Position numbers and translations under genes: made by a program
Shown: positions 1 through 64,000 of the stretch, one piece after another
Position numbering within the stretch: position 1 is the stretch's first letter
Layout: every line of letters starts with the position of its first letter
Source of the DNA: Mucilaginibacter gotjawali
GTDB taxonomy: Bacteria; Bacteroidota; Bacteroidia; Sphingobacteriales; Sphingobacteriaceae
Direction of reading: 5' to 3'
DNA: 64,000 nucleotides
Assembly: GCF_002355435.1 (NCBI RefSeq)
Contig: NZ_AP017313.1
Location: forward strand, 5,952,001 to 6,016,000
Notes under the pieces: generated by a model
Databases searched by the model: none
What the model was told of the DNA's origin: nothing
What the model saw: only the letters and a program-made list of their open reading frames with translations

Positions 1-1891
1 TGATGGGGGCCGAAGTACCGATATAAGATTCATAATTCATCACCAACGGCTGCCGCGAAACATAGTCGGCAATATCTTTGGTCACCGCCTGGGTTTTCTC
101 CAGCGTAGTACCGGCCGGCATATCCACCACCACCTGGAACTCGTTCTTGTTATCAAATGGCAGCATTTTTACCGCAACCGCCTTGGTATAAAACATAGAT
201 AGCGATGCGAAAAGAACCACCACGATACTCAAAATAAATGTCCAGCGTTTCCAGCGGGTTTCCAGCATCGGTTTGATGAAGGCGCTGTAGATCTTATAAA
301 TGCCGGTTTGCTCAAGCGTGCGTGGCTTGGTTTCTTCATGGCCGATACCTTTCTTTTCTTTTTCCCGCAGGAAAATATAACCCAGGTAAGGTGTAAGCGT
401 TAAAGCAACGATCAGCGATAACATCATGGCGATGGATGCCCCGATAGGCATCGGGCTCATGTATGGCCCCATCATGCCCGAAACAAAGGCCATTGGCAAT
501 ACGGCCGCAATAACCGTAAAGGTTGCCAGGATAGTGGGGTTGCCCACTTCGTTAATGGCATATATAGCCGCTTGCAACGGTGGCAGCTTCTTCATTTTAA
601 AATGCCGGTGCATGTTTTCGGCAATGATGATAGAATCATCAACCACTATACCCGTTATAAATACCAGTGCAAACAGCGTGATGCGGTTGAGCGTGTAATG
701 CATAAAATAATACGCAAACAGGGTAAGTGCAAAGGTTACCGGTACCGATAAAAATACCACCAGCCCGCCGCGCCAACCCATCGCCAGCATTACAAACACC
801 GTTACTACCACAATAGCTATAAACAGGTGGAACAGCAGTTCAGATACCTTGTCTGATGCTGTTTCACCATAGTTGCGGGTAACGCTCAGGTGTACATCGT
901 TAGGCAGCAGATCTTTTTTTAACAATTCGACTTTTTTAAGGATCTGGTCAGACAGCTGCATGGCATCCGCACCTTTCTTCTTGGCGACCGAAAGCGTAAC
1001 TGCCGGGTAATTTGACCTGAATACTTTGGCGTGCGTGGCATCGGCTTTGCCATAACCAAACAGCACGTATTGGTTGGGCGATTCAGGGCCCTCCTCCACT
1101 TTCGCTATTTGCTTTAAATAAACAGGCTGCTGCTGGTTGGTACCCACAATCAGGTTGGCCACATCATCCACCGTAGCTAAAAAGTTGCCGGTCTCTACCG
1201 AAAATGCGGTATCCCTTTGCAGCAGTTCGCCGCCCTGCAGCTGCATATTGCCGCCCTGGATCATTTTGCTGACCGATAAAAAATCAACATGATTTTCAGC
1301 CATCTTATTTTTATCCAGCAATACTTTTATCTCGGTATTGCGCCCGCCAATAATGTTGATATCCGATACATCACTGATCTTTTTAATTTCGCCTGTCAGC
1401 TCCTGGCCAATCTGTTTCAGCTGGTAATCGCTGTATTTATCGCTCCACAGGGTAAGGCCTAAAACGGGCACATCATCAATAGCGCGTGTTTTTATCATGG
1501 GCAGGGTAACGCCCTGCGGCATTTTGTCCAAGTTTTTCATCAGCTCGCTGTAAAGCTTTACCAATGAGCGCTCTACATCTTCGCCGACATAAAACTGTAC
1601 AATGATCATCGCCTGTCCCTTCATGGAGGTGGAATAAACATACTCTACCCCTTTTACGTTCGAGATGATTTTCTCCATTGGCGCGGATACTTTCGTTTCC
1701 ACATCCTTTGGTTCAGCACCCGGATAGCCAATAAAAATATCGGCCATCGGCACCTGTATCTGCGGCTCTTCTTCCCTCGGAATTAAAAATGTGCTGTACC
1801 CGCCTATCAGTAAAAAGGCGATCATCAGCAATATGGTTAATTTCGACTGTAAAAAAGCCTTTGCTATATTTCCTGCAAATCCGTTCTTCAT
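1..1891 (-). CDS. Efflux RND transporter permease subunit, N-terminal 630 residues (cut by window edge)
   Basis: This is the inner-membrane pump of a tripartite proton-driven efflux system of the AcrB/CusA superfamily. The reading frame starts with ATG at 1891 and runs off the left edge. A first membrane helix lies near residues 15-36, followed by a large periplasmic porter region. A cluster of helices begins near 350 and carries the motif GIVVDDSIIIAEN; its Asp pair near 418-419 matches the TM4 proton-relay aspartates of multidrug RND pumps. The start is only 6 bases after the adaptor stop, so the two genes are translationally close. Substrate cannot be told: the charged methionines typical of heavy-metal pumps were not looked for, and the C-terminal half is missing. 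Confidence 0.95.
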   Translation of the reverse strand, partial: MKNGFAGNIAKAFLQSKLTILLMIAFLLIGGYSTFLIPREEEPQIQVPMADIFIGYPGAEPKDVETKVSAPMEKIISNVKGVEYVYSTSMKGQAMIIVQFYVGEDVERSLVKLYSELMKNLDKMPQGVTLPMIKTRAIDDVPVLGLTLWSDKYSDYQLKQIGQELTGEIKKISDVSDINIIGGRNTEIKVLLDKNKMAENHVDFLSVSKMIQGGNMQLQGGELLQRDTAFSVETGNFLATVDDVANLIVGTNQQQPVYLKQIAKVEEGPESPNQYVLFGYGKADATHAKVFRSNYPAVTLSVAKKKGADAMQLSDQILKKVELLKKDLLPNDVHLSVTRNYGETASDKVSELLFHLFIAIVVVTVFVMLAMGWRGGLVVFLSVPVTFALTLFAYYFMHYTLNRITLFALVFITGIVVDDSIIIAENMHRHFKMKKLPPLQAAIYAINEVGNPTILATFTVIAAVLPMAFVSGMMGPYMSPMPIGASIAMMLSLIVALTLTPYLGYIFLREKEKKGIGHEETKPRTLEQTGIYKIYSAFIKPMLETRWKRWTFILSIVVVLFASLSMFYTKAVAVKMLPFDNKNEFQVVVDMPAGTTLEKTQAVTKDIADYVSRQPLVMNYESYIGTSAPI

Positions 1892-1897
1892 CGTTGT

Positions 1898-3007
1898 CTA
1901 TTTAATTTTTACAGGTTCGCCATTAAACAATTTGCCATCGGCGCTTACTATAAACTGCTCGTCAGCGGCGAGGCCGCTCAGCACTTCAACCTTATCGCCA
2001 TAAACTTTACCCAGGCGCACCCATCTTAACATGGCGGTATTGTTATTGCCGATCGTGTATAAGCCTGTCAGTTCATCCTTATGCTCAATACAGGCAAGCG
2101 GCACCATTACCTGGTCGCTGCCGATGGTTGCTGTTGCGGGTTGTTTTACCGGGATGCCTACATTGGCATACATGCCCGCGTAAAGGCCGGTTTTTTCATC
2201 ATCGGGGATGGTAACTTTGATGATGTATTGCCCGCCGGTGTAGGCTGAACTCTGGTTTACCTGTGCTATGGTGCCTTTAATAGTTTTGTTGATCGCCGAA
2301 ATGCTGATTAATGCGGTGCTGCCCTGTTTTACCTGCCCGACGGCGCTTTCAGGAACGGAGGCGCTGACCTGGTAGCTGCCCTTGCGCTCAATGGTTAAAA
2401 TCGGCATACCGGGATTGGCCATGCTGCCGTCATCCAATGTTTTTTGGGTAATGATACCTTCAAAAGGCGCGGTTAAACTGGTATAGCTCAGCATTGCGGT
2501 GGCTTCGTTACGCATTTGCCTGGCCGATTCAAGGCCAGCTTTGGCTGCGCTAAGTTGCATGGCTATGTTATCCATCTCTTTAGCAGAGGCACTTTGCTGC
2601 TGGTACAATACGGTAAAGCGGTCGTAATCTTTTTGCGCATTTTTATAGGCGGTTTCGGCCTGTGCTATTTGTGCATCTGCCTGCGCCCGTTTGGCCTTAA
2701 TGTCATCATTGCTGATGGTGCCCAGCAACTGGCCCTTGTTTACATGGTCGCCAATTTTTACATCCAGTTTGGTAATGTAGCCCATTACCCGGGTGCTTAT
2801 CGTGGCCGACTGTGAGGCCTCCACCTGCCCGCTTACATTGATGCTTTGCGCCTGGCCCGCCGCAGGAATGGCTATGCTTACCATAATGGCCGAATCAGCA
2901 TTTACAGTGGCCTCGCTTTTCTGTTTCGATGAACAGGAACTAAGGATGACGATACCAATACCTGTTAACAATTGTAGGGCCCTGTTTAAATTTATCGTTT
3001 TGCTCAT
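1898..3007 (-). CDS. RND efflux periplasmic adaptor lipoprotein (membrane fusion protein)
   Basis: A 369-residue adaptor that should bridge the pump and the outer-membrane channel. The N-terminus has a lipoprotein signal ending in LSSCSSK, so Cys near residue 26 is probably lipidated and anchors the protein in the inner membrane. A biotinyl/lipoyl-like half (SGQVEASQSATISTRVMGYI) is followed by an alpha-helical hairpin rich in Ala and Gln (about 100-170), then the second lipoyl half (LTAPFEGIITQKTLDDGSMA) and beta-barrel domains, the usual HlyD/AcrA order. It is the middle gene of the leftward operon, 11 bases after the TolC-like gene and 6 bases before the pump. Confidence 0.95.
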   Translation of the reverse strand: MSKTINLNRALQLLTGIGIVILSSCSSKQKSEATVNADSAIMVSIAIPAAGQAQSINVSGQVEASQSATISTRVMGYITKLDVKIGDHVNKGQLLGTISNDDIKAKRAQADAQIAQAETAYKNAQKDYDRFTVLYQQQSASAKEMDNIAMQLSAAKAGLESARQMRNEATAMLSYTSLTAPFEGIITQKTLDDGSMANPGMPILTIERKGSYQVSASVPESAVGQVKQGSTALISISAINKTIKGTIAQVNQSSAYTGGQYIIKVTIPDDEKTGLYAGMYANVGIPVKQPATATIGSDQVMVPLACIEHKDELTGLYTIGNNNTAMLRWVRLGKVYGDKVEVLSGLAADEQFIVSADGKLFNGEPVKIK

Positions 3008-3018
3008 GGTTGAGTAAA

Positions 3019-4359
3019 TTATTTTGTGGTTGAAGTGGTTAATAATTGTATGTATGCGCGGGTAAGATTCAGGCTGAACTGTGCCTGCGCCAGTGCGAAT
3101 TTTTGCTGCGATAGTTGTGTTTGCGCCATCAGTATGTCGGTGGTGTTTACCAAACCCTGCTGGTAGCGGTTTTGTAAAATCCTTAAGGCTTCGGCGGCCT
3201 GTTCAACAGCGGCTTTATCCTGCCTGATCTCAAATTGAGCGTCTGACTGGTCGCGGTAGGCTTTATTAAGTTCCAGCTGGCCCTGGTCTTTTTGTTGTGC
3301 CAGTTGTTCGCTTAGTTTATCGCGTTCCAGTTTTTGCGTGGCGATGGTATTTTTGGTTTTGTTGCCTTTAAACACATCCCATGACAGTTGTGCGCCCACA
3401 AAGTAGGCGTTGGCGCCAAAACCGGTTAAGCGGTTATCGTTATATTGAAAATTACCGAAGGCGTTCAGTTTGGGCAGGTAACTCATCCGGCTCGATTTAA
3501 TCATCAGGTCCGATGCTTCAATAGCCTTTTGCATAGCCATAAAATCAGCACGGCCGGGCGCTATCTTCTGGCTAGTATCTGCATTGCCTGCAATCTCCTG
3601 CGGCGCTTCAATTTTATAGGTGATGCCTGCCTTTTGGCCCATTAGCAAGCTCAAATAGTCGCTCGCATTGCGGATATTGCTTTGGGCTTTCTCCAGGCTG
3701 CTTTGCACGGTAGTAACCTGCACCTGCGCGTTTAACAGGTCCGATTTCTGGATCAGCCCCTGCTTGTAATGGTTATCTGTAAACCCGTAAACCGATTGTG
3801 CCGTTTTTTCAGCTTCGGTTAACACACCAACCGCATCATAAGCCAGCTGCAATTGCAGGTAAGCCTTTTGCACCTCGAAGATCAGGTACTCTTTGGTGCG
3901 CTGTGTTTTGTACTGGTAAACTTCAGTTTGCTTTTGGGCGCCTTTGCGCATGTACAGCATATCCATATTCAGTATGGGTTGCTGTACTTCCAGTTTGGCG
4001 TTAAAATCGGCAGTGCCGTTGGGGTGGTTAAGTAATTGCGGGTTAAAATCAGCTTGCGTGATAGAACGTTGCTGCAATTTAAACCCGAAGGCGTTCAGCG
4101 GGTCATTAGTGCCCATGGCGGTGTAGGATACGCCTACCTGCGGCAAAAACACGGCTTCGGTTGTTTTGTAATTTGATGCCGCGATATTTTCGTCCAGTTT
4201 GGCCAGCTGTATGGCATGGTTATTATTTAAGGTAGCCGATATAGCATCGGTTAAGCTTAAGGTTTTAACGGTATCCTGTGCCGAAACCTTCCCGGCAAAC
4301 AAGCTTAGGATGATGGATCCCGCAACGGCTATCGAAATAAAATAAGTTTTGCTGCTCAT
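3019..4359 (-). CDS. TolC family outer-membrane efflux protein
   Basis: A 446-residue channel subunit of the efflux system. It has a cleavable signal peptide (hydrophobic stretch then KVSAQD, cleavage near residue 27). Two homologous halves of long, Gln/Ala-rich amphipathic helices follow (for example near 205-240 and 335-430), as in the TolC coiled-coil barrel; ITDILMAQTQLSQQKF-like heptads lie in the last helix. It is the first gene of the operon, and ATG at 4359 lies about 12 bases downstream of the predicted transcription start. The order channel-adaptor-pump is common in Bacteroidota. The operon likely responds to a repressor bound at the palindrome at 4406-4421. Confidence 0.95.
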   Translation of the reverse strand: MSSKTYFISIAVAGSIILSLFAGKVSAQDTVKTLSLTDAISATLNNNHAIQLAKLDENIAASNYKTTEAVFLPQVGVSYTAMGTNDPLNAFGFKLQQRSITQADFNPQLLNHPNGTADFNAKLEVQQPILNMDMLYMRKGAQKQTEVYQYKTQRTKEYLIFEVQKAYLQLQLAYDAVGVLTEAEKTAQSVYGFTDNHYKQGLIQKSDLLNAQVQVTTVQSSLEKAQSNIRNASDYLSLLMGQKAGITYKIEAPQEIAGNADTSQKIAPGRADFMAMQKAIEASDLMIKSSRMSYLPKLNAFGNFQYNDNRLTGFGANAYFVGAQLSWDVFKGNKTKNTIATQKLERDKLSEQLAQQKDQGQLELNKAYRDQSDAQFEIRQDKAAVEQAAEALRILQNRYQQGLVNTTDILMAQTQLSQQKFALAQAQFSLNLTRAYIQLLTTSTTK

Positions 4360-4376
4360 TAATATTTAATTTGATG

Positions 4377-4421
4377 CAAAACTACCGGGGCAAAAAATAG
4401 CAAATCGTAACATTTGTTACG
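4377..4421 (-). promoter_or_regulatory. Promoter and palindromic operator candidate of the RND efflux operon
   Basis: On the minus strand, TAGTTTTG (4377-4384) matches the Bacteroidota -7 element TAnnTTTG, with a TTTG at 4401-4404 as a possible -33 element (16-base gap, slightly short). Immediately upstream lies CGTAACATTTGTTACG (4406-4421), a perfect 7-bp inverted repeat around TT. A dyad overlapping the upstream edge of an efflux-pump promoter is a typical repressor or activator site. No regulator gene is adjacent. Confidence 0.6.
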
Positions 4422-4631
4422 GTAGGGCTATTTAAAAGCGCAGGAACTTCTTTAGGAGCAATTCATAGCTATTGAAAATGTAAAACAACCCGGGTGATAT
4501 CTGGGTATTTTTGCCGGCGCTAACGCCGCCTGGGGATATAATATAAGATATTAACCGGTACGGTAAATGACCAAACTGTTTGCCGGTAACCCCTGGTTCA
4601 ACATTTTTTTCCGACAAGTCCTATAATATTT

Positions 4632-4639
4632 TAGCTTTG
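4632..4639 (+). promoter_or_regulatory. Promoter -7 element of the dipeptide epimerase gene
   Basis: TAGCTTTG matches TAnnTTTG exactly and ends only 8 bases before the ATG at 4648. Transcription would start close to the start codon, giving a leaderless or nearly leaderless mRNA. No good -33 TTG is visible at the usual distance, so confidence is moderate. Confidence 0.4.
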
Positions 4640-4647
4640 AATTTAAC

Positions 4648-5661
4648 ATGAAACTGACTTACCAACCCTTCGAACTGCTGCTGCGGCATACCTTTACCAT
4701 CGCCAAATTTTCGCGTACTTCAACCCCCGTAATGTTGATAAAAGTAGAGCATGAGGGGCAAACCGGTTACGGTGAAGCGTCTATGGTGCCTTATATGGGC
4801 GAGAGTTATGAAACTGCCAACGCGTTTTTAAAAAAGGTTGATGCCAACCAGTTTAAATACCCTTTTGATTTTGAGGCGATCATTGCCTACCTGGACAGCA
4901 TCGCCCCCGGCAACCCGGCCATTAAAGCCGGTATCGATATCGCCCTGCACGACCTGGACGGCAAGCTGCAACAAAAAACCTGCTGGCAAATCCTGGGCAG
5001 CGACCCAGCCAAAATGCCCTTAACCAGTTTCACCATTGGTATTGATACGCCGGAAGTGATCGTGCAAAAAGTAAAGGAAAACCCGGATTGTAAGATCATT
5101 AAAGTAAAACTGGGCCGCGACAGTGATAAAGAACTCATCAGAACCATCCGATCGGTAACCGACCTGCCGCTGTTTGTGGACGCCAACCAGGGCTGGACGG
5201 ATCTGGAAAAAAGCCTGGATATGTGCCACTGGTTGCATGAGCAGGGTGTTTTACTGATAGAGCAACCCATGCTAAAAACCGACCCGGACAGTAACGCATG
5301 GCTCACCGAGCGCAGCCCCATCCCGCTTATCGGCGATGAAGCTGTACAGCGTTTGCCGGATGTGGAAAAGGCCAAAGGTATTTACCACGGCATCAATATA
5401 AAGCTAATGAAATCTGCAGGGATGTACGAGGCGCACCAGATGATATTAAGAGCAAGGGAACTGGGTTTAAAAGTAATGATCGGCTGCATGAGCGAAACCA
5501 GCTGCGCCACCCTCGCCGCAGCCGCCCTGGCCCCCCAATGCGATTGGGCCGATTTGGACGGCCCGTTTTTAACAAGTAATAATCCCTACCAGTTGCCCGA
5601 ATTTGTAGAAGGGAAGTGGGTGTTGAACTATGAGCCGGGGTTGGGATTAAAAAATAATTGA
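4648..5661 (+). CDS. Dipeptide epimerase (L-Ala-D/L-Glu epimerase-like, enolase superfamily)
   Basis: A 337-residue member of the muconate-lactonizing subgroup of the enolase superfamily. These enzymes invert one alpha carbon of a dipeptide, classically L-Ala-D-Glu from murein recycling. The catalytic set is visible: the KVK motif (Lys152 and Lys154), metal ligands Asp178 in FVDANQGW, Glu205 in LIEQP and Asp230 in IGDEA, and the opposite general base Lys252 in NIKLMK. The barrel ends with GCMSETSCATLAAAALAP and DLDGPF, typical of the family. Exact dipeptide specificity varies in this family and cannot be read here. The gene is convergent with the broken aminotransferase at 5760-7015. Confidence 0.9.
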   Translation: MKLTYQPFELLLRHTFTIAKFSRTSTPVMLIKVEHEGQTGYGEASMVPYMGESYETANAFLKKVDANQFKYPFDFEAIIAYLDSIAPGNPAIKAGIDIALHDLDGKLQQKTCWQILGSDPAKMPLTSFTIGIDTPEVIVQKVKENPDCKIIKVKLGRDSDKELIRTIRSVTDLPLFVDANQGWTDLEKSLDMCHWLHEQGVLLIEQPMLKTDPDSNAWLTERSPIPLIGDEAVQRLPDVEKAKGIYHGINIKLMKSAGMYEAHQMILRARELGLKVMIGCMSETSCATLAAAALAPQCDWADLDGPFLTSNNPYQLPEFVEGKWVLNYEPGLGLKNN

Positions 5662-5759
5662 ATTAACACGAATTTCACGAATAGGAACGAATTTTCACGA
5701 ATGAAAAAGGACGGTAACCAAGCAATACTCCATTACCATTAAACCGATGAAAATCGCAG

Positions 5760-7015
5760 CTATTTAAGCTTTAGCAAAGCTTCTTTGATCCTCGGCGCCA
5801 ATTGTTCGATTTCGCTTAATGTGCTTGCGCCTACTGACGCCCTGAACCAGTTGATGTCCTCGCCTGTACCAAATGCCGAGAAGGGAACAAAGGCCACCTT
5901 AGCTTCCTTGATAAGATAAAAGTTGATGTCGGTAGCCGTTTTCAGCACTTTGCCTTCGGGCGTAGTTTTGCCGGTATAATCAATTTTCAGCGTCAGGTAA
6001 ATTGCGCCCATGGGCTCAATGGCATCCACCTTTAAGCCTTCAGCTTTTAGTTTTGAAAGCCTTCATAAAGCGCGGTTAAACTTTTTTGTATGTCAATTTT
6101 TAAAGCGGATAGATAGGTGTTTACCGCGTTATCGTCTTTTAAAAAGTTAGCCATGGCAACCTGCTCTGCTTTTGGCGCCCAGGCGCCCATGTGCCCTACG
6201 ATGGATTTCATGTGGTTAACCACATGCGCCGGGCCGAAGCCCCAGCCCACACGCACACCTGTTGAAGCAAAGCATTTCGAGGCGCCGTCAACAAAGATGG
6301 TTACGTCCTTCAGTTCAGGGCGCAGGCTTACCGGGTCATAATGGCGGTGCTGGCCAAAGGTAAGCTGCGAGTAGATCTGGTCGTACAAAATATACAGCGG
6401 TTTCTCGCCGGGTTGGCGGGTTTTGTTTTCGGCAATTACCAGGTCGCAAATTTCCTCCAGGTCCTTTTTGCTGAACATGGTACCTGTCGGGTTAAGCGGC
6501 GAGCACAGTGCCAGCATCGTAGCACCCTTAATAAACGGGCGCAACTCCTCTGCCGTAGGCATAAAATTATTTTCGGGCGTGGTCTGAATGATGACCGCTT
6601 CGGCTCGTGTTAGATCGCAATAATGATTATTGTTCCATGATGGCGCCGGGAAAACCACTTTATCGCCGGGATCAACAATTGCCATAAATATCGAATAGAT
6701 CAATGGCCTTGATCCACCGGTGATAAGGATCTGGTTTGGGGCATAATCAAAATTAAACCGGCTCTTTAAAAAAGCCGATACACTTTCGCGCAGGCTGAGC
6801 ATACCGTCTGCAGGCGGATAATTGGTGTGGCGATGTTCATATGCATCAACGATACCCAGCTTCAGGTCTTCCGGAATAGGGTAAATATTGGAGTCAAAAT
6901 CGCCGATGGTTAAATTGGCAATATTTTGGCCCTGGCGCTTCAATTCATTTATCTCTCCTGCAATTTTTATTATTTCGGACCCATGCAGATTTTGGGCCAA
7001 TACAGATACGCTCAT
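5760..7015 (-). pseudogene. Pyridoxal-phosphate aminotransferase (class I/II), split by one frameshift
   Basis: Two minus-strand frames together make one fold-type I aminotransferase of about 415 residues. Part one (7015 to 6047) has YPPADGMLSLRESV, CSPLNPTG and the PLP-lysine motif GASKCFASTGVRVGWG. It then stops early after LYEGFQN. Part two (5760-6029 and upstream) continues in another frame with LKAEGLKVDAIEPMGAIYL and the C-terminal small domain with FRASVG. Restoring one base in the A run written as tttt at 6051-6054 rejoins the frames without other stops. It is either a very recent mutation or a homopolymer sequencing error. Family resemblance is to aspartate/aromatic-type aminotransferases; the substrate is unknown. 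Confidence 0.85.
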
Positions 7016-7065
7016 TTCTAGGTGTGCAAATAGTGGATGTGCAAAGGTGCGGATTTTAATTTATT

Positions 7066-7153
7066 AGTCCATGGTCGATGGACCATAGTCCATGGATATT
7101 TTCATTTTTTTTAATAAGAATGGCTATTGACCATCGACTATGGACCATCGACT
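7066..7153. repeat. Imperfect inverted repeat of CCATGG/GGTCGATGG words between aminotransferase and efp
   Basis: The arm 7066-7095 contains GTCGATGGACCATAGTCC, and the arm 7129-7153 has its reverse complement with about 20 of 22 matching positions. The arms are separated by an A/T-rich loop of some 35 bases. Each arm is itself built of short repeats of CCATCGAC and CCATAGTC. The element sits upstream of the efp promoter and could form a long hairpin; it looks like a dispersed intergenic repeat. Confidence 0.6.
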
Positions 7154-7165
7154 TCTGTAACCCTC

Positions 7166-7196
7166 TTGTTTCTTTGGCGTTAAGTGCCTAATTTTG
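7166..7196 (+). promoter_or_regulatory. Promoter of efp
   Basis: TTG at 7166-7168 and TAATTTTG at 7189-7196 match the Bacteroidota -33/-7 pair (TTG, about 20 bases, TAnnTTTG). Transcription would begin around 7202, about 20 bases before the efp ATG. Confidence 0.6.
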
Positions 7197-7221
7197 CGCC
7201 TCGATTATATATTTTACCCAT

Positions 7222-7785
7222 ATGGCTAAGGCATCCGAATTAAAAAATGGCAACTTTATCCGGTTTAACGGCGAGTTGTTACAGGTTGAAGAATTTTTAC
7301 ACCGCACTCCCGGCAATTTGCGCGCATTTTACCAGGCGCGCATGCGTAACGTTAAAAGCGGCAAACTGGTTGAATACCGTTTCCGTACGGATGAAGAGGT
7401 AACGATCGCCCGGGTTGAAACCAGCGACTACCAATACTTATATGACGACGGCTCCTCGCTGGTAGTAATGGACAATGTTACCTATGATCAGCACAATATC
7501 CCCAAAGCATTATTTGGCCCGGCGGTAAAGTTCCTGAAAGAAGGAATGAACGTGATAGTAGCCTTTGAAAGCGATGAACCGATAATGGGCCAGGTGCCGG
7601 GTTCTGCTGAACTGGAAGTAACGTACACTGAACCTGCCGTTAAAGGCGATACCAGCAGTGGTGCAATGAAAAATGCTACCCTTGAAACAGGCGCCGAAAT
7701 AAAAGTTCCCTTATTTATCAATATCGGCGACAGGATTAAGGTTGATACTTCCACTGGCGCTTATGTTGAACGCGCTAAGGGATAA
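7222..7785 (+). CDS. efp: Elongation factor P
   Basis: EF-P (187 residues, usual length) binds the ribosome between the P and E sites and relieves stalling at polyproline stretches. The KOW-like N-domain, the central OB domain (VVMDNVTYDQHNIPKALFG) and the C-terminal OB domain (LPLFINIGD-like VPLFINIGDRIKVDTSTG) are all present. The loop that contacts tRNA reads HRTPGNLRAF: Asn32 occupies the place where most EF-Ps carry the modified Lys or Arg (PGKG or PGRG). The usual lysyl or rhamnosyl modification therefore cannot occur at the tip, although Arg34 lies two residues on. The gene is monocistronic, with its own promoter and terminator. Confidence 0.97.
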   Translation: MAKASELKNGNFIRFNGELLQVEEFLHRTPGNLRAFYQARMRNVKSGKLVEYRFRTDEEVTIARVETSDYQYLYDDGSSLVVMDNVTYDQHNIPKALFGPAVKFLKEGMNVIVAFESDEPIMGQVPGSAELEVTYTEPAVKGDTSSGAMKNATLETGAEIKVPLFINIGDRIKVDTSTGAYVERAKG

Positions 7786-7803
7786 GATCACCGCTGTAAA
7801 AAT

Positions 7804-7840
7804 AAAAACCCGGTCAGTTTAAAAGCTCACCGGGTTTTTA
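7804..7840 (+). terminator. Rho-independent terminator after efp
   Basis: An inverted repeat AAAAACCCGGT (7804-7814) and ACCGGGTTTTTA (7829-7840) closes a 14-base loop and ends in a T run. The A run on the other side lets it also serve the convergent DUF3078 gene. Confidence 0.85.
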
Positions 7841-7870
7841 TTTGTTATGCCTTATGATGCAAATTGTGCT

Positions 7871-8881
7871 TTACGGAAATTTATAAAGCATACCCAGCGC
7901 CAGCCCTTCTGTTCCCTGGATTGCAGTGGAGGTGTTTTTATCGTATAGGACGGTCGTATTCACCGTCATCGCTATCAGGCGGGTTACTTTTGCGGTTAAC
8001 GTTGCATCAAGCCTGTGGCTGGTATAGGCCAGTGGCTGGATGTATGGAATAAATACAGCGTACCTGGCATTGATATGGACGTTTTTCGAAAGGTCTTTAT
8101 CCAGCTGCGCTACTACCTGTACCGCCAATTCATTGTAAACTGTATGGTCTATCGGCACACCGTAATTACCTGCCTGGTTATGGTAAATGGTGGTATCCAG
8201 CACAAAAGTTTGCCTTGCGGTACCGGTACCCAGCCTTAGATCGAAATATTTCACCGGCTTGTATTCAAACCCTAATGATTCTGTCAGGTATCCCGGCGAC
8301 ATAAAATCTGATATCAGGTATGGGTTTTGCGCATTTGAACCATCGGGATTGGTGTAGTTATACCCGGCCGAGAACTGCGATTCAAAGGTTAGCGATCCAA
8401 AAAAGAACCATTTTTTGGATAGTTGGGTTGCCACCTTGTTATCGAAAAATATGCGGTCGTTTGTTTTCCGCGAGCCCTGTCCTTTATTTTTGGAAACACC
8501 GTAAACCAAATTTGTTTCGGATGCAAAGTCAAAAGGCTTTTTATTATATTCCGTTTTAAAATCTAAATTCGACCCTAATGCGATGGCGCTTATACCACCG
8601 GCACTATAATTATTAGTGAATGATGACTGGCTGAAATTAAGCCCGAAGATCAGGGATTTATGCCAATAATTTATTTTGTAATCAAGCAAATTAACAGGCA
8701 ACTGGCTGGGCTGTATCTTAATCGGCCTTAATATATTAGGCAGCGCGTTATGGCCCGGGTCAACACGGTATCTATTGAGTTGATTGGTATCTGATTTAAG
8801 GGAGTCGGTATTTTGGGCCTTTGCAGATATAATAAAGCCAAATAACAACAGGAAGAAAACCCCGGAAACGGTTTTTAGCAT
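7871..8881 (-). CDS. DUF3078 domain-containing protein, predicted outer-membrane beta-barrel
   Basis: A 336-residue exported protein with a signal peptide ending in ISAKAQN (cleavage near residue 22). After a short linker, the pattern NYWHKSLIFGLNFSQSSFTNNYSAGG matches the start of the DUF3078 barrel, followed by alternating hydrophobic/aromatic strands to a C-terminal Phe-Pro. Members are found almost only in Bacteroidota and have no established function. It is a single gene, convergent with efp. Confidence 0.85.
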   Translation of the reverse strand: MLKTVSGVFFLLLFGFIISAKAQNTDSLKSDTNQLNRYRVDPGHNALPNILRPIKIQPSQLPVNLLDYKINYWHKSLIFGLNFSQSSFTNNYSAGGISAIALGSNLDFKTEYNKKPFDFASETNLVYGVSKNKGQGSRKTNDRIFFDNKVATQLSKKWFFFGSLTFESQFSAGYNYTNPDGSNAQNPYLISDFMSPGYLTESLGFEYKPVKYFDLRLGTGTARQTFVLDTTIYHNQAGNYGVPIDHTVYNELAVQVVAQLDKDLSKNVHINARYAVFIPYIQPLAYTSHRLDATLTAKVTRLIAMTVNTTVLYDKNTSTAIQGTEGLALGMLYKFP

Positions 8882-8945
8882 AGCGGGTATTTAAAATTTA
8901 AGCTGAAAGCAATACACACGTTCAGCTACTTTAACACTTTAGCCG

Positions 8946-8953
8946 CAAATTTA
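8946..8953 (-). promoter_or_regulatory. Promoter -7 element of the DUF3078 gene
   Basis: On the minus strand TAAATTTG matches TAnnTTTG. It lies about 65 bases upstream of the ATG at 8881. No convincing -33 TTG is visible. Confidence 0.4.
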
Positions 8954-9014
8954 TTATATATCTATTAAAAATATTGCTTTTTGTTTGTAAAAATACCATA
9001 CAATTTCAGTCAGC

Positions 9015-9220
9015 CAGGGAAATCGCTTTTTAAACAGGGGGCTCCGCCGGAGCCATTAAAAACATATTCTTACGTGCTATAAGCAGGTAGTTCCGCTGGA
9101 ACTAATGTGGCTTTCCGTCAGCGACTCCAGAGGAGTCGCCGGTTTATAGCATAAATAAAGCAGCTGATGGCTCCGTAGGTGCCTCCTGATGTCCATTAAT
9201 TTTTAAAAGCGATTTCCCTG
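9015..9220. mobile_element. MITE-like 206-bp element with terminal inverted repeats and 10-bp target duplication
   Basis: The left end CAGGGAAATCGCTTTTTAAA (9015-9034) is mirrored by the right end (9200-9220), whose complement begins CAGGGAAATCGCTTTT. The element is flanked by identical 10-mers TTCAGTCAGC at 9005-9014 and 9221-9230, which look like a target-site duplication. The interior has no coding frame but a chain of hairpins: GGCTCCGCCGGAGCC, GTTCCGCTGGAAC, GCGACTCCAGAGGAGTCGC, and an outer pair TGCTATAA/TTATAGCA. This fits a non-autonomous insertion mobilised by a transposase encoded elsewhere. It accounts for most of the 400-base gap between the DUF3078 and DUF5916 genes. Confidence 0.7.
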
Positions 9221-9285
9221 TTCAGTCAGCCCGGCATTCATTGAATTAAGTTTTTTTATACTTTTAGCCTCCCGTTGCCAATTAT

Positions 9286-11504
9286 ATGATTAAAAAATTA
9301 CCGTTCCTGTTATTGTTTATTTCATCATACGCTTTTGCACAGGATGCGGATTTTTTTAAACCTGATTCTATCCGGAAAACCGTAAAAGCGGTAAAAATAT
9401 CAACCAATATTAAAGTTGACGGCTTGTTGGATGAGCCTGAATGGCTTTTGGCCCCTGCTTCCCCTGATTTTATACAAATAGAACCCTACCAGGGAAAAGC
9501 GCCCAATTTTGCCACCCTGGTTAAGGTTTTATATAACCAAAAATACCTTTATTTCGGTATAACATGTAAAGACCCATTGGGGAAAAAGGCCATAATGGCT
9601 TCGGATTTTGTACGGGATTTTGATTATACCCGGCACGATCTTGTAAACCTTTCCATCGATGCTTTTAATGATAAAAGGAACGCAATGGTTTTCGCCACTA
9701 ATGCCTATGGCGTACAGCGTGACCTGCTTTCGTTTGATGACCTATATTATGATATTGATTGGAACGGCCTTTGGGCTGTCCGCACTAACCGCACCGATTC
9801 GGGATGGACAGCCGAGATCGCCATCCCCTGGAAAACATTGCGATATCCCAAACGTGCAGATACAGTGCAAAGCTGGGGTTTTAATGTTTACCGCAACCGG
9901 CGTTACACCAACGAGGTTACCGCCTTGTCGCCCTTCCCGCGGGTATTTTCTGCCACCCATATGGATTATGCAGGCGTTTTAACTAATTTGCAGCCACCGC
10001 CGCCGGCTACCAATATACAGGTTGACCCGTATTTTTAACCTCGTATGACCACTATACCAATTTTGGAAGCGCGGAACCGGTACATGCCTCGAGTATTAAA
10101 GTGGGGGGCGATTTAAAATGGGCCATCAATTCAAACTCGGTGCTCGACCTTACAGCACATACTGATTTTGCCCAGGCCGATGCCGATATACAGGTGAATA
10201 ACATTACGCGTTTTTCGGTTTTCTTCCCTGAAAAGCGGCAGTTCTTCCTGGAGAATGCTTCCTTATTTGGCATGCAGGTAAACCCCCTGCCCGACGGATC
10301 GGGCGGCAGCATGAACTATCAGCCATTTTTTAGCCGGAGCATTGGTTTGGATACAGCCGGCAATCCGATCCCGATTGTTGCGGGCGGACGCTTTGTTTAC
10401 CGTTCGTCCAAATTAAACTTTGGCGCTATCGCTATCCGCCAGCAGGGAGCAAATGACCTGCCGGGAACTAATTTTTTCGTGGGCAGGGTATCCGAAAACT
10501 TTGGCAGCCAGGACAGGGTTGGGGCGCTGATCAGCGTCAAAAACCAGCCTGGCGGCTCAAATATAGAAACTACTGTCGATGGCTTTTTCCGCCTGGGCGA
10601 ATCCAACTCGTTAAATACTTTACTTACCCAGTCCACCACCACCAATACCGGGCAAAAAGGCTTTGGAGGTATTATGCAGTATTATAATTCCAACAATCAT
10701 TATAAAATTTGGTGGACAGAATCTGTGGTTACCAAAAACTTCGACCCGCAAATGGGTTTTGTATCCCGCAAAGACGTTATCGGCACTACGCCGGGCATAA
10801 ACTTTTACTACCGGGGCAGTTTGCTTCCTTTTAAAAGCGTTTTGCTTGCATTTGAACCGGGTTTCCTGCCTGAGCTATACTATACTGCCTCTACCGGCAA
10901 ATTTGCTGAAATGGACCTGCCGCTTTTCCCGGTATGGCTTAACTTTAAGAGCGGCGCATATTTTGGCTACGGTATCGATCCCATCCGCCAGCATTTGACC
11001 AGTGTTTTTCAGCCGCTGGGCGTGAGCATTGCGCCCGGGGACTATAGCTACTTAACACATCAGTTCTGGGCCAGTACCGATCCCTCTAAAATCATTAACC
11101 TCTCTTTTATTTATCAAACCGGCTCTTATTTTAACGGGAAACTCAACTCAGGCGACTGGAAATTGCAGTTTGCGCCAGTTCCCTACATTTCTTTTTTGGG
11201 CGAATACAGCCGCAACCATTTTGAAGGAGTGGGCGAAAATAAAACAACCACCAATGTTAACCTGTATGTTTTGCGTGCCCGCTTTGCGCTTAACCCGCGG
11301 GTACAGCTTACAGGTATTTACCAGCGCAATTCATTAAACAATGCCGATAACTATAATATCCGCCTTTCATGGGAGTTTTTGCCGTTGTCCTATGTTTACC
11401 TCATTTATAACCGGGGTGTAACCAATATGATTAACAACATGGTTATCCAAACCCAAACAGAGGATCATATTATTTATAAGATCAGCTACCTGCAGCAATT
11501 TTGA
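9286..11504 (+). pseudogene. DUF5916 / CBM9-like domain protein, split by one frameshift
   Basis: The first frame (9286-10038) has a signal peptide (SSYAFAQD) and a family 9 carbohydrate-binding/DOMON-like domain (KVDGLLDEPEWLLAPA, YLYFGITCKD). It ends prematurely at TAA after QVDPYF. The second frame (10101-11504 and its upstream extension) continues with LTSYDHYTNFGSAEPVHASS, GGDLKWAINS and FPEKRQFFLENASLFG, typical of the DUF5916 barrel-like region. Adding one T to the run at 10032-10036 joins them cleanly into about 740 residues with no other stop. It is therefore a recent frameshift or a homopolymer error. Function of the family is unknown; it is exported and may bind glycans. Confidence 0.85.
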
Positions 11505-11630
11505 TTTGAAAGAGATGTTGTTCTGCGGAATTAATAATGATATCAAACGCTATGGTATTGGCCCGGCGTTTTGTATCAAAACATAAATTTAAAATTCTTT
11601 AATTATCTTCACTGCGTTAATTGTGACTTC

Positions 11631-12104
11631 ATGACCCAAACTTTTTCAATCAACCAAGATCTAATTGGCAGTCTACAGCAACGCATTGCAATTCGCTTTA
11701 TCAAGATATATGCTGTGGTACTAATATTAATTATTCTTCCCGATATCATTAACCCCACCAAACCAATAATGTCAATTGGCGTAGCTATCTGTGGCGTAAT
11801 ATTTATGATTGGATTTACAATAATAATTGGAGTCAGAAAGGCACGAAAGACGTATCGCAGCTTTCAAATAGCTTTAGACGATGTCGGTATAGAACTTAAG
11901 GCCCCAATGACCCCTTATAAGAGAATTGACTGGAGCGAGGTCGATTATGATGAAAAGAAGAATGGTGATATCAAAGTATATAATAAAACTGTTGGTGCAT
12001 TTAGTAGATGGTGGGCTGGGAATGGTGTAATATTCATTCCACGCGAAATAAATGACCGAGATCAATTGATCCTATCGATTGACAGGCACCTAAAACGTAT
12101 TTAA
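11631..12104 (+). CDS. Hypothetical membrane protein with two helices and a C-terminal cytoplasmic domain
   Basis: I do not recognise this protein with certainty. I start it at ATG 11631 (157 residues) rather than at the upstream TTG at 11571, because the ATG gives a normal N-terminus. Two hydrophobic segments (FIKIYAVVLILIILPDII and MSIGVAICGVIFMIGFTII) are followed by a soluble part with IDWSEVDYDEKKNGDIKVYN and GNGVIFIPREI. That layout resembles small bPH/YcxB-like membrane proteins. The gene is more A/T-rich than its neighbours, which may indicate recent acquisition. A short inverted repeat ACCTAGC/GCTAGGT (12105-12134) follows it. Confidence 0.6.
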   Translation: MTQTFSINQDLIGSLQQRIAIRFIKIYAVVLILIILPDIINPTKPIMSIGVAICGVIFMIGFTIIIGVRKARKTYRSFQIALDDVGIELKAPMTPYKRIDWSEVDYDEKKNGDIKVYNKTVGAFSRWWAGNGVIFIPREINDRDQLILSIDRHLKRI

Positions 12105-12164
12105 ACCTAGCCAACAAAGTGTAAAACGCTAGGTCTCGCAGCCTGCTGCTTCCTAGTACGCCGG

Positions 12165-13553
12165 TTAAAGTTTTCCCTTCGCTGCTATAATTTGTTCAAC
12201 CGTACGTTTTTCCTGCACACCGGTTTCCATGTTTTTTAGGGTGAGCAGGCCGCTCTCAATTTCCTCGCTGCCGATGATGATGACATAAGGGATATGTTTG
12301 CCATTGGCGTAATCCAGTTGTTTTTTAAGTTTGGCTCCGGCAGGATACAGTTCCGCGCTAACGCCTTGTTTCCTTAATTCCTGGATAATGGGGAAGCCGA
12401 ATTTCTCGCCCTCCTTATCAAAACAGCAGATCAGCAATTGAGTGCTTTGTGCTGTTTCCGCAGGGAAGAGGTTAAGCTCTTCCATCACATCATAGATCCT
12501 GTCTGCGCCAAAAGAAATGCCGACACCTGTAAGGCCTTTCAGGCCGAACATCCCGGTAAGGTCGTCATACCTGCCACCGCCGCCGATGCTGCCCATGGCC
12601 ACTTCGTTGGTTTTTACCTCGAAGATAGCGCCGGTGTAGTAATTTAATCCTCTCGCCAGGGTAATATCTAACTCCAGGTTGGCAGTTATTAGTTGGCAAT
12701 TGGCAATATAGTTGAATACCGTTTCAATTTCGTCGCAGCCTTTTAAACCAGTATCCGAGTTGATGAGGGCGAGGCGTAAACTTTCCAGCTTTTGTTCGTT
12801 AGTACCCTCGAGCAGGATAACAGGTTTTATTTTTTCGATGTCATCGGCCGAAAAACCCCTTTCCATCAGTTCTTTGATCACGCCATCCAGCCCGATTTTA
12901 TCCAGTTTATCGATGGCCACGGTAAGGTCGATGATGTTATCGGCCTTATCGATGATCTCCGCAATGCCCGACAGGATCTTGCGGTTATTTATTTTTATGG
13001 TGAAATCCTTTAGCCCAAGCGTGCTTAAAGCCTCGTCATAAATTAATACAAACTCAGCTTCATTTAGTAAAGAATCTGAACCAACTACATCCGCATCACA
13101 CTGGTAAAACTCACGATAGCGGCCTTTTTGCGGCCTGTCGGCACGCCAAACCGGCTGCACCTGGAAACGCTTGAAGGGGAAAGTTATCTCGTTTTGGTGC
13201 TGCACCACGTAGCGGGCAAAAGGAACAGTGAGATCGTAACGGAGGGCTTTTTCAGAAATTATCGGCAAAAGTGATTTCGAATTATAATTGAAGCTTTCAT
13301 CTTTAAGTTTCCTATTTTCTGCATCACTCCAATAATCCCCGCTATTCAAAATCTTAAATATCAGCTTATCCCCTTCATCGCCATATTTACCTGTCAAGGT
13401 CGACAGGTTCTCCATCGACGGCGTTTCAATCTGCTGATAACCGTATTTGCGGAAAACATTTTTAATGGTATCAAAAATATAATTGCGCCTCACCATTTCG
13501 GTGGGCGAAAAATCGCGGGTGCCTTTTGGTACTGATGGTTTGATGGATGCCAT
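12165..13553 (-). CDS. hisS: Histidine-tRNA ligase
   Basis: A class II aminoacyl-tRNA synthetase of 462 residues that charges tRNA-His. Motif 1 lies in [11 protein letters not shown] and the following helix. Motif 2 is [20 protein letters not shown]. The histidine-specific loop [15 protein letters not shown] and motif 3 [15 protein letters not shown] are present, then the C-terminal anticodon-binding domain ([26 protein letters not shown]). The ATG at 13553 is fixed by the conserved N-terminus and lies almost on the predicted transcription start. Confidence 0.97.
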
Positions 13554-13558
13554 GGCCG

Positions 13559-13566
13559 CAAAGGTA
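13559..13566 (-). promoter_or_regulatory. Promoter -7 element of hisS
   Basis: TACCTTTG on the minus strand matches TAnnTTTG perfectly and ends 5 bases before the hisS start codon. The transcript would be leaderless or nearly so. No -33 TTG is seen at normal distance. Confidence 0.45.
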
Positions 13567-13594
13567 ACATGATTTCAGGATTTTTTGGACGAAC

Positions 13595-13620
13595 AAGTTG
13601 AATTGCGTTCAATTCAACTT
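13595..13620. repeat. Perfect 11-bp hairpin upstream of hisS
   Basis: AAGTTGAATTG (13595-13605) and CAATTCAACTT (13610-13620) are perfect inverted repeats around CGTT. There is no T run, so it is not a standard terminator. It lies about 40 bases upstream of the hisS start and may be a regulatory dyad or the edge of the adjacent repeat element. Confidence 0.5.
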
Positions 13621-13664
13621 CTCGTTGCTAATCTATTTGCTTGCTTAGCTTGCACAACCCGCGG

Positions 13665-14057
13665 AATTTTTGGCTAAAGCCTTGTTTTAATACCTTTTTA
13701 TCCATCGGTTAAAACCGACGGCAATGAATTACACACGCAATTGCCTTCATTGCCGTCCCTTTTAAGGCTGCCACATACCCAAATCTTTAAATACAGCCGT
13801 CAGGACAATCTGCCCCGGAGGGGCTACCCATTTGTAGAAATAAAAACGCAATAGCTTTGTGCCGCATAGCGGCTACCCTTATACAGTAACCCCCCGCTGA
13901 CTTGCCTGCGGGGGGCAGCACCTAACGGAGCTGTCACTTTTATTATTTGACATTTCTCCAAAGAGGTAGCACCTACGGCGCATAATACCTTATGATCACA
14001 CGGCAGCCTAAAATGAGACAGATACGCAAACAGAAAACCAAGGCTTTAGCCAAAATT
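13665..14057. repeat. Hairpin-chain intergenic element bounded by a 17-bp-core inverted repeat
   Basis: The ends share the core TTTTGGCTAAAGCCTTG (left 13668-13684, inverted right 14039-14055, with flanking T/A runs on both). Inside are the perfect 12-bp pair GACGGCAATGAA (13717-13728) and TTCATTGCCGTC (13746-13757), CCCCGGAGGGG, GCCGCATAGCGGC, and CCCCCGC paired with GCGGGGG. No reading frame is plausible. This fills the 588-base gap between hisS and the methyltransferase gene and resembles dispersed palindromic repeats of Bacteroidota genomes. Confidence 0.6.
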
Positions 14058-14141
14058 TGTGAATTAGCAATAGTTGGATTTACCCCCTCGCATAAAATCG
14101 CAATAAAAACCCTTTAGTCTTAAAATCCCAGGCATCTTAAT

Positions 14142-14927
14142 TCAAACCTTCACCAAAAAATGCTCCTTTACCTGCCCTGGTTTAAAAAATACCAGGCCGA
14201 TCCAAAACAAATCAACGGTAACGGTAACCTGCGGATGCGCCTTAATTTCGTTCCAGGCCTCTTTCATGCCTTCGCTCCAGTAAATATCATCAAAAATAAG
14301 CAGCGTGTTTTCATGCGCTTTGGGCAGGCACCATTCAAAGTATCTTAAAGTGGCATCCTTCTGGTGATTGCCGTCAACAAAAACAAAATCAAGCTTGTCA
14401 AGCTTTTTAATTATCCCCGGCAATGTATTGTCGAAATTCCCGGTGATTAATTCTATATTTCCAACGCCGGCTTTCCCAAAGGTTTCTTTGGCAATAGCCG
14501 CTGTTTCCGGGCACCCTTCCAGCGTATAAACCTTTGCTGCAGGAGCGGCGTTTTGCAGGTAGATGGACGTTGTACCCAAACAGGTGCCTAATTCAATAAT
14601 GCTGGAAGGCTGCAGGTCAGCCGCCAAACGATAGAGCAGTTGAGCCAGCCCGGGTGGTTTTAAAGCATTTTTAGCAATGTCGCCAATCCTTTTTTGCCGG
14701 TTATTATTCACCAGCGAGCCTGCCCCCAGGTCGGTGACCGTGATTACCCTTTCGTCATGTAAAAGTTGCTTTCGCAGATTTTCAACTTGTGTGTATACTT
14801 TTTTGGGCGCAAAATCGTAAATAACCTTATCAATCAAGTGGTAAACAAAGGGCGAGTGTACACCATGCCTGGTTTTTGCCTTTAAGCGGTGCAGCAAATA
14901 GTCTTTAGCGAACCTTAAATTTAACAT
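14142..14927 (-). CDS. Class I SAM-dependent methyltransferase (O-methyltransferase-like)
   Basis: A 261-residue protein with a Rossmann methyltransferase core. SAM-binding motif I is SSIIELGTCLGTTSIYLQ, with the acidic end of strand 2 in VYTLEGCPETAAIA. A later strand, LDFVFVDGNHQKDATLRYFE, matches the metal-dependent O-methyltransferase (methyltransf_24) pattern with its VDGNH. Nothing identifies the substrate. It is divergent from the SirB1-like gene, with only 44 bases between the starts. Confidence 0.85.
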   Translation of the reverse strand: MLNLRFAKDYLLHRLKAKTRHGVHSPFVYHLIDKVIYDFAPKKVYTQVENLRKQLLHDERVITVTDLGAGSLVNNNRQKRIGDIAKNALKPPGLAQLLYRLAADLQPSSIIELGTCLGTTSIYLQNAAPAAKVYTLEGCPETAAIAKETFGKAGVGNIELITGNFDNTLPGIIKKLDKLDFVFVDGNHQKDATLRYFEWCLPKAHENTLLIFDDIYWSEGMKEAWNEIKAHPQVTVTVDLFWIGLVFFKPGQVKEHFLVKV

Positions 14928-14971
14928 GGTTGTAAAAGTATAAAAGGTTTAGTATTTTAGCAGTACAGCGC

Positions 14972-15880
14972 ATGATAAATCCAACAGAAGTAAAATCATT
15001 GATACGTTTACTGGACGACCCGGACGGGGAGATATTTGAACATGTGCATGAAAAATTGCTCTCGTTTGGTCCTGAAGTAATCGACTACCTGGAATCAGCA
15101 TGGGAAGAAGCGTTTGACGCCATTCAGCAGGAGCGCATCGCCAACCTGGTCCATGAGATTCAGTTTGGCATCGTAAAAAACGACCTCCGCTTATGGTTTC
15201 ATGGCGGGGCCTTTGATCTGTTGCAGGGCATCCTGATCATTAACCGTTACCAATATCCTGATCTTGACGAACAAAAGGTAATTAACCAGGTGGAAGCCAT
15301 TAAACGGGATATCTGGATCCAAATGATGAATGAAGCCAGCCCGGCCGAACAGGTAAAGCTGATTAACCACGTTTTTTATAATATTTACGGGTTCAGCGGC
15401 AATACAGCTAATCACCAGGACCCGCAGAACAGTTATATCAGCCAGGTGCTCGAGACCAAAAAAGGCAACCAGATCTCGCTGGCGATTATTTATTCAATCA
15501 TCGCGCAAAAATTGGACATTCCCGTATATGGCGTTAACCTGCCGCAGCATTTTATCCTTGCTTATATGGATGAAACTCTGCAAAGCGAATTTGAAGGCGG
15601 GATTCTGTTCTATATCAATGCGTTCAACAAGGGTTTTATTTTTGGCCGCCGGGATGTGGATATGTTTTTAAAACAGCTGAATTTAAAGTTCGATAAGCAA
15701 TTTTACGAACCCTGCTCAAATACTGATATTATCAAACGGGTGTTGCGCAACCTCATCAGCGCTTACGAACATCTCGGCTCGGTTGAAAAAGTTGCGGAGT
15801 TGAATGAATTGCTGCGAATAGTAGAGCAGGACCAGCCCCCCGGGCCCCTAAAGGGGGAGGGACAACGGGTGGGGTTGTGA
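14972..15880 (+). CDS. SirB1/transglutaminase-like family protein
   Basis: A 302-residue soluble protein. The segment NSYISQVLETKKGNQISLAI with VYGVNLPQHFIL matches the SirB1/transglutaminase-like fold. The Cys of the classic transglutaminase triad appears replaced here by Asn/Gln in KKGNQISL, as in other SirB1 members. A tetratricopeptide-like helix pair follows (RVLRNLISAYEHLGSVEKVAE). The last 15 or so residues (PPGPLKGEGQRVGL) are encoded by a GC-rich CCCCTAAAGGGG repeat and are probably not ancestral. Function is unknown. Confidence 0.75.
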   Translation: MINPTEVKSLIRLLDDPDGEIFEHVHEKLLSFGPEVIDYLESAWEEAFDAIQQERIANLVHEIQFGIVKNDLRLWFHGGAFDLLQGILIINRYQYPDLDEQKVINQVEAIKRDIWIQMMNEASPAEQVKLINHVFYNIYGFSGNTANHQDPQNSYISQVLETKKGNQISLAIIYSIIAQKLDIPVYGVNLPQHFILAYMDETLQSEFEGGILFYINAFNKGFIFGRRDVDMFLKQLNLKFDKQFYEPCSNTDIIKRVLRNLISAYEHLGSVEKVAELNELLRIVEQDQPPGPLKGEGQRVGL

Positions 15881-15891
15881 ATACTCCGGTT

Positions 15892-16302
15892 TTACCGCCA
15901 GAAAAAGTGGCTGGCTATAATCGCTGCCGCAACGATGCTCAGGCATGAAGCGATCATCCTGCCAACAGCATACTTCCGGTTGTAGTTGATATATAAGAAG
16001 TTATTGATCTCGGTAACAAAACTGAATGCGGCAAAACAAATCAACCCTAATTTTATGTGCGACCATAAATTATGTACGATTACATATTTCGACCCGATCT
16101 TCATATAAAAAAGCGTAAACAGTGCCCCAAATAAAACAGCTAGGAAAATGCTGTATAAATAACTACCGCTACTTTCTTTCTTCCAGGTGTCCGGCGTTAG
16201 CGCCTGCGATTTATGGAACAAAAATCCAATAATTAACCATTCTATTAAAATATTTGCCAAACCTATGCAGGCGGCCGAAAGGGTAAAGTGAACAGGTGTC
16301 AT
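15892..16302 (-). CDS. Hypothetical four-helix membrane protein
   Basis: I do not recognise the family. The 136 residues contain four hydrophobic segments (near 8-28, 48-66, 84-100 and 117-134) with short loops and charged termini, typical of a small integral inner-membrane protein. The segment ALTPDTWKKESSGSYLYSIF sits between the first two helices. It converges with the SirB1-like gene, 12 bases apart. No function can be assigned. Confidence 0.65.
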   Translation of the reverse strand: MTPVHFTLSAACIGLANILIEWLIIGFLFHKSQALTPDTWKKESSGSYLYSIFLAVLFGALFTLFYMKIGSKYVIVHNLWSHIKLGLICFAAFSFVTEINNFLYINYNRKYAVGRMIASCLSIVAAAIIASHFFWR

Positions 16303-16453
16303 TGTGTTTTAAAGTTTAAATAAAGATACTTTTTATTTAAATATCTCATTTACAATAATTTATCATCCAGCTCTGTTTCAGCGACGTATTCCATTATAGA
16401 TTTTTGGAAAACAATCTTTCGAAATAGCCGTTTATTTTTAAAAACGTAAAAGT

Positions 16454-16654
16454 ATGCATTTATTGAAATATATCATCGTTGGAGCTGCAGTAGGTTACGG
16501 CGTCAACTATATCACCAAAAAAGGTGCAAGCGGGCGATCAATTATTGAAGATCTTGCCGACAATATACCCAATTGGTTTGATGAGGGCAAAAAAGTTGCC
16601 GTAGAGACAATTAACGCAGTCAATAATTCGGTAAAGACAAGAACAGGCCGCTAA
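16454..16654 (+). CDS. Small hypothetical protein with one N-terminal membrane helix
   Basis: 66 residues: a glycine-rich hydrophobic N-terminus (LLKYIIVGAAVGYGVNYI) followed by an amphipathic charged tail (EDLADNIPNWFDEGKKVAVE). It resembles YtxH-like small stress proteins in layout, but similarity cannot be established by eye. Its stop overlaps the stop of the convergent histidine kinase gene by 3 bases, leaving no room for a terminator. Confidence 0.6.
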   Translation: MHLLKYIIVGAAVGYGVNYITKKGASGRSIIEDLADNIPNWFDEGKKVAVETINAVNNSVKTRTGR

Positions 16655-17913
16655 ACAGGCTTGGCAAAGTCAATATAAAAACAGTGCATGCCCTTGCTGA
16701 AAGCGTATTTGATTTCGCAATGATACAGCGCACAGATGTTTTTCATAATGGCCAGGCCAAGCCCGGTGCCATCAGAGGTACGCCCCTTATAAAAACGTTC
16801 AAAAATAGCGTCTTTCTGTAATGGGTTGGGGTCTCCTGTATTTTGAAACTGAAGGCGGTTGCCTGAGAGTTGAATTTTTATTGTGCCTGAATTTTTGTTG
16901 TGCCTGATGGCATTGCTGAAAAGATTGTTAATCAGTACGTCTATTAAATACCGGCTGGCGTTTATTTCAAGGTCGGCCAGTTGCAAGTCCAGTTGAATAT
17001 TCTTATTAACAATCATCTCCTGGAACTGCTGCGCTTTCTCCAGGACGATCTTTTTAATATTTAGCTTTTCGGTATCCTGCAATAAATTGTTATCGATTTT
17101 TACCAGCAACAAAAGCGACTGGTTTAAACGGGAAAGCCGGCTGGCGGCTGAATAAATATCAGTTATCTGGGCAAACTGATCCGGCTTCAATGTTTCATCC
17201 TGTATCAGCATATCCAGCTTTGACGTTATAACCGCCAGCGGCGTCATCATTTCATGCGAAGCGTTTTCCGTAAAAGCCTTTAACCCCTGGTATTCCGTAG
17301 TAACCCTTGCCGACATTTTTGCGACGGCGTCGCCCAGGTCTTTAAACTCATCTACATTGGTTTCAACAGCAGCCACTTTGTTGGTATCGGCAACATTAAA
17401 CCATTTCACCTGGTCTAAAATACGGTAAAAGGGCCGCCATAAACCGTTTAAAACATACCGGTTGGTAATGATGAGGATGCCAAGCAAAACCGCCGTTAGC
17501 ACAAGCGTGATCGCCGAGATGATCTGGATAAGGTATTCGGCATCCTCTCTCGATTCAATAATAGTAACCACATAGTTTTCGCCATCCGCATTAATCAACG
17601 CCGATACAGCGCGGCCTGCTTCTACTTTCTTTTCTTTTGTATTTGCATAAGGCGCATCAAAAAATCTGGTATTATAATGGGTAAGCTTAGTTTTTGCAAA
17701 TGAGGTTTGGTCTTCATCAAATTCAACCGGCTTAGGCAACCGGTGGTTAAGGTTTACATAATTAATTACTTCTGCAATTTCCTCGCTCAGGTTATCATCA
17801 AGCTGCTGCCTGGCGATATGGTTGATAATGAGGTAATAAACCAATCCGGAGATGAGCAACACCGAAACACTGATAATAACACTCGCCTTATTATAATGGG
17901 AAGCTAATTTCAT
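16651..17913 (-). CDS. Sensor histidine kinase
   Basis: A 420-residue membrane kinase. Helices near 12-32 and 127-150 flank a periplasmic sensor region of about 90 residues. A HAMP-like linker is followed by the H box ENASHEMMTPLAVITSKLDM with phospho-acceptor His220, the N box NNLFSNAIRHNKNSG (330-343) and the G box DGTGLGLAIMKNI (381-393). It lies 3 bases downstream of its response regulator gene, so the two are co-transcribed. The signal is unknown; the neighbouring outer-membrane barrel and cytochrome genes are possible targets. Confidence 0.93.
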   Translation of the reverse strand: MKLASHYNKASVIISVSVLLISGLVYYLIINHIARQQLDDNLSEEIAEVINYVNLNHRLPKPVEFDEDQTSFAKTKLTHYNTRFFDAPYANTKEKKVEAGRAVSALINADGENYVVTIIESREDAEYLIQIISAITLVLTAVLLGILIITNRYVLNGLWRPFYRILDQVKWFNVADTNKVAAVETNVDEFKDLGDAVAKMSARVTTEYQGLKAFTENASHEMMTPLAVITSKLDMLIQDETLKPDQFAQITDIYSAASRLSRLNQSLLLLVKIDNNLLQDTEKLNIKKIVLEKAQQFQEMIVNKNIQLDLQLADLEINASRYLIDVLINNLFSNAIRHNKNSGTIKIQLSGNRLQFQNTGDPNPLQKDAIFERFYKGRTSDGTGLGLAIMKNICALYHCEIKYAFSKGMHCFYIDFAKPV

Positions 17914-17916
17914 GTA

Positions 17917-18588
17917 TTAAACAAATTTGTAGCCAATGCCGTAAATGGTTGCAAAAAAATCCTTCCCGCTTAGTTCCATTAGTTTTTTTCTAAGGTTTTT
18001 AATATGGGTGTAAATAAAATCAAAGCTATCCAGCATATCCATTTCGTCACCCCAGAGATGTTCAGCGATCGCATTTTTCGAAATCACCTTGCCCTTGTTG
18101 GCAATAAAATAAAGCAGCATATCATACTCTTTCTTGGTCAGCACCATCACCTTGTCATTTACGGTAACATTCCTGCCCAGCAAATCGATATTGATCTCAT
18201 TATATGTTAAATTGCTGTTGCTGCCGAAGGTTTTCCGGCGAACGATTGCCATCAGCCTTGCTTTTAACTCGGCCAGGTGAAAAGGTTTGGTAATATAATC
18301 GTCGGCACCTATATTGAGGCCCTTTATTTTATCGTCGAGCGAGTTACGGGCCGAGATGATCAATACACATTCATTTTTACCGGATGACCGCAGGTATTCC
18401 AGCACCGCAAAGCCATCCCCGTCAGGTAAACCTATGTCCAAAAGGATACAATCGTATTCATATACGGCTATTTTCTTAAGTGCCGTTTTTAAATTTTCGG
18501 CTACCTCGCAAATACTTCCCTCTTCTGTAAAATACTTTTCAATAGTGTCGCGAAGGGTTTGCTCGTCTTCAACAATCAGGAGTTTCAA
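17917..18588 (-). CDS. OmpR/PhoB-family response regulator
   Basis: DNA-binding partner of the adjacent kinase. I place the start at the TTG at 18588, giving 223 residues beginning (M)KLLIVEDE, because receiver domains start here and the upstream in-frame extension to 18762 is low-complexity and non-homologous. The receiver has acidic residues in VEDE, phospho-acceptor Asp51 in LLDIGLPDGDG and the switch Lys101 in DDYITKPF. The C-terminal winged helix shows LTKKEYDMLLYFIANKGKVI and YTHIKNLRKKL. Gene order is regulator first, then kinase. Confidence 0.93.
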   Translation of the reverse strand: MKLLIVEDEQTLRDTIEKYFTEEGSICEVAENLKTALKKIAVYEYDCILLDIGLPDGDGFAVLEYLRSSGKNECVLIISARNSLDDKIKGLNIGADDYITKPFHLAELKARLMAIVRRKTFGSNSNLTYNEINIDLLGRNVTVNDKVMVLTKKEYDMLLYFIANKGKVISKNAIAEHLWGDEMDMLDSFDFIYTHIKNLRKKLMELSGKDFFATIYGIGYKFV

Positions 18589-18850
18589 TATTAAATTTTT
18601 ATTAAATCTATAAAATGATTTTGAAGCAAACCTGAAGATTTTAAATAAAATAAATGATGCCGTGTTTACACAGGTTAACGAATATAAATAATCTCCCTGA
18701 AATGAATTAATCTTCAATATTGCTTCAGATTTTACACTTATTTTTATCGCAATGTGCCGCACAAATTAGTTAAAACACAGAATACCCCTATTAAATTAAC
18801 ACCACCGGTAAAATTGCGATTACAATAATGCCATGTATGTGCAAATCCTA

Positions 18851-18858
18851 TACATTTG
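18851..18858 (+). promoter_or_regulatory. Promoter -7 element upstream of the barrel gene
   Basis: TACATTTG matches TAnnTTTG. The transcript would have a 5' leader of about 75 bases before ATG 18941. No clear -33 element is visible. Confidence 0.35.
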
Positions 18859-18940
18859 ATTAACGCGGAAATATAAAAATGGACAATGGCCGCAAAGCAC
18901 TGCTTAATCAAAAAAAAAGGAAACTGACAATCTGAAATCA

Positions 18941-19705
18941 ATGCGAAAATATTACATAACCGCAATTTTAGCTTTTGCCCTGACATATAAACTGAAAGCA
19001 CAGGACAACTACGAAATCCAGGTATACGGATCCGAAACAGTTGACGCCGGCCATACGATGCTCGAATTGCATAGCAATTATACTTCGGATGGCAGCAAAA
19101 CAATGGCAGATGGCGTTTTACCCACCAATCATGTTTTTCACGAAACTATCGAAATCACCCATGGCTGGCTGCCCTGGTTTGAAACCGGCTTCTATCTTTT
19201 TAATACCATCGGCAGCGACGGGCGAACCGCCTATGTTGGCTCACACATCCGCCCGAGGGTTGCTATACCCGAAAGCTGGAAATGGCCCGTGGGCTTAAGT
19301 TTATCGGTTGAATTTGGATTTCAAAAAGCGCAATACTCGGCCAATACTTCCACCTTAGAGATCAGGCCTATTATTGATAAAAAATGGGGGGGCTTATATG
19401 TAGCCTTTAACCCTACTTTAGACCAAAGCTTTAAAGGGCCCGATGAAAACCGGGGCTTAATATTTTCGCCAAATGTTAAAGGCAGCTATGACATAAGCAA
19501 GCTGGTTGCTTTGGGGCTTGAATATTACGGCAGTACCGGGCCGTTTTTTAATTATGACCCGATACAACAGCAGCAGCACCAATTATTTATTGCCACGGAT
19601 TTAAATTTTAACCCCAATTGGGAATTTAATGCAGGGTATGGCCGGGGCTTTACCAACAGTACCGATAGATCAATATTCAAGATCATTCTCGGCCGGAGGT
19701 TTTAA
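18941..19705 (+). CDS. Predicted outer-membrane beta-barrel protein
   Basis: 254 residues with a signal peptide ending in KLKAQD (cleavage near residue 21). The mature part is made of alternating-residue strands (EIQVYGSETVDAGHTMLELH, ETGFYLFNTIG, VGLSLSVEFGFQ, VALGLEYYGSTG) and ends in ILGRRF, the C-terminal Phe expected of barrels inserted by the BAM complex. No enzymatic motif is seen. It is divergent from the two-component system, which may control it. Substrate unknown. Confidence 0.7.
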   Translation: MRKYYITAILAFALTYKLKAQDNYEIQVYGSETVDAGHTMLELHSNYTSDGSKTMADGVLPTNHVFHETIEITHGWLPWFETGFYLFNTIGSDGRTAYVGSHIRPRVAIPESWKWPVGLSLSVEFGFQKAQYSANTSTLEIRPIIDKKWGGLYVAFNPTLDQSFKGPDENRGLIFSPNVKGSYDISKLVALGLEYYGSTGPFFNYDPIQQQQHQLFIATDLNFNPNWEFNAGYGRGFTNSTDRSIFKIILGRRF

Positions 19706-19813
19706 AATAGCAAAAGGAACAGCTATGTTTGGGATAAGGCCTGAAATAATAAATGCTGAATTATAAAATTTAAATCACCCCACTACAATATAATAGTTAT
19801 TGAACCGAAGATT

Positions 19814-20452
19814 ATGGCCACACAACAACAAATCAAAAGAAATTCTTCCGCTATCCGCTTATGGCATTGGTTGAATGCCGCCATCATCAGCGGATCATTA
19901 TTAACCGTTTTAATTAATTCAACTATATTAAAAACAAGGCCAAATGCATCATTTATAAAGGACACGCTTAAGGAGGCCGGCGCAACGGTCAGCAATGACC
20001 AGGCCCGCGCTGTAGCGCATGAATTGAGTGACAAGATTTGGACGCTTCATACCTATTTCGGTTATGTACTGGTTGGGCTGGTTGCTTTCAGGCTGTTACT
20101 TGAGTTTTTCCAGCTCGCTGATCAACGGTTTATTCGCAGTTTGAAAAGCGCCTATGCAAAATACCAAAGCGTAAAACAACAGCGGGAAACCGCCCGGCAC
20201 GATTTTTTAGTAAAAACCGTTTACGCTATGTTTTACCTGATGATTATTACCATGGCGGTTACCGGTTTATGCCTTGCATTTGAAGACGATGTACCCGCAC
20301 TTAAGGCGGTTCATGCCTTCAGGGAGATCCACCAGTTTACGATGTACCTGATACTGGCCTTTATTGTTGTCCATTTGGCCGGCGTGTTTTTAGCTGAACG
20401 AAAAGACAGCCCTGGAATAGTATCGGACATGATCAACGGAGGAAAAGAATAA
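19814..20452 (+). CDS. Cytochrome b/b6-like membrane protein (cytochrome b561 / Ni-Fe hydrogenase b-type fold)
   Basis: A 212-residue integral membrane protein that probably carries b hemes and passes electrons across the inner membrane. Four helices are visible. Candidate heme-ligand histidines are His18 (RLWHWLNA), His79 (WTLHTYFGYV), His173 (REIHQFTMYL) and His187 (IVVHLAG), with His167 nearby. The long loop between helices 1 and 2 (residues 40-75) is unusual. It lies just beyond the ApbE/thioredoxin operon on the opposite strand and could be its electron donor, but that is inference. A strong terminator follows. Confidence 0.8.
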   Translation: MATQQQIKRNSSAIRLWHWLNAAIISGSLLTVLINSTILKTRPNASFIKDTLKEAGATVSNDQARAVAHELSDKIWTLHTYFGYVLVGLVAFRLLLEFFQLADQRFIRSLKSAYAKYQSVKQQRETARHDFLVKTVYAMFYLMIITMAVTGLCLAFEDDVPALKAVHAFREIHQFTMYLILAFIVVHLAGVFLAERKDSPGIVSDMINGGKE

Positions 20453-20469
20453 GCATAAGCCTTAATGCT

Positions 20470-20506
20470 AAAAGCCTTCCTGAATTTGAGTCAGGAAGGC
20501 TTTTTT
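20470..20506 (+). terminator. Rho-independent terminator after the cytochrome b gene
   Basis: AAAAGCCTTCCTGA (20470-20483) pairs with TCAGGAAGGCTTTT (20491-20504) around a 7-base loop and runs into six T residues. The remaining gap to 20868 contains only the small candidate frame at 20665-20763. Confidence 0.9.
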
Positions 20507-20664
20507 ATGGATAGTATCTTTTATAAACGCTCAAATCTCTTCAACCTAACCGTTTTATTGACTGCACCGCGTTTTAAAATCTGATTAAAATAAAGCCGAC
20601 TATTTTAAGGGCTGCTTTGACCAGGCATAAGCACACCATTTTGCAGTACATTCAATGGTGCCTT

Positions 20665-20763
20665 TTACACCAGCGTTCCGCTCAACAAAAATATAATGCC
20701 CATCAGCACGAGCCAGAGATAAAAAAGGATCCGATCACTATTGATCTTTATTGAGTTTATCAT
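20665..20763 (-). CDS. Candidate 32-residue single-helix membrane peptide
   Basis: An ATG frame on the minus strand encodes a charged N-terminus (MINSIKINSDR) followed by one hydrophobic segment (ILFYLWLVLMGIIFLLSG) and a short end. The composition is that of real small membrane proteins, and it lies just downstream of the thioredoxin gene on the same strand. There is no ribosome-binding site or homolog that I can cite, so it remains tentative. Confidence 0.3.
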   Translation of the reverse strand: MINSIKINSDRILFYLWLVLMGIIFLLSGTLV

Positions 20764-20867
20764 ATTTTATGCTGTTAATACAAATTCTCTGCTATAATCC
20801 CGTTATCAACGCGGCTTTTGTAATTTACATAAAAATTGCCGGTTTCCGGCCCTTTCACGTAATATTA

Positions 20868-21299
20868 TTATTGAGCGCGGTTATCTTCAATTTGCCCGAT
20901 AAATTGCTCCGGCTTTTCATTGGGGAAACCATCCCATGAAAACAACACTTTCCCGTTTTGATCAACCAGGAGCGTGTAAGGAAATTTACCATCCGGGTTG
21001 TATTTATCAGCAAGGGCCTCGTTCAATTTCACTTGTTCAGGGCTTAATTGATTCTTCTTCTGCCGCGGAAAATCAGCTCTTACCAATACCAGGTTTTTTG
21101 CAGCATACGTTTCAAACGCCTCCGACTCCAGGATTTCTTTCCTTAATCGTATGCATGGCCCGCACCAGTCAGAGCCTGAAAAATTAATCAGAATTAATTT
21201 ATGCTCCTGCGCCGCCTCTGTCCTGGCAACATTAAAATCCCCAAGCCAGCTAACGGCTGAAGAAAAGAACATCATAAAAGCAATTGAAAGCATCTTCAT
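20868..21299 (-). CDS. Exported thioredoxin-family protein
   Basis: 143 residues with an N-terminal signal or anchor helix (MLSIAFMMFFSSAVSWL) and a thioredoxin fold carrying the active site SDWCGPCIRL (Cys46 and Cys49), followed by FPYTLLVDQNGKVLFSWDG with the cis-Pro in KFPYT. It probably reduces or oxidises thiols in the periplasm. It is the last gene of the leftward ApbE - DUF4266 - DUF3570 - thioredoxin operon, a grouping often seen in Bacteroidota; the C-terminal cysteines of the DUF4266 protein are a plausible substrate. Confidence 0.9.
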   Translation of the reverse strand: MKMLSIAFMMFFSSAVSWLGDFNVARTEAAQEHKLILINFSGSDWCGPCIRLRKEILESEAFETYAAKNLVLVRADFPRQKKNQLSPEQVKLNEALADKYNPDGKFPYTLLVDQNGKVLFSWDGFPNEKPEQFIGQIEDNRAQ

Positions 21300-21442
21300 A
21301 ACAAATACTCTAATTTTTTGGTTTCACCTGCTGTATGTATGAGCAATATACTCACACATTTTGTAGATAAAATGAATTTTACAATAATATAACGTAACAA
21401 TTAAAAATTTAATAGTGCCCTAACAAGCCCGAAATATACAGG

Positions 21443-22783
21443 CTATTTAAACCCCATACTTAATGAAACCACGTCCGATGCAAGGTTGGTAGTTTGCGTA
21501 TAGTGCCCGTACCTTATTTCCATTTCGTGGAAGCTATGCATACCAAATACGCCATTTGGCGGCGCTATCCTAAAACCTACACCATAAAAGCCCGCATTAA
21601 ATTTTGCGTATTCAATATTACTGGTATAATAGGTATCCGATGCACTATGTTGTTCATACGGTGCATAGTACTTAGCCGCAGTTTGGTCATAATACCGGTA
21701 AAACGGCGAAATAGAAAAGAATGGCGTCACTTTGTATGGCACTTCAATACTCGCTGTATTTGAGCGCGTTCCCCAGTTATCCATGTAATACCTGTAATAC
21801 GTTCGCAGAATGATATTATCCCCAAGGAAATAATTGAGCCTGAATCCAACCGGCAGCTTAAACCGCGAAGAAGGCAGCTTTTCAATGGTATCTTTTCCGG
21901 TGTTGAAATATACCCGGTGGAAAGGCAAACCAAGGTAACCACTTTGGCTAACCACATCACCCAGAAACATCACCTGCAGCCTTGAATTTATCTGTTGCGA
22001 ATAGGAAAATGCCGCTGTTAGGGTTGTCCGTGGGCTGGTTGGCAGGGTATTTTTTGAACTCGAAATTACCTGGCCCGAAGAGCTTAATACCTCAACAACC
22101 CCGCTTGCAGTAGTGTATATGGTTGTACCCGTCTGGGTTGCAGCAGCAGCGGGGACAAATTCTGACGGATAAATAAGCGTTACCTTATCGAAATAACCTT
22201 GCAGCTTCACACCAAACTCCCCGCTTTTATCATTGGTTTTTGTCGACCAATGAAAATCTATACCTTTCGACTTATAATTGTATTCGCCGGAATAATAGGC
22301 GCCAATACCAAAGGTACTACCTGTTTTTGCATTCTCCACGGTCCAATCCAGCGAAGGATAAATCCTTGTACCACGTGGGTTTCCGCCGCCGTTTAATGCA
22401 ACGTATGCTGCAGACGCCGACGAATGATGGTCGTACCCTAAACCCACAGATAATGTATTTTTGTTATTCGCCTGGTTTAGCCAAACCAAATTCAGGTTCA
22501 GGCCGTTTGAAAAATCGGTTACATTTTGTGTTCCTTTTGGCCCGGGCATTCCTCCCATAACCGCCGAACGGTCGCCCGTTTGGGTATAATAACTCGAAAC
22601 CAGGTCAATCTCGTCTATTCTTAGTCGGCGGGGATTATAGTTGCTGGTATCCTCGGCAACAGGTGTATATAAGCTGGTATACGCGGGCCTGGGCAGCCGG
22701 CTTGTGTCAGTGTTAACCTGCGCATACACTTGAAATCGGCATAATATTGCAAATCCGATTACGGATAAAAACTTTCTCTTCAT
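21443..22783 (-). CDS. DUF3570 domain-containing protein, outer-membrane barrel
   Basis: 446 residues with a signal peptide ending in VYAQVN. A recognisable DUF3570 start (LRIDEIDLVSSYYTQTGDRSA) is followed by a series of beta strands such as STFGIGAYYSGEYNY, TTLTAAFSYSQQINSRLQV and FRLNYFLGDNIILRTYYRYY, ending with VSLSMGFK. The segment YDHHSSASAAY (Asp118 to Ser124) resembles the D-x-x-S/T-G/S-A-S/T motif that ApbE enzymes flavinylate; that match is my inference. It is encoded 30 bases after the DUF4266 gene. The family is regularly found next to ApbE but has no proven role. Confidence 0.85.
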   Translation of the reverse strand: MKRKFLSVIGFAILCRFQVYAQVNTDTSRLPRPAYTSLYTPVAEDTSNYNPRRLRIDEIDLVSSYYTQTGDRSAVMGGMPGPKGTQNVTDFSNGLNLNLVWLNQANNKNTLSVGLGYDHHSSASAAYVALNGGGNPRGTRIYPSLDWTVENAKTGSTFGIGAYYSGEYNYKSKGIDFHWSTKTNDKSGEFGVKLQGYFDKVTLIYPSEFVPAAAATQTGTTIYTTASGVVEVLSSSGQVISSSKNTLPTSPRTTLTAAFSYSQQINSRLQVMFLGDVVSQSGYLGLPFHRVYFNTGKDTIEKLPSSRFKLPVGFRLNYFLGDNIILRTYYRYYMDNWGTRSNTASIEVPYKVTPFFSISPFYRYYDQTAAKYYAPYEQHSASDTYYTSNIEYAKFNAGFYGVGFRIAPPNGVFGMHSFHEMEIRYGHYTQTTNLASDVVSLSMGFK

Positions 22784-22812
22784 AAATTATAAATAGTGCG
22801 CGTATCGGATAA

Positions 22813-23031
22813 TTAGTTGCAACCACAGCCTCCACCGGTTTTCCCGGCATTCGCGCCCGAAGCCGCTTCGCGATATGATTGAAAATTCAATTCGTTTTTC
22901 TCAGCTTTTCTGTTGGTAAGCGCCATTTCAGAGTCATTTAGCCGGCTTTTCTGGTACTCCTTTAAATGCACACATGATGTGGCAGAAATAACGAGCAGTA
23001 AGCATGCCGATATTTTTATCAATCGTTTCAT
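22813..23031 (-). CDS. DUF4266 domain-containing small lipoprotein with CxC tail
   Basis: 72 residues. A lipoprotein signal (LLLVISATSCVHLKEYQK) places a lipidated Cys near residue 20, followed by a short charged helix and a glycine-rich end GKTGGGCGCN. The conserved GGGCGCN terminus is the hallmark of DUF4266 and leaves two exposed cysteines in a CxC arrangement. These could bind metal or be redox partners of the thioredoxin encoded in the same operon. The gene lies 13 bases after apbE. Confidence 0.88.
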   Translation of the reverse strand: MKRLIKISACLLLVISATSCVHLKEYQKSRLNDSEMALTNRKAEKNELNFQSYREAASGANAGKTGGGCGCN

Positions 23032-23044
23032 TCTATCGGGGGTT

Positions 23045-23983
23045 TTATTTTATATGTATATTTTTTGATGTGTACATTTTGTCATCATCGTCAATAATGA
23101 TAGCTTCTATATTGTTCATCTGGTTGATCAGGTCGAGGCCGGTATAAATGCCCATGATCATCACCGGGGTGGCCATTGCATCAGCAATTTCAGCATTGGT
23201 AGTAATGATAGTTACGCTTTTGATGCCGGTAACCGGCAGACCTGTACGGGGATCAATGGTATGCGAATATTTTTTACCGTCTATCATTACAAACTTCTCA
23301 TAATTGCCCGAAGTGGCAACCGCCATATCGGTGACAGACATCCACGAAAATATTTCGTTTTTAACATTTGGGTTTACAATCCCAACGGTCCACGGAGCGC
23401 CATTTGGCTGAAGTCCCCAGGCACAAAGGTCACCCGAAGCGTTTACTACACCGCTGGTAATACCAAGGTCCTTCATCACCTGCCTGGCCCTTTCGGCCGC
23501 ATATCCCTTACCAATCCCCCCAAAACCAATCCGCATCCCCTTTTCCTTTAAATAGATGGTGCTTTTTTCCCTGTCGAGTACAACATTCCGGTAGTTGATC
23601 AGCCTCACCATTTTTTTTGCTGTAGCCTTATCCGGTAACGCTGTCATGTTTTTATCGAAATTCCAAAGACGCTTATCAATCGAGCCGTAGGTAATATCAA
23701 AAGCGCCCTGTGTTATGGCTGATATCCTGATGGAACGTTCAACCAGGGCAAAAGTTTCGGCACTTACCTTCACAGGCATAATACCGGCATTTTGATTTAC
23801 CTGGTTAGTTTCACTCTCATCACTAAACGTGGTTAACAACCGTTCTATCCTTTGTATTTCGGCAATTCCGGCATCAATCCTTTTATTGGCCCAGTCTTCA
23901 TTATCAGCAACGGCCGTTAATTCAAAATGGTTGCCCATTAGTTTGCAACTCTTTTTAAAAACCAACTGATCATTCATAACCAT
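23045..23983 (-). CDS. apbE: FAD:protein FMN transferase (ApbE family)
   Basis: 312 residues. ApbE enzymes cleave FAD and attach FMN to Ser or Thr of target proteins. Family hallmarks are visible: FDITYGSIDKRLW, IGFGGIGKGYAAERA, VVNASGDLCAWG, the nucleotide-site motif HTIDPRTGLPV and the C-terminal NAEIADAMATPVMIMG. It is the first gene of the operon with DUF4266, DUF3570 and thioredoxin. Oddly, no signal peptide or lipobox is visible: the protein begins MVMNDQLVFKKSCK, and no upstream in-frame ATG precedes a stop. It may act in the cytoplasm or use a non-standard export route. Confidence 0.93.
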   Translation of the reverse strand: MVMNDQLVFKKSCKLMGNHFELTAVADNEDWANKRIDAGIAEIQRIERLLTTFSDESETNQVNQNAGIMPVKVSAETFALVERSIRISAITQGAFDITYGSIDKRLWNFDKNMTALPDKATAKKMVRLINYRNVVLDREKSTIYLKEKGMRIGFGGIGKGYAAERARQVMKDLGITSGVVNASGDLCAWGLQPNGAPWTVGIVNPNVKNEIFSWMSVTDMAVATSGNYEKFVMIDGKKYSHTIDPRTGLPVTGIKSVTIITTNAEIADAMATPVMIMGIYTGLDLINQMNNIEAIIIDDDDKMYTSKNIHIK

Positions 23984-24355
23984 ACCATACAGCGCTGAGA
24001 ATTTTAAACACTTTTGTTTCGTCCGGGAGTCTTACAACAATATTACCCGAACATTCTGTAGTGTAAATGAAATTACCTTTCCAATACCCGGCATCCATTC
24101 ATATTTAACATAAATTAACAACTGCACGTTTAAACATTTATTTTATCAAAGGATATATTTAATTTAACATCCACAGGCTCAAATTTAAAACCTCCCCGCC
24201 GGGCAGGCAACAAAACACCCTGTAAATCAATTATTAAACTAAAATAGCCCGTTATTTATTTTTTTAAAGACGAAAATAGATGGAGAGCGGAAATGTATCG
24301 ACGAATACACTTATGAGTGCGCAGGAAGGGCGGGTTATTAAAGTATCCGGCATAT
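23984..24355. other. 372-base intergenic region between the TonB receptor and apbE
   Basis: This A/T-rich stretch separates the leftward receptor gene from the leftward apbE operon and should hold the apbE promoter. I see no exact TAnnTTTG match, no strong terminator and no plausible reading frame. Confidence 0.5.
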
Positions 24356-26722
24356 CTAAAAACTATACCCCAGGTTAAACATACAATTCCGTGGGGCACC
24401 AGGCCATTTATTAATATTATTATATGCTCCCTGCCAATAAGTTTTATTAGTAATATTATTCATATTTAAGGCAAAGCGGTATCGCTGCAAGCCATAGCGT
24501 ACACCGCCATTTATAACCAGGTAACCGGGTAATTTAATTGCCGGATCAAGCGTATTGCGAGCGCCAACCTGCGAATGGCCTGCGGATATTCCCAATCCTT
24601 TTAAGACGCCATTGCTAAAAGTGTATTTAATCCAGCTGCTGCTGGTATTTCGGGGGGCATTTTCAACTACAGAGCCTATTTGAGACGCAATATCGCTTTT
24701 AGAAACGATGGCCAGGCAGTTTGCATAATTAAAATTAACGCTCAAATTCGAAAGTATATAACCCGTGGCTTCCACCTCAAACCCCCTCGACCTGTTTTCA
24801 CCCTGCTGCACAAATAGGTTCGGATCAGAGATATTGTTTGCATTTACCGCCACATTTTGAACTTTTAGCTGATAAAGCGCCGCAGATGCAAAAAGTCTAT
24901 CATTAAAAAAACCGCCTTTTAACCCTGTTTCAAGCAACTGGCTGGTTAGCGGCTTAAACGGCGCATCAAAAACCTGTATACTGGTCGATGCTTCAAACGG
25001 ATCGAAACCTTTGTTATAACTGGCATAACCGTTTAGTTTTGGCATAAGCGGGTAGACGATGCCGATTCTCGGCAAAAACACTCTTTCATTTAGCCCGCTG
25101 CCGTCATCTGCTTTATAAAATTCCTCGCGCAGGCTACCTAATAGTTTCACTTTGCCAACGTTAGCCTGATCCTGCAGGTATACGCCCTGAGTATGGTAAA
25201 TATTGCTGTTCACATCCGATTCGTCGCTGTTATAATCAGACAAACGGTAAGTATTTACCGGCATTTGAAAATACTGCGGGCTACCTAGGCTTAAAGTTCC
25301 AACAATGCCACTGCCCGGGCCAAACTGATCGGGCAATTCGTAGTATTGCTGGTTTAAATTAACCGAGCTCCTTACATAATCGTACCCGGCCAGCACCACA
25401 TGGCTTGCTTTACCTGTTTTGAATTTGTAAGTGAGATAATTAGTGAGGGTGTTGGTAACCGTATGGTAGGCCCAGGTAGTGTAATAAAGGGAAACTGAAT
25501 CCGGGGTGATGTAATTATTCAATCCGTGCGCGGCCACATTTTCCCGGGTAATATAATTCAAGTAACCCATACTAAAAATAAGGTTTTTATTGATCTTGTA
25601 CGATGCAGAAATAACGGAGGCAACATCCGTCTCACGCAAATAGTCGCCGGGCTGCGTTAAGGTTAGATTGATTGGGGTTGAATTCAGGTTATTGTCCTCT
25701 TCATATCCTGGCTGGCCCTGGTTAAGCACAGTGTGAATATTTGATACCGAAAAATTAAAATTCACCCTGAATTTATCATTTGGGATAAAGCTGAATGAGG
25801 GTGCCAGTTCATACGATTTAGCAAATGTTTGATTGATAAACGAATTGGTATTATCATACCCGGCGTTAATGCGGTACAACAATGTCTTGCTTTTATTTAA
25901 GGGCCCTGTCATATCGCCCTGAACCCTGAAATGGTTCCAGGCCCCCCTGTAAATATCAATCGCAGCCCTGCTGGTATCTAATGGCTTTTTTGTAACCATG
26001 TTGATCGTGCCCCCTGGATCGCAGTTGCCATATAAGGTCGCCGTAGGCCCCTTTATAACCTCTATCCTTTCAATATTAACCAGTATTGTGCTCGTATAGG
26101 TAGTACTATAACCACGCAAGCCATCAATATCCCGGGCATTTTCGGCCTTAAAGCCCCTGATCGTGTATTCATCAAAACCGGAATATTGATTTACTCCTGC
26201 AACGTCGTTCAACGCATCTTTTAGTGTAAGTTCCATTTTATCATGGATAAGTTCCTTGCTGACCGTCGAGATCGCCTGCGGAATATCCACAATGAGTGCT
26301 TCTGTTTTTTCTCCAAAAAATGAATTTTTGTTTAAGTACGAATGTGAAACCCGCCCGTTAACTTTAACTGTCTGCAGCTTTATAGCTTCGCTGATCAACC
26401 TTATTGTATCCAGGTTAAGGAGCGTCCCTTTCTTTATTAGTATGCTGCGTTCCCTTAAGGCAGTCCCATGGCTGATGATGATCAGTGTATCATTTCCGGC
26501 GGGAAGATCTGTCAATAAAAAAAATCCGTTTCTGTTTGTAAGCGTTGTTCTATTTGAGCGTCGCAAAAACATTTTGACAAATGCCGCCGGTTTATCATTG
26601 TCCGTTACAATCCACCCTTTTATCCCGGTAGTTTTTTGGGCATAAAGGGGTGATCCATGCAGCATCAACCAAAACACAACCGGCAAAAAAACATATTTTA
26701 TTCCCGGTTGTTTCAAAATCAT
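24356..26722 (-). CDS. TonB-dependent siderophore-type receptor
   Basis: 788 residues. Signal peptide (LMLHGSPLYAQK), then a carboxypeptidase-regulatory-like beta-sandwich (about 30-115), then the plug (ALIVDIPQAISTVSKELI, DALNDVAGVNQYSGFDEYTI, RIEVIKGPTATLYGNCDPGG, INMVTKKP) and a 22-strand barrel ending in YNNINKWPGAPRNCMFNLGYSF with terminal Phe. The plug pattern is that of FhuE/FecA-like siderophore receptors. It is the last gene of the leftward set NHL propeller - PQQ-like propeller - receptor (gap 43 bases), so the propeller lipoproteins may assist ligand capture. Ligand unknown. Confidence 0.93.
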   Translation of the reverse strand: MILKQPGIKYVFLPVVFWLMLHGSPLYAQKTTGIKGWIVTDNDKPAAFVKMFLRRSNRTTLTNRNGFFLLTDLPAGNDTLIIISHGTALRERSILIKKGTLLNLDTIRLISEAIKLQTVKVNGRVSHSYLNKNSFFGEKTEALIVDIPQAISTVSKELIHDKMELTLKDALNDVAGVNQYSGFDEYTIRGFKAENARDIDGLRGYSTTYTSTILVNIERIEVIKGPTATLYGNCDPGGTINMVTKKPLDTSRAAIDIYRGAWNHFRVQGDMTGPLNKSKTLLYRINAGYDNTNSFINQTFAKSYELAPSFSFIPNDKFRVNFNFSVSNIHTVLNQGQPGYEEDNNLNSTPINLTLTQPGDYLRETDVASVISASYKINKNLIFSMGYLNYITRENVAAHGLNNYITPDSVSLYYTTWAYHTVTNTLTNYLTYKFKTGKASHVVLAGYDYVRSSVNLNQQYYELPDQFGPGSGIVGTLSLGSPQYFQMPVNTYRLSDYNSDESDVNSNIYHTQGVYLQDQANVGKVKLLGSLREEFYKADDGSGLNERVFLPRIGIVYPLMPKLNGYASYNKGFDPFEASTSIQVFDAPFKPLTSQLLETGLKGGFFNDRLFASAALYQLKVQNVAVNANNISDPNLFVQQGENRSRGFEVEATGYILSNLSVNFNYANCLAIVSKSDIASQIGSVVENAPRNTSSSWIKYTFSNGVLKGLGISAGHSQVGARNTLDPAIKLPGYLVINGGVRYGLQRYRFALNMNNITNKTYWQGAYNNINKWPGAPRNCMFNLGYSF

Positions 26723-26765
26723 CTGTGAAAAAAATGGGGTTGACTATTAACACCGCTATATCCTT

Positions 26766-28469
26766 TTATTTTAGCCCGTATACCACTACTTTTTTTGAAA
26801 AGGTTGCCAGGTAAACATGCCCGTTTGCTATGGTTGGCGAACAATATTTTGCATAAAAACCAACCCCATCGCCATTGGTTTGATTGCTGTTCCACAATTC
26901 TTTGGTGATATCATTCGCATCGAAAGCTCTTAATATCCCGGTAACCACGGTATTGCCCGCATCGCCTGCGGATGCGTAGGAAGCCCAAAGTATGCCGGAG
27001 CCATTTACAGAACCGTTGCCGGAAACTGATAGCTGTGCACCACAGTCCCCTCCCGGACCGGGATCCTGCGAAACCGTTGAATTTTTTGCAAACAAACCTG
27101 TTCCATAATCAAATGCGAAGGCTCTCAACTGATCGTTTTCGGACCACAAATACATATACTGGTTTAATCCGCCTTTGTAAAATGCCGGCTGGCAGTGCAT
27201 GCTGCCGTTTAGCGGTATGGTTTGCTGAATGACATTGAATGAAGTTGAATATCCCCCCATATTGTCTTTATTGAGCACATACAAATTGCCATCCTTACAA
27301 CCGGTGAGGTATAAATTTGTGCCCGGAATTAAAAATGTACCCATAACGCCATAATCCAGATCGTTTGTGTTCAGGTTCAAATAGTTTAAAGGGGTAAAGT
27401 AACTGGTAACGTTAAGTGTGCTACCCGAAGGGGTAAGTTTTATGGCACTTTCGCCACGGTTAATAAGGTCGGTAGGAACCTGGTTGCCTATATCGTTTGT
27501 GCCATTGCCGGTTGCTGAAAAACTGCCTTTACCCACGGTTCCGTTGCCCGTTGTAATGTATAAACTACCTTGCGCATCTGCTGCTATGCCCATTCCGCTT
27601 TCCCATATTCCGCCATTTTCGCCATTGGGGGTGTCATTATAAACGCCTTGCTGTGCCAGCGTGGATGCGTTGTAACCTATAACCCAGCCATGATAGGGGT
27701 TCCAATCGCAATGAGACGACCAGGAGATATATACAACGCCGTTTACCAGCACCAATCCCTGCCGCTGGTTGTTCCGCCGGGGATCAAAGCTTACCGTGCC
27801 ACTCACATTACCATCCCCGGTTCCGGGCACACTGGCACTAATCAAAACCGGGCTCCCTGCTTTGTCGGCACCTGTTAAAATATCGATGGCGTGCAGGTGC
27901 TGTACAAACTTTTGCCCATCGGTACTGCGCACAACAAAATACATGGTTTTAGTTGCTGAATCAATTACGGGTGTGCCAATAATGCCGATATTGTAATTAA
28001 AGTCAGTATATGGGGTACACCAGGAAGAATTCATATCGCTGGAATTAGGGGGCCTCATGCCAGATACGGTAAAGTTTTTTTTCCAGTATAAATTACCGAT
28101 GGTACCGTCATAAGCATATACCGTGTTGTTCACAGTAGCTATAAACACGACGTTGTGTGTGCCGGACGCAATAGGCAAACTGCTGTATACCAGCGGCTGT
28201 GCGTAAATCTGGTCATCAACAGGTAATGTAAAAAGCTTGCCAAACTGCTGCGGATTTACGTTGGCAGTAGTTAAAACCGTTTCATGGCTATTGAAACCTG
28301 CCCTTGAATTATCATTGTGCTGGGTGAGTACATTGATATGCTCGTTGTTGAGTTTGCCAACAATGCTATCAGGAGGAGTAACCACAACAACAGGCGTGGG
28401 TGCTTCCTTTTTTTTACACCCAAAACAAATCATTATCGCTAAAAGCGGAATGGCAATTTTTCTGATCAT
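26766..28469 (-). CDS. PQQ-like beta-propeller lipoprotein
   Basis: 567 residues with a lipoprotein signal (LLAIMICFGCKKKEAP, Cys near 18), a Pro/Val linker and a repeated propeller with blades of the type NTVYAYDGTIGNLYWKKNF, GSLYITTGNGTV and GNLYVLNKDNMGG, ending in HVYLATFSKKVVVYGLK. The repeats match PQQ-dehydrogenase-like propellers, but I see no PQQ-binding Cys-Cys or catalytic Asp pattern, so it is probably a binding scaffold. The gene lies between the NHL and receptor genes with short gaps, suggesting one operon. Confidence 0.8.
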   Translation of the reverse strand: MIRKIAIPLLAIMICFGCKKKEAPTPVVVVTPPDSIVGKLNNEHINVLTQHNDNSRAGFNSHETVLTTANVNPQQFGKLFTLPVDDQIYAQPLVYSSLPIASGTHNVVFIATVNNTVYAYDGTIGNLYWKKNFTVSGMRPPNSSDMNSSWCTPYTDFNYNIGIIGTPVIDSATKTMYFVVRSTDGQKFVQHLHAIDILTGADKAGSPVLISASVPGTGDGNVSGTVSFDPRRNNQRQGLVLVNGVVYISWSSHCDWNPYHGWVIGYNASTLAQQGVYNDTPNGENGGIWESGMGIAADAQGSLYITTGNGTVGKGSFSATGNGTNDIGNQVPTDLINRGESAIKLTPSGSTLNVTSYFTPLNYLNLNTNDLDYGVMGTFLIPGTNLYLTGCKDGNLYVLNKDNMGGYSTSFNVIQQTIPLNGSMHCQPAFYKGGLNQYMYLWSENDQLRAFAFDYGTGLFAKNSTVSQDPGPGGDCGAQLSVSGNGSVNGSGILWASYASAGDAGNTVVTGILRAFDANDITKELWNSNQTNGDGVGFYAKYCSPTIANGHVYLATFSKKVVVYGLK

Positions 28470-28504
28470 TTTATTTGTAAATTATTTTCATTAAGTTCAT
28501 TCAA

Positions 28505-29545
28505 TCAGTTTCCTATTTTCCGGATAAGGTTATTCTGGTAATCTGCCACAAATAAATTACCTGCATTATCAATAGTTATTCCGAACGGCCTGTAAAAGGT
28601 GGCGGTAAACGCGGGGCCGTTATCGGCGCCGCGTTTACCTGTACCGGCATAATCGCTTACCATACCATCGGGGGTAATTTTCCTGATCTTGTTGTTACCA
28701 ACATCCGCCACATAAACGTTGCCTTTTTTATCAACAGCTATCCCATCAGGATGTGAGAATGATGCTGCAGCGCCTTTGCCATTTGCTGAACCCCGTTTGG
28801 TTTTACCAGCCAGCGTAGAAACGATCCCATCCGGACTTATTTTCCTGATCAGGTTATTATAAGTGTCGGCCACGTAAAGGTTGCCTTTTTGATCCAGGGC
28901 GATCCCCTCGGGCAAATAAAATGAAGCGTTGCCGGCGGGGCCGTCTTTCAAACCCCTGTCGCCTGTACCTGCATATACACTTACTTTTCCGTCAGGACTC
29001 ACTTTTTTTACCTGGTCCTTATCCCAATCGGAAACAAAAACGTTACCGTTTCTATCAACTGCAATCCCATAAGGATTATCGAACCTGACCAGGGCCTCCG
29101 GATGATCCTTCGTCACCGCATCGGGTCTTCCCGCCAGGGTGGTTACAATTCCATCAGGCGTTATTTTGCGGATCAAGCTGTTATGCGTGTCGGCAACATA
29201 CACAACCCCATGCGCGTCAACGGTAAGCGCCGCCGGAAAGAAAAATGAAGCAGCAACACCTTTGCCATCGGCCGAGCCCTGGCTTCCGCTTCCGGCGAGT
29301 GTACTTACCACACCATCCGCGCTTATTTTGCGGATCATGTTGTTGCGCGAATCGGCAACATAAATATTGCCGCCGGAGTCGATAGCCAGCCCCATCAGGT
29401 TTGAAAATGAAGCCTCTGTTAATTTGCCATTAACTGCGCCTATTGCGCCGCTGCCCGCGTAGGTTGTTACCTCAATATTTTTGTTTTTATTACAGGCCAT
29501 TGCAAATGCGATGGCTGCAGATAGAAATAACAGGTTTTTCTTCAT
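28505..29545 (-). CDS. NHL-repeat beta-propeller lipoprotein
   Basis: 346 residues with a lipoprotein-like signal (AAIAFAMACNKNKN). Six NHL blades follow with nearly identical units such as GNIYVADSRNNMIRKIS, GVVYVADTHNSLIRKIT and GNLYVADTYNNLIRKIS. Each is followed by a threonine-rich AGxGxxG turn. NHL propellers bind proteins or glycans; the catalytic residues of vitellogenin-like or peptidyl-lyase relatives are not apparent. First gene of the NHL - PQQ-like - TonB receptor set. The high internal identity suggests recent blade duplication. Confidence 0.85.
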   Translation of the reverse strand: MKKNLLFLSAAIAFAMACNKNKNIEVTTYAGSGAIGAVNGKLTEASFSNLMGLAIDSGGNIYVADSRNNMIRKISADGVVSTLAGSGSQGSADGKGVAASFFFPAALTVDAHGVVYVADTHNSLIRKITPDGIVTTLAGRPDAVTKDHPEALVRFDNPYGIAVDRNGNVFVSDWDKDQVKKVSPDGKVSVYAGTGDRGLKDGPAGNASFYLPEGIALDQKGNLYVADTYNNLIRKISPDGIVSTLAGKTKRGSANGKGAAASFSHPDGIAVDKKGNVYVADVGNNKIRKITPDGMVSDYAGTGKRGADNGPAFTATFYRPFGITIDNAGNLFVADYQNNLIRKIGN

Positions 29546-29918
29546 TAATATCTTGCTCCGTTCCCGGATAATTAAATAAAAAAGTATGCTTTGTGTTGAT
29601 GTTTATAATCTTTCAGGCTGGTTTGCATGCCGCCCAATTGGCAGTACAATTAACAAATAAAAACGAGCATAAACAAACCAAAATGTAACCCGGCTCCGCA
29701 TTTAGGTTGAAAGGCGAGATTATCACATCGGCTGACAGATTACGCCGGAACTTAACCCCGAGAAAGACTAGCCGGCCCTGATGTGTTGGGATTAATACCC
29801 GCCGTTTTTAGGGTTGTTGCCTCTAGGCCCCCCGCGGAATAAAAATATAGTCCCCGCCGTCTTTCGTAATTTTTGTAAGCCGTTTATAAAGGATTAAAAA
29901 GTAAAGAATTTTAGATAA
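29546..29918. other. 373-base intergenic region between NRPS and NHL genes
   Basis: It should contain the promoter of the NHL operon and the 3' end of the NRPS gene. I find no exact TAnnTTTG match, no tRNA and no convincing terminator; the GC-rich stretch at 29800-29840 shows no clean hairpin. Confidence 0.45.
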
Positions 29919-32708
29919 TTAAGCGGGTTCCACTTCAGTTACCGCTTTTGCGACAGCGATTTTTTGTGATAAGTCGTTTTTATTTTCAATCCTATCAAGG
30001 CATTGTTGCAATACCTGCGCAAATTCTATATCGTTAGGTGCTTTAAATATTGTATTGTGTTCGCCCGGGATAAGGTGGATATTAACACCCTTTAATGCAT
30101 AAGGTTTCCAACCCATATAAACACTATCTTCTGCATAAAATGTTCGTGTTTCTGCCTTAAAAGCATCAACTTCAATATCCAGTGGATAAAACCGGTAACG
30201 ATTGAGCGCCTCTGTGTTATATTTATCTATTTTATGAGCATAGCCAAAAAAACCCTGCTTATTATGTCCTTTACCATGTCTTAATGACCAATACCGCCCC
30301 ATCATCCTTCGTTTAAATAAGGTTGTTTTTTCAGCCAGGGTACTCTTAAAGCCCGCGCTGAACTTAAAAATATACAGCAGGCTTTTAATATAAAAACCCG
30401 TATTTTTTGCAATCTTCAATAACAGCGGATCATAATAGGTGCACTTTTCAATGTAGGCATCAAATAAAGCAAGCATTGATACTTCTTTTCCGAGTGCTTT
30501 TATTTGCCTGGTCATTTCAAAAGCGATCACCCCTCCCATAGAAAAACCGCCCAGGGCGTATGGCCCGTCTGGATTTTGCCTGGTTATTGCGTTTACATAG
30601 TGGGCTGCTATTTCCTCAATGGTCTTTAACGGCTCATCTATGCCATTCAAGCCTTTAGCCTGCAAGCCGTAAACGGGCTGATCGGGCGAAAGCCCGGTGG
30701 CAACCGCATTAAACAACAGCACATTCAGCCCGGCGCCATGCACCAGGTATAAAGGTGTTTTGTGTCCGTGTGGCTTTATTGGCACCAACGAATCCCAGGT
30801 AATTGAAACGCCATCGCGGCTAATCAATTGAGCCGTGCGCTCAACAGTTTGGTGTTCAAACAATGTGGCTAACGGCAAACGTTTCCCGGTTTTTTGTTCG
30901 ATCATTGTCATCACTTTAACAGCAATGAGCGAATGCCCGCCAATTTGAAAGAAGTTATCATAAATACCAACCTTCTCCAGGTTTAGCGCTTCTGCCCATA
31001 TGTCTGCTACAAGCTTTTCGATGTTTGTACGCGGGGCGATATAAAAACTTACCTCGTCCGTTTCGGGTCCCGCATACAATAACAAAGCCTTTTTATCTAC
31101 TTTTCCGTTGCTGGTTAAAGGGATTGAATCAATTTTCACAAAGCTGCCTGGTACCATATAATCCGGTAACTGGCTATTTAGGAAGGACCTCAGCTCGGCA
31201 GGACCTGCATCACCAACCACGTATGCCACCAGTTCTTTTTCACGGTCCTTAACCGGCTTAGCCAGCACTACGGCTGTTTTTACTTTTTCGTGTTTTTGCA
31301 GGAAAGCATTAATTTCTCCCAGCTCAATCCTGAATCCCCTGATTTTCACCTGGTCATCAATGCGGCCTAAAAACTCCATGTTCAGATCAGGCATCATACG
31401 GCCCATATCGCCGGTTTTATACATTCTTCCGCCCATCTGATCGGTAAACGGATCCTTTAAAAAAGCTTTGCCGGTTTTTTCAGTATCCTGCGCATAACCC
31501 CGGGCTACTCCGACACCGCCAATATATAGTTCCCCAACTTCGCCAACAGGAACGGGGTTTAGCTGCTCATCAAGTATGTAGTAAAAATTATTGCTCATCG
31601 GCCTACCGTAGGGGATGCTGGCCCAATGAGCTTCCGTTTTATCTATCGGGTAAAAATTACTCCATACAGTCCCTTCTGTTGCGCCACCAAGACTGATGGT
31701 TTTGGCAGCCGGAAAATATTTTTTTATCCTGTCCGGCAGCCCAACCGGTATCCAGTCGCCGCTCATAAAAACCAGCCGTAAAGCATTTTCAAAACGGGGA
31801 CTTTCAACCGTTTCCTGCACGCCGATAAAATAATCGATGGTTGAGGGCACCGAATCCCAAAAAGTTACACGGTGTTTCGTCATCAGTTCCTTTAACTTCG
31901 GCACGTCCATCAATTCCTGTTTTTCAATGATCAGGAGAGACCCACCAGCTGCCAGCAACCCGAAAATATCATAAACAGACAGGTCGAAACACATAGAAGT
32001 TACGAATAGCAGGCAATCATCAGGCCCAACGTTAAACTCCCTGTTTACCCACAATACCAAATTAACCGCCGAATGGTGTTCTATCATTACGCCCTTTGGC
32101 ATGCCTGTTGAGCCGGAGGTATAAATAGTGTAGGCAAGCTGTTTACTATCTGCTTTTATAGCGGGTTTTTCGTTTTTAAATTGATCAGTATTAATTTCTC
32201 TGAGCTTTACCAGCTGACTTTCGTCAAGAGAAGCTGACAATGGATATTTACAATCGGTGATTACGAGGCTTACTTCCGAGTTTTTTAGGATATATTGCTG
32301 CCTGTCCAAAGGGTACTCCGGATCAATGGGTACATAAGCGCCGCCGGCCTTCAGTATCGCCAGCATACCAACGATCATATCAAAATTCCGTGAAACCAAA
32401 AGCCCAACATTATCGCCGCTTTGTACGCCATGGGTTATAAGATAATGCGCCAGCTGATTGGCTTTTTTATTTAGCTCATCATAGCGCATTATTTGGTCGT
32501 TACGGCGCAGGGCAATTGCCTGCGGGGTCCGTAATACCTGCTCCTCAAAAAGGTCAGTAAGTGTTTTTTCACGCGGATAAAAAACAACCGTGTTGTTAAA
32601 TTCCTTCAGTAACTGATAGTCTTTCACATTCTCAAATTTTTCGGACCAAAAACTTGTTTTAGGTTCAACTTTATCAGTTTTGGATATTGTCATAATTTTA
32701 GGGGGCAT
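29919..32708 (-). CDS. Stand-alone NRPS-like protein: adenylation, carrier and thioesterase domains
   Basis: 929 residues. A short linker (FWSEKFENV) precedes an adenylation domain (about 50-545) with YTSGSTGMPKG, FDLSVYDIFG, SLGGATE, YKTGD and NGKVDKK. The carrier domain (560-630) has phosphopantetheine Ser593 in GGHSLIAV. The thioesterase (640-910) has GFSMGG (Ser723) and a late His in PGEHNTI. Aligned to GrsA, the specificity residues read D L Y D V M L V W K; the nearest code I know is the cysteine code DLYNLSLIWK, and FMSGDWIPVGLP and SLGGATEGTVWSNFYPI are typical of cysteine-type domains. There is no condensation domain, so it probably loads one amino acid and transfers it through the thioesterase. 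No phosphopantetheinyl transferase is in the window. Divergent from the ABC exporter. Confidence 0.92.
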   Translation of the reverse strand: MPPKIMTISKTDKVEPKTSFWSEKFENVKDYQLLKEFNNTVVFYPREKTLTDLFEEQVLRTPQAIALRRNDQIMRYDELNKKANQLAHYLITHGVQSGDNVGLLVSRNFDMIVGMLAILKAGGAYVPIDPEYPLDRQQYILKNSEVSLVITDCKYPLSASLDESQLVKLREINTDQFKNEKPAIKADSKQLAYTIYTSGSTGMPKGVMIEHHSAVNLVLWVNREFNVGPDDCLLFVTSMCFDLSVYDIFGLLAAGGSLLIIEKQELMDVPKLKELMTKHRVTFWDSVPSTIDYFIGVQETVESPRFENALRLVFMSGDWIPVGLPDRIKKYFPAAKTISLGGATEGTVWSNFYPIDKTEAHWASIPYGRPMSNNFYYILDEQLNPVPVGEVGELYIGGVGVARGYAQDTEKTGKAFLKDPFTDQMGGRMYKTGDMGRMMPDLNMEFLGRIDDQVKIRGFRIELGEINAFLQKHEKVKTAVVLAKPVKDREKELVAYVVGDAGPAELRSFLNSQLPDYMVPGSFVKIDSIPLTSNGKVDKKALLLYAGPETDEVSFYIAPRTNIEKLVADIWAEALNLEKVGIYDNFFQIGGHSLIAVKVMTMIEQKTGKRLPLATLFEHQTVERTAQLISRDGVSITWDSLVPIKPHGHKTPLYLVHGAGLNVLLFNAVATGLSPDQPVYGLQAKGLNGIDEPLKTIEEIAAHYVNAITRQNPDGPYALGGFSMGGVIAFEMTRQIKALGKEVSMLALFDAYIEKCTYYDPLLLKIAKNTGFYIKSLLYIFKFSAGFKSTLAEKTTLFKRRMMGRYWSLRHGKGHNKQGFFGYAHKIDKYNTEALNRYRFYPLDIEVDAFKAETRTFYAEDSVYMGWKPYALKGVNIHLIPGEHNTIFKAPNDIEFAQVLQQCLDRIENKNDLSQKIAVAKAVTEVEPA

Positions 32709-32899
32709 GGTTGATCATGGCTTATACGCAAACAGATTTTTTTGGTTACCTGCCCTACTTCAACTATCCCTACCCGGTACAATCCGGCAGGCATAACTCC
32801 TTGCGGGATATAAATGGCACGCACATCATTTAAAATCTTTTTCTCAAGGCAACTTAACCTTCAGCCATACCGTAACGCATATAGTAAGTAAATTCCTTA

Positions 32900-32915
32900 A
32901 AATGAATATTCATTT
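32900..32915. promoter_or_regulatory. 16-bp perfect palindrome upstream of the ABC exporter gene
   Basis: AAATGAATATTCATTT is a perfect dyad centred 36 bases before the TTG start of the exporter, in the 235-base divergent region shared with the NRPS gene. It may be an operator controlling the biosynthetic cluster. Such A/T-rich dyads arise by chance fairly often. Confidence 0.35.
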
Positions 32916-32943
32916 ATCCTGACAGGGGATGCTTTGTTAAAAA

Positions 32944-34638
32944 TTGATACCAATTCACAAGCCTTTGAAACATTTTATTTTAACGGTTCTCAGCATTCTA
33001 AACCCTAAAGAAAGGGTGAAAATGTTGCTGCACGCTGTGTTTGACAGCATGATCGGCTTGCTTGATATTGTATTTTTGGGCGGTTTGTTAATAGTGGTTA
33101 ATTTTTATACATCAGGCGAACTGCCAGGTCACCCCGTTTATTTACAATCCATCAGTCATAGAAATCCCCTGTTGCTGGTGAGTACCTTCTTATTGTTATT
33201 CAGTTTAAAAAACTGGTTCGGGTACCTCCTCACAAAAAAAGAATATGCGTTTTTTTACAACATAGCTTCGCGCTTATCACAACGTAACGTAATGCACTAT
33301 CTGCAGGGAAATTACGTCCAATTTGTAAATACCGATTCATCGGTGTTTTTCCGCAAAATAAGCCAGCAACCTGTTGAATTCAGTAATTACATATTAACCA
33401 ATTTACAGCAGATCATATCGCAAAGCATCCTGATCTTTTTTACCATTACTGCGATCCTGTTTTATCACCCCGGCCTGTTCATTTCTCTTTTTTTGCTATT
33501 GCTGCCACCCGTTATTTTACTTGGCTGGATGATCAAAAAGAAACTAAAGCATATCCGTGCGGACATCAAAATCAACAGCCAGTTAACCATACAACATTTG
33601 CAGGAATCATTATCCGGGTATGTAGAAAGCAATATTTATGATAAGAACCCTTTTTTTACTGATCGGTATTACAAACACCAGCAGCAGATGAATAATCATA
33701 TTGCGACCCAGCAAACTTTACAGAGCCTGCCTTCCCGGCTGATAGAAACTTTCGCGGTGCTGGGTTTTTTTATTTTGATCGCTGTAAATAAATTGTCGGC
33801 AAGTGTGCCCGCAATCAGCTTGCTTACTATAGGCGTTTTTATGGCGGCGGCCTATAAGATCATCCCGGGGATTATCAAAATTTTAAATAGCGCCGGCCAA
33901 ATCAAGACCTATCAATTTACGCTGAATGATCTTGCTTCTCCCACAGGGGAAATGCACCATGCAAAAAACCCCGGCTCGCCCGGTTCAATCAATTCCATTC
34001 AATTTGAAAATATTCATTTTAAATACAAGCATCACGATGTATTAAACGGAACGAGCTTTTACATTGTGCCCGGAGATTTTGTCGGTATGTCTGCCCCATC
34101 AGGAAAAGGGAAAACCACCATCATCAACCTTTTATTGGGCTTCCTGGAACCTGACAGCGGGACGATAACTGTTAACGATAAAAAAACAGATGCTGCTGAC
34201 AGAATGATGTATCGCGGCAACATTTCCTACGTAAAACAACAGCCTTTTTTTATCCATGATACTATTTTAAAAAACATTACGCTGGCCGAAGATGGATTTA
34301 AAAAAAGCAAACTCGATGAAGTGATAGCGTTCTGCGGTCTTGCTCAGTTATTGGAGAAATATCCGGAGGGGCTGCAAAAAGTGATCCGCGAAAACGGTAA
34401 AAACATCAGTGGCGGTCAGCGGCAAAGGATAATGCTTGCCCGGGCGCTATACCATGATTTCGACCTGCTTATCCTGGATGAGCCTTTTGGCGAGATGGAT
34501 GATTTTTCGGAAAGAACCATATTAATACGCCTGCAGGAGCTTGCCCTGCAAGGCAAGATGATCCTTTTTATCACGCACAACAAAGCAAGTTTATCATTTT
34601 GTAATAAAATATTTTCGATGGATGAAGCGTACGCCTGA
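32944..34638 (+). CDS. ABC transporter, fused permease and ATP-binding protein
   Basis: 564 residues from a TTG start at 32944; a later ATG at 33022 would remove the first 26 residues. Six membrane helices fill residues 30-320. The ATPase domain has Walker A GMSAPSGKGKTT (381-392, first Gly of the loop replaced by Ala), signature ISGGQRQR, Walker B LLILDEPFGEMD and switch His in ITHNK. Such half-size type IV exporters dimerise and export lipids, peptides or natural products. It overlaps the next glycosyltransferase gene by 17 bases, so the two are coupled. Export of the cluster product is the natural guess. Confidence 0.92.
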   Translation: MIPIHKPLKHFILTVLSILNPKERVKMLLHAVFDSMIGLLDIVFLGGLLIVVNFYTSGELPGHPVYLQSISHRNPLLLVSTFLLLFSLKNWFGYLLTKKEYAFFYNIASRLSQRNVMHYLQGNYVQFVNTDSSVFFRKISQQPVEFSNYILTNLQQIISQSILIFFTITAILFYHPGLFISLFLLLLPPVILLGWMIKKKLKHIRADIKINSQLTIQHLQESLSGYVESNIYDKNPFFTDRYYKHQQQMNNHIATQQTLQSLPSRLIETFAVLGFFILIAVNKLSASVPAISLLTIGVFMAAAYKIIPGIIKILNSAGQIKTYQFTLNDLASPTGEMHHAKNPGSPGSINSIQFENIHFKYKHHDVLNGTSFYIVPGDFVGMSAPSGKGKTTIINLLLGFLEPDSGTITVNDKKTDAADRMMYRGNISYVKQQPFFIHDTILKNITLAEDGFKKSKLDEVIAFCGLAQLLEKYPEGLQKVIRENGKNISGGQRQRIMLARALYHDFDLLILDEPFGEMDDFSERTILIRLQELALQGKMILFITHNKASLSFCNKIFSMDEAYA

Positions 34639-35677
34639 AACCCTGGTGATCCTGAGTCCCGGCTTCCCCGAAAATGAGGCCGATACCGCGTGCATTCCAC
34701 CCCAGCAAATATTTGCCAGGGCGCTTAAAAAGATCTGCCCCGGGCTTAATATTGTTGTTATCAGCTTTCAATACCCTTTTGTTAAAAGTGTATATAACTG
34801 GCATGGCATAAAAGTTTATACTATCGGCGGGAAAGAAAAAGGCGGTTATAATCGCGCGCTTGTATGGTTAAAAGCCTGGAGGATATTATTGAAACTAAAA
34901 AAGGAAACCAAACTCCTGGGCATCCTCAGTTTTTGGTTTGGGGAGTGCGCCTTTGTTGGCAGCTATTTTGCAAAGCGATACCGGCTTATCCATTACGCCT
35001 GGGTATTGGGGCAGGATGCAAAAAGCGGGAATAAATATTTCAGATGGGTAAAGCCCAGTGGCAATGAGCTGATAGCGCTGTCGGATTTTATTGCGACAGA
35101 GATCAGGCGAAATTATTGGATTTCGGCCCAGCAGGTAATCCCCGTTGGTATCGACACCTCGATGTTCGGGCCCGCGCCCGCAAAAAGGGACATAGATATT
35201 TTAGGCGCCGGTTCATTGATCCCCCTGAAGCAATACCATATTTTTGTAGAAGTTGTTGCTTCCTTAAAGAGTTACTTTCCAAATATAAAAGCTGTTATCT
35301 GCGGCAAGGGCCCTGAATTAGCGCATCTGGAGGCATTGGCCTCCTCTCTGAATTTGCAAAACAACCTCGTGTTTGCTGGTGAGTTACCACAAAAGGAAGT
35401 ATTAGCTTTAATGCAACGGTCGAAAGTATTTTTACACCCTTCTGCATATGAAGGCTTTGGTTCTGTATTATCCGAAGCTTTATACGCCGGCGCCCACGTA
35501 GTTTCTTTCTGTAAACCGATGAACAAAGATTACCGGCATCATTACGTGGTAAAAACCCCGGATGAAATGAATGCTGCTTTATCCGCCATATTAAAAAATA
35601 CACACCGTGGCCACGACCCTGTTTTAATGTGCCCGATTGAACAAATTGCCAAAAATGTGATCAGTTTGTTCGTTTGA
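34622..35677 (+). CDS. Glycosyltransferase family 4 protein
   Basis: 351 residues with the GT-B fold. The N-domain starts with LVILSPGFPENEAD. The C-domain shows DILGAGSLIPLKQYHIFVEV, AVICGKGPEL and the donor-site motif HPSAYEGFGSVLSEAL with the paired Glu residues of GT4 retaining enzymes. It starts inside the end of the ABC exporter gene (17-base overlap), so it is translated with it. It may glycosylate the cluster product. Donor and acceptor are unknown. Convergent with the next gene. Confidence 0.9.
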   Translation: MKRTPETLVILSPGFPENEADTACIPPQQIFARALKKICPGLNIVVISFQYPFVKSVYNWHGIKVYTIGGKEKGGYNRALVWLKAWRILLKLKKETKLLGILSFWFGECAFVGSYFAKRYRLIHYAWVLGQDAKSGNKYFRWVKPSGNELIALSDFIATEIRRNYWISAQQVIPVGIDTSMFGPAPAKRDIDILGAGSLIPLKQYHIFVEVVASLKSYFPNIKAVICGKGPELAHLEALASSLNLQNNLVFAGELPQKEVLALMQRSKVFLHPSAYEGFGSVLSEALYAGAHVVSFCKPMNKDYRHHYVVKTPDEMNAALSAILKNTHRGHDPVLMCPIEQIAKNVISLFV

Positions 35678-35704
35678 TCCCGTTCATATGTTGATTTTAC
35701 CTGG

Positions 35705-36802
35705 CTAAAGGCCTGCTGCAACATGCTGGATTTTTGCGGCTATCGCTTCAAACGAAAGGTTTTGTTTGAAGTAAGCTAATGACCTGGCCCTTTTTTCCGC
35801 TATATCCAGGTGTTTTGTCTGTTCCAATGCAGCCAGCAACGCTTTTTGATTACCCGGCTCGTACAATAAACCGCATTTTCCGTTATCCGTCATCGTCCTG
35901 AAGGAAAATATATCCGTAACTAAAGGTACGCAACCGCATGCCATTGCCTCGCAAAGCGCAGTACCACTCCCTTCATAATGCGATCCGGAAATAAAAAAAT
36001 CAGCACTGTTGAACCAGTAAAGCAATTCCTCATGTGGAACCTCTCCAACCATCGTGATCGCATTTTTTACAGCGGCCTTTTCCACCTCCTGCTTTATTTC
36101 ATTTAGCAATTCTTCCGTATGGTAGATCATGTATAGCCGCGCTCCTGGGTTAGTTTCCGTAAATTTCAGGAATGCCTTTACAACATTCAAAGGATCCTTG
36201 TTCGCATTCAGCCGGCCAACCCATAAAAATACAGGCACCCCCTCTGCCCCTGTTATTAATTTGGCGGCGGCCCTTTTCATTGGATAAAAACAGGAGGATA
36301 CTTCCATCACTTCATGTATTTTTCCAGCTGAAGCGATATTACCCCTTTTCACCCAGTCTATGCCTATCGATGCCGCTGCAAATAAATAAGCGCCGACAAA
36401 ACGCCCGGCTGTTCTTTGAAGATACTTCTTTACACCGGTAAATGGCTTTTCAGCATGATGCTGTACAATGACTTTTGTTTTCCCACCCAACAACAAACCC
36501 GACGAGATCAGCTGTAAAGGCTGGTGCAAACCCTGAATAAATAAAATATCCGGCTTTAAGCTTTTTATAAAACGGATTAAACCGAACGGGAAATACGCTT
36601 TATTTTTGCCAAAATCAACAAAGTGGGTAACAACTCCATTGTGTTCGCATTTACCCCGGTAATTGATCCTTATTATATTATGAACTGTATTTTCTTTACT
36701 TAAGCGTTCCAACACACCCGAATAAACCGCCGTTCTTTCGAACCAGCTTTCGGGCGAATCCAGGTCTGCCAAATAAGCAAAACTTACAAAAACGTAGGTC
36801 AT
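35705..36802 (-). CDS. Glycosyltransferase (GT4-like)
   Basis: 365 residues, GT-B fold. The N-terminus (TYVFVSFAYLADLDSPESWF) is unlike typical GGxxR starts, but the C-domain has VFLWVGRLNANKDPLNVVKA, ITMVGEVPHEELLYWFNSAD and SHYEGSGTALCEAMACGCVP, the usual retaining GT4 donor site. It is the third gene of the leftward unit methyltransferase - amidohydrolase - glycosyltransferase, 40 bases after the amidohydrolase stop. It converges on the other GT gene with 27 bases between. Specificity unknown. Confidence 0.88.
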   Translation of the reverse strand: MTYVFVSFAYLADLDSPESWFERTAVYSGVLERLSKENTVHNIIRINYRGKCEHNGVVTHFVDFGKNKAYFPFGLIRFIKSLKPDILFIQGLHQPLQLISSGLLLGGKTKVIVQHHAEKPFTGVKKYLQRTAGRFVGAYLFAAASIGIDWVKRGNIASAGKIHEVMEVSSCFYPMKRAAAKLITGAEGVPVFLWVGRLNANKDPLNVVKAFLKFTETNPGARLYMIYHTEELLNEIKQEVEKAAVKNAITMVGEVPHEELLYWFNSADFFISGSHYEGSGTALCEAMACGCVPLVTDIFSFRTMTDNGKCGLLYEPGNQKALLAALEQTKHLDIAEKRARSLAYFKQNLSFEAIAAKIQHVAAGL

Positions 36803-36842
36803 TAGTTTGTTGGATTATATTTTATCGGTAATATGCACTGAA

Positions 36843-38003
36843 TCAATTATTTGCACTTAACGGAAACCGCACTGCAGGATAATATTCCTTTATCTTTTCC
36901 ATTAAACCAGGTAAATCACCCTGGACATATTTGCCGACCCCATTTATATATACTTTACTGTATTCAGCAACGTGGATATTTTTTAACTGCCCGAGGATAG
37001 TTTCATCAAACAACCTGATATTTCCTTTATGCATCACCAGTAACAAATCAGCCGGCGTGATTGCGAAAAACGCATCAAAGCCTTTTTTATGGTCCTTTAT
37101 TTTTGCAATAACAATATCAGCATCCTTACCGGCTGCTACTTCGCCATTGTTCATCAGCCATGTTTTCGATGCATTTTGATTAACTGTTTGAAATAGTTCA
37201 GCGTCGGAAATTTGTTTCGTTGCCCGGGCACTCCGCAGATGTTCCCATATATCCCAATGGCTCGTCAGGGTTGAATCTGTTCCGAATAACAACCGTGTGC
37301 TGTTTTTTAAACCATTTACCTGCGCGGTTTGGTTAAGTAAAAAATAATTGGATTGCGGGCACCAAACTATAGCTTCAAAGTTTTTGGCCTGGGCTTCTGA
37401 CATGGCAACAGCGTGTACCCCGATCAATTTTTTTCGCAGTAAGTTCCACCTGGTTAGCTGATCAATTTCATCATAGGAAGGCCAGTCGACCCCCTCGCCA
37501 ATATGTATGTTTACGGGGAGCTTTATTTTTAAAGGATTGTTCAGTTTGATCTTCCAGCCTTTTTCAAACTTTACCGAATGCAAACAATGGCTGTTTTCAA
37601 AAACGGTTAACGGCGCATCCTCCAGCAACTGTTTTTCTCCATGATTCACTACCGTTGTAACCCCACCCAGCAGGTTTTTATAAACACCCCACACCGAACG
37701 CAATTGCTCAGGTACTTTTAAAACCGCGGCGATTTCGGTCTTATATGCCTGGTGGATATCTTTGCCCCATTCGGTATAATTGCTATAAATCCGGGTGCCT
37801 AATTGTTGGAACAAGTTAAAATCAAGGTGATCGTGCGAATTGATCAGGCCCGGGAAAACTAGTGCGTCCCGAAAGGTTATTTGTATCTCTTCAATTGAAG
37901 TGGTTCCCGGATTTGACGATACGTTTGCTATTTGCTCACCGGAAATCCCAACATCAACAACTTCGTCGGTGCCGGCCATCTTCAGGTTGTTAAGTTTCAT
38001 CAC
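36843..38003 (-). CDS. Amidohydrolase family protein (cytosine/guanine deaminase-like fold)
   Basis: 386 residues of the metal-dependent amidohydrolase superfamily. The metal ligands are visible: HDH at 57-59 in GLINSHDHLD, His in VNIHIGEG, His in IGVHAVAM and Asp in LFGTDSTLTSHW. Flanking beta-sandwich strands and KDADIVIAKI match the deaminase branch (TRZ/ATZ/SsnA-type). The reaction could be deamination or amide/ring hydrolysis. Its start overlaps the stop of the methyltransferase gene by 4 bases (ATGA), a tight coupling that places it in the biosynthetic cluster. Substrate unknown; the short loop regions differ from housekeeping guanine deaminase. Confidence 0.82.
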   Translation of the reverse strand: MMKLNNLKMAGTDEVVDVGISGEQIANVSSNPGTTSIEEIQITFRDALVFPGLINSHDHLDFNLFQQLGTRIYSNYTEWGKDIHQAYKTEIAAVLKVPEQLRSVWGVYKNLLGGVTTVVNHGEKQLLEDAPLTVFENSHCLHSVKFEKGWKIKLNNPLKIKLPVNIHIGEGVDWPSYDEIDQLTRWNLLRKKLIGVHAVAMSEAQAKNFEAIVWCPQSNYFLLNQTAQVNGLKNSTRLLFGTDSTLTSHWDIWEHLRSARATKQISDAELFQTVNQNASKTWLMNNGEVAAGKDADIVIAKIKDHKKGFDAFFAITPADLLLVMHKGNIRLFDETILGQLKNIHVAEYSKVYINGVGKYVQGDLPGLMEKIKEYYPAVRFPLSANN

Positions 38004-38740
38004 GGCCTCCTGAAATGTATCCCGTAAATTACCGGGAAGCCCTTAAATTTTTCGTAAACCAACACTGCATTTTGGTCGGTATAATAATGTTTTACCGATT
38101 CATCAATTTTCCTTTCGATTTCATTCACGGCTTTAAAGCCATTTCTCAAAAGTATTTCCTTAATGCTGTTAACAGTGTGTACAAAATTCCTGACTGCTAT
38201 TTGTTTGTTCCCGTGTTTGAAAGTTCTTTTACCTCCAAAAGCCAGTATATCGGGATGAAAATCTGTTATAATAATGTCCCCCTCATCTTTTGTGATCCGG
38301 CACCAGGCCTCCAGGGCTTCTTCCAGGTTTTCGATATGGGCAACGGTTAGCGTTGATACAAGCACATCAAAATTATGATCGCTGATGCCCGAAAAACTAT
38401 TGTCGGTGATGGTATAGGTTTCCGCTGCCGGAAATTTTTCCTTCAGTTTTTGGAGCATCCCCGGAGAGACGTCAAACCCGGCTAAACTTGCAGGCTCGTT
38501 TTTAAAAATTCCGGGCCAGTGCCTGCCGGTGCCACAGCCAATATCAGCAACAACTTTATCACGTATGTCAACACCTACCATTAATTTCGAAAACAACATT
38601 TTATCCAGATCGAGCATGAGGTTACCCGGCTGCGAATCATAATTTTCGGCCCAAAGGTCATACGCCGCCACAACTTCCCTTTCAGCTACCTGTGGCGGGA
38701 ACAAATGCCTGCTGATATATTTTTTTACTGTTTTGATCAT
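38000..38740 (-). CDS. Class I SAM-dependent methyltransferase
   Basis: I start at ATG 38740 (246 residues, MIKTVKKYISRH) because the 35 upstream in-frame residues are lysine/arginine-rich filler. The pattern AAYDLWAENYDSQPGN followed by motif I VADIGCGTG (64-72), GFDVSPGMLQKLKEKFP and STLTVAHIENLEEAL is typical of the ubiE/methyltransf_11 group. It is the first gene of the leftward unit and overlaps the amidohydrolase by 4 bases. It likely methylates an intermediate or the final product of the cluster. Confidence 0.88.
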   Translation of the reverse strand: MIKTVKKYISRHLFPPQVAEREVVAAYDLWAENYDSQPGNLMLDLDKMLFSKLMVGVDIRDKVVADIGCGTGRHWPGIFKNEPASLAGFDVSPGMLQKLKEKFPAAETYTITDNSFSGISDHNFDVLVSTLTVAHIENLEEALEAWCRITKDEGDIIITDFHPDILAFGGKRTFKHGNKQIAVRNFVHTVNSIKEILLRNGFKAVNEIERKIDESVKHYYTDQNAVLVYEKFKGFPVIYGIHFRRP

Positions 38741-38928
38741 GATATGAAGCTGGTTTTGATCTGGAATATGCAACCCTTTACTAAAGAAATACGGAGCATC
38801 ACCCCGAAAGGTTGCTCTGCGATTTTTATTTCCCTTTACAGGCAACCTTAGTTTTTTGCCGGGCGTATTGTTAACAGTGACCGTTCATATCAGTAAAGAA
38901 ATAGTTTGATGGTTAAATTGGGTTTGTT

Positions 38929-38998
38929 GTTTATCGCCCCCAATTAGAGGGTTAAAAATAGCGTCGGGTTTAAACCCGACGCTATCGGGGGCATAAAC
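38929..38998. repeat. Nested palindrome between the methyltransferase and radical SAM units
   Basis: The centre is a perfect 28-bp palindrome (38958-38985) with half-site ATAGCGTCGGGTTT. Around it an outer stem pairs GTTTATCGCCCCC (38929-38941) with GGGGGCATAAAC (38987-38998), with one bulged base. It lies between two divergent operons, 32 bases before the ATG at 39030. It could be a dispersed repeat, a transcription block or a regulator site; there is no T run on the plus side. Confidence 0.65.
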
Positions 38999-39029
38999 AG
39001 CAATTCAAATCCATATTGTGAGTTATAAA

Positions 39030-40529
39030 ATGAGTAAGATTTTATTATTTAATCCCCAAAGCGCAAACGGTAAATACCGGATACCCAACTCTATTTTAAG
39101 TATAGCAGCGTCTGTTGAAGGAAAACACGAATGGGTGATTGTTGACGGCAACCGTGATGCAAATCCGTTGGAAGTAATAGCATCCTATTTGAGCACGGGC
39201 GACTATAAATACCTTGGGTTTACGGTAATGCCGGGGCCCCAACTAAAGCAATCCATACCTTTTGCAAAAACAATAAAGGAAAGGTTCCCTCATACCACTA
39301 TGATATGGGGGGGCTATTTTCCCTCAAGCCATCCAAAAATCATTCTTGATTCGGGCTATGTTGATTTTATTATCAACGGCCCCGGCGACCATGCGTTTCC
39401 GTCGCTAATCGATGCACTTGAAGATAACAAGCCTTACGAGTTTATCAGGAATCTGATTTATAAGGCGGGTAACGAGATTGTTAAAACCCAAAAGGAAGAC
39501 TTGTTCGACCAGGATCCACTGCCGCCCTTGCCTTACGATAAACTGAACAAGATCTATAACATTAAAAAATACCTTGGTAAAACATTTTTAGGGGAAAGAA
39601 CACTGGCCTATCATTCCAGCATTGGCTGCCCTTTTACCTGCTCTTTTTGCGCTGTCGTGCCCATTTTTGAGGCAAGGTGGAAAGCAAAATCGGCACAAAC
39701 GGTTTATAATGATGTTAAATACATCAAGGATAAATGGGGGGCCGATGCCATTGAGTTTCACGATAATAATTTCTTTGTTTCGGAGAAAAGGACGGTGGAA
39801 TTCGCAAAGCTGATAAAACCGGAAAAAATGTCGTGGTGGGGAATGGCGCGGATTGATACGATGGACAAGTTTAGCGATGCCTCTTTAGCATTGATCAGGG
39901 AGGCTGGGTGCAAGATCATTTTCTTTGGCGCCGAAAGCGGCAATAACCTGATCCTGGACCAACTGGATAAAGGAGGCACTCAAACAGGTAATCAGATCAT
40001 CAGATTTGCGGAGCGGTTAAAGAAATTTGATATTATCCCCGAGTACTCTTTTGTGTTGGGCACCCCGGCGCCAACAGCAAAACAGGTGGAAGCCCAGATT
40101 GATTTCGAAATAGATTTTATTAAAAAAGTAAAGGCAGTAAATCCCCGGACCGAAATTGTGCTGTACACCTATAGCCCGGTTCCTACGGAAGGGTCGGCCC
40201 TTTTTAAACAGGTAGAAGCTGCTGGGTTTAAATATCCAAAAGTATTGGAAGACTGGATTAGCCCTGCCTGGGAAAACTTTGACCTGCGGAAAAATCCGCT
40301 TACCCCCTGGTTAACGCCCGAAATGATCGGTAAGATTCAAAACTTTGAAACAGTTTTAAACGGTGTTTATCCAACCGTTACAGATATCCGCCTCAGCAGC
40401 ATCAAACGAAAAGCGATACAGCTGGTAGCCGGCATGCGTTACAAGGCGAATGTATATAATTACCCTTACGAAATAAAGCTGCTGCAAAAAGTTTGGAAAT
40501 ACCGCCAACCGGAAATCCAGGGATTTTAA
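39030..40529 (+). CDS. B12-binding domain radical SAM protein
   Basis: 499 residues from ATG 39030 (a GTG at 39018 in frame is less likely). The N-terminal 150 residues have the cobalamin-binding Rossmann pattern (ILLFNPQSANGKYRIPNSIL, MIWGGYFPSSHP, VDFIINGPGD) without the DxHxxG His. The radical SAM barrel follows with the 4Fe-4S motif CPFTCSFC (Cys200, Cys204, Cys207), then FGAESGNNLILDQLDKGG. Such class B enzymes typically methylate unactivated carbons or make rings. First gene of a rightward run of five. Substrate unknown. Confidence 0.93.
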   Translation: MSKILLFNPQSANGKYRIPNSILSIAASVEGKHEWVIVDGNRDANPLEVIASYLSTGDYKYLGFTVMPGPQLKQSIPFAKTIKERFPHTTMIWGGYFPSSHPKIILDSGYVDFIINGPGDHAFPSLIDALEDNKPYEFIRNLIYKAGNEIVKTQKEDLFDQDPLPPLPYDKLNKIYNIKKYLGKTFLGERTLAYHSSIGCPFTCSFCAVVPIFEARWKAKSAQTVYNDVKYIKDKWGADAIEFHDNNFFVSEKRTVEFAKLIKPEKMSWWGMARIDTMDKFSDASLALIREAGCKIIFFGAESGNNLILDQLDKGGTQTGNQIIRFAERLKKFDIIPEYSFVLGTPAPTAKQVEAQIDFEIDFIKKVKAVNPRTEIVLYTYSPVPTEGSALFKQVEAAGFKYPKVLEDWISPAWENFDLRKNPLTPWLTPEMIGKIQNFETVLNGVYPTVTDIRLSSIKRKAIQLVAGMRYKANVYNYPYEIKLLQKVWKYRQPEIQGF

Positions 40530-40538
40530 ACGTTTTTT

Positions 40539-41282
40539 ATGATAACGGCCGGAAATGATATGGAAACAACCCTCGACGAAACCAATACTTCCACCTTCGA
40601 AGATCTGTATATCAGCGTCAGGAAAAAAGAGCGGCGGATAGTCTCTGACGGGGAGTTGATGTTTTTGCCGGATGTGGATGCATCGCATGTCCACTATAAT
40701 GAATGGCTGATCAGAAAACGGTCATCCATGCGATTGACCGCATATCTGCAAAAGAAAAAGCGCACCTTAAAGATTCTCGAAATTGGATGCGGAAATGGCT
40801 GGCTGGCTTCCCGGATTTCGGCAATTCCACATACAACAGTAATTGGACTGGATATAAATGAACCTGAAATCAACCAGGCAAAACGGGTTTTTAAAAAGGA
40901 CAATCTTGATTTTTTAACAGGCACTTTTACCCCGGAATTGTTCGCCGCTGAAAAGTTCGATATAATTTTATTCGCAGCATCAATTCAATATTTCACCTCA
41001 CTAAATGACGTCGTGCAACAAGCGCTTTGTTGTTTAACAGAACATGGAGAAATACACATTGTCGATTCGCATTTCTACGAACCATCCGAAGTAAAAAATG
41101 CAGCGGCCAGGTGCATTGACTATTACACAAACCTGGGCTTTCCGGAAATGGCCGGCCATTATTTTCATCATTCAACGGCCGATCTTCTTCCTTTTAATTG
41201 CACCATGCTCATAAACCCCGGGAGTTTAATGAACCGGATCAGCAAAAAGGAGCCTTTTTATTGGATAATGATAAAGAATTAA
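40539..41282 (+). CDS. Class I SAM-dependent methyltransferase
   Basis: 247 residues. After an N-terminal region with EDLYISVRKKERRIVSDGEL, motif I reads ILEIGCGNGWLASRIS, then VIGLDINEPEINQAKRVF and FDIILFAASIQYFTSLNDVV. The N-terminal extension before motif I is longer than in small ubiE-like enzymes. It lies 9 bases after the first radical SAM gene and 4 before the SPASM gene. It is probably a tailoring enzyme for the same product; acceptor unknown. Confidence 0.88.
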   Translation: MITAGNDMETTLDETNTSTFEDLYISVRKKERRIVSDGELMFLPDVDASHVHYNEWLIRKRSSMRLTAYLQKKKRTLKILEIGCGNGWLASRISAIPHTTVIGLDINEPEINQAKRVFKKDNLDFLTGTFTPELFAAEKFDIILFAASIQYFTSLNDVVQQALCCLTEHGEIHIVDSHFYEPSEVKNAAARCIDYYTNLGFPEMAGHYFHHSTADLLPFNCTMLINPGSLMNRISKKEPFYWIMIKN

Positions 41283-41286
41283 TCAG

Positions 41287-42333
41287 ATGTCTGCACAATC
41301 AGTATACCAAACATTCAACAGGTTCCGTACCCTGCAAACGAGCAGGATAAGCGCACTGCCTGTTGTTATACTGATGCCGCACAGCGCCTGCAACTGCAGG
41401 TGTGTGATGTGCGATATATGGAAAGACAATAAAAACCTGAAACAACTGACTGAACAGGATGTTCGGCAGCTTTTGGATTCATTGAAAAAATTCGGGACAC
41501 TGCAGGTGGTGATGTCGGGCGGCGAGGCTTTACTTAATGCAAATTTCTTCCGGCTATGCGAGATTCTTAAATCAGCTGACATCAATATAACCTTGCTGAC
41601 CACCGGCCTCACTATTAAAAAGAATGCGGATGAAATCCTGCAATGGGTTGATGACCTGATCGTCTCGCTGGATGGCGACGAGGCCCTGCACGATGCGATC
41701 AGGAATATTCCGGGGGCATTCAATAAGTTGAAAGAAGGGGTAGAATTTATCCACTCTTTAGATCCTGATTTCCCGATAACGGCCAGGACAGTGATCCACC
41801 GGCTGAATTTCAGGAATTGGGAAGCGATCATCCGATCTGCAAAAAGTATGGAAATCAACCAGGTGAGCTTTTTGCCGGCCGATGTTAGCAGCCATGCTTT
41901 CAACAGGCAAATGGCCTGGACTGAACCCAAGCAACATGAAATATTGATCCCGGAAAAAGAATTGCCTGAATTATTGCAGGTGATCAACAGAATAATAGCT
42001 AATAATTTTGATTTTGAATCCGGTTTTATTGCCGAATCTCCAGCAAAACTCAGGCAGATACATGATTATTACGCGGCTTTTTATGGTTTAAACCCCTTCC
42101 CGTTTAAAAAATGCAATGCGCCCTGGGTATCAACCGTGATTGAGGCGGATGGCAATGTGCGGCCGTGTTTTTTTCATGAGGTGGTGGGTAATATCCGGGA
42201 TTCTTCACTGGCAACTATACTAAACAGCGACGAGGTAATAAATTTTAGGAAAACGCTGGATATGCATACCCATCCAACCTGTGTAAAATGTGTTTGTTCG
42301 TTAAACTTGTCTCCTTTTGCAAAGCTGAGCTAA
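41287..42333 (+). CDS. Radical SAM protein with SPASM domain
   Basis: 348 residues. The 4Fe-4S site is SACNCRCVMCDIW (Cys35, Cys39, Cys42, with an extra Cys37). MSGGEALLN is the usual SAM-binding GGE motif. The C-terminal SPASM-type auxiliary-cluster region has CNAPWVSTVIEADGNVRPC and CVKCVCSLN. There is no precursor peptide gene next to it, so a peptide-maturase role is not supported. Sugar- or amino-acid-acting dehydrogenases and epimerases in this group are plausible parallels. It sits between two methyltransferase and B12 radical SAM genes in one operon. Confidence 0.93.
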   Translation: MSAQSVYQTFNRFRTLQTSRISALPVVILMPHSACNCRCVMCDIWKDNKNLKQLTEQDVRQLLDSLKKFGTLQVVMSGGEALLNANFFRLCEILKSADINITLLTTGLTIKKNADEILQWVDDLIVSLDGDEALHDAIRNIPGAFNKLKEGVEFIHSLDPDFPITARTVIHRLNFRNWEAIIRSAKSMEINQVSFLPADVSSHAFNRQMAWTEPKQHEILIPEKELPELLQVINRIIANNFDFESGFIAESPAKLRQIHDYYAAFYGLNPFPFKKCNAPWVSTVIEADGNVRPCFFHEVVGNIRDSSLATILNSDEVINFRKTLDMHTHPTCVKCVCSLNLSPFAKLS

Positions 42334-42343
42334 TTTAAAAAGT

Positions 42344-43807
42344 ATGAAAAATATCCTTTTCACCCATTCTTACTTTTTACGTTTCGACCCGAAGCAATGG
42401 CAACTGGGCCAGCCTTATCCGCCGTTGGGTACTTTGTACGCAGCGGCACTAATGCGGCAGCATGATTACGCCGTTTCATTGTTTGATACGATGTTTAGCA
42501 GCGATCCGGAAGAAATTACCCAGGCGATAACAACACACCGCCCTGATTTTTTGGTGATCTATGATGACGGCTTCAATTACCTCACCAAAATGTGTTTGAC
42601 CAATATGCGCTCGGCCGCCTTCAGCATGTGCAAAATTGCCCGGGCGGAAGGTTGTAAAGTGATTGTTTCAAGCTCAGATTCCACGGATCATTTTGCTGAG
42701 TATTTAAACGAGGGCGCCGATTTTGTGATCATCGGCGAGGCAGAACATACGTTGCTGGAGTTAGTGGATCATATTGAAAATGGCGATGACGATTATTCGG
42801 CCATAAACGGACTAGCTTATTTAAAGGACGGCAAAGCCACAAAAACACCGGGCAGACCGGTTTTAAAAGACCTGGACAGTATGCCGATGCCGGCCTGGGA
42901 CCTGGTTGATATAGGGCAATACCGGGAAACCTGGCTTAAACATACCGGGTATTTCTCGCTGAACATGAGCACTACGCGCGGCTGCCCATTTAAATGTAAC
43001 TGGTGCGCCAAACCCATTTATGGCAATCGCTACAATTCGCGCAGCCCTGCAAATGTGGTTGAAGAGATCAAATTACTGAAGGACCGGTATCATGTCGATC
43101 ATATCTGGTTTTGTGATGATATTTTCGGGTTAAAACCGGGCTGGACCAGGGTGATGGCCGAACTTTTGGAAAAGGAGCAGATCAGGATCCGCTTCAAGAT
43201 CCAATCAAGGGCCGATTTGCTGGCAGAAGAAGATACCGTAAAAGCACTGGCAGAAGCCGGCTGCGAAAATGTCTGGATCGGCGCTGAAAGCGGTTCGCAA
43301 AAAATCCTTGATGCAATGGACAAGGGCATTACTGTTGAGCAGATCAGCAGGGCAACTACGCTGATGAAACAACAGGGGATCAAGCCGTCATTTTTCATCC
43401 AGTTTGGCTATCCCGGCGAATTGAAAGAAGACATCGGGCTAACGATAGATATGATCAATGCACTGCTTCCTTTTGAAATTGGGATCTCTGTTTCCTATCC
43501 ATTACCAGGAACCGTGTTTTATGAAAAAGTGAAGGCTGACCTGAAGAAAAAAACCAACTGGACAGATTCGGATGAAATGGCGTTAATGTTCCACAATACT
43601 TTCCCGCCATCTTATTACAAACAACTGCACCGGTATGTTCATCAAAACTACCATATGCACCTGGCAAAAAACAGCCTGGTAAAGTTGGTCCGCGACCCCT
43701 TGCGCGCTAACTCAAAAAGCCTGCGAAAAGCCTTGTCCGTTTTCTATCATACACCGGCAACGTTTGTTGAAGGTTTAAGACTAAGGAAATTGGAGGTTGA
43801 AAAGTGA
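42344..43807 (+). CDS. B12-binding domain radical SAM protein
   Basis: 487 residues. The B12-binding domain (about 1-150: PYPPLGTLYAAALMRQH, DFVIIGEAEHTLLELV) lacks DxHxxG. The radical SAM site is TRGCPFKCNWCAKP (Cys214, Cys218, Cys221), followed by WIGAESGSQKILDAMDKGI, FIQFGYPGE and SVSYPLPGT. The layout is that of BchE/methyltransferase-type class B enzymes. Its stop overlaps the GTG start of the next methyltransferase by 4 bases (GTGA), so the two are translationally coupled. Substrate unknown. Confidence 0.93.
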   Translation: MKNILFTHSYFLRFDPKQWQLGQPYPPLGTLYAAALMRQHDYAVSLFDTMFSSDPEEITQAITTHRPDFLVIYDDGFNYLTKMCLTNMRSAAFSMCKIARAEGCKVIVSSSDSTDHFAEYLNEGADFVIIGEAEHTLLELVDHIENGDDDYSAINGLAYLKDGKATKTPGRPVLKDLDSMPMPAWDLVDIGQYRETWLKHTGYFSLNMSTTRGCPFKCNWCAKPIYGNRYNSRSPANVVEEIKLLKDRYHVDHIWFCDDIFGLKPGWTRVMAELLEKEQIRIRFKIQSRADLLAEEDTVKALAEAGCENVWIGAESGSQKILDAMDKGITVEQISRATTLMKQQGIKPSFFIQFGYPGELKEDIGLTIDMINALLPFEIGISVSYPLPGTVFYEKVKADLKKKTNWTDSDEMALMFHNTFPPSYYKQLHRYVHQNYHMHLAKNSLVKLVRDPLRANSKSLRKALSVFYHTPATFVEGLRLRKLEVEK

Positions 43808-44625
43808 AAACGACCGCAATAGATATAAATGAGCAACTCACCGAAACGGCTTTTACCGGGCAATCCGTTGTTTTCGATCAGATCTATTCTGGCAATACCA
43901 TTATCAGCTATAAAAGAGAAAGAGTACGTGCTCATGTATTACCATATTTAGCGCCGGGAAGCACTATCCTGGAGTTGAACAGCGGCACAGGCGAAGACGC
44001 TTTGTTTTTTGCGCAGAAGGGGCATAAAGTTCATGCTACCGATATCTCACCCGGCATGCAACAGCAACTTGTTCAAAAGGTAAAGCAGGCCGGCCTCGAA
44101 AACCGGGTGAGCAATGAGCTTTGTTCATTTACTAATTTAAACCAATTGGGAAATAATGGCCCCTTTGATTTGATCTTCTCCAATTTCGCAGGCTTAAATT
44201 GCACCGGCGAACTGGATAAAGTACTTACGTCATTTAACGATTTATTAAAACCCGGGGGACTAATCACCCTTGTAGTATTACCAAAGTTTTGCCTGTGGGA
44301 AACGCTGCTGATTTTTAAGGGTAAATTCCGTACAGCATTCAGGCGATTTTTTAGCAGCAAAGGAAGGTCGGCCCATGTTGATGGTGTTTATTTTAAATGC
44401 TGGTATTATAACCCTTCCTATATTATCAAAAGACTTAAAGGTGAATTTGATTTATTAAGCATTGAGGGTTTGTGCACTATTGTTCCGCCGTCCTATATAG
44501 AGGGTTTTGCAGAGAAGCACCCAACTGCCTATCAATCTTTAACCGCTAAGGAAAATAGGTTAAAATCACGCTGGCCCTGGAAGTTCATCGGGGATTACTA
44601 TATTATTTCGATGAAGAAAAAATGA
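43804..44625 (+). CDS. Class I SAM-dependent methyltransferase
   Basis: 273 residues starting at GTG 43804 inside the stop of the previous gene. SAM motif I is ILELNSGTGEDALFFAQ, a variant with Asn in place of the usual Gly, followed by VHATDISPGM and FDLIFSNFAGLNCTGELDKV. It ends the rightward operon and is followed by a terminator. The tight coupling to the B12 radical SAM gene suggests that the two act on the same intermediate. Confidence 0.88.
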   Translation: MKTTAIDINEQLTETAFTGQSVVFDQIYSGNTIISYKRERVRAHVLPYLAPGSTILELNSGTGEDALFFAQKGHKVHATDISPGMQQQLVQKVKQAGLENRVSNELCSFTNLNQLGNNGPFDLIFSNFAGLNCTGELDKVLTSFNDLLKPGGLITLVVLPKFCLWETLLIFKGKFRTAFRRFFSSKGRSAHVDGVYFKCWYYNPSYIIKRLKGEFDLLSIEGLCTIVPPSYIEGFAEKHPTAYQSLTAKENRLKSRWPWKFIGDYYIISMKKK

Positions 44626-44671
44626 GCGGCGACATGGCAGTTATATTTTCAATGACACTTCCTGTCTAACA

Positions 44672-44701
44672 AAAAGGCCTTCTGAAAATTGAAGGCCTTT
44701 T
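44672..44701 (+). terminator. Rho-independent terminator of the radical SAM operon
   Basis: AAAAGGCCTTC (44672-44682) and GAAGGCCTTTT (44691-44701) form an 11-bp stem around an 8-base loop with A and T runs. It can serve both the rightward operon and the convergent DUF4397 gene. Confidence 0.85.
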
Positions 44702-44724
44702 ATATTCATACTATTTTTATGGTA

Positions 44725-45414
44725 TTACTGTATTTTATGAACAACAACGTGATAGGAGATATCTGCATACGAAGATCCGGTGATATAGATCGTGTAGATC
44801 ATACCGCTCTGCAATATTACCGGCAACGCCAGCTTAACTGTTTGAGAACCTGAAATATAAAGCGCCATCGAGCTATTGGCAGCAACGGTGTAAAAAGCCG
44901 ATGCAGTACCAGCGGTTACATTTGTCGCTATTTTTGAAGATCCTACAATCCCAAAATCAATACCAGAACTTAGGTCAGCATTAAAATTAATAAATTGTAC
45001 GCTGGCGGCGTTTGCAGGTGGCATTGCAGCATTATCTGCGGTAGTATACGATGTAGTGGTAGTGTTTTTACCGGTATAATAAACAGTATAATAGCCACCC
45101 GGGGCAAATGTTAAGCTAAAAGAATTATTTACGGTTTGTGACCCGGAGTTGAAAAACTGGGCATTGTCGGTACCCGGCGCGGTGGCAACATAAGAAGAAT
45201 ATTGCCCGAAAGCAATTGCAGCGCTGTCTATCTTTTTGTTATTCAAATAAAAATCCTGTGCGGCAGAACCCTGAACGGTATTTACAACCATCACATGGGC
45301 CGGTGGTGCACTGTTGTCGACATTATCAACATGGCATGAGCTAAGAACCGCCGTTAAACCTGTGAATAATAGAGCAAGGCAGGCAAATTGGGGCTTTAAT
45401 TTAAATGTTTTCAT
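44725..45414 (-). CDS. DUF4397 domain-containing lipoprotein
   Basis: 229 residues with a lipoprotein signal (TGLTAVLSSCHVDN, Cys near 27). Two immunoglobulin-like repeats follow: MVVNTVQGSAAQDFYLNNKK and VQFINFNADLSSGIDFGIVG, with SFSLTFAPGGYYTVYYTG. This fits the DUF4397 pattern. Surface-exposed structural or adhesive protein is the usual guess. It stands alone between the biosynthetic cluster and the polysaccharide genes and need not be part of either. Confidence 0.75.
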   Translation of the reverse strand: MKTFKLKPQFACLALLFTGLTAVLSSCHVDNVDNSAPPAHVMVVNTVQGSAAQDFYLNNKKIDSAAIAFGQYSSYVATAPGTDNAQFFNSGSQTVNNSFSLTFAPGGYYTVYYTGKNTTTTSYTTADNAAMPPANAASVQFINFNADLSSGIDFGIVGSSKIATNVTAGTASAFYTVAANSSMALYISGSQTVKLALPVILQSGMIYTIYITGSSYADISYHVVVHKIQ

Positions 45415-45640
45415 GGTGTTATATTTTATTTATATAGCAATGAAAACCAAATATTATTCCAAACAGCTTGTTTCGTTTTTAACCAACAGTTAATTAATTA
45501 AACCATTTCTTATTAAAGGCAATTTGTATCTTTTGGTAGACAAAAATAAGCGCTGCGTGCCCGACAACTTTTTTTGACTATTTAATTAAATGAAACGTTT
45601 TAAAGGCCGGGAGGAAAACAGCTTTATTGTAATGAGCTTT

Positions 45641-46597
45641 TTAAGATGTTGTGGTGGCTTCACTGCCTTGCAAAATGGACGAAACCAGGCGTTCATATTT
45701 GGCAAGCAATTCACATTGAAAATTCCCGGGGTCAGGTTTTGAAAAGTGCTTCCCCGATGCCATGCCCATAATAAACCCATGACTGTTTTGCTTTTTTTCT
45801 TCCGTCTTTTTTGCCCACCTGCTCTCTGTTATTTTCATCAGCATATTATCTATCGCGTTGCCCAGGCGGTTATCCAACAAGAACTCCGTTACCAGTTTAA
45901 AAAACGAAGCTTTTACGGGCTTTGCCGTTGCTACACGCATATTTTTGTTTGGCAGAAACTCCCTGGTCCATGAGTTCTCCAAATAAAATTGCTCAAACAC
46001 CAGGTCGCCCTGTAACGGGATTAATGTCCCTATTTCAATGGCGGTGTAAATGTTTTTTTCGGGTATTTCCAGTTGCTGTTCATCCACATAATAATTCATG
46101 CAAAAGTAATGCTCCTTTTTCACCAGGAAGGTTAGCTTTTTAAAGCAGTGCATGATCGTCCTGGCAACCCACAGCCGGTTTTTAGCAGTGATAATAAACA
46201 AATCTATATCCGAGAATTCATCTGCAAAATTCTTAGACAGAGAGCCAGAAATGGCAATGCCGCGTACGTACGGAAAGCAGACTAATATATTGCCGATCTT
46301 CCCGGCTACTTTGATTAATTCCGCAGCCATTTTATTGCCTTCGTTTCTCCGGATAATCTGATAATGATCTTTTTTTAAAGTATAAAACCGGTCGAATTGA
46401 TGAATAACGCCGTTTACAGTAAGGCATCTCAATGCATCTTCAAATTCCTCATATGGATATTTCCTTTTGAGAAATACATATACTTCCGCCCTGGTTAAAG
46501 GATAATTGAACATGTCGAAATAGGCAAGCGTTGCCAATATATTTTCTTTGACTTCGGGCATGTTTTTATTAATTAAAGGGTACGAAGTGTTTTGCAT
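45641..46597 (-). CDS. Nucleotidyltransferase-fold protein with N-terminal winged helix
   Basis: 318 residues (an internal Met at 46561 is a possible start). An N-terminal winged-helix-like part (DMFNYPLTRAEVYVFLKRK, LTVNGVIHQFDRFYTLKK) precedes a polymerase-beta type core with GSLSKNFADEFSDIDLFIIT, the GS and D-x-D metal motif. These proteins occur in Bacteroidota polysaccharide clusters, and their substrate (nucleotide transfer to a protein, lipid or antibiotic-like acceptor) is unknown. It lies downstream of the O-antigen ligase-like gene by 53 bases and is the last gene of that leftward run. Confidence 0.8.
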   Translation of the reverse strand: MQNTSYPLINKNMPEVKENILATLAYFDMFNYPLTRAEVYVFLKRKYPYEEFEDALRCLTVNGVIHQFDRFYTLKKDHYQIIRRNEGNKMAAELIKVAGKIGNILVCFPYVRGIAISGSLSKNFADEFSDIDLFIITAKNRLWVARTIMHCFKKLTFLVKKEHYFCMNYYVDEQQLEIPEKNIYTAIEIGTLIPLQGDLVFEQFYLENSWTREFLPNKNMRVATAKPVKASFFKLVTEFLLDNRLGNAIDNMLMKITESRWAKKTEEKKQNSHGFIMGMASGKHFSKPDPGNFQCELLAKYERLVSSILQGSEATTTS

Positions 46598-46650
46598 TTT
46601 CTTTCTTATTTAGCATCAAAAAATGGTTGCTCCTATATTAATAATGACGG

Positions 46651-48045
46651 CTAAACCTGCGCCCCGGTTGCCTCTACCCGTATCTTTTGTCCTATGCCGG
46701 CACTATTAAAATCGCTTTTCGCTTCCAAAACTACTGCCCCGTGGTTTATGGCCGAAGGATGTATTTTAACCGGAAAGCCATTATTACCATCCTCCTCATT
46801 TAAGAAAAAAAAGAAGGAAAAAAAGAAAGCATAGAAAATGACGCCCTTATCCACATCCAGCAAATTTTCAGAAAAGGAAACGATAGCCACAATCACCAAA
46901 AAGGAGAAAAAAAGAAGGTCCTTGTGCCGGAAAGCGATTTTAAATCCAAAAGCTAATGTGCTTAAATAGATCACAAGACCAATGATACCGGATTTTAACA
47001 AAAAACTTATATACTGGCTATGCACATTTAACCTGTTTAAATACGAGCTGTATAATTTATCTTTATAGAAAGCTTCCTGCATTAGGCCTATTTCAGAACC
47101 AGCTCCGTAACCGATTATTGGCGCTTTTCTGATCAACGCCGTTGCAGCGTACCACCGGGCCACTCTGCTGTCTGAGGTTTCGGTTTGATTTGATTTGGAG
47201 AGATCTGCTTTAAATTCATTAATAAAACGTTCTTTAAACGTGCCTGAATTTAATACGACGATAATTAACAAAACAGAAAGCGCCGCTGAGCCTAACATAA
47301 ATTTCAACCGTGCGGCTGCTTTTAGTAAAAACCATGGCAGCGCTATATTTACAAGGATGATAGTAGCAATAACTATTGATTTTGAACTCAACTGGATAAT
47401 TCCGGCAGAAAGGATGAGACTGCAGAACAGGTAAAGCACTTTTTTATCAACCGATTTTTCTTTTAGTAATACTGAGAGCAAAAAAATCAGTGCCACAGCG
47501 ATCTGCATTGAAAAAAAAGTAGCATGCAGGTCTATCGGTTCCGAAAAATTATGGTTTGTAAAGGCCGCTGAAAAAAGATTTGAATAGGGAAGCCCATAAT
47601 GTTTTATGGTAACCAACGCATCGGCATACAAATAAATAATGGTAGCGGTACATGCAAAGGAAAACGCCAATAGGAATTGCTGCCGGTATCTTTTTAAATC
47701 GAGCGGGTTAAGGCAAAAGATCAGCGGGAAAAGTAAAATAGTAATGTGCTTAGCCCATTCATTAAACCCCTCCTTCGGGTTAATGGTATAAACCGTGCTT
47801 AACACCGTTACTATAAATACAGAGGCCAATACAACTGTACGCCATTTAAAAATGGGCTTAATGGTGTTTTTATTTAAATGGATAAGTGTATGTATGAATA
47901 AACTCGCCAGGATAAGGTGGCTGTAAAACATATTGAAGGGTAAGCTGGCCATAAATAATATTACATGGTAATAGCTGATCCTGTTGGCCAGGTTATCCTT
48001 AATCAACAATAACCCGTTCATGATTTTTATTTTTATGGCATTCAA
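46651..48045 (-). CDS. O-antigen ligase/polymerase family membrane protein
   Basis: 464 residues with about ten membrane helices. The periplasmic signature region reads KAPIIGYGAGSEIG and NVHSQYISFLLKSGIIGL, the H-x-Q/S-Y-x5-G-I-I-G pattern of WaaL/Wzy-type proteins. The role is either polymerising repeat units or ligating glycan to an acceptor; sequence alone cannot decide. The start overlaps the glycosyltransferase gene upstream by up to 47 bases. The internal ATG at 48021 would shorten it by 8 residues. The last 60 residues are cytoplasmic and low in motif. Confidence 0.85.
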   Translation of the reverse strand: MNAIKIKIMNGLLLIKDNLANRISYYHVILFMASLPFNMFYSHLILASLFIHTLIHLNKNTIKPIFKWRTVVLASVFIVTVLSTVYTINPKEGFNEWAKHITILLFPLIFCLNPLDLKRYRQQFLLAFSFACTATIIYLYADALVTIKHYGLPYSNLFSAAFTNHNFSEPIDLHATFFSMQIAVALIFLLSVLLKEKSVDKKVLYLFCSLILSAGIIQLSSKSIVIATIILVNIALPWFLLKAAARLKFMLGSAALSVLLIIVVLNSGTFKERFINEFKADLSKSNQTETSDSRVARWYAATALIRKAPIIGYGAGSEIGLMQEAFYKDKLYSSYLNRLNVHSQYISFLLKSGIIGLVIYLSTLAFGFKIAFRHKDLLFFSFLVIVAIVSFSENLLDVDKGVIFYAFFFSFFFFLNEEDGNNGFPVKIHPSAINHGAVVLEAKSDFNSAGIGQKIRVEATGAQV

Positions 48046-49126
48046 TAATAAACGCTTCGTACTGGTCGATGATCCGCTCCCAATTAAACTGGTACTTAAT
48101 TTTGCGCAGGTTGTTGTTCACCATTATTTTCTCCGGTTCCTTTCGCTGAACTGTTTCAACCAGGTTACGTACTTCATTTGCATTGGAGAAATAAAAAGCA
48201 TCGGTATGCAAAACCGATTGGTTAAATGGATTATTGTGAGCCGCTATAAGGGCCTCACTCGCCATTGCTTCCAACAGAGATGGATTTGTGCCCCCGACAC
48301 TATGCCCATGAAAATACAGGTAAGAGTTGTTTTGCAGCGCCCTTACCTTGCCGGTATTGTATATAGATCCTTTAAACTCTATCCTTTCGTCATTTTTAAA
48401 TTTATGAGTGATAAATTTTCCAAAGCGGTTATCGGTGCTTCCTAAAACCTTAAATTTCCGGTGGGAGTTGCTGTTATTAAAGCCTTCCAAAATGGTTTCG
48501 ATATTATTTTCGGGCTCCATCCTGGCCATTAATAAAAAATAGTCTTCCTTTAGCGCCTCTCTATGATCTACCTGCTCACGCTCTTCTTCCGAAAACAGAT
48601 CGGCGCCATAAGGAATGTATTTACTTTCTATATTATATTTCTCGCCCAGGTACGATTTAATAATCAGCGAATCCGAAATATAAAACTGGCTGTACTTTAC
48701 AGCAAGTTTTTCTGCATATCTTAAAAATTGCTGCACCGGTTTTGAATATTTGGATCGTTTCCATTCCAGGCCATCCATATTGGTAATAATGGTGCTTTTT
48801 GGCGGGTAAAGCTTCCCCCAGACCGAACTGCTGGTGTAGCCCATAATCATTACCACATCAAAATTTCTTTTGCGCGCATCCAACAGGCAATTAAAATCAT
48901 AAGCAAACTGCCCTGCTGCGCCAACCATGTATTCCGGGTCATAACAATGCCGTATTTCCACACCGTTCCAGCTATCCTCCTGGTAGGGATGATTATGAGA
49001 GTTATAAACGGTTACCGAGTGGCCTCTTTTTACAAGCCCTTCAGAAACATATTCAGATATATGCTCAAAGCCCCCATAGTAGTTGGGGATGCCCCTTGTT
49101 CCTAAAATTGCTATTCTTAATTTCAT
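47999..49126 (-). CDS. DUF1972-type glycosyltransferase
   Basis: 375 residues, GT-B fold. The N-terminus KLRIAILGTRGIPNYYGGFEH is the hallmark of the DUF1972 rhamnosyltransferase-like group, followed by NMDGLEWKRSKYSKP. The C-domain has YFLLMARMEPENNIETILEGF and HSVGGTNPSLLEAMASEA. Its stop lies within the next gene, and its own start overlaps the previous GT by 4 bases (ATGA), so it is part of the polysaccharide operon. Probably adds a deoxysugar, by family analogy. Confidence 0.9.
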   Translation of the reverse strand: MKLRIAILGTRGIPNYYGGFEHISEYVSEGLVKRGHSVTVYNSHNHPYQEDSWNGVEIRHCYDPEYMVGAAGQFAYDFNCLLDARKRNFDVVMIMGYTSSSVWGKLYPPKSTIITNMDGLEWKRSKYSKPVQQFLRYAEKLAVKYSQFYISDSLIIKSYLGEKYNIESKYIPYGADLFSEEEREQVDHREALKEDYFLLMARMEPENNIETILEGFNNSNSHRKFKVLGSTDNRFGKFITHKFKNDERIEFKGSIYNTGKVRALQNNSYLYFHGHSVGGTNPSLLEAMASEALIAAHNNPFNQSVLHTDAFYFSNANEVRNLVETVQRKEPEKIMVNNNLRKIKYQFNWERIIDQYEAFIIECHKNKNHERVIVD

Positions 49127-50199
49127 GGTGTAGCTGTTAACTGGTATGCTTTTAATGTTTGTATTGCGGTTTGTTTCCAGGTGTATTGATTCAGTATTTT
49201 TTGTTGTAATTTTTCACCGCAGGGGGCATTACTTGCCTGCTCAACAGCCTCAAGTATGCTTTGCGGATTTGATGGGTCGCAATAAAAGGCGTCGCTTTCA
49301 AAGTATTCGCGGGTATCCCCTTTGTCTGTTATCACAATATTGCAGCTCATAGCGGCCGCTTCTATTGAACTTAGCCCGGTGGTTTCAAACCAACTGGGCA
49401 GTACATGTACTTTAGCCCTGCCGTAATAGGCTACCAAATCCTCCTGCGGGAGCTGGTCGATAAAGGCGATGTTATTGGCCGCCATCTCCCGGCATTGCCG
49501 GTAATAACCTGGCTGATTTGGCGCCGGGGCGCCGATGATAAATAAACGGAACCGGGTATTATTTAACGCCCTGATCAGGTTCAACTGGTTTTTTACCCCT
49601 TCTATCCTGGCCACACATAGCACCATGTATTTATCTTTTTTTATGGCAGGATCATTTTTGAATAAAGCCGGGTCGATGCCATTTGGTATCACGGCATACT
49701 TCACCTTACTGCAGTATTTTTGTTGAAGCCGGCGGTATTCCGATTCAGAATTAGGGAGGGCGATGCTTGTCTTCCCTAATATTTCAATAATGCTCTTCCG
49801 CTGCCCTTTCCATGTATAATCCAGGCTGGCCAGATGATCCCTGCCCAATACCCAGCGGGCGATTGTTTTGAGATATTCAATACTGTCGCCGGGTAAGTAA
49901 CTGAATAACGCGCCTATACCTTTGCGGTGGTTTTTATCATACTCGCTGTAGTTTACCAATATGGTTGAAACTACAAACGGTTTGTTAGCTTTTTTGCTGT
50001 GGTAAAGAATATCAGCAGGGCGGATAATGTTAAAAAAATGCAGCAAGTTATAATCACTATAACAAATAGCCTGGTTTGATAAAAGAATTTCAGCATCCAC
50101 TCCCAATTCAGCCAATCCGTTTGCAGTTTGCTTAACCTGCACGGTATCGCCTCCGGGCGCAGTGAATAACGTTGATCTGGTGATGAGTGCTACCTTCAT
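49123..50199 (-). CDS. Glycosyltransferase family 4 protein
   Basis: 358 residues, GT-B fold. N-domain KVALITRSTLFTAPGGDTVQ; C-domain YMVLCVARIEGVKNQLNLIRAL, ITDKG and VHVLPSWFETTGLSSIEAAA with the retaining GT4 glutamates. It overlaps the DUF1972 gene by 4 bases and lies 10 bases after the GT2 gene. Cytoplasmic, acting on the polysaccharide repeat unit; sugar specificity unknown. Confidence 0.92.
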   Translation of the reverse strand: MKVALITRSTLFTAPGGDTVQVKQTANGLAELGVDAEILLSNQAICYSDYNLLHFFNIIRPADILYHSKKANKPFVVSTILVNYSEYDKNHRKGIGALFSYLPGDSIEYLKTIARWVLGRDHLASLDYTWKGQRKSIIEILGKTSIALPNSESEYRRLQQKYCSKVKYAVIPNGIDPALFKNDPAIKKDKYMVLCVARIEGVKNQLNLIRALNNTRFRLFIIGAPAPNQPGYYRQCREMAANNIAFIDQLPQEDLVAYYGRAKVHVLPSWFETTGLSSIEAAAMSCNIVITDKGDTREYFESDAFYCDPSNPQSILEAVEQASNAPCGEKLQQKILNQYTWKQTAIQTLKAYQLTATP

Positions 50200-50209
50200 G
50201 ATGATATTC

Positions 50210-51172
50210 TTATACTTGTTCCGGGTGGATCCGATGAAGCCAGTTAATAACTCTTTCAGGCAAATAACTCACCGTATAAAGCAGGTAATTATCCAGGCGA
50301 AATGGCTGCAGCCCAATGGCCCTTACCATGTGAGTCCGCGCCCGTTCGGGCTGATAATTATTCAACAGAAATTTTTTTCCGCATAAGGCATAATAGGCAC
50401 CCTCCTTTATTTTGGGTGAATAATGCTTGCCGCTTATCTGGTAAAGTGCAATACCCTCGGCTTCGGTTATGCTGCGTTTTCTCAGCGTTTCATATTTAAT
50501 CGAAAGGAATTTCCGCGAATGCCATTTTTCATCAATCGTCACAGATTCAGGGTTAAGCCGTACTTTGATCAGCGCCTGTGAAAGATTGCAGGCCTTTTCA
50601 TTTTTTAAAATATTCACCCATAAAAAATGATCCTCGTAGGTATAAGCATTTTCGTTATAGCCTCCATTTTCAATAATAACTTCCTTTTTGTAAAAAACGC
50701 TGGAGTGGATAAAAGGGCATACCGAATATTTTAACTGCTGGATCTCCTCATTCAGGTGCGCTTCCGGGTGATGCGTAAAAATAAAATGCCCGTCCACATC
50801 CACATAATCGGCCGCAGCGCCAATGATGCTGTACTCCGGATACGTTGTTATAAAATCGTATTGAACCTTTAGCCTGCCGGGGTAGCAAATATCATCCGCA
50901 TCAAATCTTGCAATAAAAGGGGCCCTCGCAACGGCGAGGCCTGCATTAAGCGCCGAAGCAACGCCCTTGTTTTCCTGGTGGATCAATACAATCCTCGGAT
51001 CTTTGAAAGACATTATAATTTCAACCGTTTCGTCTGTCGACCCATCATTAACGATCAACAATTCAAATTCAGTAAATGATTGACACAACACGGAGGCTAT
51101 TGCTTCCCCGATATATTTACCTGCATTATAGGCCGGCATTAAAACCGTAACTTTTGGATCATCCCTGTACAT
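50210..51172 (-). CDS. Glycosyltransferase family 2 protein
   Basis: 320 residues, GT-A fold inverting type. Motifs: VTVLMPAYNAGKYIGEAIAS, LLIVNDGSTDETVEII and FIARFDADDICYPGRL with the nucleotide-metal DxD-like site. The first 14 bases overlap the end of the O-antigen polymerase-like gene upstream. It probably extends the repeat unit at the inner membrane. There is no C-terminal transmembrane pair, so it is not a processive synthase. Confidence 0.92.
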   Translation of the reverse strand: MYRDDPKVTVLMPAYNAGKYIGEAIASVLCQSFTEFELLIVNDGSTDETVEIIMSFKDPRIVLIHQENKGVASALNAGLAVARAPFIARFDADDICYPGRLKVQYDFITTYPEYSIIGAAADYVDVDGHFIFTHHPEAHLNEEIQQLKYSVCPFIHSSVFYKKEVIIENGGYNENAYTYEDHFLWVNILKNEKACNLSQALIKVRLNPESVTIDEKWHSRKFLSIKYETLRKRSITEAEGIALYQISGKHYSPKIKEGAYYALCGKKFLLNNYQPERARTHMVRAIGLQPFRLDNYLLYTVSYLPERVINWLHRIHPEQV

Positions 51173-52787
51173 ACGCCGGCATTTTGGAGGTTTCTTTAAT
51201 GTTGAGGAAAAGCATTAATTCGAAAAATATAACTACTGACAGTTGCTCAAACCAGTAATCAATGGAAAACACCGCCAGCATCAATATTATTAGTGGTATA
51301 CCGTAGGTAAGCTTTTTATAATGCCGGGCGAAAAACCAAACGTAAAAAACCAAAAAGGCAGCAACCCCAAGCAATCCATATTCGGCCAATAGCTGGTCAT
51401 AAACGGAGTACGGACTGTTGGTTAATGAATGAAAACCTGTGCGCTTACTAAAATAGTTAAGGTAAACGTCAAGGTGGTTTAACAGGAAATCCTTGCTGAT
51501 ATATATGTATTTTACAGGATAGCCACCGGCAAAACCAAGCCCTGTGGCTTTAAAAGCAAGCTTTGACGAAAAATTTCCGACGCCATCTCCTGCTATTATT
51601 TTAGCGGGGTGATTCTCCAAAAACTTTATTGTTTGCAGCTGGCTGATAACCTTTCCCGGCGGACCAGGGATAAAATCACTTCTGGCAGAAAGCGGCAGAT
51701 CTGTCTTATGCGAATCAATAAACGACAGCAATGTTCGTTGTTCCGGGGTTGTATCTGTTGGCGTTTGGTAGGGTGGTGTGTTAATATCAGGGACTGCTAT
51801 AAATACCCTTCCATTATTTGTTTTTGGGATATTGAGTGTGGGTGTTTGTGCCGCTATTTCTTTTTTGCCGGGGGACTGTCTTATGCTATCTAAATACTGT
51901 GCCGCTATTTTTCTTCTTGTTTCTTCAATAGTCGGCACAATAACCTGCGTTTTAGCAGTAGCGGCAGGGATAGGTTTTTGGGGGTGAATAATATTTGCTA
52001 TGGTTGCATCAGCATACTTATTGTTTTGCGGCGAAATTTTCGCCATAAAAACAATAAGGAACATTAAACATATAACAATGATACTCTTTTGATCTTTATT
52101 GCTTTTGAAGATGAATAAAAAGGCGAGTATGGCTAAGAGTGTGATATTGGTGAAGTTACTGCCTGTTAAAAGCAAAACGGCCATGCAAACGAGTACCATT
52201 AACGGTTTTTTTCTCTCTAGAAAATAAATTACCCCAAAGGCATTTAACACCGCATTTGTTGTAGAAATATCAAAACTCAATCCCCTGATGTAATCCCCGG
52301 TACCGATAAAATATTTCTGGTATTCACCCTGGTAAGTATAGGGGTTTATGGTGCCGGCCTGCCACATAATTAGCCCGATGTTATAAAATGAACATATCGC
52401 ATTGATCACAAAAAAAACAAGAATGGTTTGGTGGATGGTTTCCGCATCATTGTTTTCAACTGATAATTTTACCTGGTGAACAGCAAGCAGGCATATCCCC
52501 CAAAATATGATCCCGGTAAAAAAAAGCATCAGGTATGCCGGTTCAGCAATACGATGGTTCACCAACAGGCCGATAAAGGCTACGCCAATGATTAACAGGT
52601 AAAAAAGCGGTAGTCTTGAATTTTTAAAGCCGAAGCCAAACCTGAAATTAAACTGCAGCAAATAGATAATAATGATAGCCGGGATTTTTACAGCCAGCTT
52701 TACATTTATAAAAAGGATTAAAAAAAGCAGCAGCTTCCAGTCTATGGTGCTTAGCAGCTTTTTAAAAAAATTTATGCTGATATTCAT
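51159..52787 (-). CDS. O-antigen polymerase-like membrane protein with a large proline-rich loop
   Basis: 542 residues with about ten helices. A hydrophilic insertion of about 170 residues (near residues 260-430, with PQKPIPAATAKTQVIVPTIE and PPYQTPTDTTPEQRT) lies between helices and is much larger than the usual periplasmic loop of Wzy proteins. The terminal part has YSVYDQLLAEYGLLGVAAF, matching the family. It is the second ligase/polymerase-type gene of the cluster. One may polymerise and the other ligate, but this cannot be decided from sequence. Located 94 bases after the flippase stop. Confidence 0.78.
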   Translation of the reverse strand: MNISINFFKKLLSTIDWKLLLFLILFINVKLAVKIPAIIIIYLLQFNFRFGFGFKNSRLPLFYLLIIGVAFIGLLVNHRIAEPAYLMLFFTGIIFWGICLLAVHQVKLSVENNDAETIHQTILVFFVINAICSFYNIGLIMWQAGTINPYTYQGEYQKYFIGTGDYIRGLSFDISTTNAVLNAFGVIYFLERKKPLMVLVCMAVLLLTGSNFTNITLLAILAFLFIFKSNKDQKSIIVICLMFLIVFMAKISPQNNKYADATIANIIHPQKPIPAATAKTQVIVPTIEETRRKIAAQYLDSIRQSPGKKEIAAQTPTLNIPKTNNGRVFIAVPDINTPPYQTPTDTTPEQRTLLSFIDSHKTDLPLSARSDFIPGPPGKVISQLQTIKFLENHPAKIIAGDGVGNFSSKLAFKATGLGFAGGYPVKYIYISKDFLLNHLDVYLNYFSKRTGFHSLTNSPYSVYDQLLAEYGLLGVAAFLVFYVWFFARHYKKLTYGIPLIILMLAVFSIDYWFEQLSVVIFFELMLFLNIKETSKMPAYVQG

Positions 52788-52881
52788 CCGTTTCCTAACA
52801 ATATAATCCTGTGGTTATGTTATAAAGATTACGGCCCGAAAATGGAAAGGGTTGCCTGTGAAATAGTTAAAAATGGCTTTT

Positions 52882-54297
52882 TTATCCGTTAAATAAATGT
52901 TTCAATGATTTAGCGTCCCGCAACTTTAGTTGTTTTGTTAAGAAAAGTAAAAGGAAATAAATAAATATAGCCGTGGGCAGGATGAGCCGGTGATCTGAAA
53001 ACAGCGCCCGGGATAAAAAGCCGCTTACCAGGGCACAAATGGTACAAGGTATCAAAGGCAACCAAACGGTTTTAAGTCCGGCAATTGTGCCCTGTTTTAA
53101 ATAATAAATAGTTTGAACAACACAGGCTGCCAGGAAGGCAAAAGCCGCACCTTCATTTTTAAAAAATGGGATCAATAAAATATCGCCCAATACGTTTACT
53201 AAAAAAGTAACGATAAACGAGGTTAAAATCATTTTTAACCTTCCCTGTGCAAAATAAGCCGTCCATAAAAAGTTATTCAGGTAAAGTACAGGAAGACACA
53301 GGGATAAAATGAATATCGTTTTTATATTGATCAGCCCGTATTTACCGGATGTAATCCGGTCAATAACCGGGCTCCAGCATAAGTTCAGCAGCAATCCGGT
53401 AAATGCCGCTACCACCATTTCTATCCTAACCAAAAAAATTAACTCCGCGGCCCTGATATCCGTATTTCGAAATAATTTGGTAAACCGGGGGATAAGCAAC
53501 GGGGCAATGGCCAATAATGGCAGCGTAGATATTTCAAAGATTTTATAGGCAAAACTATATTCGGCCAGTTTTACCGCAGACACTATAAAACCGATAAAGA
53601 TCCAATCAAACCGGGCCAGCGCCGAGGTAATTAATACCACACCTGTTTGCGGTAACGATTCAAGCAACAGGTTCTTATACGCCGCGCCATTCCAACTGAA
53701 AGCTACCGGAATATTTGTGGTTCGATAGAATAAAAAAATGCAAAACAACAGCTCTGTAACGTCCCCGCTAATAAATATCAGGATAACAAAATAAAGGCTC
53801 AAATGATGTAAAACGGCAAGGATGATAAGCCCCGAACACCTTATAAGGTTGGAAATTACCGACATATAAGCCATCAAGCTGAATCGTTCCATTCCGTTTG
53901 CTGCCTGTTTAAACGGCGTTGAAAGGAAGATCATCAGTTTACCTATACCTATAAGCAATAATAAACTGTATACCTCATTCCGGTTATGAAAAAAAAGAGC
54001 GCCGGCAATTAGCAATCCATAAAAAATAAACCCCGAAATAAGTACGTGCACCAGGTAAATTGAAAGAACAGATGAGGCATTGCTTCCCCCTGCTATCTTT
54101 TTAATCACCATTTGGTCCATGCCAAATGACAATATATTAAATACAGAAAGCAGGATAGCTAAAACAAGATTGATTTGGCCGAAACTATTTTTATCGAGCC
54201 CGGTTGAAAGCTCATAAAATATGCCCAGGCCTAAAAATTGGTTAACAATAAGTTGAACAGCATTTACCGAAAGATTTTGGATCAGCCCGTTTTTCAT
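52882..54297 (-). CDS. Oligosaccharide flippase (Wzx-like, MOP superfamily)
   Basis: 471 residues with 12-14 membrane helices and few loops. The N-terminal half shows NKNSFGQINLVLAILLSVFNI-like first helices with conserved GMDQMVIKK, and the second half repeats the pattern (TAYFAQGRLKMILTSFIVTF). This is the layout of polysaccharide repeat-unit flippases. It should move undecaprenyl-linked units across the inner membrane before polymerisation by one of the two Wzy-like proteins. It lies 64 bases after the upstream GT2 gene in the same direction. Confidence 0.87.
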   Translation of the reverse strand: MKNGLIQNLSVNAVQLIVNQFLGLGIFYELSTGLDKNSFGQINLVLAILLSVFNILSFGMDQMVIKKIAGGSNASSVLSIYLVHVLISGFIFYGLLIAGALFFHNRNEVYSLLLLIGIGKLMIFLSTPFKQAANGMERFSLMAYMSVISNLIRCSGLIILAVLHHLSLYFVILIFISGDVTELLFCIFLFYRTTNIPVAFSWNGAAYKNLLLESLPQTGVVLITSALARFDWIFIGFIVSAVKLAEYSFAYKIFEISTLPLLAIAPLLIPRFTKLFRNTDIRAAELIFLVRIEMVVAAFTGLLLNLCWSPVIDRITSGKYGLINIKTIFILSLCLPVLYLNNFLWTAYFAQGRLKMILTSFIVTFLVNVLGDILLIPFFKNEGAAFAFLAACVVQTIYYLKQGTIAGLKTVWLPLIPCTICALVSGFLSRALFSDHRLILPTAIFIYFLLLFLTKQLKLRDAKSLKHLFNG

Positions 54298-54361
54298 AGC
54301 CTGCTATTCATCAACCACGATTGATCTTTAATAGGATTTTGATTAAATATAATGAATTGAA

Positions 54362-55162
54362 TTAGTATTCTACGGCATACCTGTCTTTCACGGCTTGTCT
54401 TTTCTGATCAAGATTTTCAAGCTGACTAAGGTAAACGTATTTTCGCCGGGTGTTCCTCAGGGTAGCCTTGGCTATCTCCCAACCTTCCTTACCATCCAAA
54501 AACCCGAGATAACAGATGTAGTTTTTAATAAATCCGAATGCCGGCGAAATATATAGTTTAACCAGGTTTGCCTTTTTTCCGTTATTAAAATATTTTTTTG
54601 CGCTGAGTTTTGCATAAAACTTTCCCTTTATATCGTATTCAGCGGCATCCTTTACCGAATAGTGGTGTATATATCCAACCGTTTTTTTAATGGCGATGGT
54701 TTGCGGCATTACCAGCGTTTCGTGAACTACGGTTTCCGACCATTTAACCAGCGTGCGGTTAAACAGCCGGATATGATGATCGCGGCCCCAACTGCCATAC
54801 CTGATGGCTTTTTTTCCGAAATACGATCTGAACTTTATATCATAAACAGTGCAGGGGTCGCTGAAATTTAATTGGTGCAAAGAAATTGCCAGTTCCACAT
54901 CCGGCATTTCATCCGCGTCAATACTCAAAATCCAGTCGTATTTGGCAAGGGCAATCCCTTTATTTTTATTTGCACCATACCCGTCCCAGGTTTTTTTAAA
55001 TATCCTGCATCCATACGTGCCTGCTATTTCCGGCGTACCATCGATACTGTCATTATCAACCACCACAATATCGTCCGAGATCAGCCTGCATTTTTCAATA
55101 CACGCAGCTATCGTAGCAGCCTCATTTTTTGTAATTATTACGATTGAAACCGGAACCATCAA
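54362..55162 (-). CDS. Glycosyltransferase family 2 protein (WaaE/KdtX-like)
   Basis: 266 residues. Motifs: VSIVIITKNEAATIAACIEK, DIVVVDNDSIDGTPEIA, WILSIDADEMPD (DxD site) and RLFNRTLVKWSETVVHETL, characteristic of lipopolysaccharide core beta-glucosyltransferase-like GT2 enzymes. First gene of the leftward polysaccharide run, with a 256-base divergent region shared with the sigma factor gene. It may act on the lipid-linked primer or core. Confidence 0.9.
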   Translation of the reverse strand: MMVPVSIVIITKNEAATIAACIEKCRLISDDIVVVDNDSIDGTPEIAGTYGCRIFKKTWDGYGANKNKGIALAKYDWILSIDADEMPDVELAISLHQLNFSDPCTVYDIKFRSYFGKKAIRYGSWGRDHHIRLFNRTLVKWSETVVHETLVMPQTIAIKKTVGYIHHYSVKDAAEYDIKGKFYAKLSAKKYFNNGKKANLVKLYISPAFGFIKNYICYLGFLDGKEGWEIAKATLRNTRRKYVYLSQLENLDQKRQAVKDRYAVEY

Positions 55163-55418
55163 TTGCTCATTTTATGGGTTGTGATTAACCTGTGTTTATA
55201 CATATACCGCCCGGCTGTTCAAAATGGTTGCCTGGTGATTCAAATTTTTTGCTCACCCGCTGCAATATAGCGCCATGGATATTTTAGCAGACAAAATATA
55301 TAATTGACAATCAGTATATTACCAAAACCGGCTGATGTTCAGGCAACCTTTGGGCACTGGCAATCGTGATGTAGAAGGATAAGGAAATTTATTACAAAGC
55401 GAGTAGTTAAACAACTTA

Positions 55419-56063
55419 ATGAGCGAAGAAGAGCTACATAAACTTATCGGGGGCTGTATTAAACAGGATAGAAAATGTCAGAAAATGCTTTATAAAGCAT
55501 TTTACGGATTTTCTATGGGCATCTGCCTGCGTTATGCCGGAAACCGGGACGAGGCTGCTGAAGTAATGAACCAGGGCTTTTTTAAGGTGTTTACGCATAT
55601 GGAGAGCTACGATGTTTCCCGGCCATTTAAAGCCTGGCTCGGCAAGATCATGAGAAATGTTTCCATTGATTTTTACAGGTCGAATTTAAAAACGGCTTAT
55701 ACCGAGGACCTGGATATGGCGGAACATGTTACCGACGGAGAACTTGTTGACAGGAACCTGCATTATAACGACCTGTTAGCGATGGTTCAAAGGCTACCAC
55801 AGGCCTACCGTACAGTATTCAACCTGTTTGCTATCGACGGGTATTCGCACGAAGAGATCGGCGAGATGCTGAATATAAATGCCGGCACATCAAAATCAAA
55901 TTTGCATAAAGCCAGGCAAAAACTTAAACAAATGATATTGGAGGCCGATGTATCGGCCCAAAGTGCCAGATACAATAACGGCGTTGATTACAATACCTCG
56001 TATGTAGCTATTAATGCTGTAAACATGAATGGGGTATTTATAAATAAAGGTATTAGAGAATGA
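55419..56063 (+). CDS. ECF RNA polymerase sigma factor
   Basis: 214 residues. Region 2 (EVMNQGFFKVFTHMESYDVS, PFKAWLGKIMRNVSIDFYRS) binds core polymerase and the -10 element. Region 4 (LPQAYRTVFNLFAIDGYSHE, EIGEMLNINAGTSKSNLHKA) is the helix-turn-helix for -35. There is no region 3. The gene overlaps the next one by 4 bases (ATGA), so the anti-sigma-like protein is made with it. A 30-residue C-terminal tail follows region 4. The stimulus is unknown; the downstream genes suggest envelope or oxidative stress. Confidence 0.95.
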   Translation: MSEEELHKLIGGCIKQDRKCQKMLYKAFYGFSMGICLRYAGNRDEAAEVMNQGFFKVFTHMESYDVSRPFKAWLGKIMRNVSIDFYRSNLKTAYTEDLDMAEHVTDGELVDRNLHYNDLLAMVQRLPQAYRTVFNLFAIDGYSHEEIGEMLNINAGTSKSNLHKARQKLKQMILEADVSAQSARYNNGVDYNTSYVAINAVNMNGVFINKGIRE

Positions 56064-57298
56064 ACAAAGAGAACAATGAAGGGTTAGATGATCTTTTCAA
56101 AAAGAAGCTGGAGGATCCTGTTTACCAGGCCGGTTTCCGGGAGGAAGATTGGGGTGCCCTTGAAAAAATGCTGGAACGGCATAAAAAACCACGGGGTATT
56201 GTTTACTGGCTGCCTGTAGTAAGTGGCTTAGCCGCCTTATTGCTGGTGGTTTTTGGCTGGTGGTTTTTTAAGGGGGCAACTCATCAGCATAATTCGCAAA
56301 AAATGCATTTGACTGCTATAAATCATCCACAAAAAAATTCCGGTAAAAACGGCGGGCCTGCCCGGCAAACAGCAACCCATTCCATCAACACAACACCTGC
56401 GCCTGTTACCTATGCCGGCAATTTAAAACCTGGTAAAAACAGTGCAGGAAGTAAAATATTTTTAACATCTGCCGACGGCGCCCGCCGTACCGCCGGCCAG
56501 GGTATAACAGTTAATGACACATTGGTCAACCGGTCTGGCGAAATGCTGGTATCGAAAGCACCTGTGCCACAATTTGCAAACGAGCAGCTGGCTATACAAA
56601 CATTACCCGTAATTGATTTATCGAAAAGAAATTCTGCTAATGCTGCCATTACATCCCCTGATAAAAAAAGCATCAAAAAGATAAATACAAAACGCGCTTT
56701 TATACCGCAATACGCGCTTACTGTTTTGGCTGCGCCTGATATAAACGGAGTTGGCTCTTTTCAGCAAAGTAAAGTGGGCACCAATATTGGCTTGCAGTTT
56801 TCGGCTGAGGTAACAAAAAAATTAACCATAACTACGGGTGCAGTTTACTCAGTTAAACCCTATATCACCGGCTTTGACAACTACCATACCCTGTATCATT
56901 TCAAGGCCGACCCTATAAATGTTACGGCTGATTGCCGCATGCTTGATATACCTATTAACTTAGGCTACCAGGTATTTAACAAACGTCAAAATAGAATAAC
57001 CATCGGCACCGGTCTTTCGTCCTATATTATGGTGCACGAGAGTTATAAGTTTAATTATGCGAATACATATATAACCGGCCCGTCAAGTTATACAGTGCCC
57101 AATAGCAATAAATATTTTTTCGGAGTGCTTAATCTGAACGCCACCTACCAGCGCCAGCTGAACCAAAAAGTTGGATTGACGATACAGCCCTACGTAAAAC
57201 TTCCCCTTGCAAACATTGGGTATAGCCAGGTACGGCTGCAAACAACTGGAGTGGCCATCGGGCTTAGCTGGAACTTAAATTCGTCATCAACACCCTAG
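56060..57298 (+). CDS. Anti-sigma-like N-terminus joined to an outer-membrane-barrel-like domain
   Basis: 412 residues. The cytoplasmic N-terminus (about 45 residues, LDDLFKKKLEDPVYQAGFRE) resembles short anti-sigma domains of Bacteroidota. A single membrane helix lies at 48-70 (VVSGLAALLLVVFGWWFF). Then comes a low-complexity linker (75-215) and a barrel-like C-domain (FIPQYALTVLAAPDINGVGS, TIGTGLSSYIMVHES, LTIQPYVKLPLANIGYSQVR). The layout is familiar in the phylum but has no proven mechanism. Overlap with the sigma gene supports a regulatory pair in which the envelope domain senses the signal. No signal peptide is present. Confidence 0.75.
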   Translation: MNKENNEGLDDLFKKKLEDPVYQAGFREEDWGALEKMLERHKKPRGIVYWLPVVSGLAALLLVVFGWWFFKGATHQHNSQKMHLTAINHPQKNSGKNGGPARQTATHSINTTPAPVTYAGNLKPGKNSAGSKIFLTSADGARRTAGQGITVNDTLVNRSGEMLVSKAPVPQFANEQLAIQTLPVIDLSKRNSANAAITSPDKKSIKKINTKRAFIPQYALTVLAAPDINGVGSFQQSKVGTNIGLQFSAEVTKKLTITTGAVYSVKPYITGFDNYHTLYHFKADPINVTADCRMLDIPINLGYQVFNKRQNRITIGTGLSSYIMVHESYKFNYANTYITGPSSYTVPNSNKYFFGVLNLNATYQRQLNQKVGLTIQPYVKLPLANIGYSQVRLQTTGVAIGLSWNLNSSSTP

Positions 57299-57302
57299 AA
57301 AA

Positions 57303-57854
57303 ATGAAGTATATCAGTATTATTTTACTTGCCTGGATGACCTTCAACCGGGCAGGACAAGACCTTTATGTCTGCAAAAATGCCAGGATCAATTTATTTTC
57401 GAGCGCACCGATCGAAGATATCAAGGCAGTCAGCCAAACAGGAGCCTCGGTTTATAACCCAACTACCGGCCAATTGGGTTTCAGCGTTACCATCAGGTCC
57501 TTCCAGTTTGCAAAATCGCTTATGCAGGACCATTTCAACTCGGATTATATGGAAAGCGATAAATACCCGAAAGCAATATTTAACGGCACCGTTAAAGAGC
57601 CGGTTGATATTACAAAAGATGGCTCGTACCCGATTACCGCAGAAGGGAGCCTTAGCGTTCATGGCATATCACAAAAAAGGACCATCCCTGGGACACTGGT
57701 CGTCAAAAACGGTGTAATAAGCATGGAAGCCAGTTTTATGGTGAAATGTGCCGACCACCACATAGACATTCCAAGCATTGTATTTCACAATATAGCCGAA
57801 AGCATCAAAGTGGATGTTTCAGCCACCTATACAAAATATAACCCAACCAACTAA
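57303..57854 (+). CDS. YceI family protein
   Basis: 183 residues with a short signal sequence (IILLAWMTFNRAGQD). The YceI lipocalin-like barrel is visible: VCKNARINLFSSAP, GFSVTIRSFQFAKSLMQDHF, MESDKYPKAIFNG, ITAEGSLSVHGISQKRTIPG. It binds isoprenoid-like or other hydrophobic ligands in known relatives. It lies 4 bases after the sigma-linked barrel gene and 8 before the DUF5777 gene, so all four form one transcription unit. Confidence 0.87.
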   Translation: MKYISIILLAWMTFNRAGQDLYVCKNARINLFSSAPIEDIKAVSQTGASVYNPTTGQLGFSVTIRSFQFAKSLMQDHFNSDYMESDKYPKAIFNGTVKEPVDITKDGSYPITAEGSLSVHGISQKRTIPGTLVVKNGVISMEASFMVKCADHHIDIPSIVFHNIAESIKVDVSATYTKYNPTN

Positions 57855-57862
57855 ACAATAAA

Positions 57863-58792
57863 ATGAAAAAACACCTAATGTTAGCAGCCTTTCTTATAGT
57901 AAGTTCAGGCTTAATGGCACAAAACGCCGATAACTCAAAAACCAGCACCCCGGCCGATTCATTACTAAATTCAATGAGCAGCGATCAAAAGAATTTACCG
58001 GTTATTGGTTTCAGGTCAACAAGGCTCATCCTGTCCCAAACTACAGAAACCGTAAAAAAGAAAACGCTTAATTTTATGGTTATTCACCGTTTTGGTGATT
58101 TTGCCGGAAAAAACGGCGGCGGCCGGTTCTTTTACGGATTAGATGACGTAGCCGACGTTTATATCGGCTTTGAATACGGGATCACCGATAATTTAAATAT
58201 CCATTTCGGCAGAAGCACGCAGCCAACACTTGGCGGCCTGGTGGACCTGGAACTTAAATATGCCATGCTGCACCAGACAACAGATAACAGTGTACCGGTT
58301 TCATTAACTGTTTTGGGCCAGGCTGGCGTAAGGCCGTACAATACGTACAATAGTTTTGGCGACAGGCTCTCCTATTTCGGCCAGTTGATCATTGCCAAAC
58401 AGTTTGGCTCAAATTTTACCTTACAGGTTTCGCCGGGGTTTGTTCAGGATAATACTGCATACCCCTTAGTTGCCGGCAACCAGGAAGGATTTTTTTCGCT
58501 TGCCGCAGCAGCCCGCCTAAAGGTAACCAGGCATTTAAACCTGATTATTGATTATGCGCATCCGTTTTCCTCTTTCAGGACTGGCGCCAACGGATTTACC
58601 GACCCGCTGGGTTTTGGCTTTGAGATTGAAACCGGCGGGCACGTATTTACCCTTAATATTACCAATGCCCGTTCAGTATCAGAGATCAATTACCTGAGCA
58701 ACAACCAGGCGGATTTTGGAAAAGGGCAGTACCGTATCGGTTTTACGATCTCGAGGATATTTGATTTTAATCATAAGAGCAGCTATAAATAA
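57863..58792 (+). CDS. DUF5777 family beta-barrel protein
   Basis: 309 residues with a signal peptide (LIVSSGLMAQNAD). The family pattern is clear: NLPVIGFRSTRLILSQTTET, MVIHRFGDFAGKNGGGRFFY, DVADVYIGFEYGITDNLNIH, ending FRTGANGFTDPLGFGFEIETGGHVFTLNI-type strands and a final HKSSYK. Homologs occur near YceI and cytochrome genes in Bacteroidota; the barrel is presumed outer membrane. Last gene of the sigma-factor unit, followed by a terminator. Function unknown. Confidence 0.82.
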   Translation: MKKHLMLAAFLIVSSGLMAQNADNSKTSTPADSLLNSMSSDQKNLPVIGFRSTRLILSQTTETVKKKTLNFMVIHRFGDFAGKNGGGRFFYGLDDVADVYIGFEYGITDNLNIHFGRSTQPTLGGLVDLELKYAMLHQTTDNSVPVSLTVLGQAGVRPYNTYNSFGDRLSYFGQLIIAKQFGSNFTLQVSPGFVQDNTAYPLVAGNQEGFFSLAAAARLKVTRHLNLIIDYAHPFSSFRTGANGFTDPLGFGFEIETGGHVFTLNITNARSVSEINYLSNNQADFGKGQYRIGFTISRIFDFNHKSSYK

Positions 58793-58816
58793 AATTTTTA
58801 CAGCTTCAATAAACCT

Positions 58817-58849
58817 AAAAAGCCTGCCGGAAAACCCTGCAGGCTTTTT
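58817..58849 (+). terminator. Rho-independent terminator after the DUF5777 gene
   Basis: AAAAAGCCTGC (58817-58827) pairs with GCAGGCTTTTT (58839-58849) around an 11-base loop, followed by a G/T stretch. A matching A run on the left makes it bidirectional. Confidence 0.88.
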
Positions 58850-59080
58850 GGGTTACGCTAAAAATTTCTCTGATAAACATTTAAGCTGTCTAACCCGGAA
58901 CAAGCCAGTTCGAGCAGAAATATTATGATATACAGTGTTTTCCGACCAAATTCGGACATTATTCTTTCAAAATAATCGCTCTCCTATTTGACTTACCAGT
59001 CAACACCTTTGATCTCTCCTCCATTATTTTATGAATAAAATATATATTCTATGGATTTAGTAGTATTTAAATAAATTTAT

Positions 59081-59088
59081 TATATTTG
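59081..59088 (+). promoter_or_regulatory. Promoter -7 element of the SusCD operon leader
   Basis: TATATTTG matches TAnnTTTG. The predicted start near 59094 is only about 13 bases before the leader ATG at 59107 and about 385 bases before the susC ATG at 59478, so the mRNA has a long structured leader. No good -33 TTG is visible. Confidence 0.55.
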
Positions 59089-59106
59089 CTGCGCTAAATA
59101 AACGCC

Positions 59107-59205
59107 ATGACAGCTTTTTTTCATTTGTGCAATAAGTCGACAAACAACCGCATACTGCCTTTAGTGGGTATGATGTGTTGTGCTTCTATCTGTATGTGCT
59201 GTTGA
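59107..59205 (+). CDS. Cysteine-rich 32-residue leader peptide candidate upstream of SusCD
   Basis: ATG to TGA encodes 32 residues beginning MTAFFHLCNKSTNNR and ending MMCCASICMCC. Six cysteines, five of them in the last nine residues, are far above expectation. The frame starts about 13 bases from the predicted transcription start, exactly where an attenuator leader would lie. A ribosome slowed at the cysteine codons when cysteine-tRNA is scarce could control the downstream SusCD genes. Too short for a normal enzyme; no signal peptide. Role inferred from position and composition only. Confidence 0.5.
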   Translation: MTAFFHLCNKSTNNRILPLVGMMCCASICMCC

Positions 59206-59356
59206 TCAGGGCGAATTCTCTCCTTCTATCCTCCGCTTATTTTTGGTCAATTATCTAAAGGGATAAGTATGGATTCATCAATACACACTAAACACCTTTT
59301 TATAAATTATAAACAATCTGCAATGAACTAAAAACCAATATCATCTAAATAAAAAA

Positions 59357-59379
59357 ACCGGCAAGGAAGCCTCGCCGGT
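59357..59379 (+). other. Hairpin in the SusCD leader
   Basis: ACCGGC (59357-59362) pairs with GCCGGT (59374-59379), with an inner AGG/CCT pair, 178 bases into the leader after the peptide stop. On the plus strand no T run follows, so it is not a plain terminator. On the minus strand it is followed by seven T residues. It is one candidate partner for alternative folding. Confidence 0.4.
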
Positions 59380-59477
59380 CATTTCAACGATGCATCAGCT
59401 CAGTAACGGCAATCACTCACTGATCATCATAAATAGTTTTACTAACAATTAATCATTAACATAAAACCGTTAAATAT

Positions 59478-62400
59478 ATGGAAATATTTATCCATAACAG
59501 AAGGGTAACCATCGGGTTACTTCAGATACTGATTTTTTTAACTATCCCTTTCACCGTACTGGCGCAGGAAGACGCCAAACCCCTAATTAACTCGAGGCTG
59601 GAAGGGGTGGTTATAGATTCTGCTACAAAACAAACCATTCCCGGTGTGGCACTGCGCATTAAAGGGACTACCCACGGCGTATTAACAGATCAAAAAGGGA
59701 GGTTTTCGTTCATAACCGGCCAAAAATTCCCTTACACGCTTATTGTAAGCTTTATTGGCTACAAAATAAAAGAAGCCGTTGCCGATGGCAGCCCGATCAC
59801 CATACAGCTTTCTGAAAACGTAAGCCAGCTTAACGATGTAGTCATTGTTGGCTACGGCACCCAAAAGAAAAGCGATGTAACCGGCTCAATAGCGTCTGTA
59901 CCCAAAAACCTGATCGCCCAGCCGCAGGCGTCCTTTGATAATATCTTGCAGGGCGGGGTATCAGGCGTATCTGTTACACAAAACTCAGGACAGCCGGGTG
60001 GAACTGCTACGGTACGTATTCGCGGCGGTAACTCCATTTCATTTGGTAATGCCCCTTTATATGTTATTGATGGCTTTATTGTTTATAACAACAACGATTA
60101 CGCTAACGTAGGTTCCAACGGCGCCAGCGTAAATGCGCTTTCGACTATTGACCCCGGCGATATTGAGTCAATAGAGGTTTTAAAAGACGCATCGGCTACG
60201 GCCATTTATGGTTCCCATGGCGCAAACGGGGTTGTGATCATCACCACCAAAAAAGGTAAGAAAGGAACTAATAATGTGAATTTCAGTTCCTACTACGGTG
60301 TGCAGTCTGTATCCAAAACCCTCGATCTGCTCAATGCTTCCCAATGGGCCACCGTTGTAAACGAGGTAAATACCGCTGATGGCGCCGCGCGCACTTTTTC
60401 GGATGCTCAAATATCCGCCCTGGGGGCCGGCTCCAATTGGCAGGAAGCCGCACTCCGGAATGCGCCGATATTAAATGATGAATTATCTGTATCGGGTGGC
60501 GATGAACGGTCAAGGTACCTGATCTCCGGAAATTATTTCGACCAGAAAGGTACTGTGCTAAATACGGGATTTAAAAGGTATTCAGCGAGGGTTAACTACG
60601 AAAAAGAAATCTCCGAACGCTTCAAAGTAACAACAAACGTCTTCGGCAGCCAAAGTAAAGAAAGCAAACTTTATGGCAGCCCGTACAACAGCATTAACTT
60701 CAGCAATGCCTATGCCAATTTATTGTTTACATCGCCTGTCGCGCTTATCAAAAATCCCGACGGCAGTTATAATACTGCCAACCCCTACCTGGCGACGCCC
60801 ACAAATAGCCTGGAAGATATTACAGCTACTACCAATAACACCCTACTTACCAGGATATTGGGAAACGTTGCCGCGGAGTATAAACTACTTGACGGCCTTG
60901 TATTAAAAGTAACCGGTGGGGTCGACATCCTGAATACCACCCAGGATTATTATGCGCCTTCATCCACGGGTTCCCCGGCCGGAAGCTCCACGGGTTACGC
61001 GGCGAGTGGTTATGCTTCGGTTGGAGCCGGAAACGAGTTAAGCTGGCTGAATGAAAATACGCTTACTTATGACCATGCTTTTAACAATACCCACTTTTTA
61101 AACTTACTGGCCGGTTACACCATTCAAAACACACAGAATGCTACAGCTGTCGCCACTGCACAAAAGTTTCCGAATGATCTTTTAAAATTCAATAATCTTT
61201 CCTACGCCGGTGTAGCCAACCTGCCTTCATCAAGCAGTGCCTCATCTACGCTAGAATCCTACCTGGCAAGGGTTAATTATTCATATCAACACAAGTATAA
61301 TTTAACCGTGTCGGGGCGTGCTGATGGCTCTTCAAAATTAGGGGCAAATCATAAATGGGGCTTTTTCCCGTCTGCAGGGTTTTCATGGAATGCGGATAAA
61401 GAAGATTTCTTTAAACCTATCGCCGGAACGATCAATAATTTAAAGGTAAGACTGAGCGCAGGGCAAACCGGAAACTCAGAAGTGCCGCCGTATAGCTCAC
61501 TATCGGCATTAGCCCCTACTAATTATTATTTTAACAGTACCCTGGTAACCGGCATTGCACCCTCACAACTGGCAAACCCGGATTTAAAATGGGAAACGAC
61601 AACACAATACGACCTGGGTTTTGACCTTGGCCTTTTTAACAGTCGTGTTAACCTGGTTTTTGATGCCTATTATAAAAAGACAACCGACCTACTGCTTAGT
61701 GTACCCCTGCCACTATATACCGGTTATGCAAGCGAACTTGAAAACGTAGGCAGCGTGCAAAACAAGGGGATCGAAATTGCATTAAATACGGATAATATTA
61801 AAGCTGATGCTTTCAGCTGGAAAACAAGCATTGTTTTTGGTTTAAACCGGAACAAGGTTTTAAGCCTGGGGCCGGGTGTTAACAGCTATTTCCCATTAGC
61901 GCCTACCGGGCAGGTATCGCCGGTAATTGTACAGGTGGGCCTGCCGGTTAGTACATTTTGGGGCTACACTACAAACGGGCTTTTAACCGCTAAAGACCTG
62001 GCAAACGGAGCGCCACTTTTAGCCGGTGTGCCGCAGCAGGTGGGCGATACCAAATACGTTGACAATAACGGCGACGGCAAAATTACCACAAGCGACAAAC
62101 ACAGCCTTGGCAGCGCACAGCCCAGGTTTACCGGAAGCATAACCAACACTTTCACTTACCAGAATTTTGATCTTTCCGTATTCTTTAACGGTTCCTATGG
62201 TAATAAAATATTTAACCTTTTACAGCAAAGTTTAGAGCGGCCTACTTTAACCCAAAACGTTTCGGCAAGCTTGTTAAATAGCTGGAGCACAGCCAATCCA
62301 AACGGCACTGTTGCCAGGGTGACTGATTCGCCGGTGCCCCAGGTAACAGACAGGTATATACAGGATGGTTCATACCTGAAATTGAAAAATGCTTCCCTGG

Positions 62401-62612
62401 GATATACTTTCCCAATAGGGACGCTTTCGAAAATCCGGGCCAAAAAAGTAAGGATCTATGTTTCAGGAGAAAACCTGTTAACCATAACCAAATACAAGGG
62501 ACTTGACCCGGAAGCAAACTTTTATGATAACGATAACACCAAACAAGGAATTGACTACGGTACCTACCCCCCCGTACGGACCTTCCTGGCAGGCATTAAC
62601 GTAACCTTTTAA
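59478..62612 (+). CDS. SusC/RagA family TonB-linked outer-membrane protein
   Basis: 1044 residues. Signal peptide (FLTIPFTVLAQED), then a carboxypeptidase-regulatory-like domain (LEGVVIDSATKQTIPGVALR), the plug with NDVVIVGYGTQKKSDVTGSI, IRGGNSISFGNAPLYVIDG and IESIEVLKDASATAIYGSHG, and a 22-strand barrel ending LAGINVTF. Together with the SusD partner it imports a large nutrient across the outer membrane. SusC alone cannot identify the ligand; no glycoside hydrolase or sulfatase is visible nearby. The long 5' leader with the cysteine-rich peptide hints at a sulfur-containing nutrient. Confidence 0.97.
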   Translation: MEIFIHNRRVTIGLLQILIFLTIPFTVLAQEDAKPLINSRLEGVVIDSATKQTIPGVALRIKGTTHGVLTDQKGRFSFITGQKFPYTLIVSFIGYKIKEAVADGSPITIQLSENVSQLNDVVIVGYGTQKKSDVTGSIASVPKNLIAQPQASFDNILQGGVSGVSVTQNSGQPGGTATVRIRGGNSISFGNAPLYVIDGFIVYNNNDYANVGSNGASVNALSTIDPGDIESIEVLKDASATAIYGSHGANGVVIITTKKGKKGTNNVNFSSYYGVQSVSKTLDLLNASQWATVVNEVNTADGAARTFSDAQISALGAGSNWQEAALRNAPILNDELSVSGGDERSRYLISGNYFDQKGTVLNTGFKRYSARVNYEKEISERFKVTTNVFGSQSKESKLYGSPYNSINFSNAYANLLFTSPVALIKNPDGSYNTANPYLATPTNSLEDITATTNNTLLTRILGNVAAEYKLLDGLVLKVTGGVDILNTTQDYYAPSSTGSPAGSSTGYAASGYASVGAGNELSWLNENTLTYDHAFNNTHFLNLLAGYTIQNTQNATAVATAQKFPNDLLKFNNLSYAGVANLPSSSSASSTLESYLARVNYSYQHKYNLTVSGRADGSSKLGANHKWGFFPSAGFSWNADKEDFFKPIAGTINNLKVRLSAGQTGNSEVPPYSSLSALAPTNYYFNSTLVTGIAPSQLANPDLKWETTTQYDLGFDLGLFNSRVNLVFDAYYKKTTDLLLSVPLPLYTGYASELENVGSVQNKGIEIALNTDNIKADAFSWKTSIVFGLNRNKVLSLGPGVNSYFPLAPTGQVSPVIVQVGLPVSTFWGYTTNGLLTAKDLANGAPLLAGVPQQVGDTKYVDNNGDGKITTSDKHSLGSAQPRFTGSITNTFTYQNFDLSVFFNGSYGNKIFNLLQQSLERPTLTQNVSASLLNSWSTANPNGTVARVTDSPVPQVTDRYIQDGSYLKLKNASLGYTFPIGTLSKIRAKKVRIYVSGENLLTITKYKGLDPEANFYDNDNTKQGIDYGTYPPVRTFLAGINVTF

Positions 62613-62623
62613 TAAGATTAATA

Positions 62624-64000
62624 ATGACAATTATGAAAAATACACTTTCAATAACACTAATAATTGCCTTTTTTAGTACGCTTTACTCGTGCAAAAAGCT
62701 TACTGAGGATCCCAGTTCGGTTATTGTTTCCTCGCAATTTTACCAAACGGCAGCCGACGCAAACGCAGCAGCAAACGCGGTTTACAGCACATTGAACAGC
62801 GATCCTGCCGGCGATTTCCCTATTTATGGCCGCCAGCTCAATTTATTGGTTGAAAACGGCAGCGACAACCAGATCTATAGCCCGAGCAACACCAATCCTG
62901 ACGTTCGTGCTTTGGGTACGGCTACGTATGTAGCAGCAAACAGCCGCGTGCAAAAAATATGGCAACAACATTACTATGGTATCAATAGGGCGAATATTGC
63001 AATTGATAACATCCCGGTAATTCAGTTTGATACAACGCAGCGTGCCCGCTTAGTACGAGAATCAAAATTTATACGGGCGCTGCTGTACTTTAACCTTGTT
63101 CGTTTATATGGAGATGTCCCCCTGGTGCTACATAACGCTACCAGCATAAATGTAAGTACCCTGCTGGTTGGCCGAGCTCCCGCAAGCGCTGTTTATGCGC
63201 AGATCATTGCCGACCTTAAGGATGCAACAAACCTGCCATCAACATATACAGGTGCCAATAAAGGCAGGGCTACGGCAGGTGCTGCACATGCATTACTTGC
63301 AAAAGTATACGTGACCCTGCAAGACTGGCCAAATGCGCTGGCTCAATTAAATGATGTGATTAACGGCGGTTATGGTTACGCTCTTTTCCCAAATTTCAGG
63401 GATGCCTTTCAAAAAGCAACAAAAAATGGTGTTGAGCATATTTTTTCCGTTCAGTTCGAGACAAACCTTGGCGCGGTAAACAGCACCCAATTTTTAAGTG
63501 AAGAATTTGGTTCCTTTAATCCGGGTATATGGCCAATTGATATTCCGGCAGATAGCAGCCTTTATAAATTGTATAGCCCCACTGATACACGCAGGGCGGT
63601 AACTTTTTATAGCTCACAATATAACCCGGCAACAGGTCAAACTGTTTATTACACTGGTTCTGCAGCGCCGTACTTTAACAAATTTGTTGATTACAGTTTA
63701 AACCCGCTGACCACGCAGGCACAAAGCGGGATCAATTACCCGGTTATCCGCTATTCCGAAATATTGCTGTTGTATGCTGAAGTTCAAAATGAAATAAATG
63801 GAACGCCTACCCCTGATGCCTATAACGCCATTAACCAGGTTCGCACCAGGGCCAATGTGCCGGGTCTTACTCCCGGGCTAAACCAGGCTGATTTCAGGGA
63901 CTCCGTTTTTTTAGAACGGAGAAAGGAATTTATACAGGAGGGGCAGCGTTGGTTCGACCTTGTACGCAGGGGCGGTACTACGTTGGTAGACGCCTTACAT
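62624..64000 (+). CDS. RagB/SusD family nutrient-binding lipoprotein (cut by window edge)
   Basis: 459 residues visible from ATG 62624 (a second in-frame ATG at 62633 is possible). Lipoprotein signal with Cys in STLYSCKKLTEDP, then the TPR-rich SusD fold: IWQQHYYGINRANIAID, ESKFIRALLYFNLVRLYGDV, AAHALLAKVYVTLQDWPNAL, and near the end RYSEILLLYAEVQNEI and FLERRKEFIQEGQRWFDLVR. It forms the lid over the SusC barrel. It lies 11 bases after susC. The C-terminal end is outside the window. Confidence 0.95.
   Translation, partial: MTIMKNTLSITLIIAFFSTLYSCKKLTEDPSSVIVSSQFYQTAADANAAANAVYSTLNSDPAGDFPIYGRQLNLLVENGSDNQIYSPSNTNPDVRALGTATYVAANSRVQKIWQQHYYGINRANIAIDNIPVIQFDTTQRARLVRESKFIRALLYFNLVRLYGDVPLVLHNATSINVSTLLVGRAPASAVYAQIIADLKDATNLPSTYTGANKGRATAGAAHALLAKVYVTLQDWPNALAQLNDVINGGYGYALFPNFRDAFQKATKNGVEHIFSVQFETNLGAVNSTQFLSEEFGSFNPGIWPIDIPADSSLYKLYSPTDTRRAVTFYSSQYNPATGQTVYYTGSAAPYFNKFVDYSLNPLTTQAQSGINYPVIRYSEILLLYAEVQNEINGTPTPDAYNAINQVRTRANVPGLTPGLNQADFRDSVFLERRKEFIQEGQRWFDLVRRGGTTLVDALH

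Follow-up and report, generated by a model that had tools for sequence, protein, structure and literature searches.

The stretch analyzed here, from the chromosome of the soil bacterium Mucilaginibacter gotjawali (64,000 nt in full, referred to as the window), is predicted, from its gene content, to carry a surface-glycan locus in which three radical SAM genes form a modular tailoring cassette, with a cell-surface polymer as the product (probability roughly 0.68). Its likely role is to make or modify an unusual sugar unit of this glycan, and it is apparently undescribed, though widely conserved. Support is provided by the gene content, the conserved gene order, motifs that are intact, the neighboring glycan genes, and the natural loss of RS1, RS2, and MT2.

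Gene Organization of the Locus

All eleven ORFs that the original prediction had placed between positions 29,919 and 44,625 were found at those coordinates, and its domain calls, overlaps, and spacing agreed with the ORF coordinates and Pfam assignments, including the five-gene run of B12 radical SAM, methyltransferase, SPASM, B12 radical SAM, and methyltransferase genes. The bounds held for the genes in between, but the start takes in a non-conserved gene (A-T-TE), and the end was set too early; the unit extends beyond 44,625 to ~55,162 and also takes in a nucleotidyltransferase (NTP, left out of the original prediction), an O-antigen ligase/polymerase, a Wzx flippase, and further glycosyltransferases. 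The features are listed below; fractions refer to 68 loci, all chosen for spanning RS3.

29919..32708, minus strand: A-T-TE, NRPS-like single module, 929 aa (Pfam); neighbor, outside the conserved unit
32944..34638, plus: ABC exporter, MsbA/PglK-like (sub-threshold NCBIfam); 57/68
34622..35677, plus: GT4a, GT4 glycosyltransferase; 61/68
35705..36802, minus: GT4b, GT4 glycosyltransferase; 60/68
36843..38003, minus: AHY, amidohydrolase, deaminase-type, ATZ/TRZ-like; 61/68
38000..38845, minus: MT1, SAM methyltransferase; 59/68
39018..40529, plus: RS1, B12-binding radical SAM protein (Pfam, alignment, fold comparison)
40539..41282, plus: MT2, SAM methyltransferase (Pfam); missing from 18/68
41287..42333, plus: RS2, SPASM radical SAM protein (Pfam, invariant cysteines)
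42344..43807, plus: RS3, B12-binding radical SAM protein (Pfam); with MT3 the most consistent member
43804..44625, plus: MT3, SAM methyltransferase; 68/68
45641..46597, minus: NTP, winged-helix and Pol-beta-type nucleotidyltransferase; core member
46651..48045, minus: Wzy_C O-antigen ligase/polymerase family protein (Pfam); 50/68
47999..49126, minus: DUF1972/GT4 glycosyltransferase, Cps2T-like, below cut-off (Pfam/NCBIfam)
49123..50199, minus: GT4 glycosyltransferase (domain annotation)
50210..51172, minus: GT2 glycosyltransferase (domain annotation)
51159..52787, minus: U51, membrane protein, no Pfam match; syntenic in relatives, possibly a second polymerase, judged by eye
52882..54297, minus: Wzx-type flippase, Polysacc_synt (domain annotation); syntenic in relatives
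54362..55162, minus: GT2 glycosyltransferase (domain annotation); the locus probably ends here on its right side

The genes are tightly packed. ABC and GT4a overlap by 17 bases, AHY and MT1 by 4 bases, and the run RS1-MT2-RS2-RS3-MT3 is separated by gaps of 9, 4, and 10 bases, followed by a 4-base overlap of RS3 and MT3. The genome contains 21 Radical_SAM domain matches in 6.34 Mb, three of which fall inside ~4 kb here; together with a gene order that is repeated in dozens of other genomes, this indicates clustering in excess of chance.

Conservation and Modularity

Contigs of Mucilaginibacter, Pedobacter, and Dyadobacter keep the order ABC-GT4-GT4-AHY-MT1-RS1-MT2-RS2-RS3-MT3-NTP-Wzy-GT-GT-GT2-U51, which is partially conserved in Chitinophagaceae. 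A search for co-occurrence, the check suggested for the original prediction, found the genes other than A-T-TE adjacent in dozens of genomes and not scattered. Among 100 genomes of the genus, RS1 was detected in 64, RS2 in 62, and AHY in 68. AHY was present in every one of the 62 RS2-bearing genomes, with the two genes within 5 kb of each other in 56 and on separate contigs in the remaining 6.

Some loci show natural loss of genes from the unit. Two loci (L105/L106) are without RS2 and MT2, and two others (L107/L108) are without RS1 and RS2, while all four keep RS3, MT3, NTP, AHY, and the glycan genes. AHY, with which MT1 usually co-occurs, is missing from 7 of the 68 loci, in which RS3 is kept.

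Outside the genus the spread is patchy, with RS1 found in 19/149 genomes of the class and 14/296 of the phylum, and RS2 in 4/149 of the class. RS1 is ~60% identical across different families of the class, and its mean column identity is 68% (24 Bacteroidota sequences). RS3 and/or NTP were present at 17 of the 20 RS1-centered loci examined in other Bacteroidota genomes, versus 0/20 control stretches with a match to any of the 14 query proteins. Glycan-type genes (Wzx, Wzy_C, Wzz, GT87, GT9, MBOAT/AlgX-like; Pfam or blastp) lie near 13 of those 17. Three RS1 loci (L096, L097, and L101, the last of which ends at a contig edge) showed no cassette partner, suggesting that RS1 may also act alone. 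At four cassette loci (L091, L099, L100, L117) no glycosyltransferase was seen among the annotated genes, the annotation of these loci being partial. Judged by sequence matches, the most widespread part is RS1 and RS3 with methyltransferases and NTP.

The Radical SAM Enzymes

All three radical SAM proteins contain the CxxxCxxC motif (residues 204-211 in RS1), and its cysteines are invariant in alignments of RS1 and RS3. The invariant cysteines of RS2 are C35, C39, and C42, and C276, C294, C332, C335, and C337. RS1 and RS3 carry an N-terminal B12-binding domain (PF02310, 35.1 and 33.7 bits, respectively, versus a cut-off of 32.1). Structural comparison revealed that RS1 has the fold of a B12 radical SAM enzyme, the nearest being MgmA, TsrM, TokK, OxsB, CysS, and AprD4. 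By domains and motif, both proteins are predicted to belong to the cobalamin-dependent (class B) radical SAM enzymes. For RS1, RS2, RS3, AHY, and NTP, all listed NCBIfam models scored below their cut-offs. Precedents among related radical SAM enzymes include C-methylation, deoxygenation, and ring rearrangement.

The Amidohydrolase and the Nucleotidyltransferase

ATZ/TRZ deaminase-type enzymes are characterized by HxH, H, H, and D metal ligands and an HxxE glutamate. AHY retains the full set (HxH, HxxE, H, D), and its residues H57, H59, H167, E170, H197, and D243 are invariant in 69 sequences. AHY might serve as a tailoring deaminase/amidohydrolase, or might clear 5′-deoxyadenosine and S-adenosylhomocysteine, by-products of the radical SAM enzymes and methyltransferases; the seven loci that keep RS3 without AHY argue against an obligatory clearing role.

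NTP matches PF01909 with 23.1 bits (cut-off 21). Pol-beta-type minimal nucleotidyltransferases are defined by GS and a DxD catalytic pair, which in NTP correspond to G118, S119, D130, and D132; these residues, and S117, are invariant in 38 sequences. No PDB sequence match was found at E 1, and in structural alignments ANT(4′)/kanamycin nucleotidyltransferases were matched at Z 8.4-8.7. No aminocyclitol pathway genes were seen near the locus.

Glycan Context and Proposed Pathway

As in Wzx/Wzy-type loci, Wzx and several GT4/GT2 genes are found together, and the Wzy_C protein scores 61.1 bits against PF04932 (cut-off 31.7). The window contains no match to a priming transferase (PF02397; 5 elsewhere in the genome) or to Wza (PF02563; 6 elsewhere), and the locus thus falls short of showing a complete pathway. 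By protein clustering, a WcaJ-like priming transferase, assigned from one representative that scored below the NCBIfam cut-off, adjoins the unit in 16 loci, mostly of the Chitinophagaceae type and also in Dyadobacter. The loci of relatives add GNAT, Wzz, GT87, or GT9 genes, and, by eye, an apparent polysaccharide deacetylase. In line with the original prediction, the genes other than A-T-TE form one conserved unit, and a glycosylated, exported product is probable; its stand-alone small-molecule cluster is not supported, since the unit continues into Wzy_C, glycosyltransferase, and Wzx genes.

We infer the following scheme, including its substrates and chemistry, the sequence of steps, and the final carrier (capsule, LPS, or protein). 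A priming transferase from another part of the genome would start a sugar chain on undecaprenyl phosphate, and the GT4/GT2 enzymes would extend the chain. RS3 and MT3 may use radical chemistry to alter at least one sugar residue; RS1, RS2, MT2, and the pair AHY-MT1 would be separable accessories in this step, and ordinary methyltransferases would perform O- or N-methylation. NTP might nucleotidylate an intermediate or a partner protein. The lipid-linked unit would then be flipped by the ABC exporter, which is likely a flippase for lipid-linked glycan, and/or by Wzx, and polymerized or ligated by the Wzy_C-type protein. Literature searches listed no described pathway for the gene set, in keeping with the original prediction.

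More tentatively, the locus may represent an undescribed, Bacteroidota-wide pathway, in which two recurring B12 radical SAM enzymes, in most cases accompanied by methyltransferases and the winged-helix nucleotidyltransferase, and optionally by the SPASM enzyme and the AHY-MT1 pair, build a new radical-made sugar or aminocyclitol residue on surface glycans, lineages varying by gain or loss of single radical SAM genes. If the cassette is truly common in Bacteroidota surface-sugar loci, radical chemistry on cell-envelope glycans would be common and overlooked. Given the identity of RS1 between families of the class, one solved case would annotate loci phylum-wide, and natural strains without RS1, RS2, or AHY-MT1 offer ready comparisons for assigning the step of each enzyme.

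Alternative Interpretations

The original prediction envisaged a secreted, aminoacylated, and methylated glycoside, with A-T-TE loading an amino acid. A-T-TE, whose domains are AMP-binding (54-405), carrier (566-629), and thioesterase (from 652), adjoins the exporter and has intact motifs. At a second locus in the genome, Wzx, Wzy_C, and a priming transferase are accompanied by an A-T-TE, a C-A-T-TE, and a PKS/NRPS protein, indicating that genes of the NRPS-like and glycan kinds can occur together in this lineage. However, close orthologs (84-87%) occur in only 3/100 genus genomes (the present one, G114, and G153), where they adjoin the unit, versus 62/100 for RS2, leaving the "aminoacylated" product with little support, and the other genes of the unit are conserved in its absence and lead on into polymer genes. 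A nonribosomal peptide cluster would be expected to contain a condensation domain or an NRPS conserved with it; Pfam detected no condensation domain in A-T-TE, and A-T-TE is not conserved with the unit. By these comparisons A-T-TE is a lineage-specific neighbor outside the conserved set; the glycoside cluster is quite unlikely, and a surface glycan is the best reading, fitting better than a secreted glycoside or a discrete NRPS-type metabolite. The product might instead be the outer glycan used in general protein O-glycosylation in Bacteroidota, tailored by the cassette. According to PMC12871550, such glycans are often methylated, and their assembly on undecaprenyl phosphate is attributed, as a working view, to loci of flippase and glycosyltransferase genes. 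The Wzy_C protein matches TIGR03097 (putative O-glycosylation ligase) below threshold. As defined there, the Bacteroides locus starts with metG and then wzx, and ends in two conserved glycosyltransferases, whereas Wzx here is flanked by GT2 and the membrane protein; "Radical" and "methyltransferase" occur 0 times in the main text of that paper, and this assignment is unlikely.

Hopanoid- or ladderane-like B12 radical SAM chemistry on a membrane lipid or glycolipid head group, to which the glycan genes would add sugars, is suggested by HpnJ, BchE, and rSAM_ladder_B12 among the best NCBIfam matches of RS1 and RS3, and by the GT87 and GT9 transferases that adjoin the cassette in distant relatives. 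All of these matches are far below the family cut-offs, however, and the genes annotated between 24 and 59 kb of the window include none for lipid biosynthesis, rendering a lipid product very unlikely. The joint presence of SPASM and B12 radical SAM enzymes (a maturase and C-methyltransferases) and an ABC exporter, and of an MbnB/TglH/ChrH-type gene adjoining RS1 in the distant relative L100, could also suggest a RiPP pathway with an overlooked precursor peptide. Yet none of 21 nearby small intergenic ORFs of at least 18 aa has a match outside the closest relatives (L009, L010/L109). In addition, RS2 and the ABC protein score far under the listed RiPP-specific NCBIfam cut-offs, and the ABC protein has no peptidase domain by Pfam. 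This origin is highly improbable.

Comparison with Known Systems

RS1 and RS3 share the B12-binding domain and CxxxCxxC motif with class B radical SAM enzymes (MgmA, TsrM, TokK, OxsB, CysS, AprD4; NCBIfam BchE, HpnJ, PhpK), but RS1 is only 14-17% identical to the former in structural alignments, and both proteins fall far under every listed cut-off of the latter. The best solved relative of RS3 by sequence is the aminoglycoside diol-dehydratase AprD4, a likeness at superfamily level only; AprD4 works without B12. Known examples of B12 radical SAM enzymes come mainly from antibiotics, cofactors, and lipids, whereas the genomic company of RS1 and RS3 is glycan synthesis. AHY shares its motifs with aminofutalosine and 5′-deoxyadenosine/S-adenosylhomocysteine deaminases, yet its best NCBIfam match, the aminofutalosine deaminase family, scores 49.8 bits where the cut-off is 320. 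Residues 90-214 of NTP can be aligned structurally with ANT(4′) (Z 8.7, rmsd 3.2, 112 residues), a resemblance at the fold or superfamily level only, and unlike aminoglycoside nucleotidyltransferases NTP has an N-terminal winged helix.

Flippase and glycosyltransferase genes are held in common with LFG-type protein O-glycosylation loci, whose glycans are methylated; in contrast to these, as described in PMC12871550, the present locus is without the metG-wzx start and contains polymerase/ligase-type and radical SAM genes. Wzx, a Wzy_C-type protein, several GT4/GT2 enzymes, and methyltransferases are shared with Wzx/Wzy-dependent polysaccharide loci (O-antigen, capsule, exopolysaccharide), and the priming transferase, acetyltransferase, and Wzz of such loci are likewise added in relatives of the present one. 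The present locus differs from these in the missing priming transferase and Wza, and in that it embeds three radical SAM enzymes (two of them B12-binding), a winged-helix nucleotidyltransferase, and a deaminase-type amidohydrolase, a set that is conserved in many Bacteroidota.

Gene content and extent of the locus

The genes at this locus form one conserved, modular unit that is embedded in glycan synthesis. All eleven ORFs of the biosynthetic cluster originally predicted at 29919-44625 were found in place, with overlaps as described and with domain assignments that Pfam agreed. The elements of the locus and its surroundings are as follows:

29919-32708 (-), NRPS-like protein (A-T-TE)
32944-34638 (+), exporter (ABC)
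34622-35677 (+), GT4 glycosyltransferase (GT4a)
35705-36802 (-), GT4 glycosyltransferase (GT4b)
36843-38003 (-), amidohydrolase (AHY)
38000-38845 (-), SAM methyltransferase (MT1)
38958-38985, perfect 28-base palindrome, core GCGTCGGGTTTAAACCCGACGC, between the divergent MT1 and RS1
39018-40529 (+), B12-binding radical SAM protein (RS1)
40539-41282 (+), SAM methyltransferase (MT2)
41287-42333 (+), SPASM radical SAM protein (RS2)
42344-43807 (+), B12-binding radical SAM protein (RS3)
43804-44625 (+), SAM methyltransferase (MT3)
44725-45414, DUF4397 protein (Pfam), between MT3 and NTP
45641-46597 (-), nucleotidyltransferase (NTP)
51159-52787 (-), membrane protein (U51)
55419-58792, block adjoining the locus: ECF sigma factor, unknown protein, YceI, DUF5777 beta-barrel

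The CxxxCxxC motif is unbroken in RS1, RS2, and RS3, and three of the 21 Radical_SAM domain hits in the single-contig 6.34-Mb genome fall inside about 4 kb here. Beyond 44,625, the region runs on through the DUF4397 protein and NTP to genes for a Wzy_C protein, three glycosyltransferases, U51, a Wzx-type flippase, and another GT2; the probable right end of the locus lies at about 55,162, and the ECF sigma factor gene comes next. The GC content of the predicted cluster equals that of the whole window (43.2% each), indicating no compositional break, with the polymer genes somewhat GC-poorer (40.5%).

The DUF4397 protein falls into no family shared by the related loci, and L010/L109 carry a 139-aa ORF in its place. 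The ECF sigma factor block sits one ORF past MT3 in L041 and L069, and its YceI/DUF5777 portion was found near the cassette (the radical SAM genes and their partners) in L100. The 18-base core of the palindrome occurs once in the genome, and a 14-base half-site search of 137 fetched loci returned L009 only.

Conservation in close relatives

The gene order ABC-GT4a-GT4b-AHY-MT1-RS1-MT2-RS2-RS3-MT3-NTP-Wzy-GT47-GT49-GT2-U51 is repeated, with insertions and losses, among 80 contigs fetched with RS2 (80 of 143), in which RS2 is present by construction because it was the query. A set of 68 loci (from L009-L101 and L105-L109; one contig appears twice, as L109 and L010) was selected for spanning RS3, so that RS3 is present by construction and RS2 largely so; most are too short leftward to judge A-T-TE. 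MT3 was found in all 68, followed by RS1 (66), RS2 (64), AHY and GT4a (61 each), NTP (60), MT1 (59), ABC (57), and MT2 and Wzy (50 each). Independently of RS2 selection, 100 genomes of the genus contained RS1 in 64, RS2 in 62, and AHY in 68. AHY was present in all 62 RS2-bearing genomes, on the same contig and less than 5 kb away in 56, and on a separate contig in the remaining six. The co-occurrence expected of a single cluster was thus borne out, both by this proximity and by the recurring gene order. Among named contigs, the closest to the window come from Mucilaginibacter.

A-T-TE and alternative readings

The original prediction had also placed A-T-TE in the pathway, and this part was not supported. 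Homologs occur in 71 of the 100 genus genomes (E <= 1e-150), while a close ortholog (84-87%) adjoins the unit in three: the source genome, G114, and G153, where the match contains internal stops. Of the remaining A-T-TE homologs, the nearest is 57 kb from RS2, in G215. Because the close ortholog stands beside the unit in so few genomes, the comparisons mark A-T-TE as a lineage-specific neighbour, and, since it is not conserved with the unit, a stand-alone NRPS-type metabolite was rejected as the main reading in favour of surface-glycan tailoring.

The source genome carries a second NRPS/glycan locus (L102, L103):

G000:C1:3443848-3470700, A/KS/AT/carrier/aminotransferase protein (2209 aa), C-A-T-TE protein, PPTase, A-T-TE protein (45% to that of the window), priming sugar transferase, outer-membrane efflux protein, Wzy_C, Wzx, GT2

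Because A-T-TE and NRPS/PKS genes are mixed there with Wzx, Wzy_C, and a priming transferase, a link between A-T-TE and glycans is possible but unproven. By eye, the pairing of C-A-T-TE with A-T-TE at a distance of about 14 kb is repeated in a dozen or more genomes of the genus.

Several further readings were rejected. A RiPP pathway would have a conserved precursor, which was searched for among 21 small intergenic ORFs (18 aa or more) and not found beyond the nearest relatives. As to a defence system, PADLOC gave generic matches only: viperin models matched RS2 (1e-13), a candidate model matched RS3 (5e-07), and MADS components matched the methyltransferases and the ABC protein, with no match for NTP, RS1, or AHY. 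The described LFG-type protein O-glycosylation locus begins with metG-wzx (PMC12871550), and this start is absent here. Regarding plasmid carriage, plasmid relatives of RS1 are 23-26% identical (12 of 75 records), and NTP has no relatives among plasmid records.

Conservation across Bacteroidota

RS1 was found in 19 of 149 class genomes (E <= 1e-60; source genome counted; two fragments, one at 33% identity) and in 14 of 296 phylum genomes (E <= 1e-100), and RS2 in 4 of the 149. These searches gave an RS1 match in 27 genomes besides G000 and G114, and 20 of them supplied the 20 RS1-centred loci; G029, G118, and G428 (fragments), G087 (33% identity), and G077, G313, and G368 (genus or family already represented) were omitted. 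NTP is present in 15 of the 20, RS3 and MT3 in 14 each, c5 (a HemK-like methyltransferase) in 13, RS2 in seven (two below 30% identity), and AHY and MT1 in the same four, with RS3 and/or NTP in 17. No match to 14 query proteins was obtained in 20 control stretches of 20 kb, taken at round coordinates from eight of the same genomes. L096 and L097 carry RS1 without the cassette, and L101 has no cassette partner, its view being limited by a nearby contig end.

Glycan-type genes were detected near the cassette, by Pfam or blastp, in 13 of the 17 loci (L089, L090, L092-L095, L098, and L111-L116): Wzx, Wzy_C, or Wzz in L092-L094, MBOAT/AlgX-like in L098, GT87 and GT9 in L112, L115, and L116, and, in the rest, genes recognised through resemblance to the glycosyltransferases of the window. 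No such gene is among those annotated in L091, L099, L100, and L117. Sixteen loci, most of them of Chitinophagaceae type but with Dyadobacter also represented, have a WcaJ-like priming transferase close to the unit; the single representative tested scores under the model's cut-off. In one distant relative, the RS1 cassette has as its neighbour an MbnB/TglH/ChrH-type gene paired with DUF2063 (L100:10864-12433).

Modular gain and loss

L105/L106 are without RS2 and MT2, and L107/L108 are without RS1 and RS2 (L108 also without MT1); all four retain RS3, MT3, NTP, AHY, and glycan genes. In L067, L073, L080, L087, and L090, AHY-MT1 is replaced by a GT2-like gene and c14, a family with no Pfam match that by eye resembles c2 (Flavin_Reduct 8.6e-05, under cut-off). 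This pattern of loss fits separate decoration steps rather than one obligatory chain. RS2 and RS3 are separated in 14 loci (including L014, L017, L024, and L030) by an inserted gene for a membrane protein of some 490 aa, which by eye resembles an ArnT-like glycosyltransferase.

Enzymes and proposed mechanism

Five SPASM-region cysteines of RS2 are invariant (n = 86 sequences). AHY retains all metal ligands and the deaminase-type glutamate, invariant in 69 sequences. NTP combines a winged helix with a Pol-beta-type nucleotidyltransferase in which S117, G118, S119, D130, and D132 are invariant (n = 38). Its structure model (pLDDT 91.2) gave no Foldseek match at E <= 0.001; with VIA-align, winged-helix rows dominate. 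No NCBIfam model listed reaches its cut-off for RS1, RS2, RS3, AHY, NTP, or MT1-MT3 (best 25 each for RS2, RS3, and AHY).

Judging from the enzyme families, RS3, RS1, and RS2 would use radical chemistry to modify a sugar or an intermediate linked to one, MT1-MT3 would methylate, ABC and/or Wzx would flip the product, and the Wzy_C protein would polymerise or ligate it. More speculatively, NTP might adenylylate an intermediate or partner, and AHY might clear 5'-deoxyadenosine or S-adenosylhomocysteine, an idea that draws on its deaminase motifs and on the naming of 5'-deoxyadenosine as a toxic by-product in PMC6079011. This clearing role is weakened by seven of the 68 loci, which have RS3 without AHY. 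The cassette of one distant relative has another amidohydrolase in its vicinity, together with a nucleoside transporter and a nucleoside phosphorylase (L117:2560-3717 and 15892-18091), a faint hint of a nucleoside substrate for AHY.

Comparison with known systems

The original prediction that no described pathway has this set of genes still stands: the open-access literature covered, which takes in few subscription journals and so gives weak evidence of absence, yielded no description of this combination, of how it is conserved, or of how its modules vary. The nearest solved structures to the RS1 model (pLDDT 85.6; low at the cluster-binding loop, 209-216) are the radical SAM enzymes MgmA, TsrM, TokK, OxsB, CysS, and AprD4 (TM 0.58-0.65 on the query), and the closest solved sequence relative of RS3 is AprD4 (3.7e-20), with MgmA second. 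NTP resembles aminoglycoside nucleotidyltransferases at VIA-align Z 8.4-8.7, not far from what the tool rates as common, with residues 90-214 matching ANT(4') at Z 8.7 over 112 aligned residues. Enzymes of these kinds and loci of this kind are known already.
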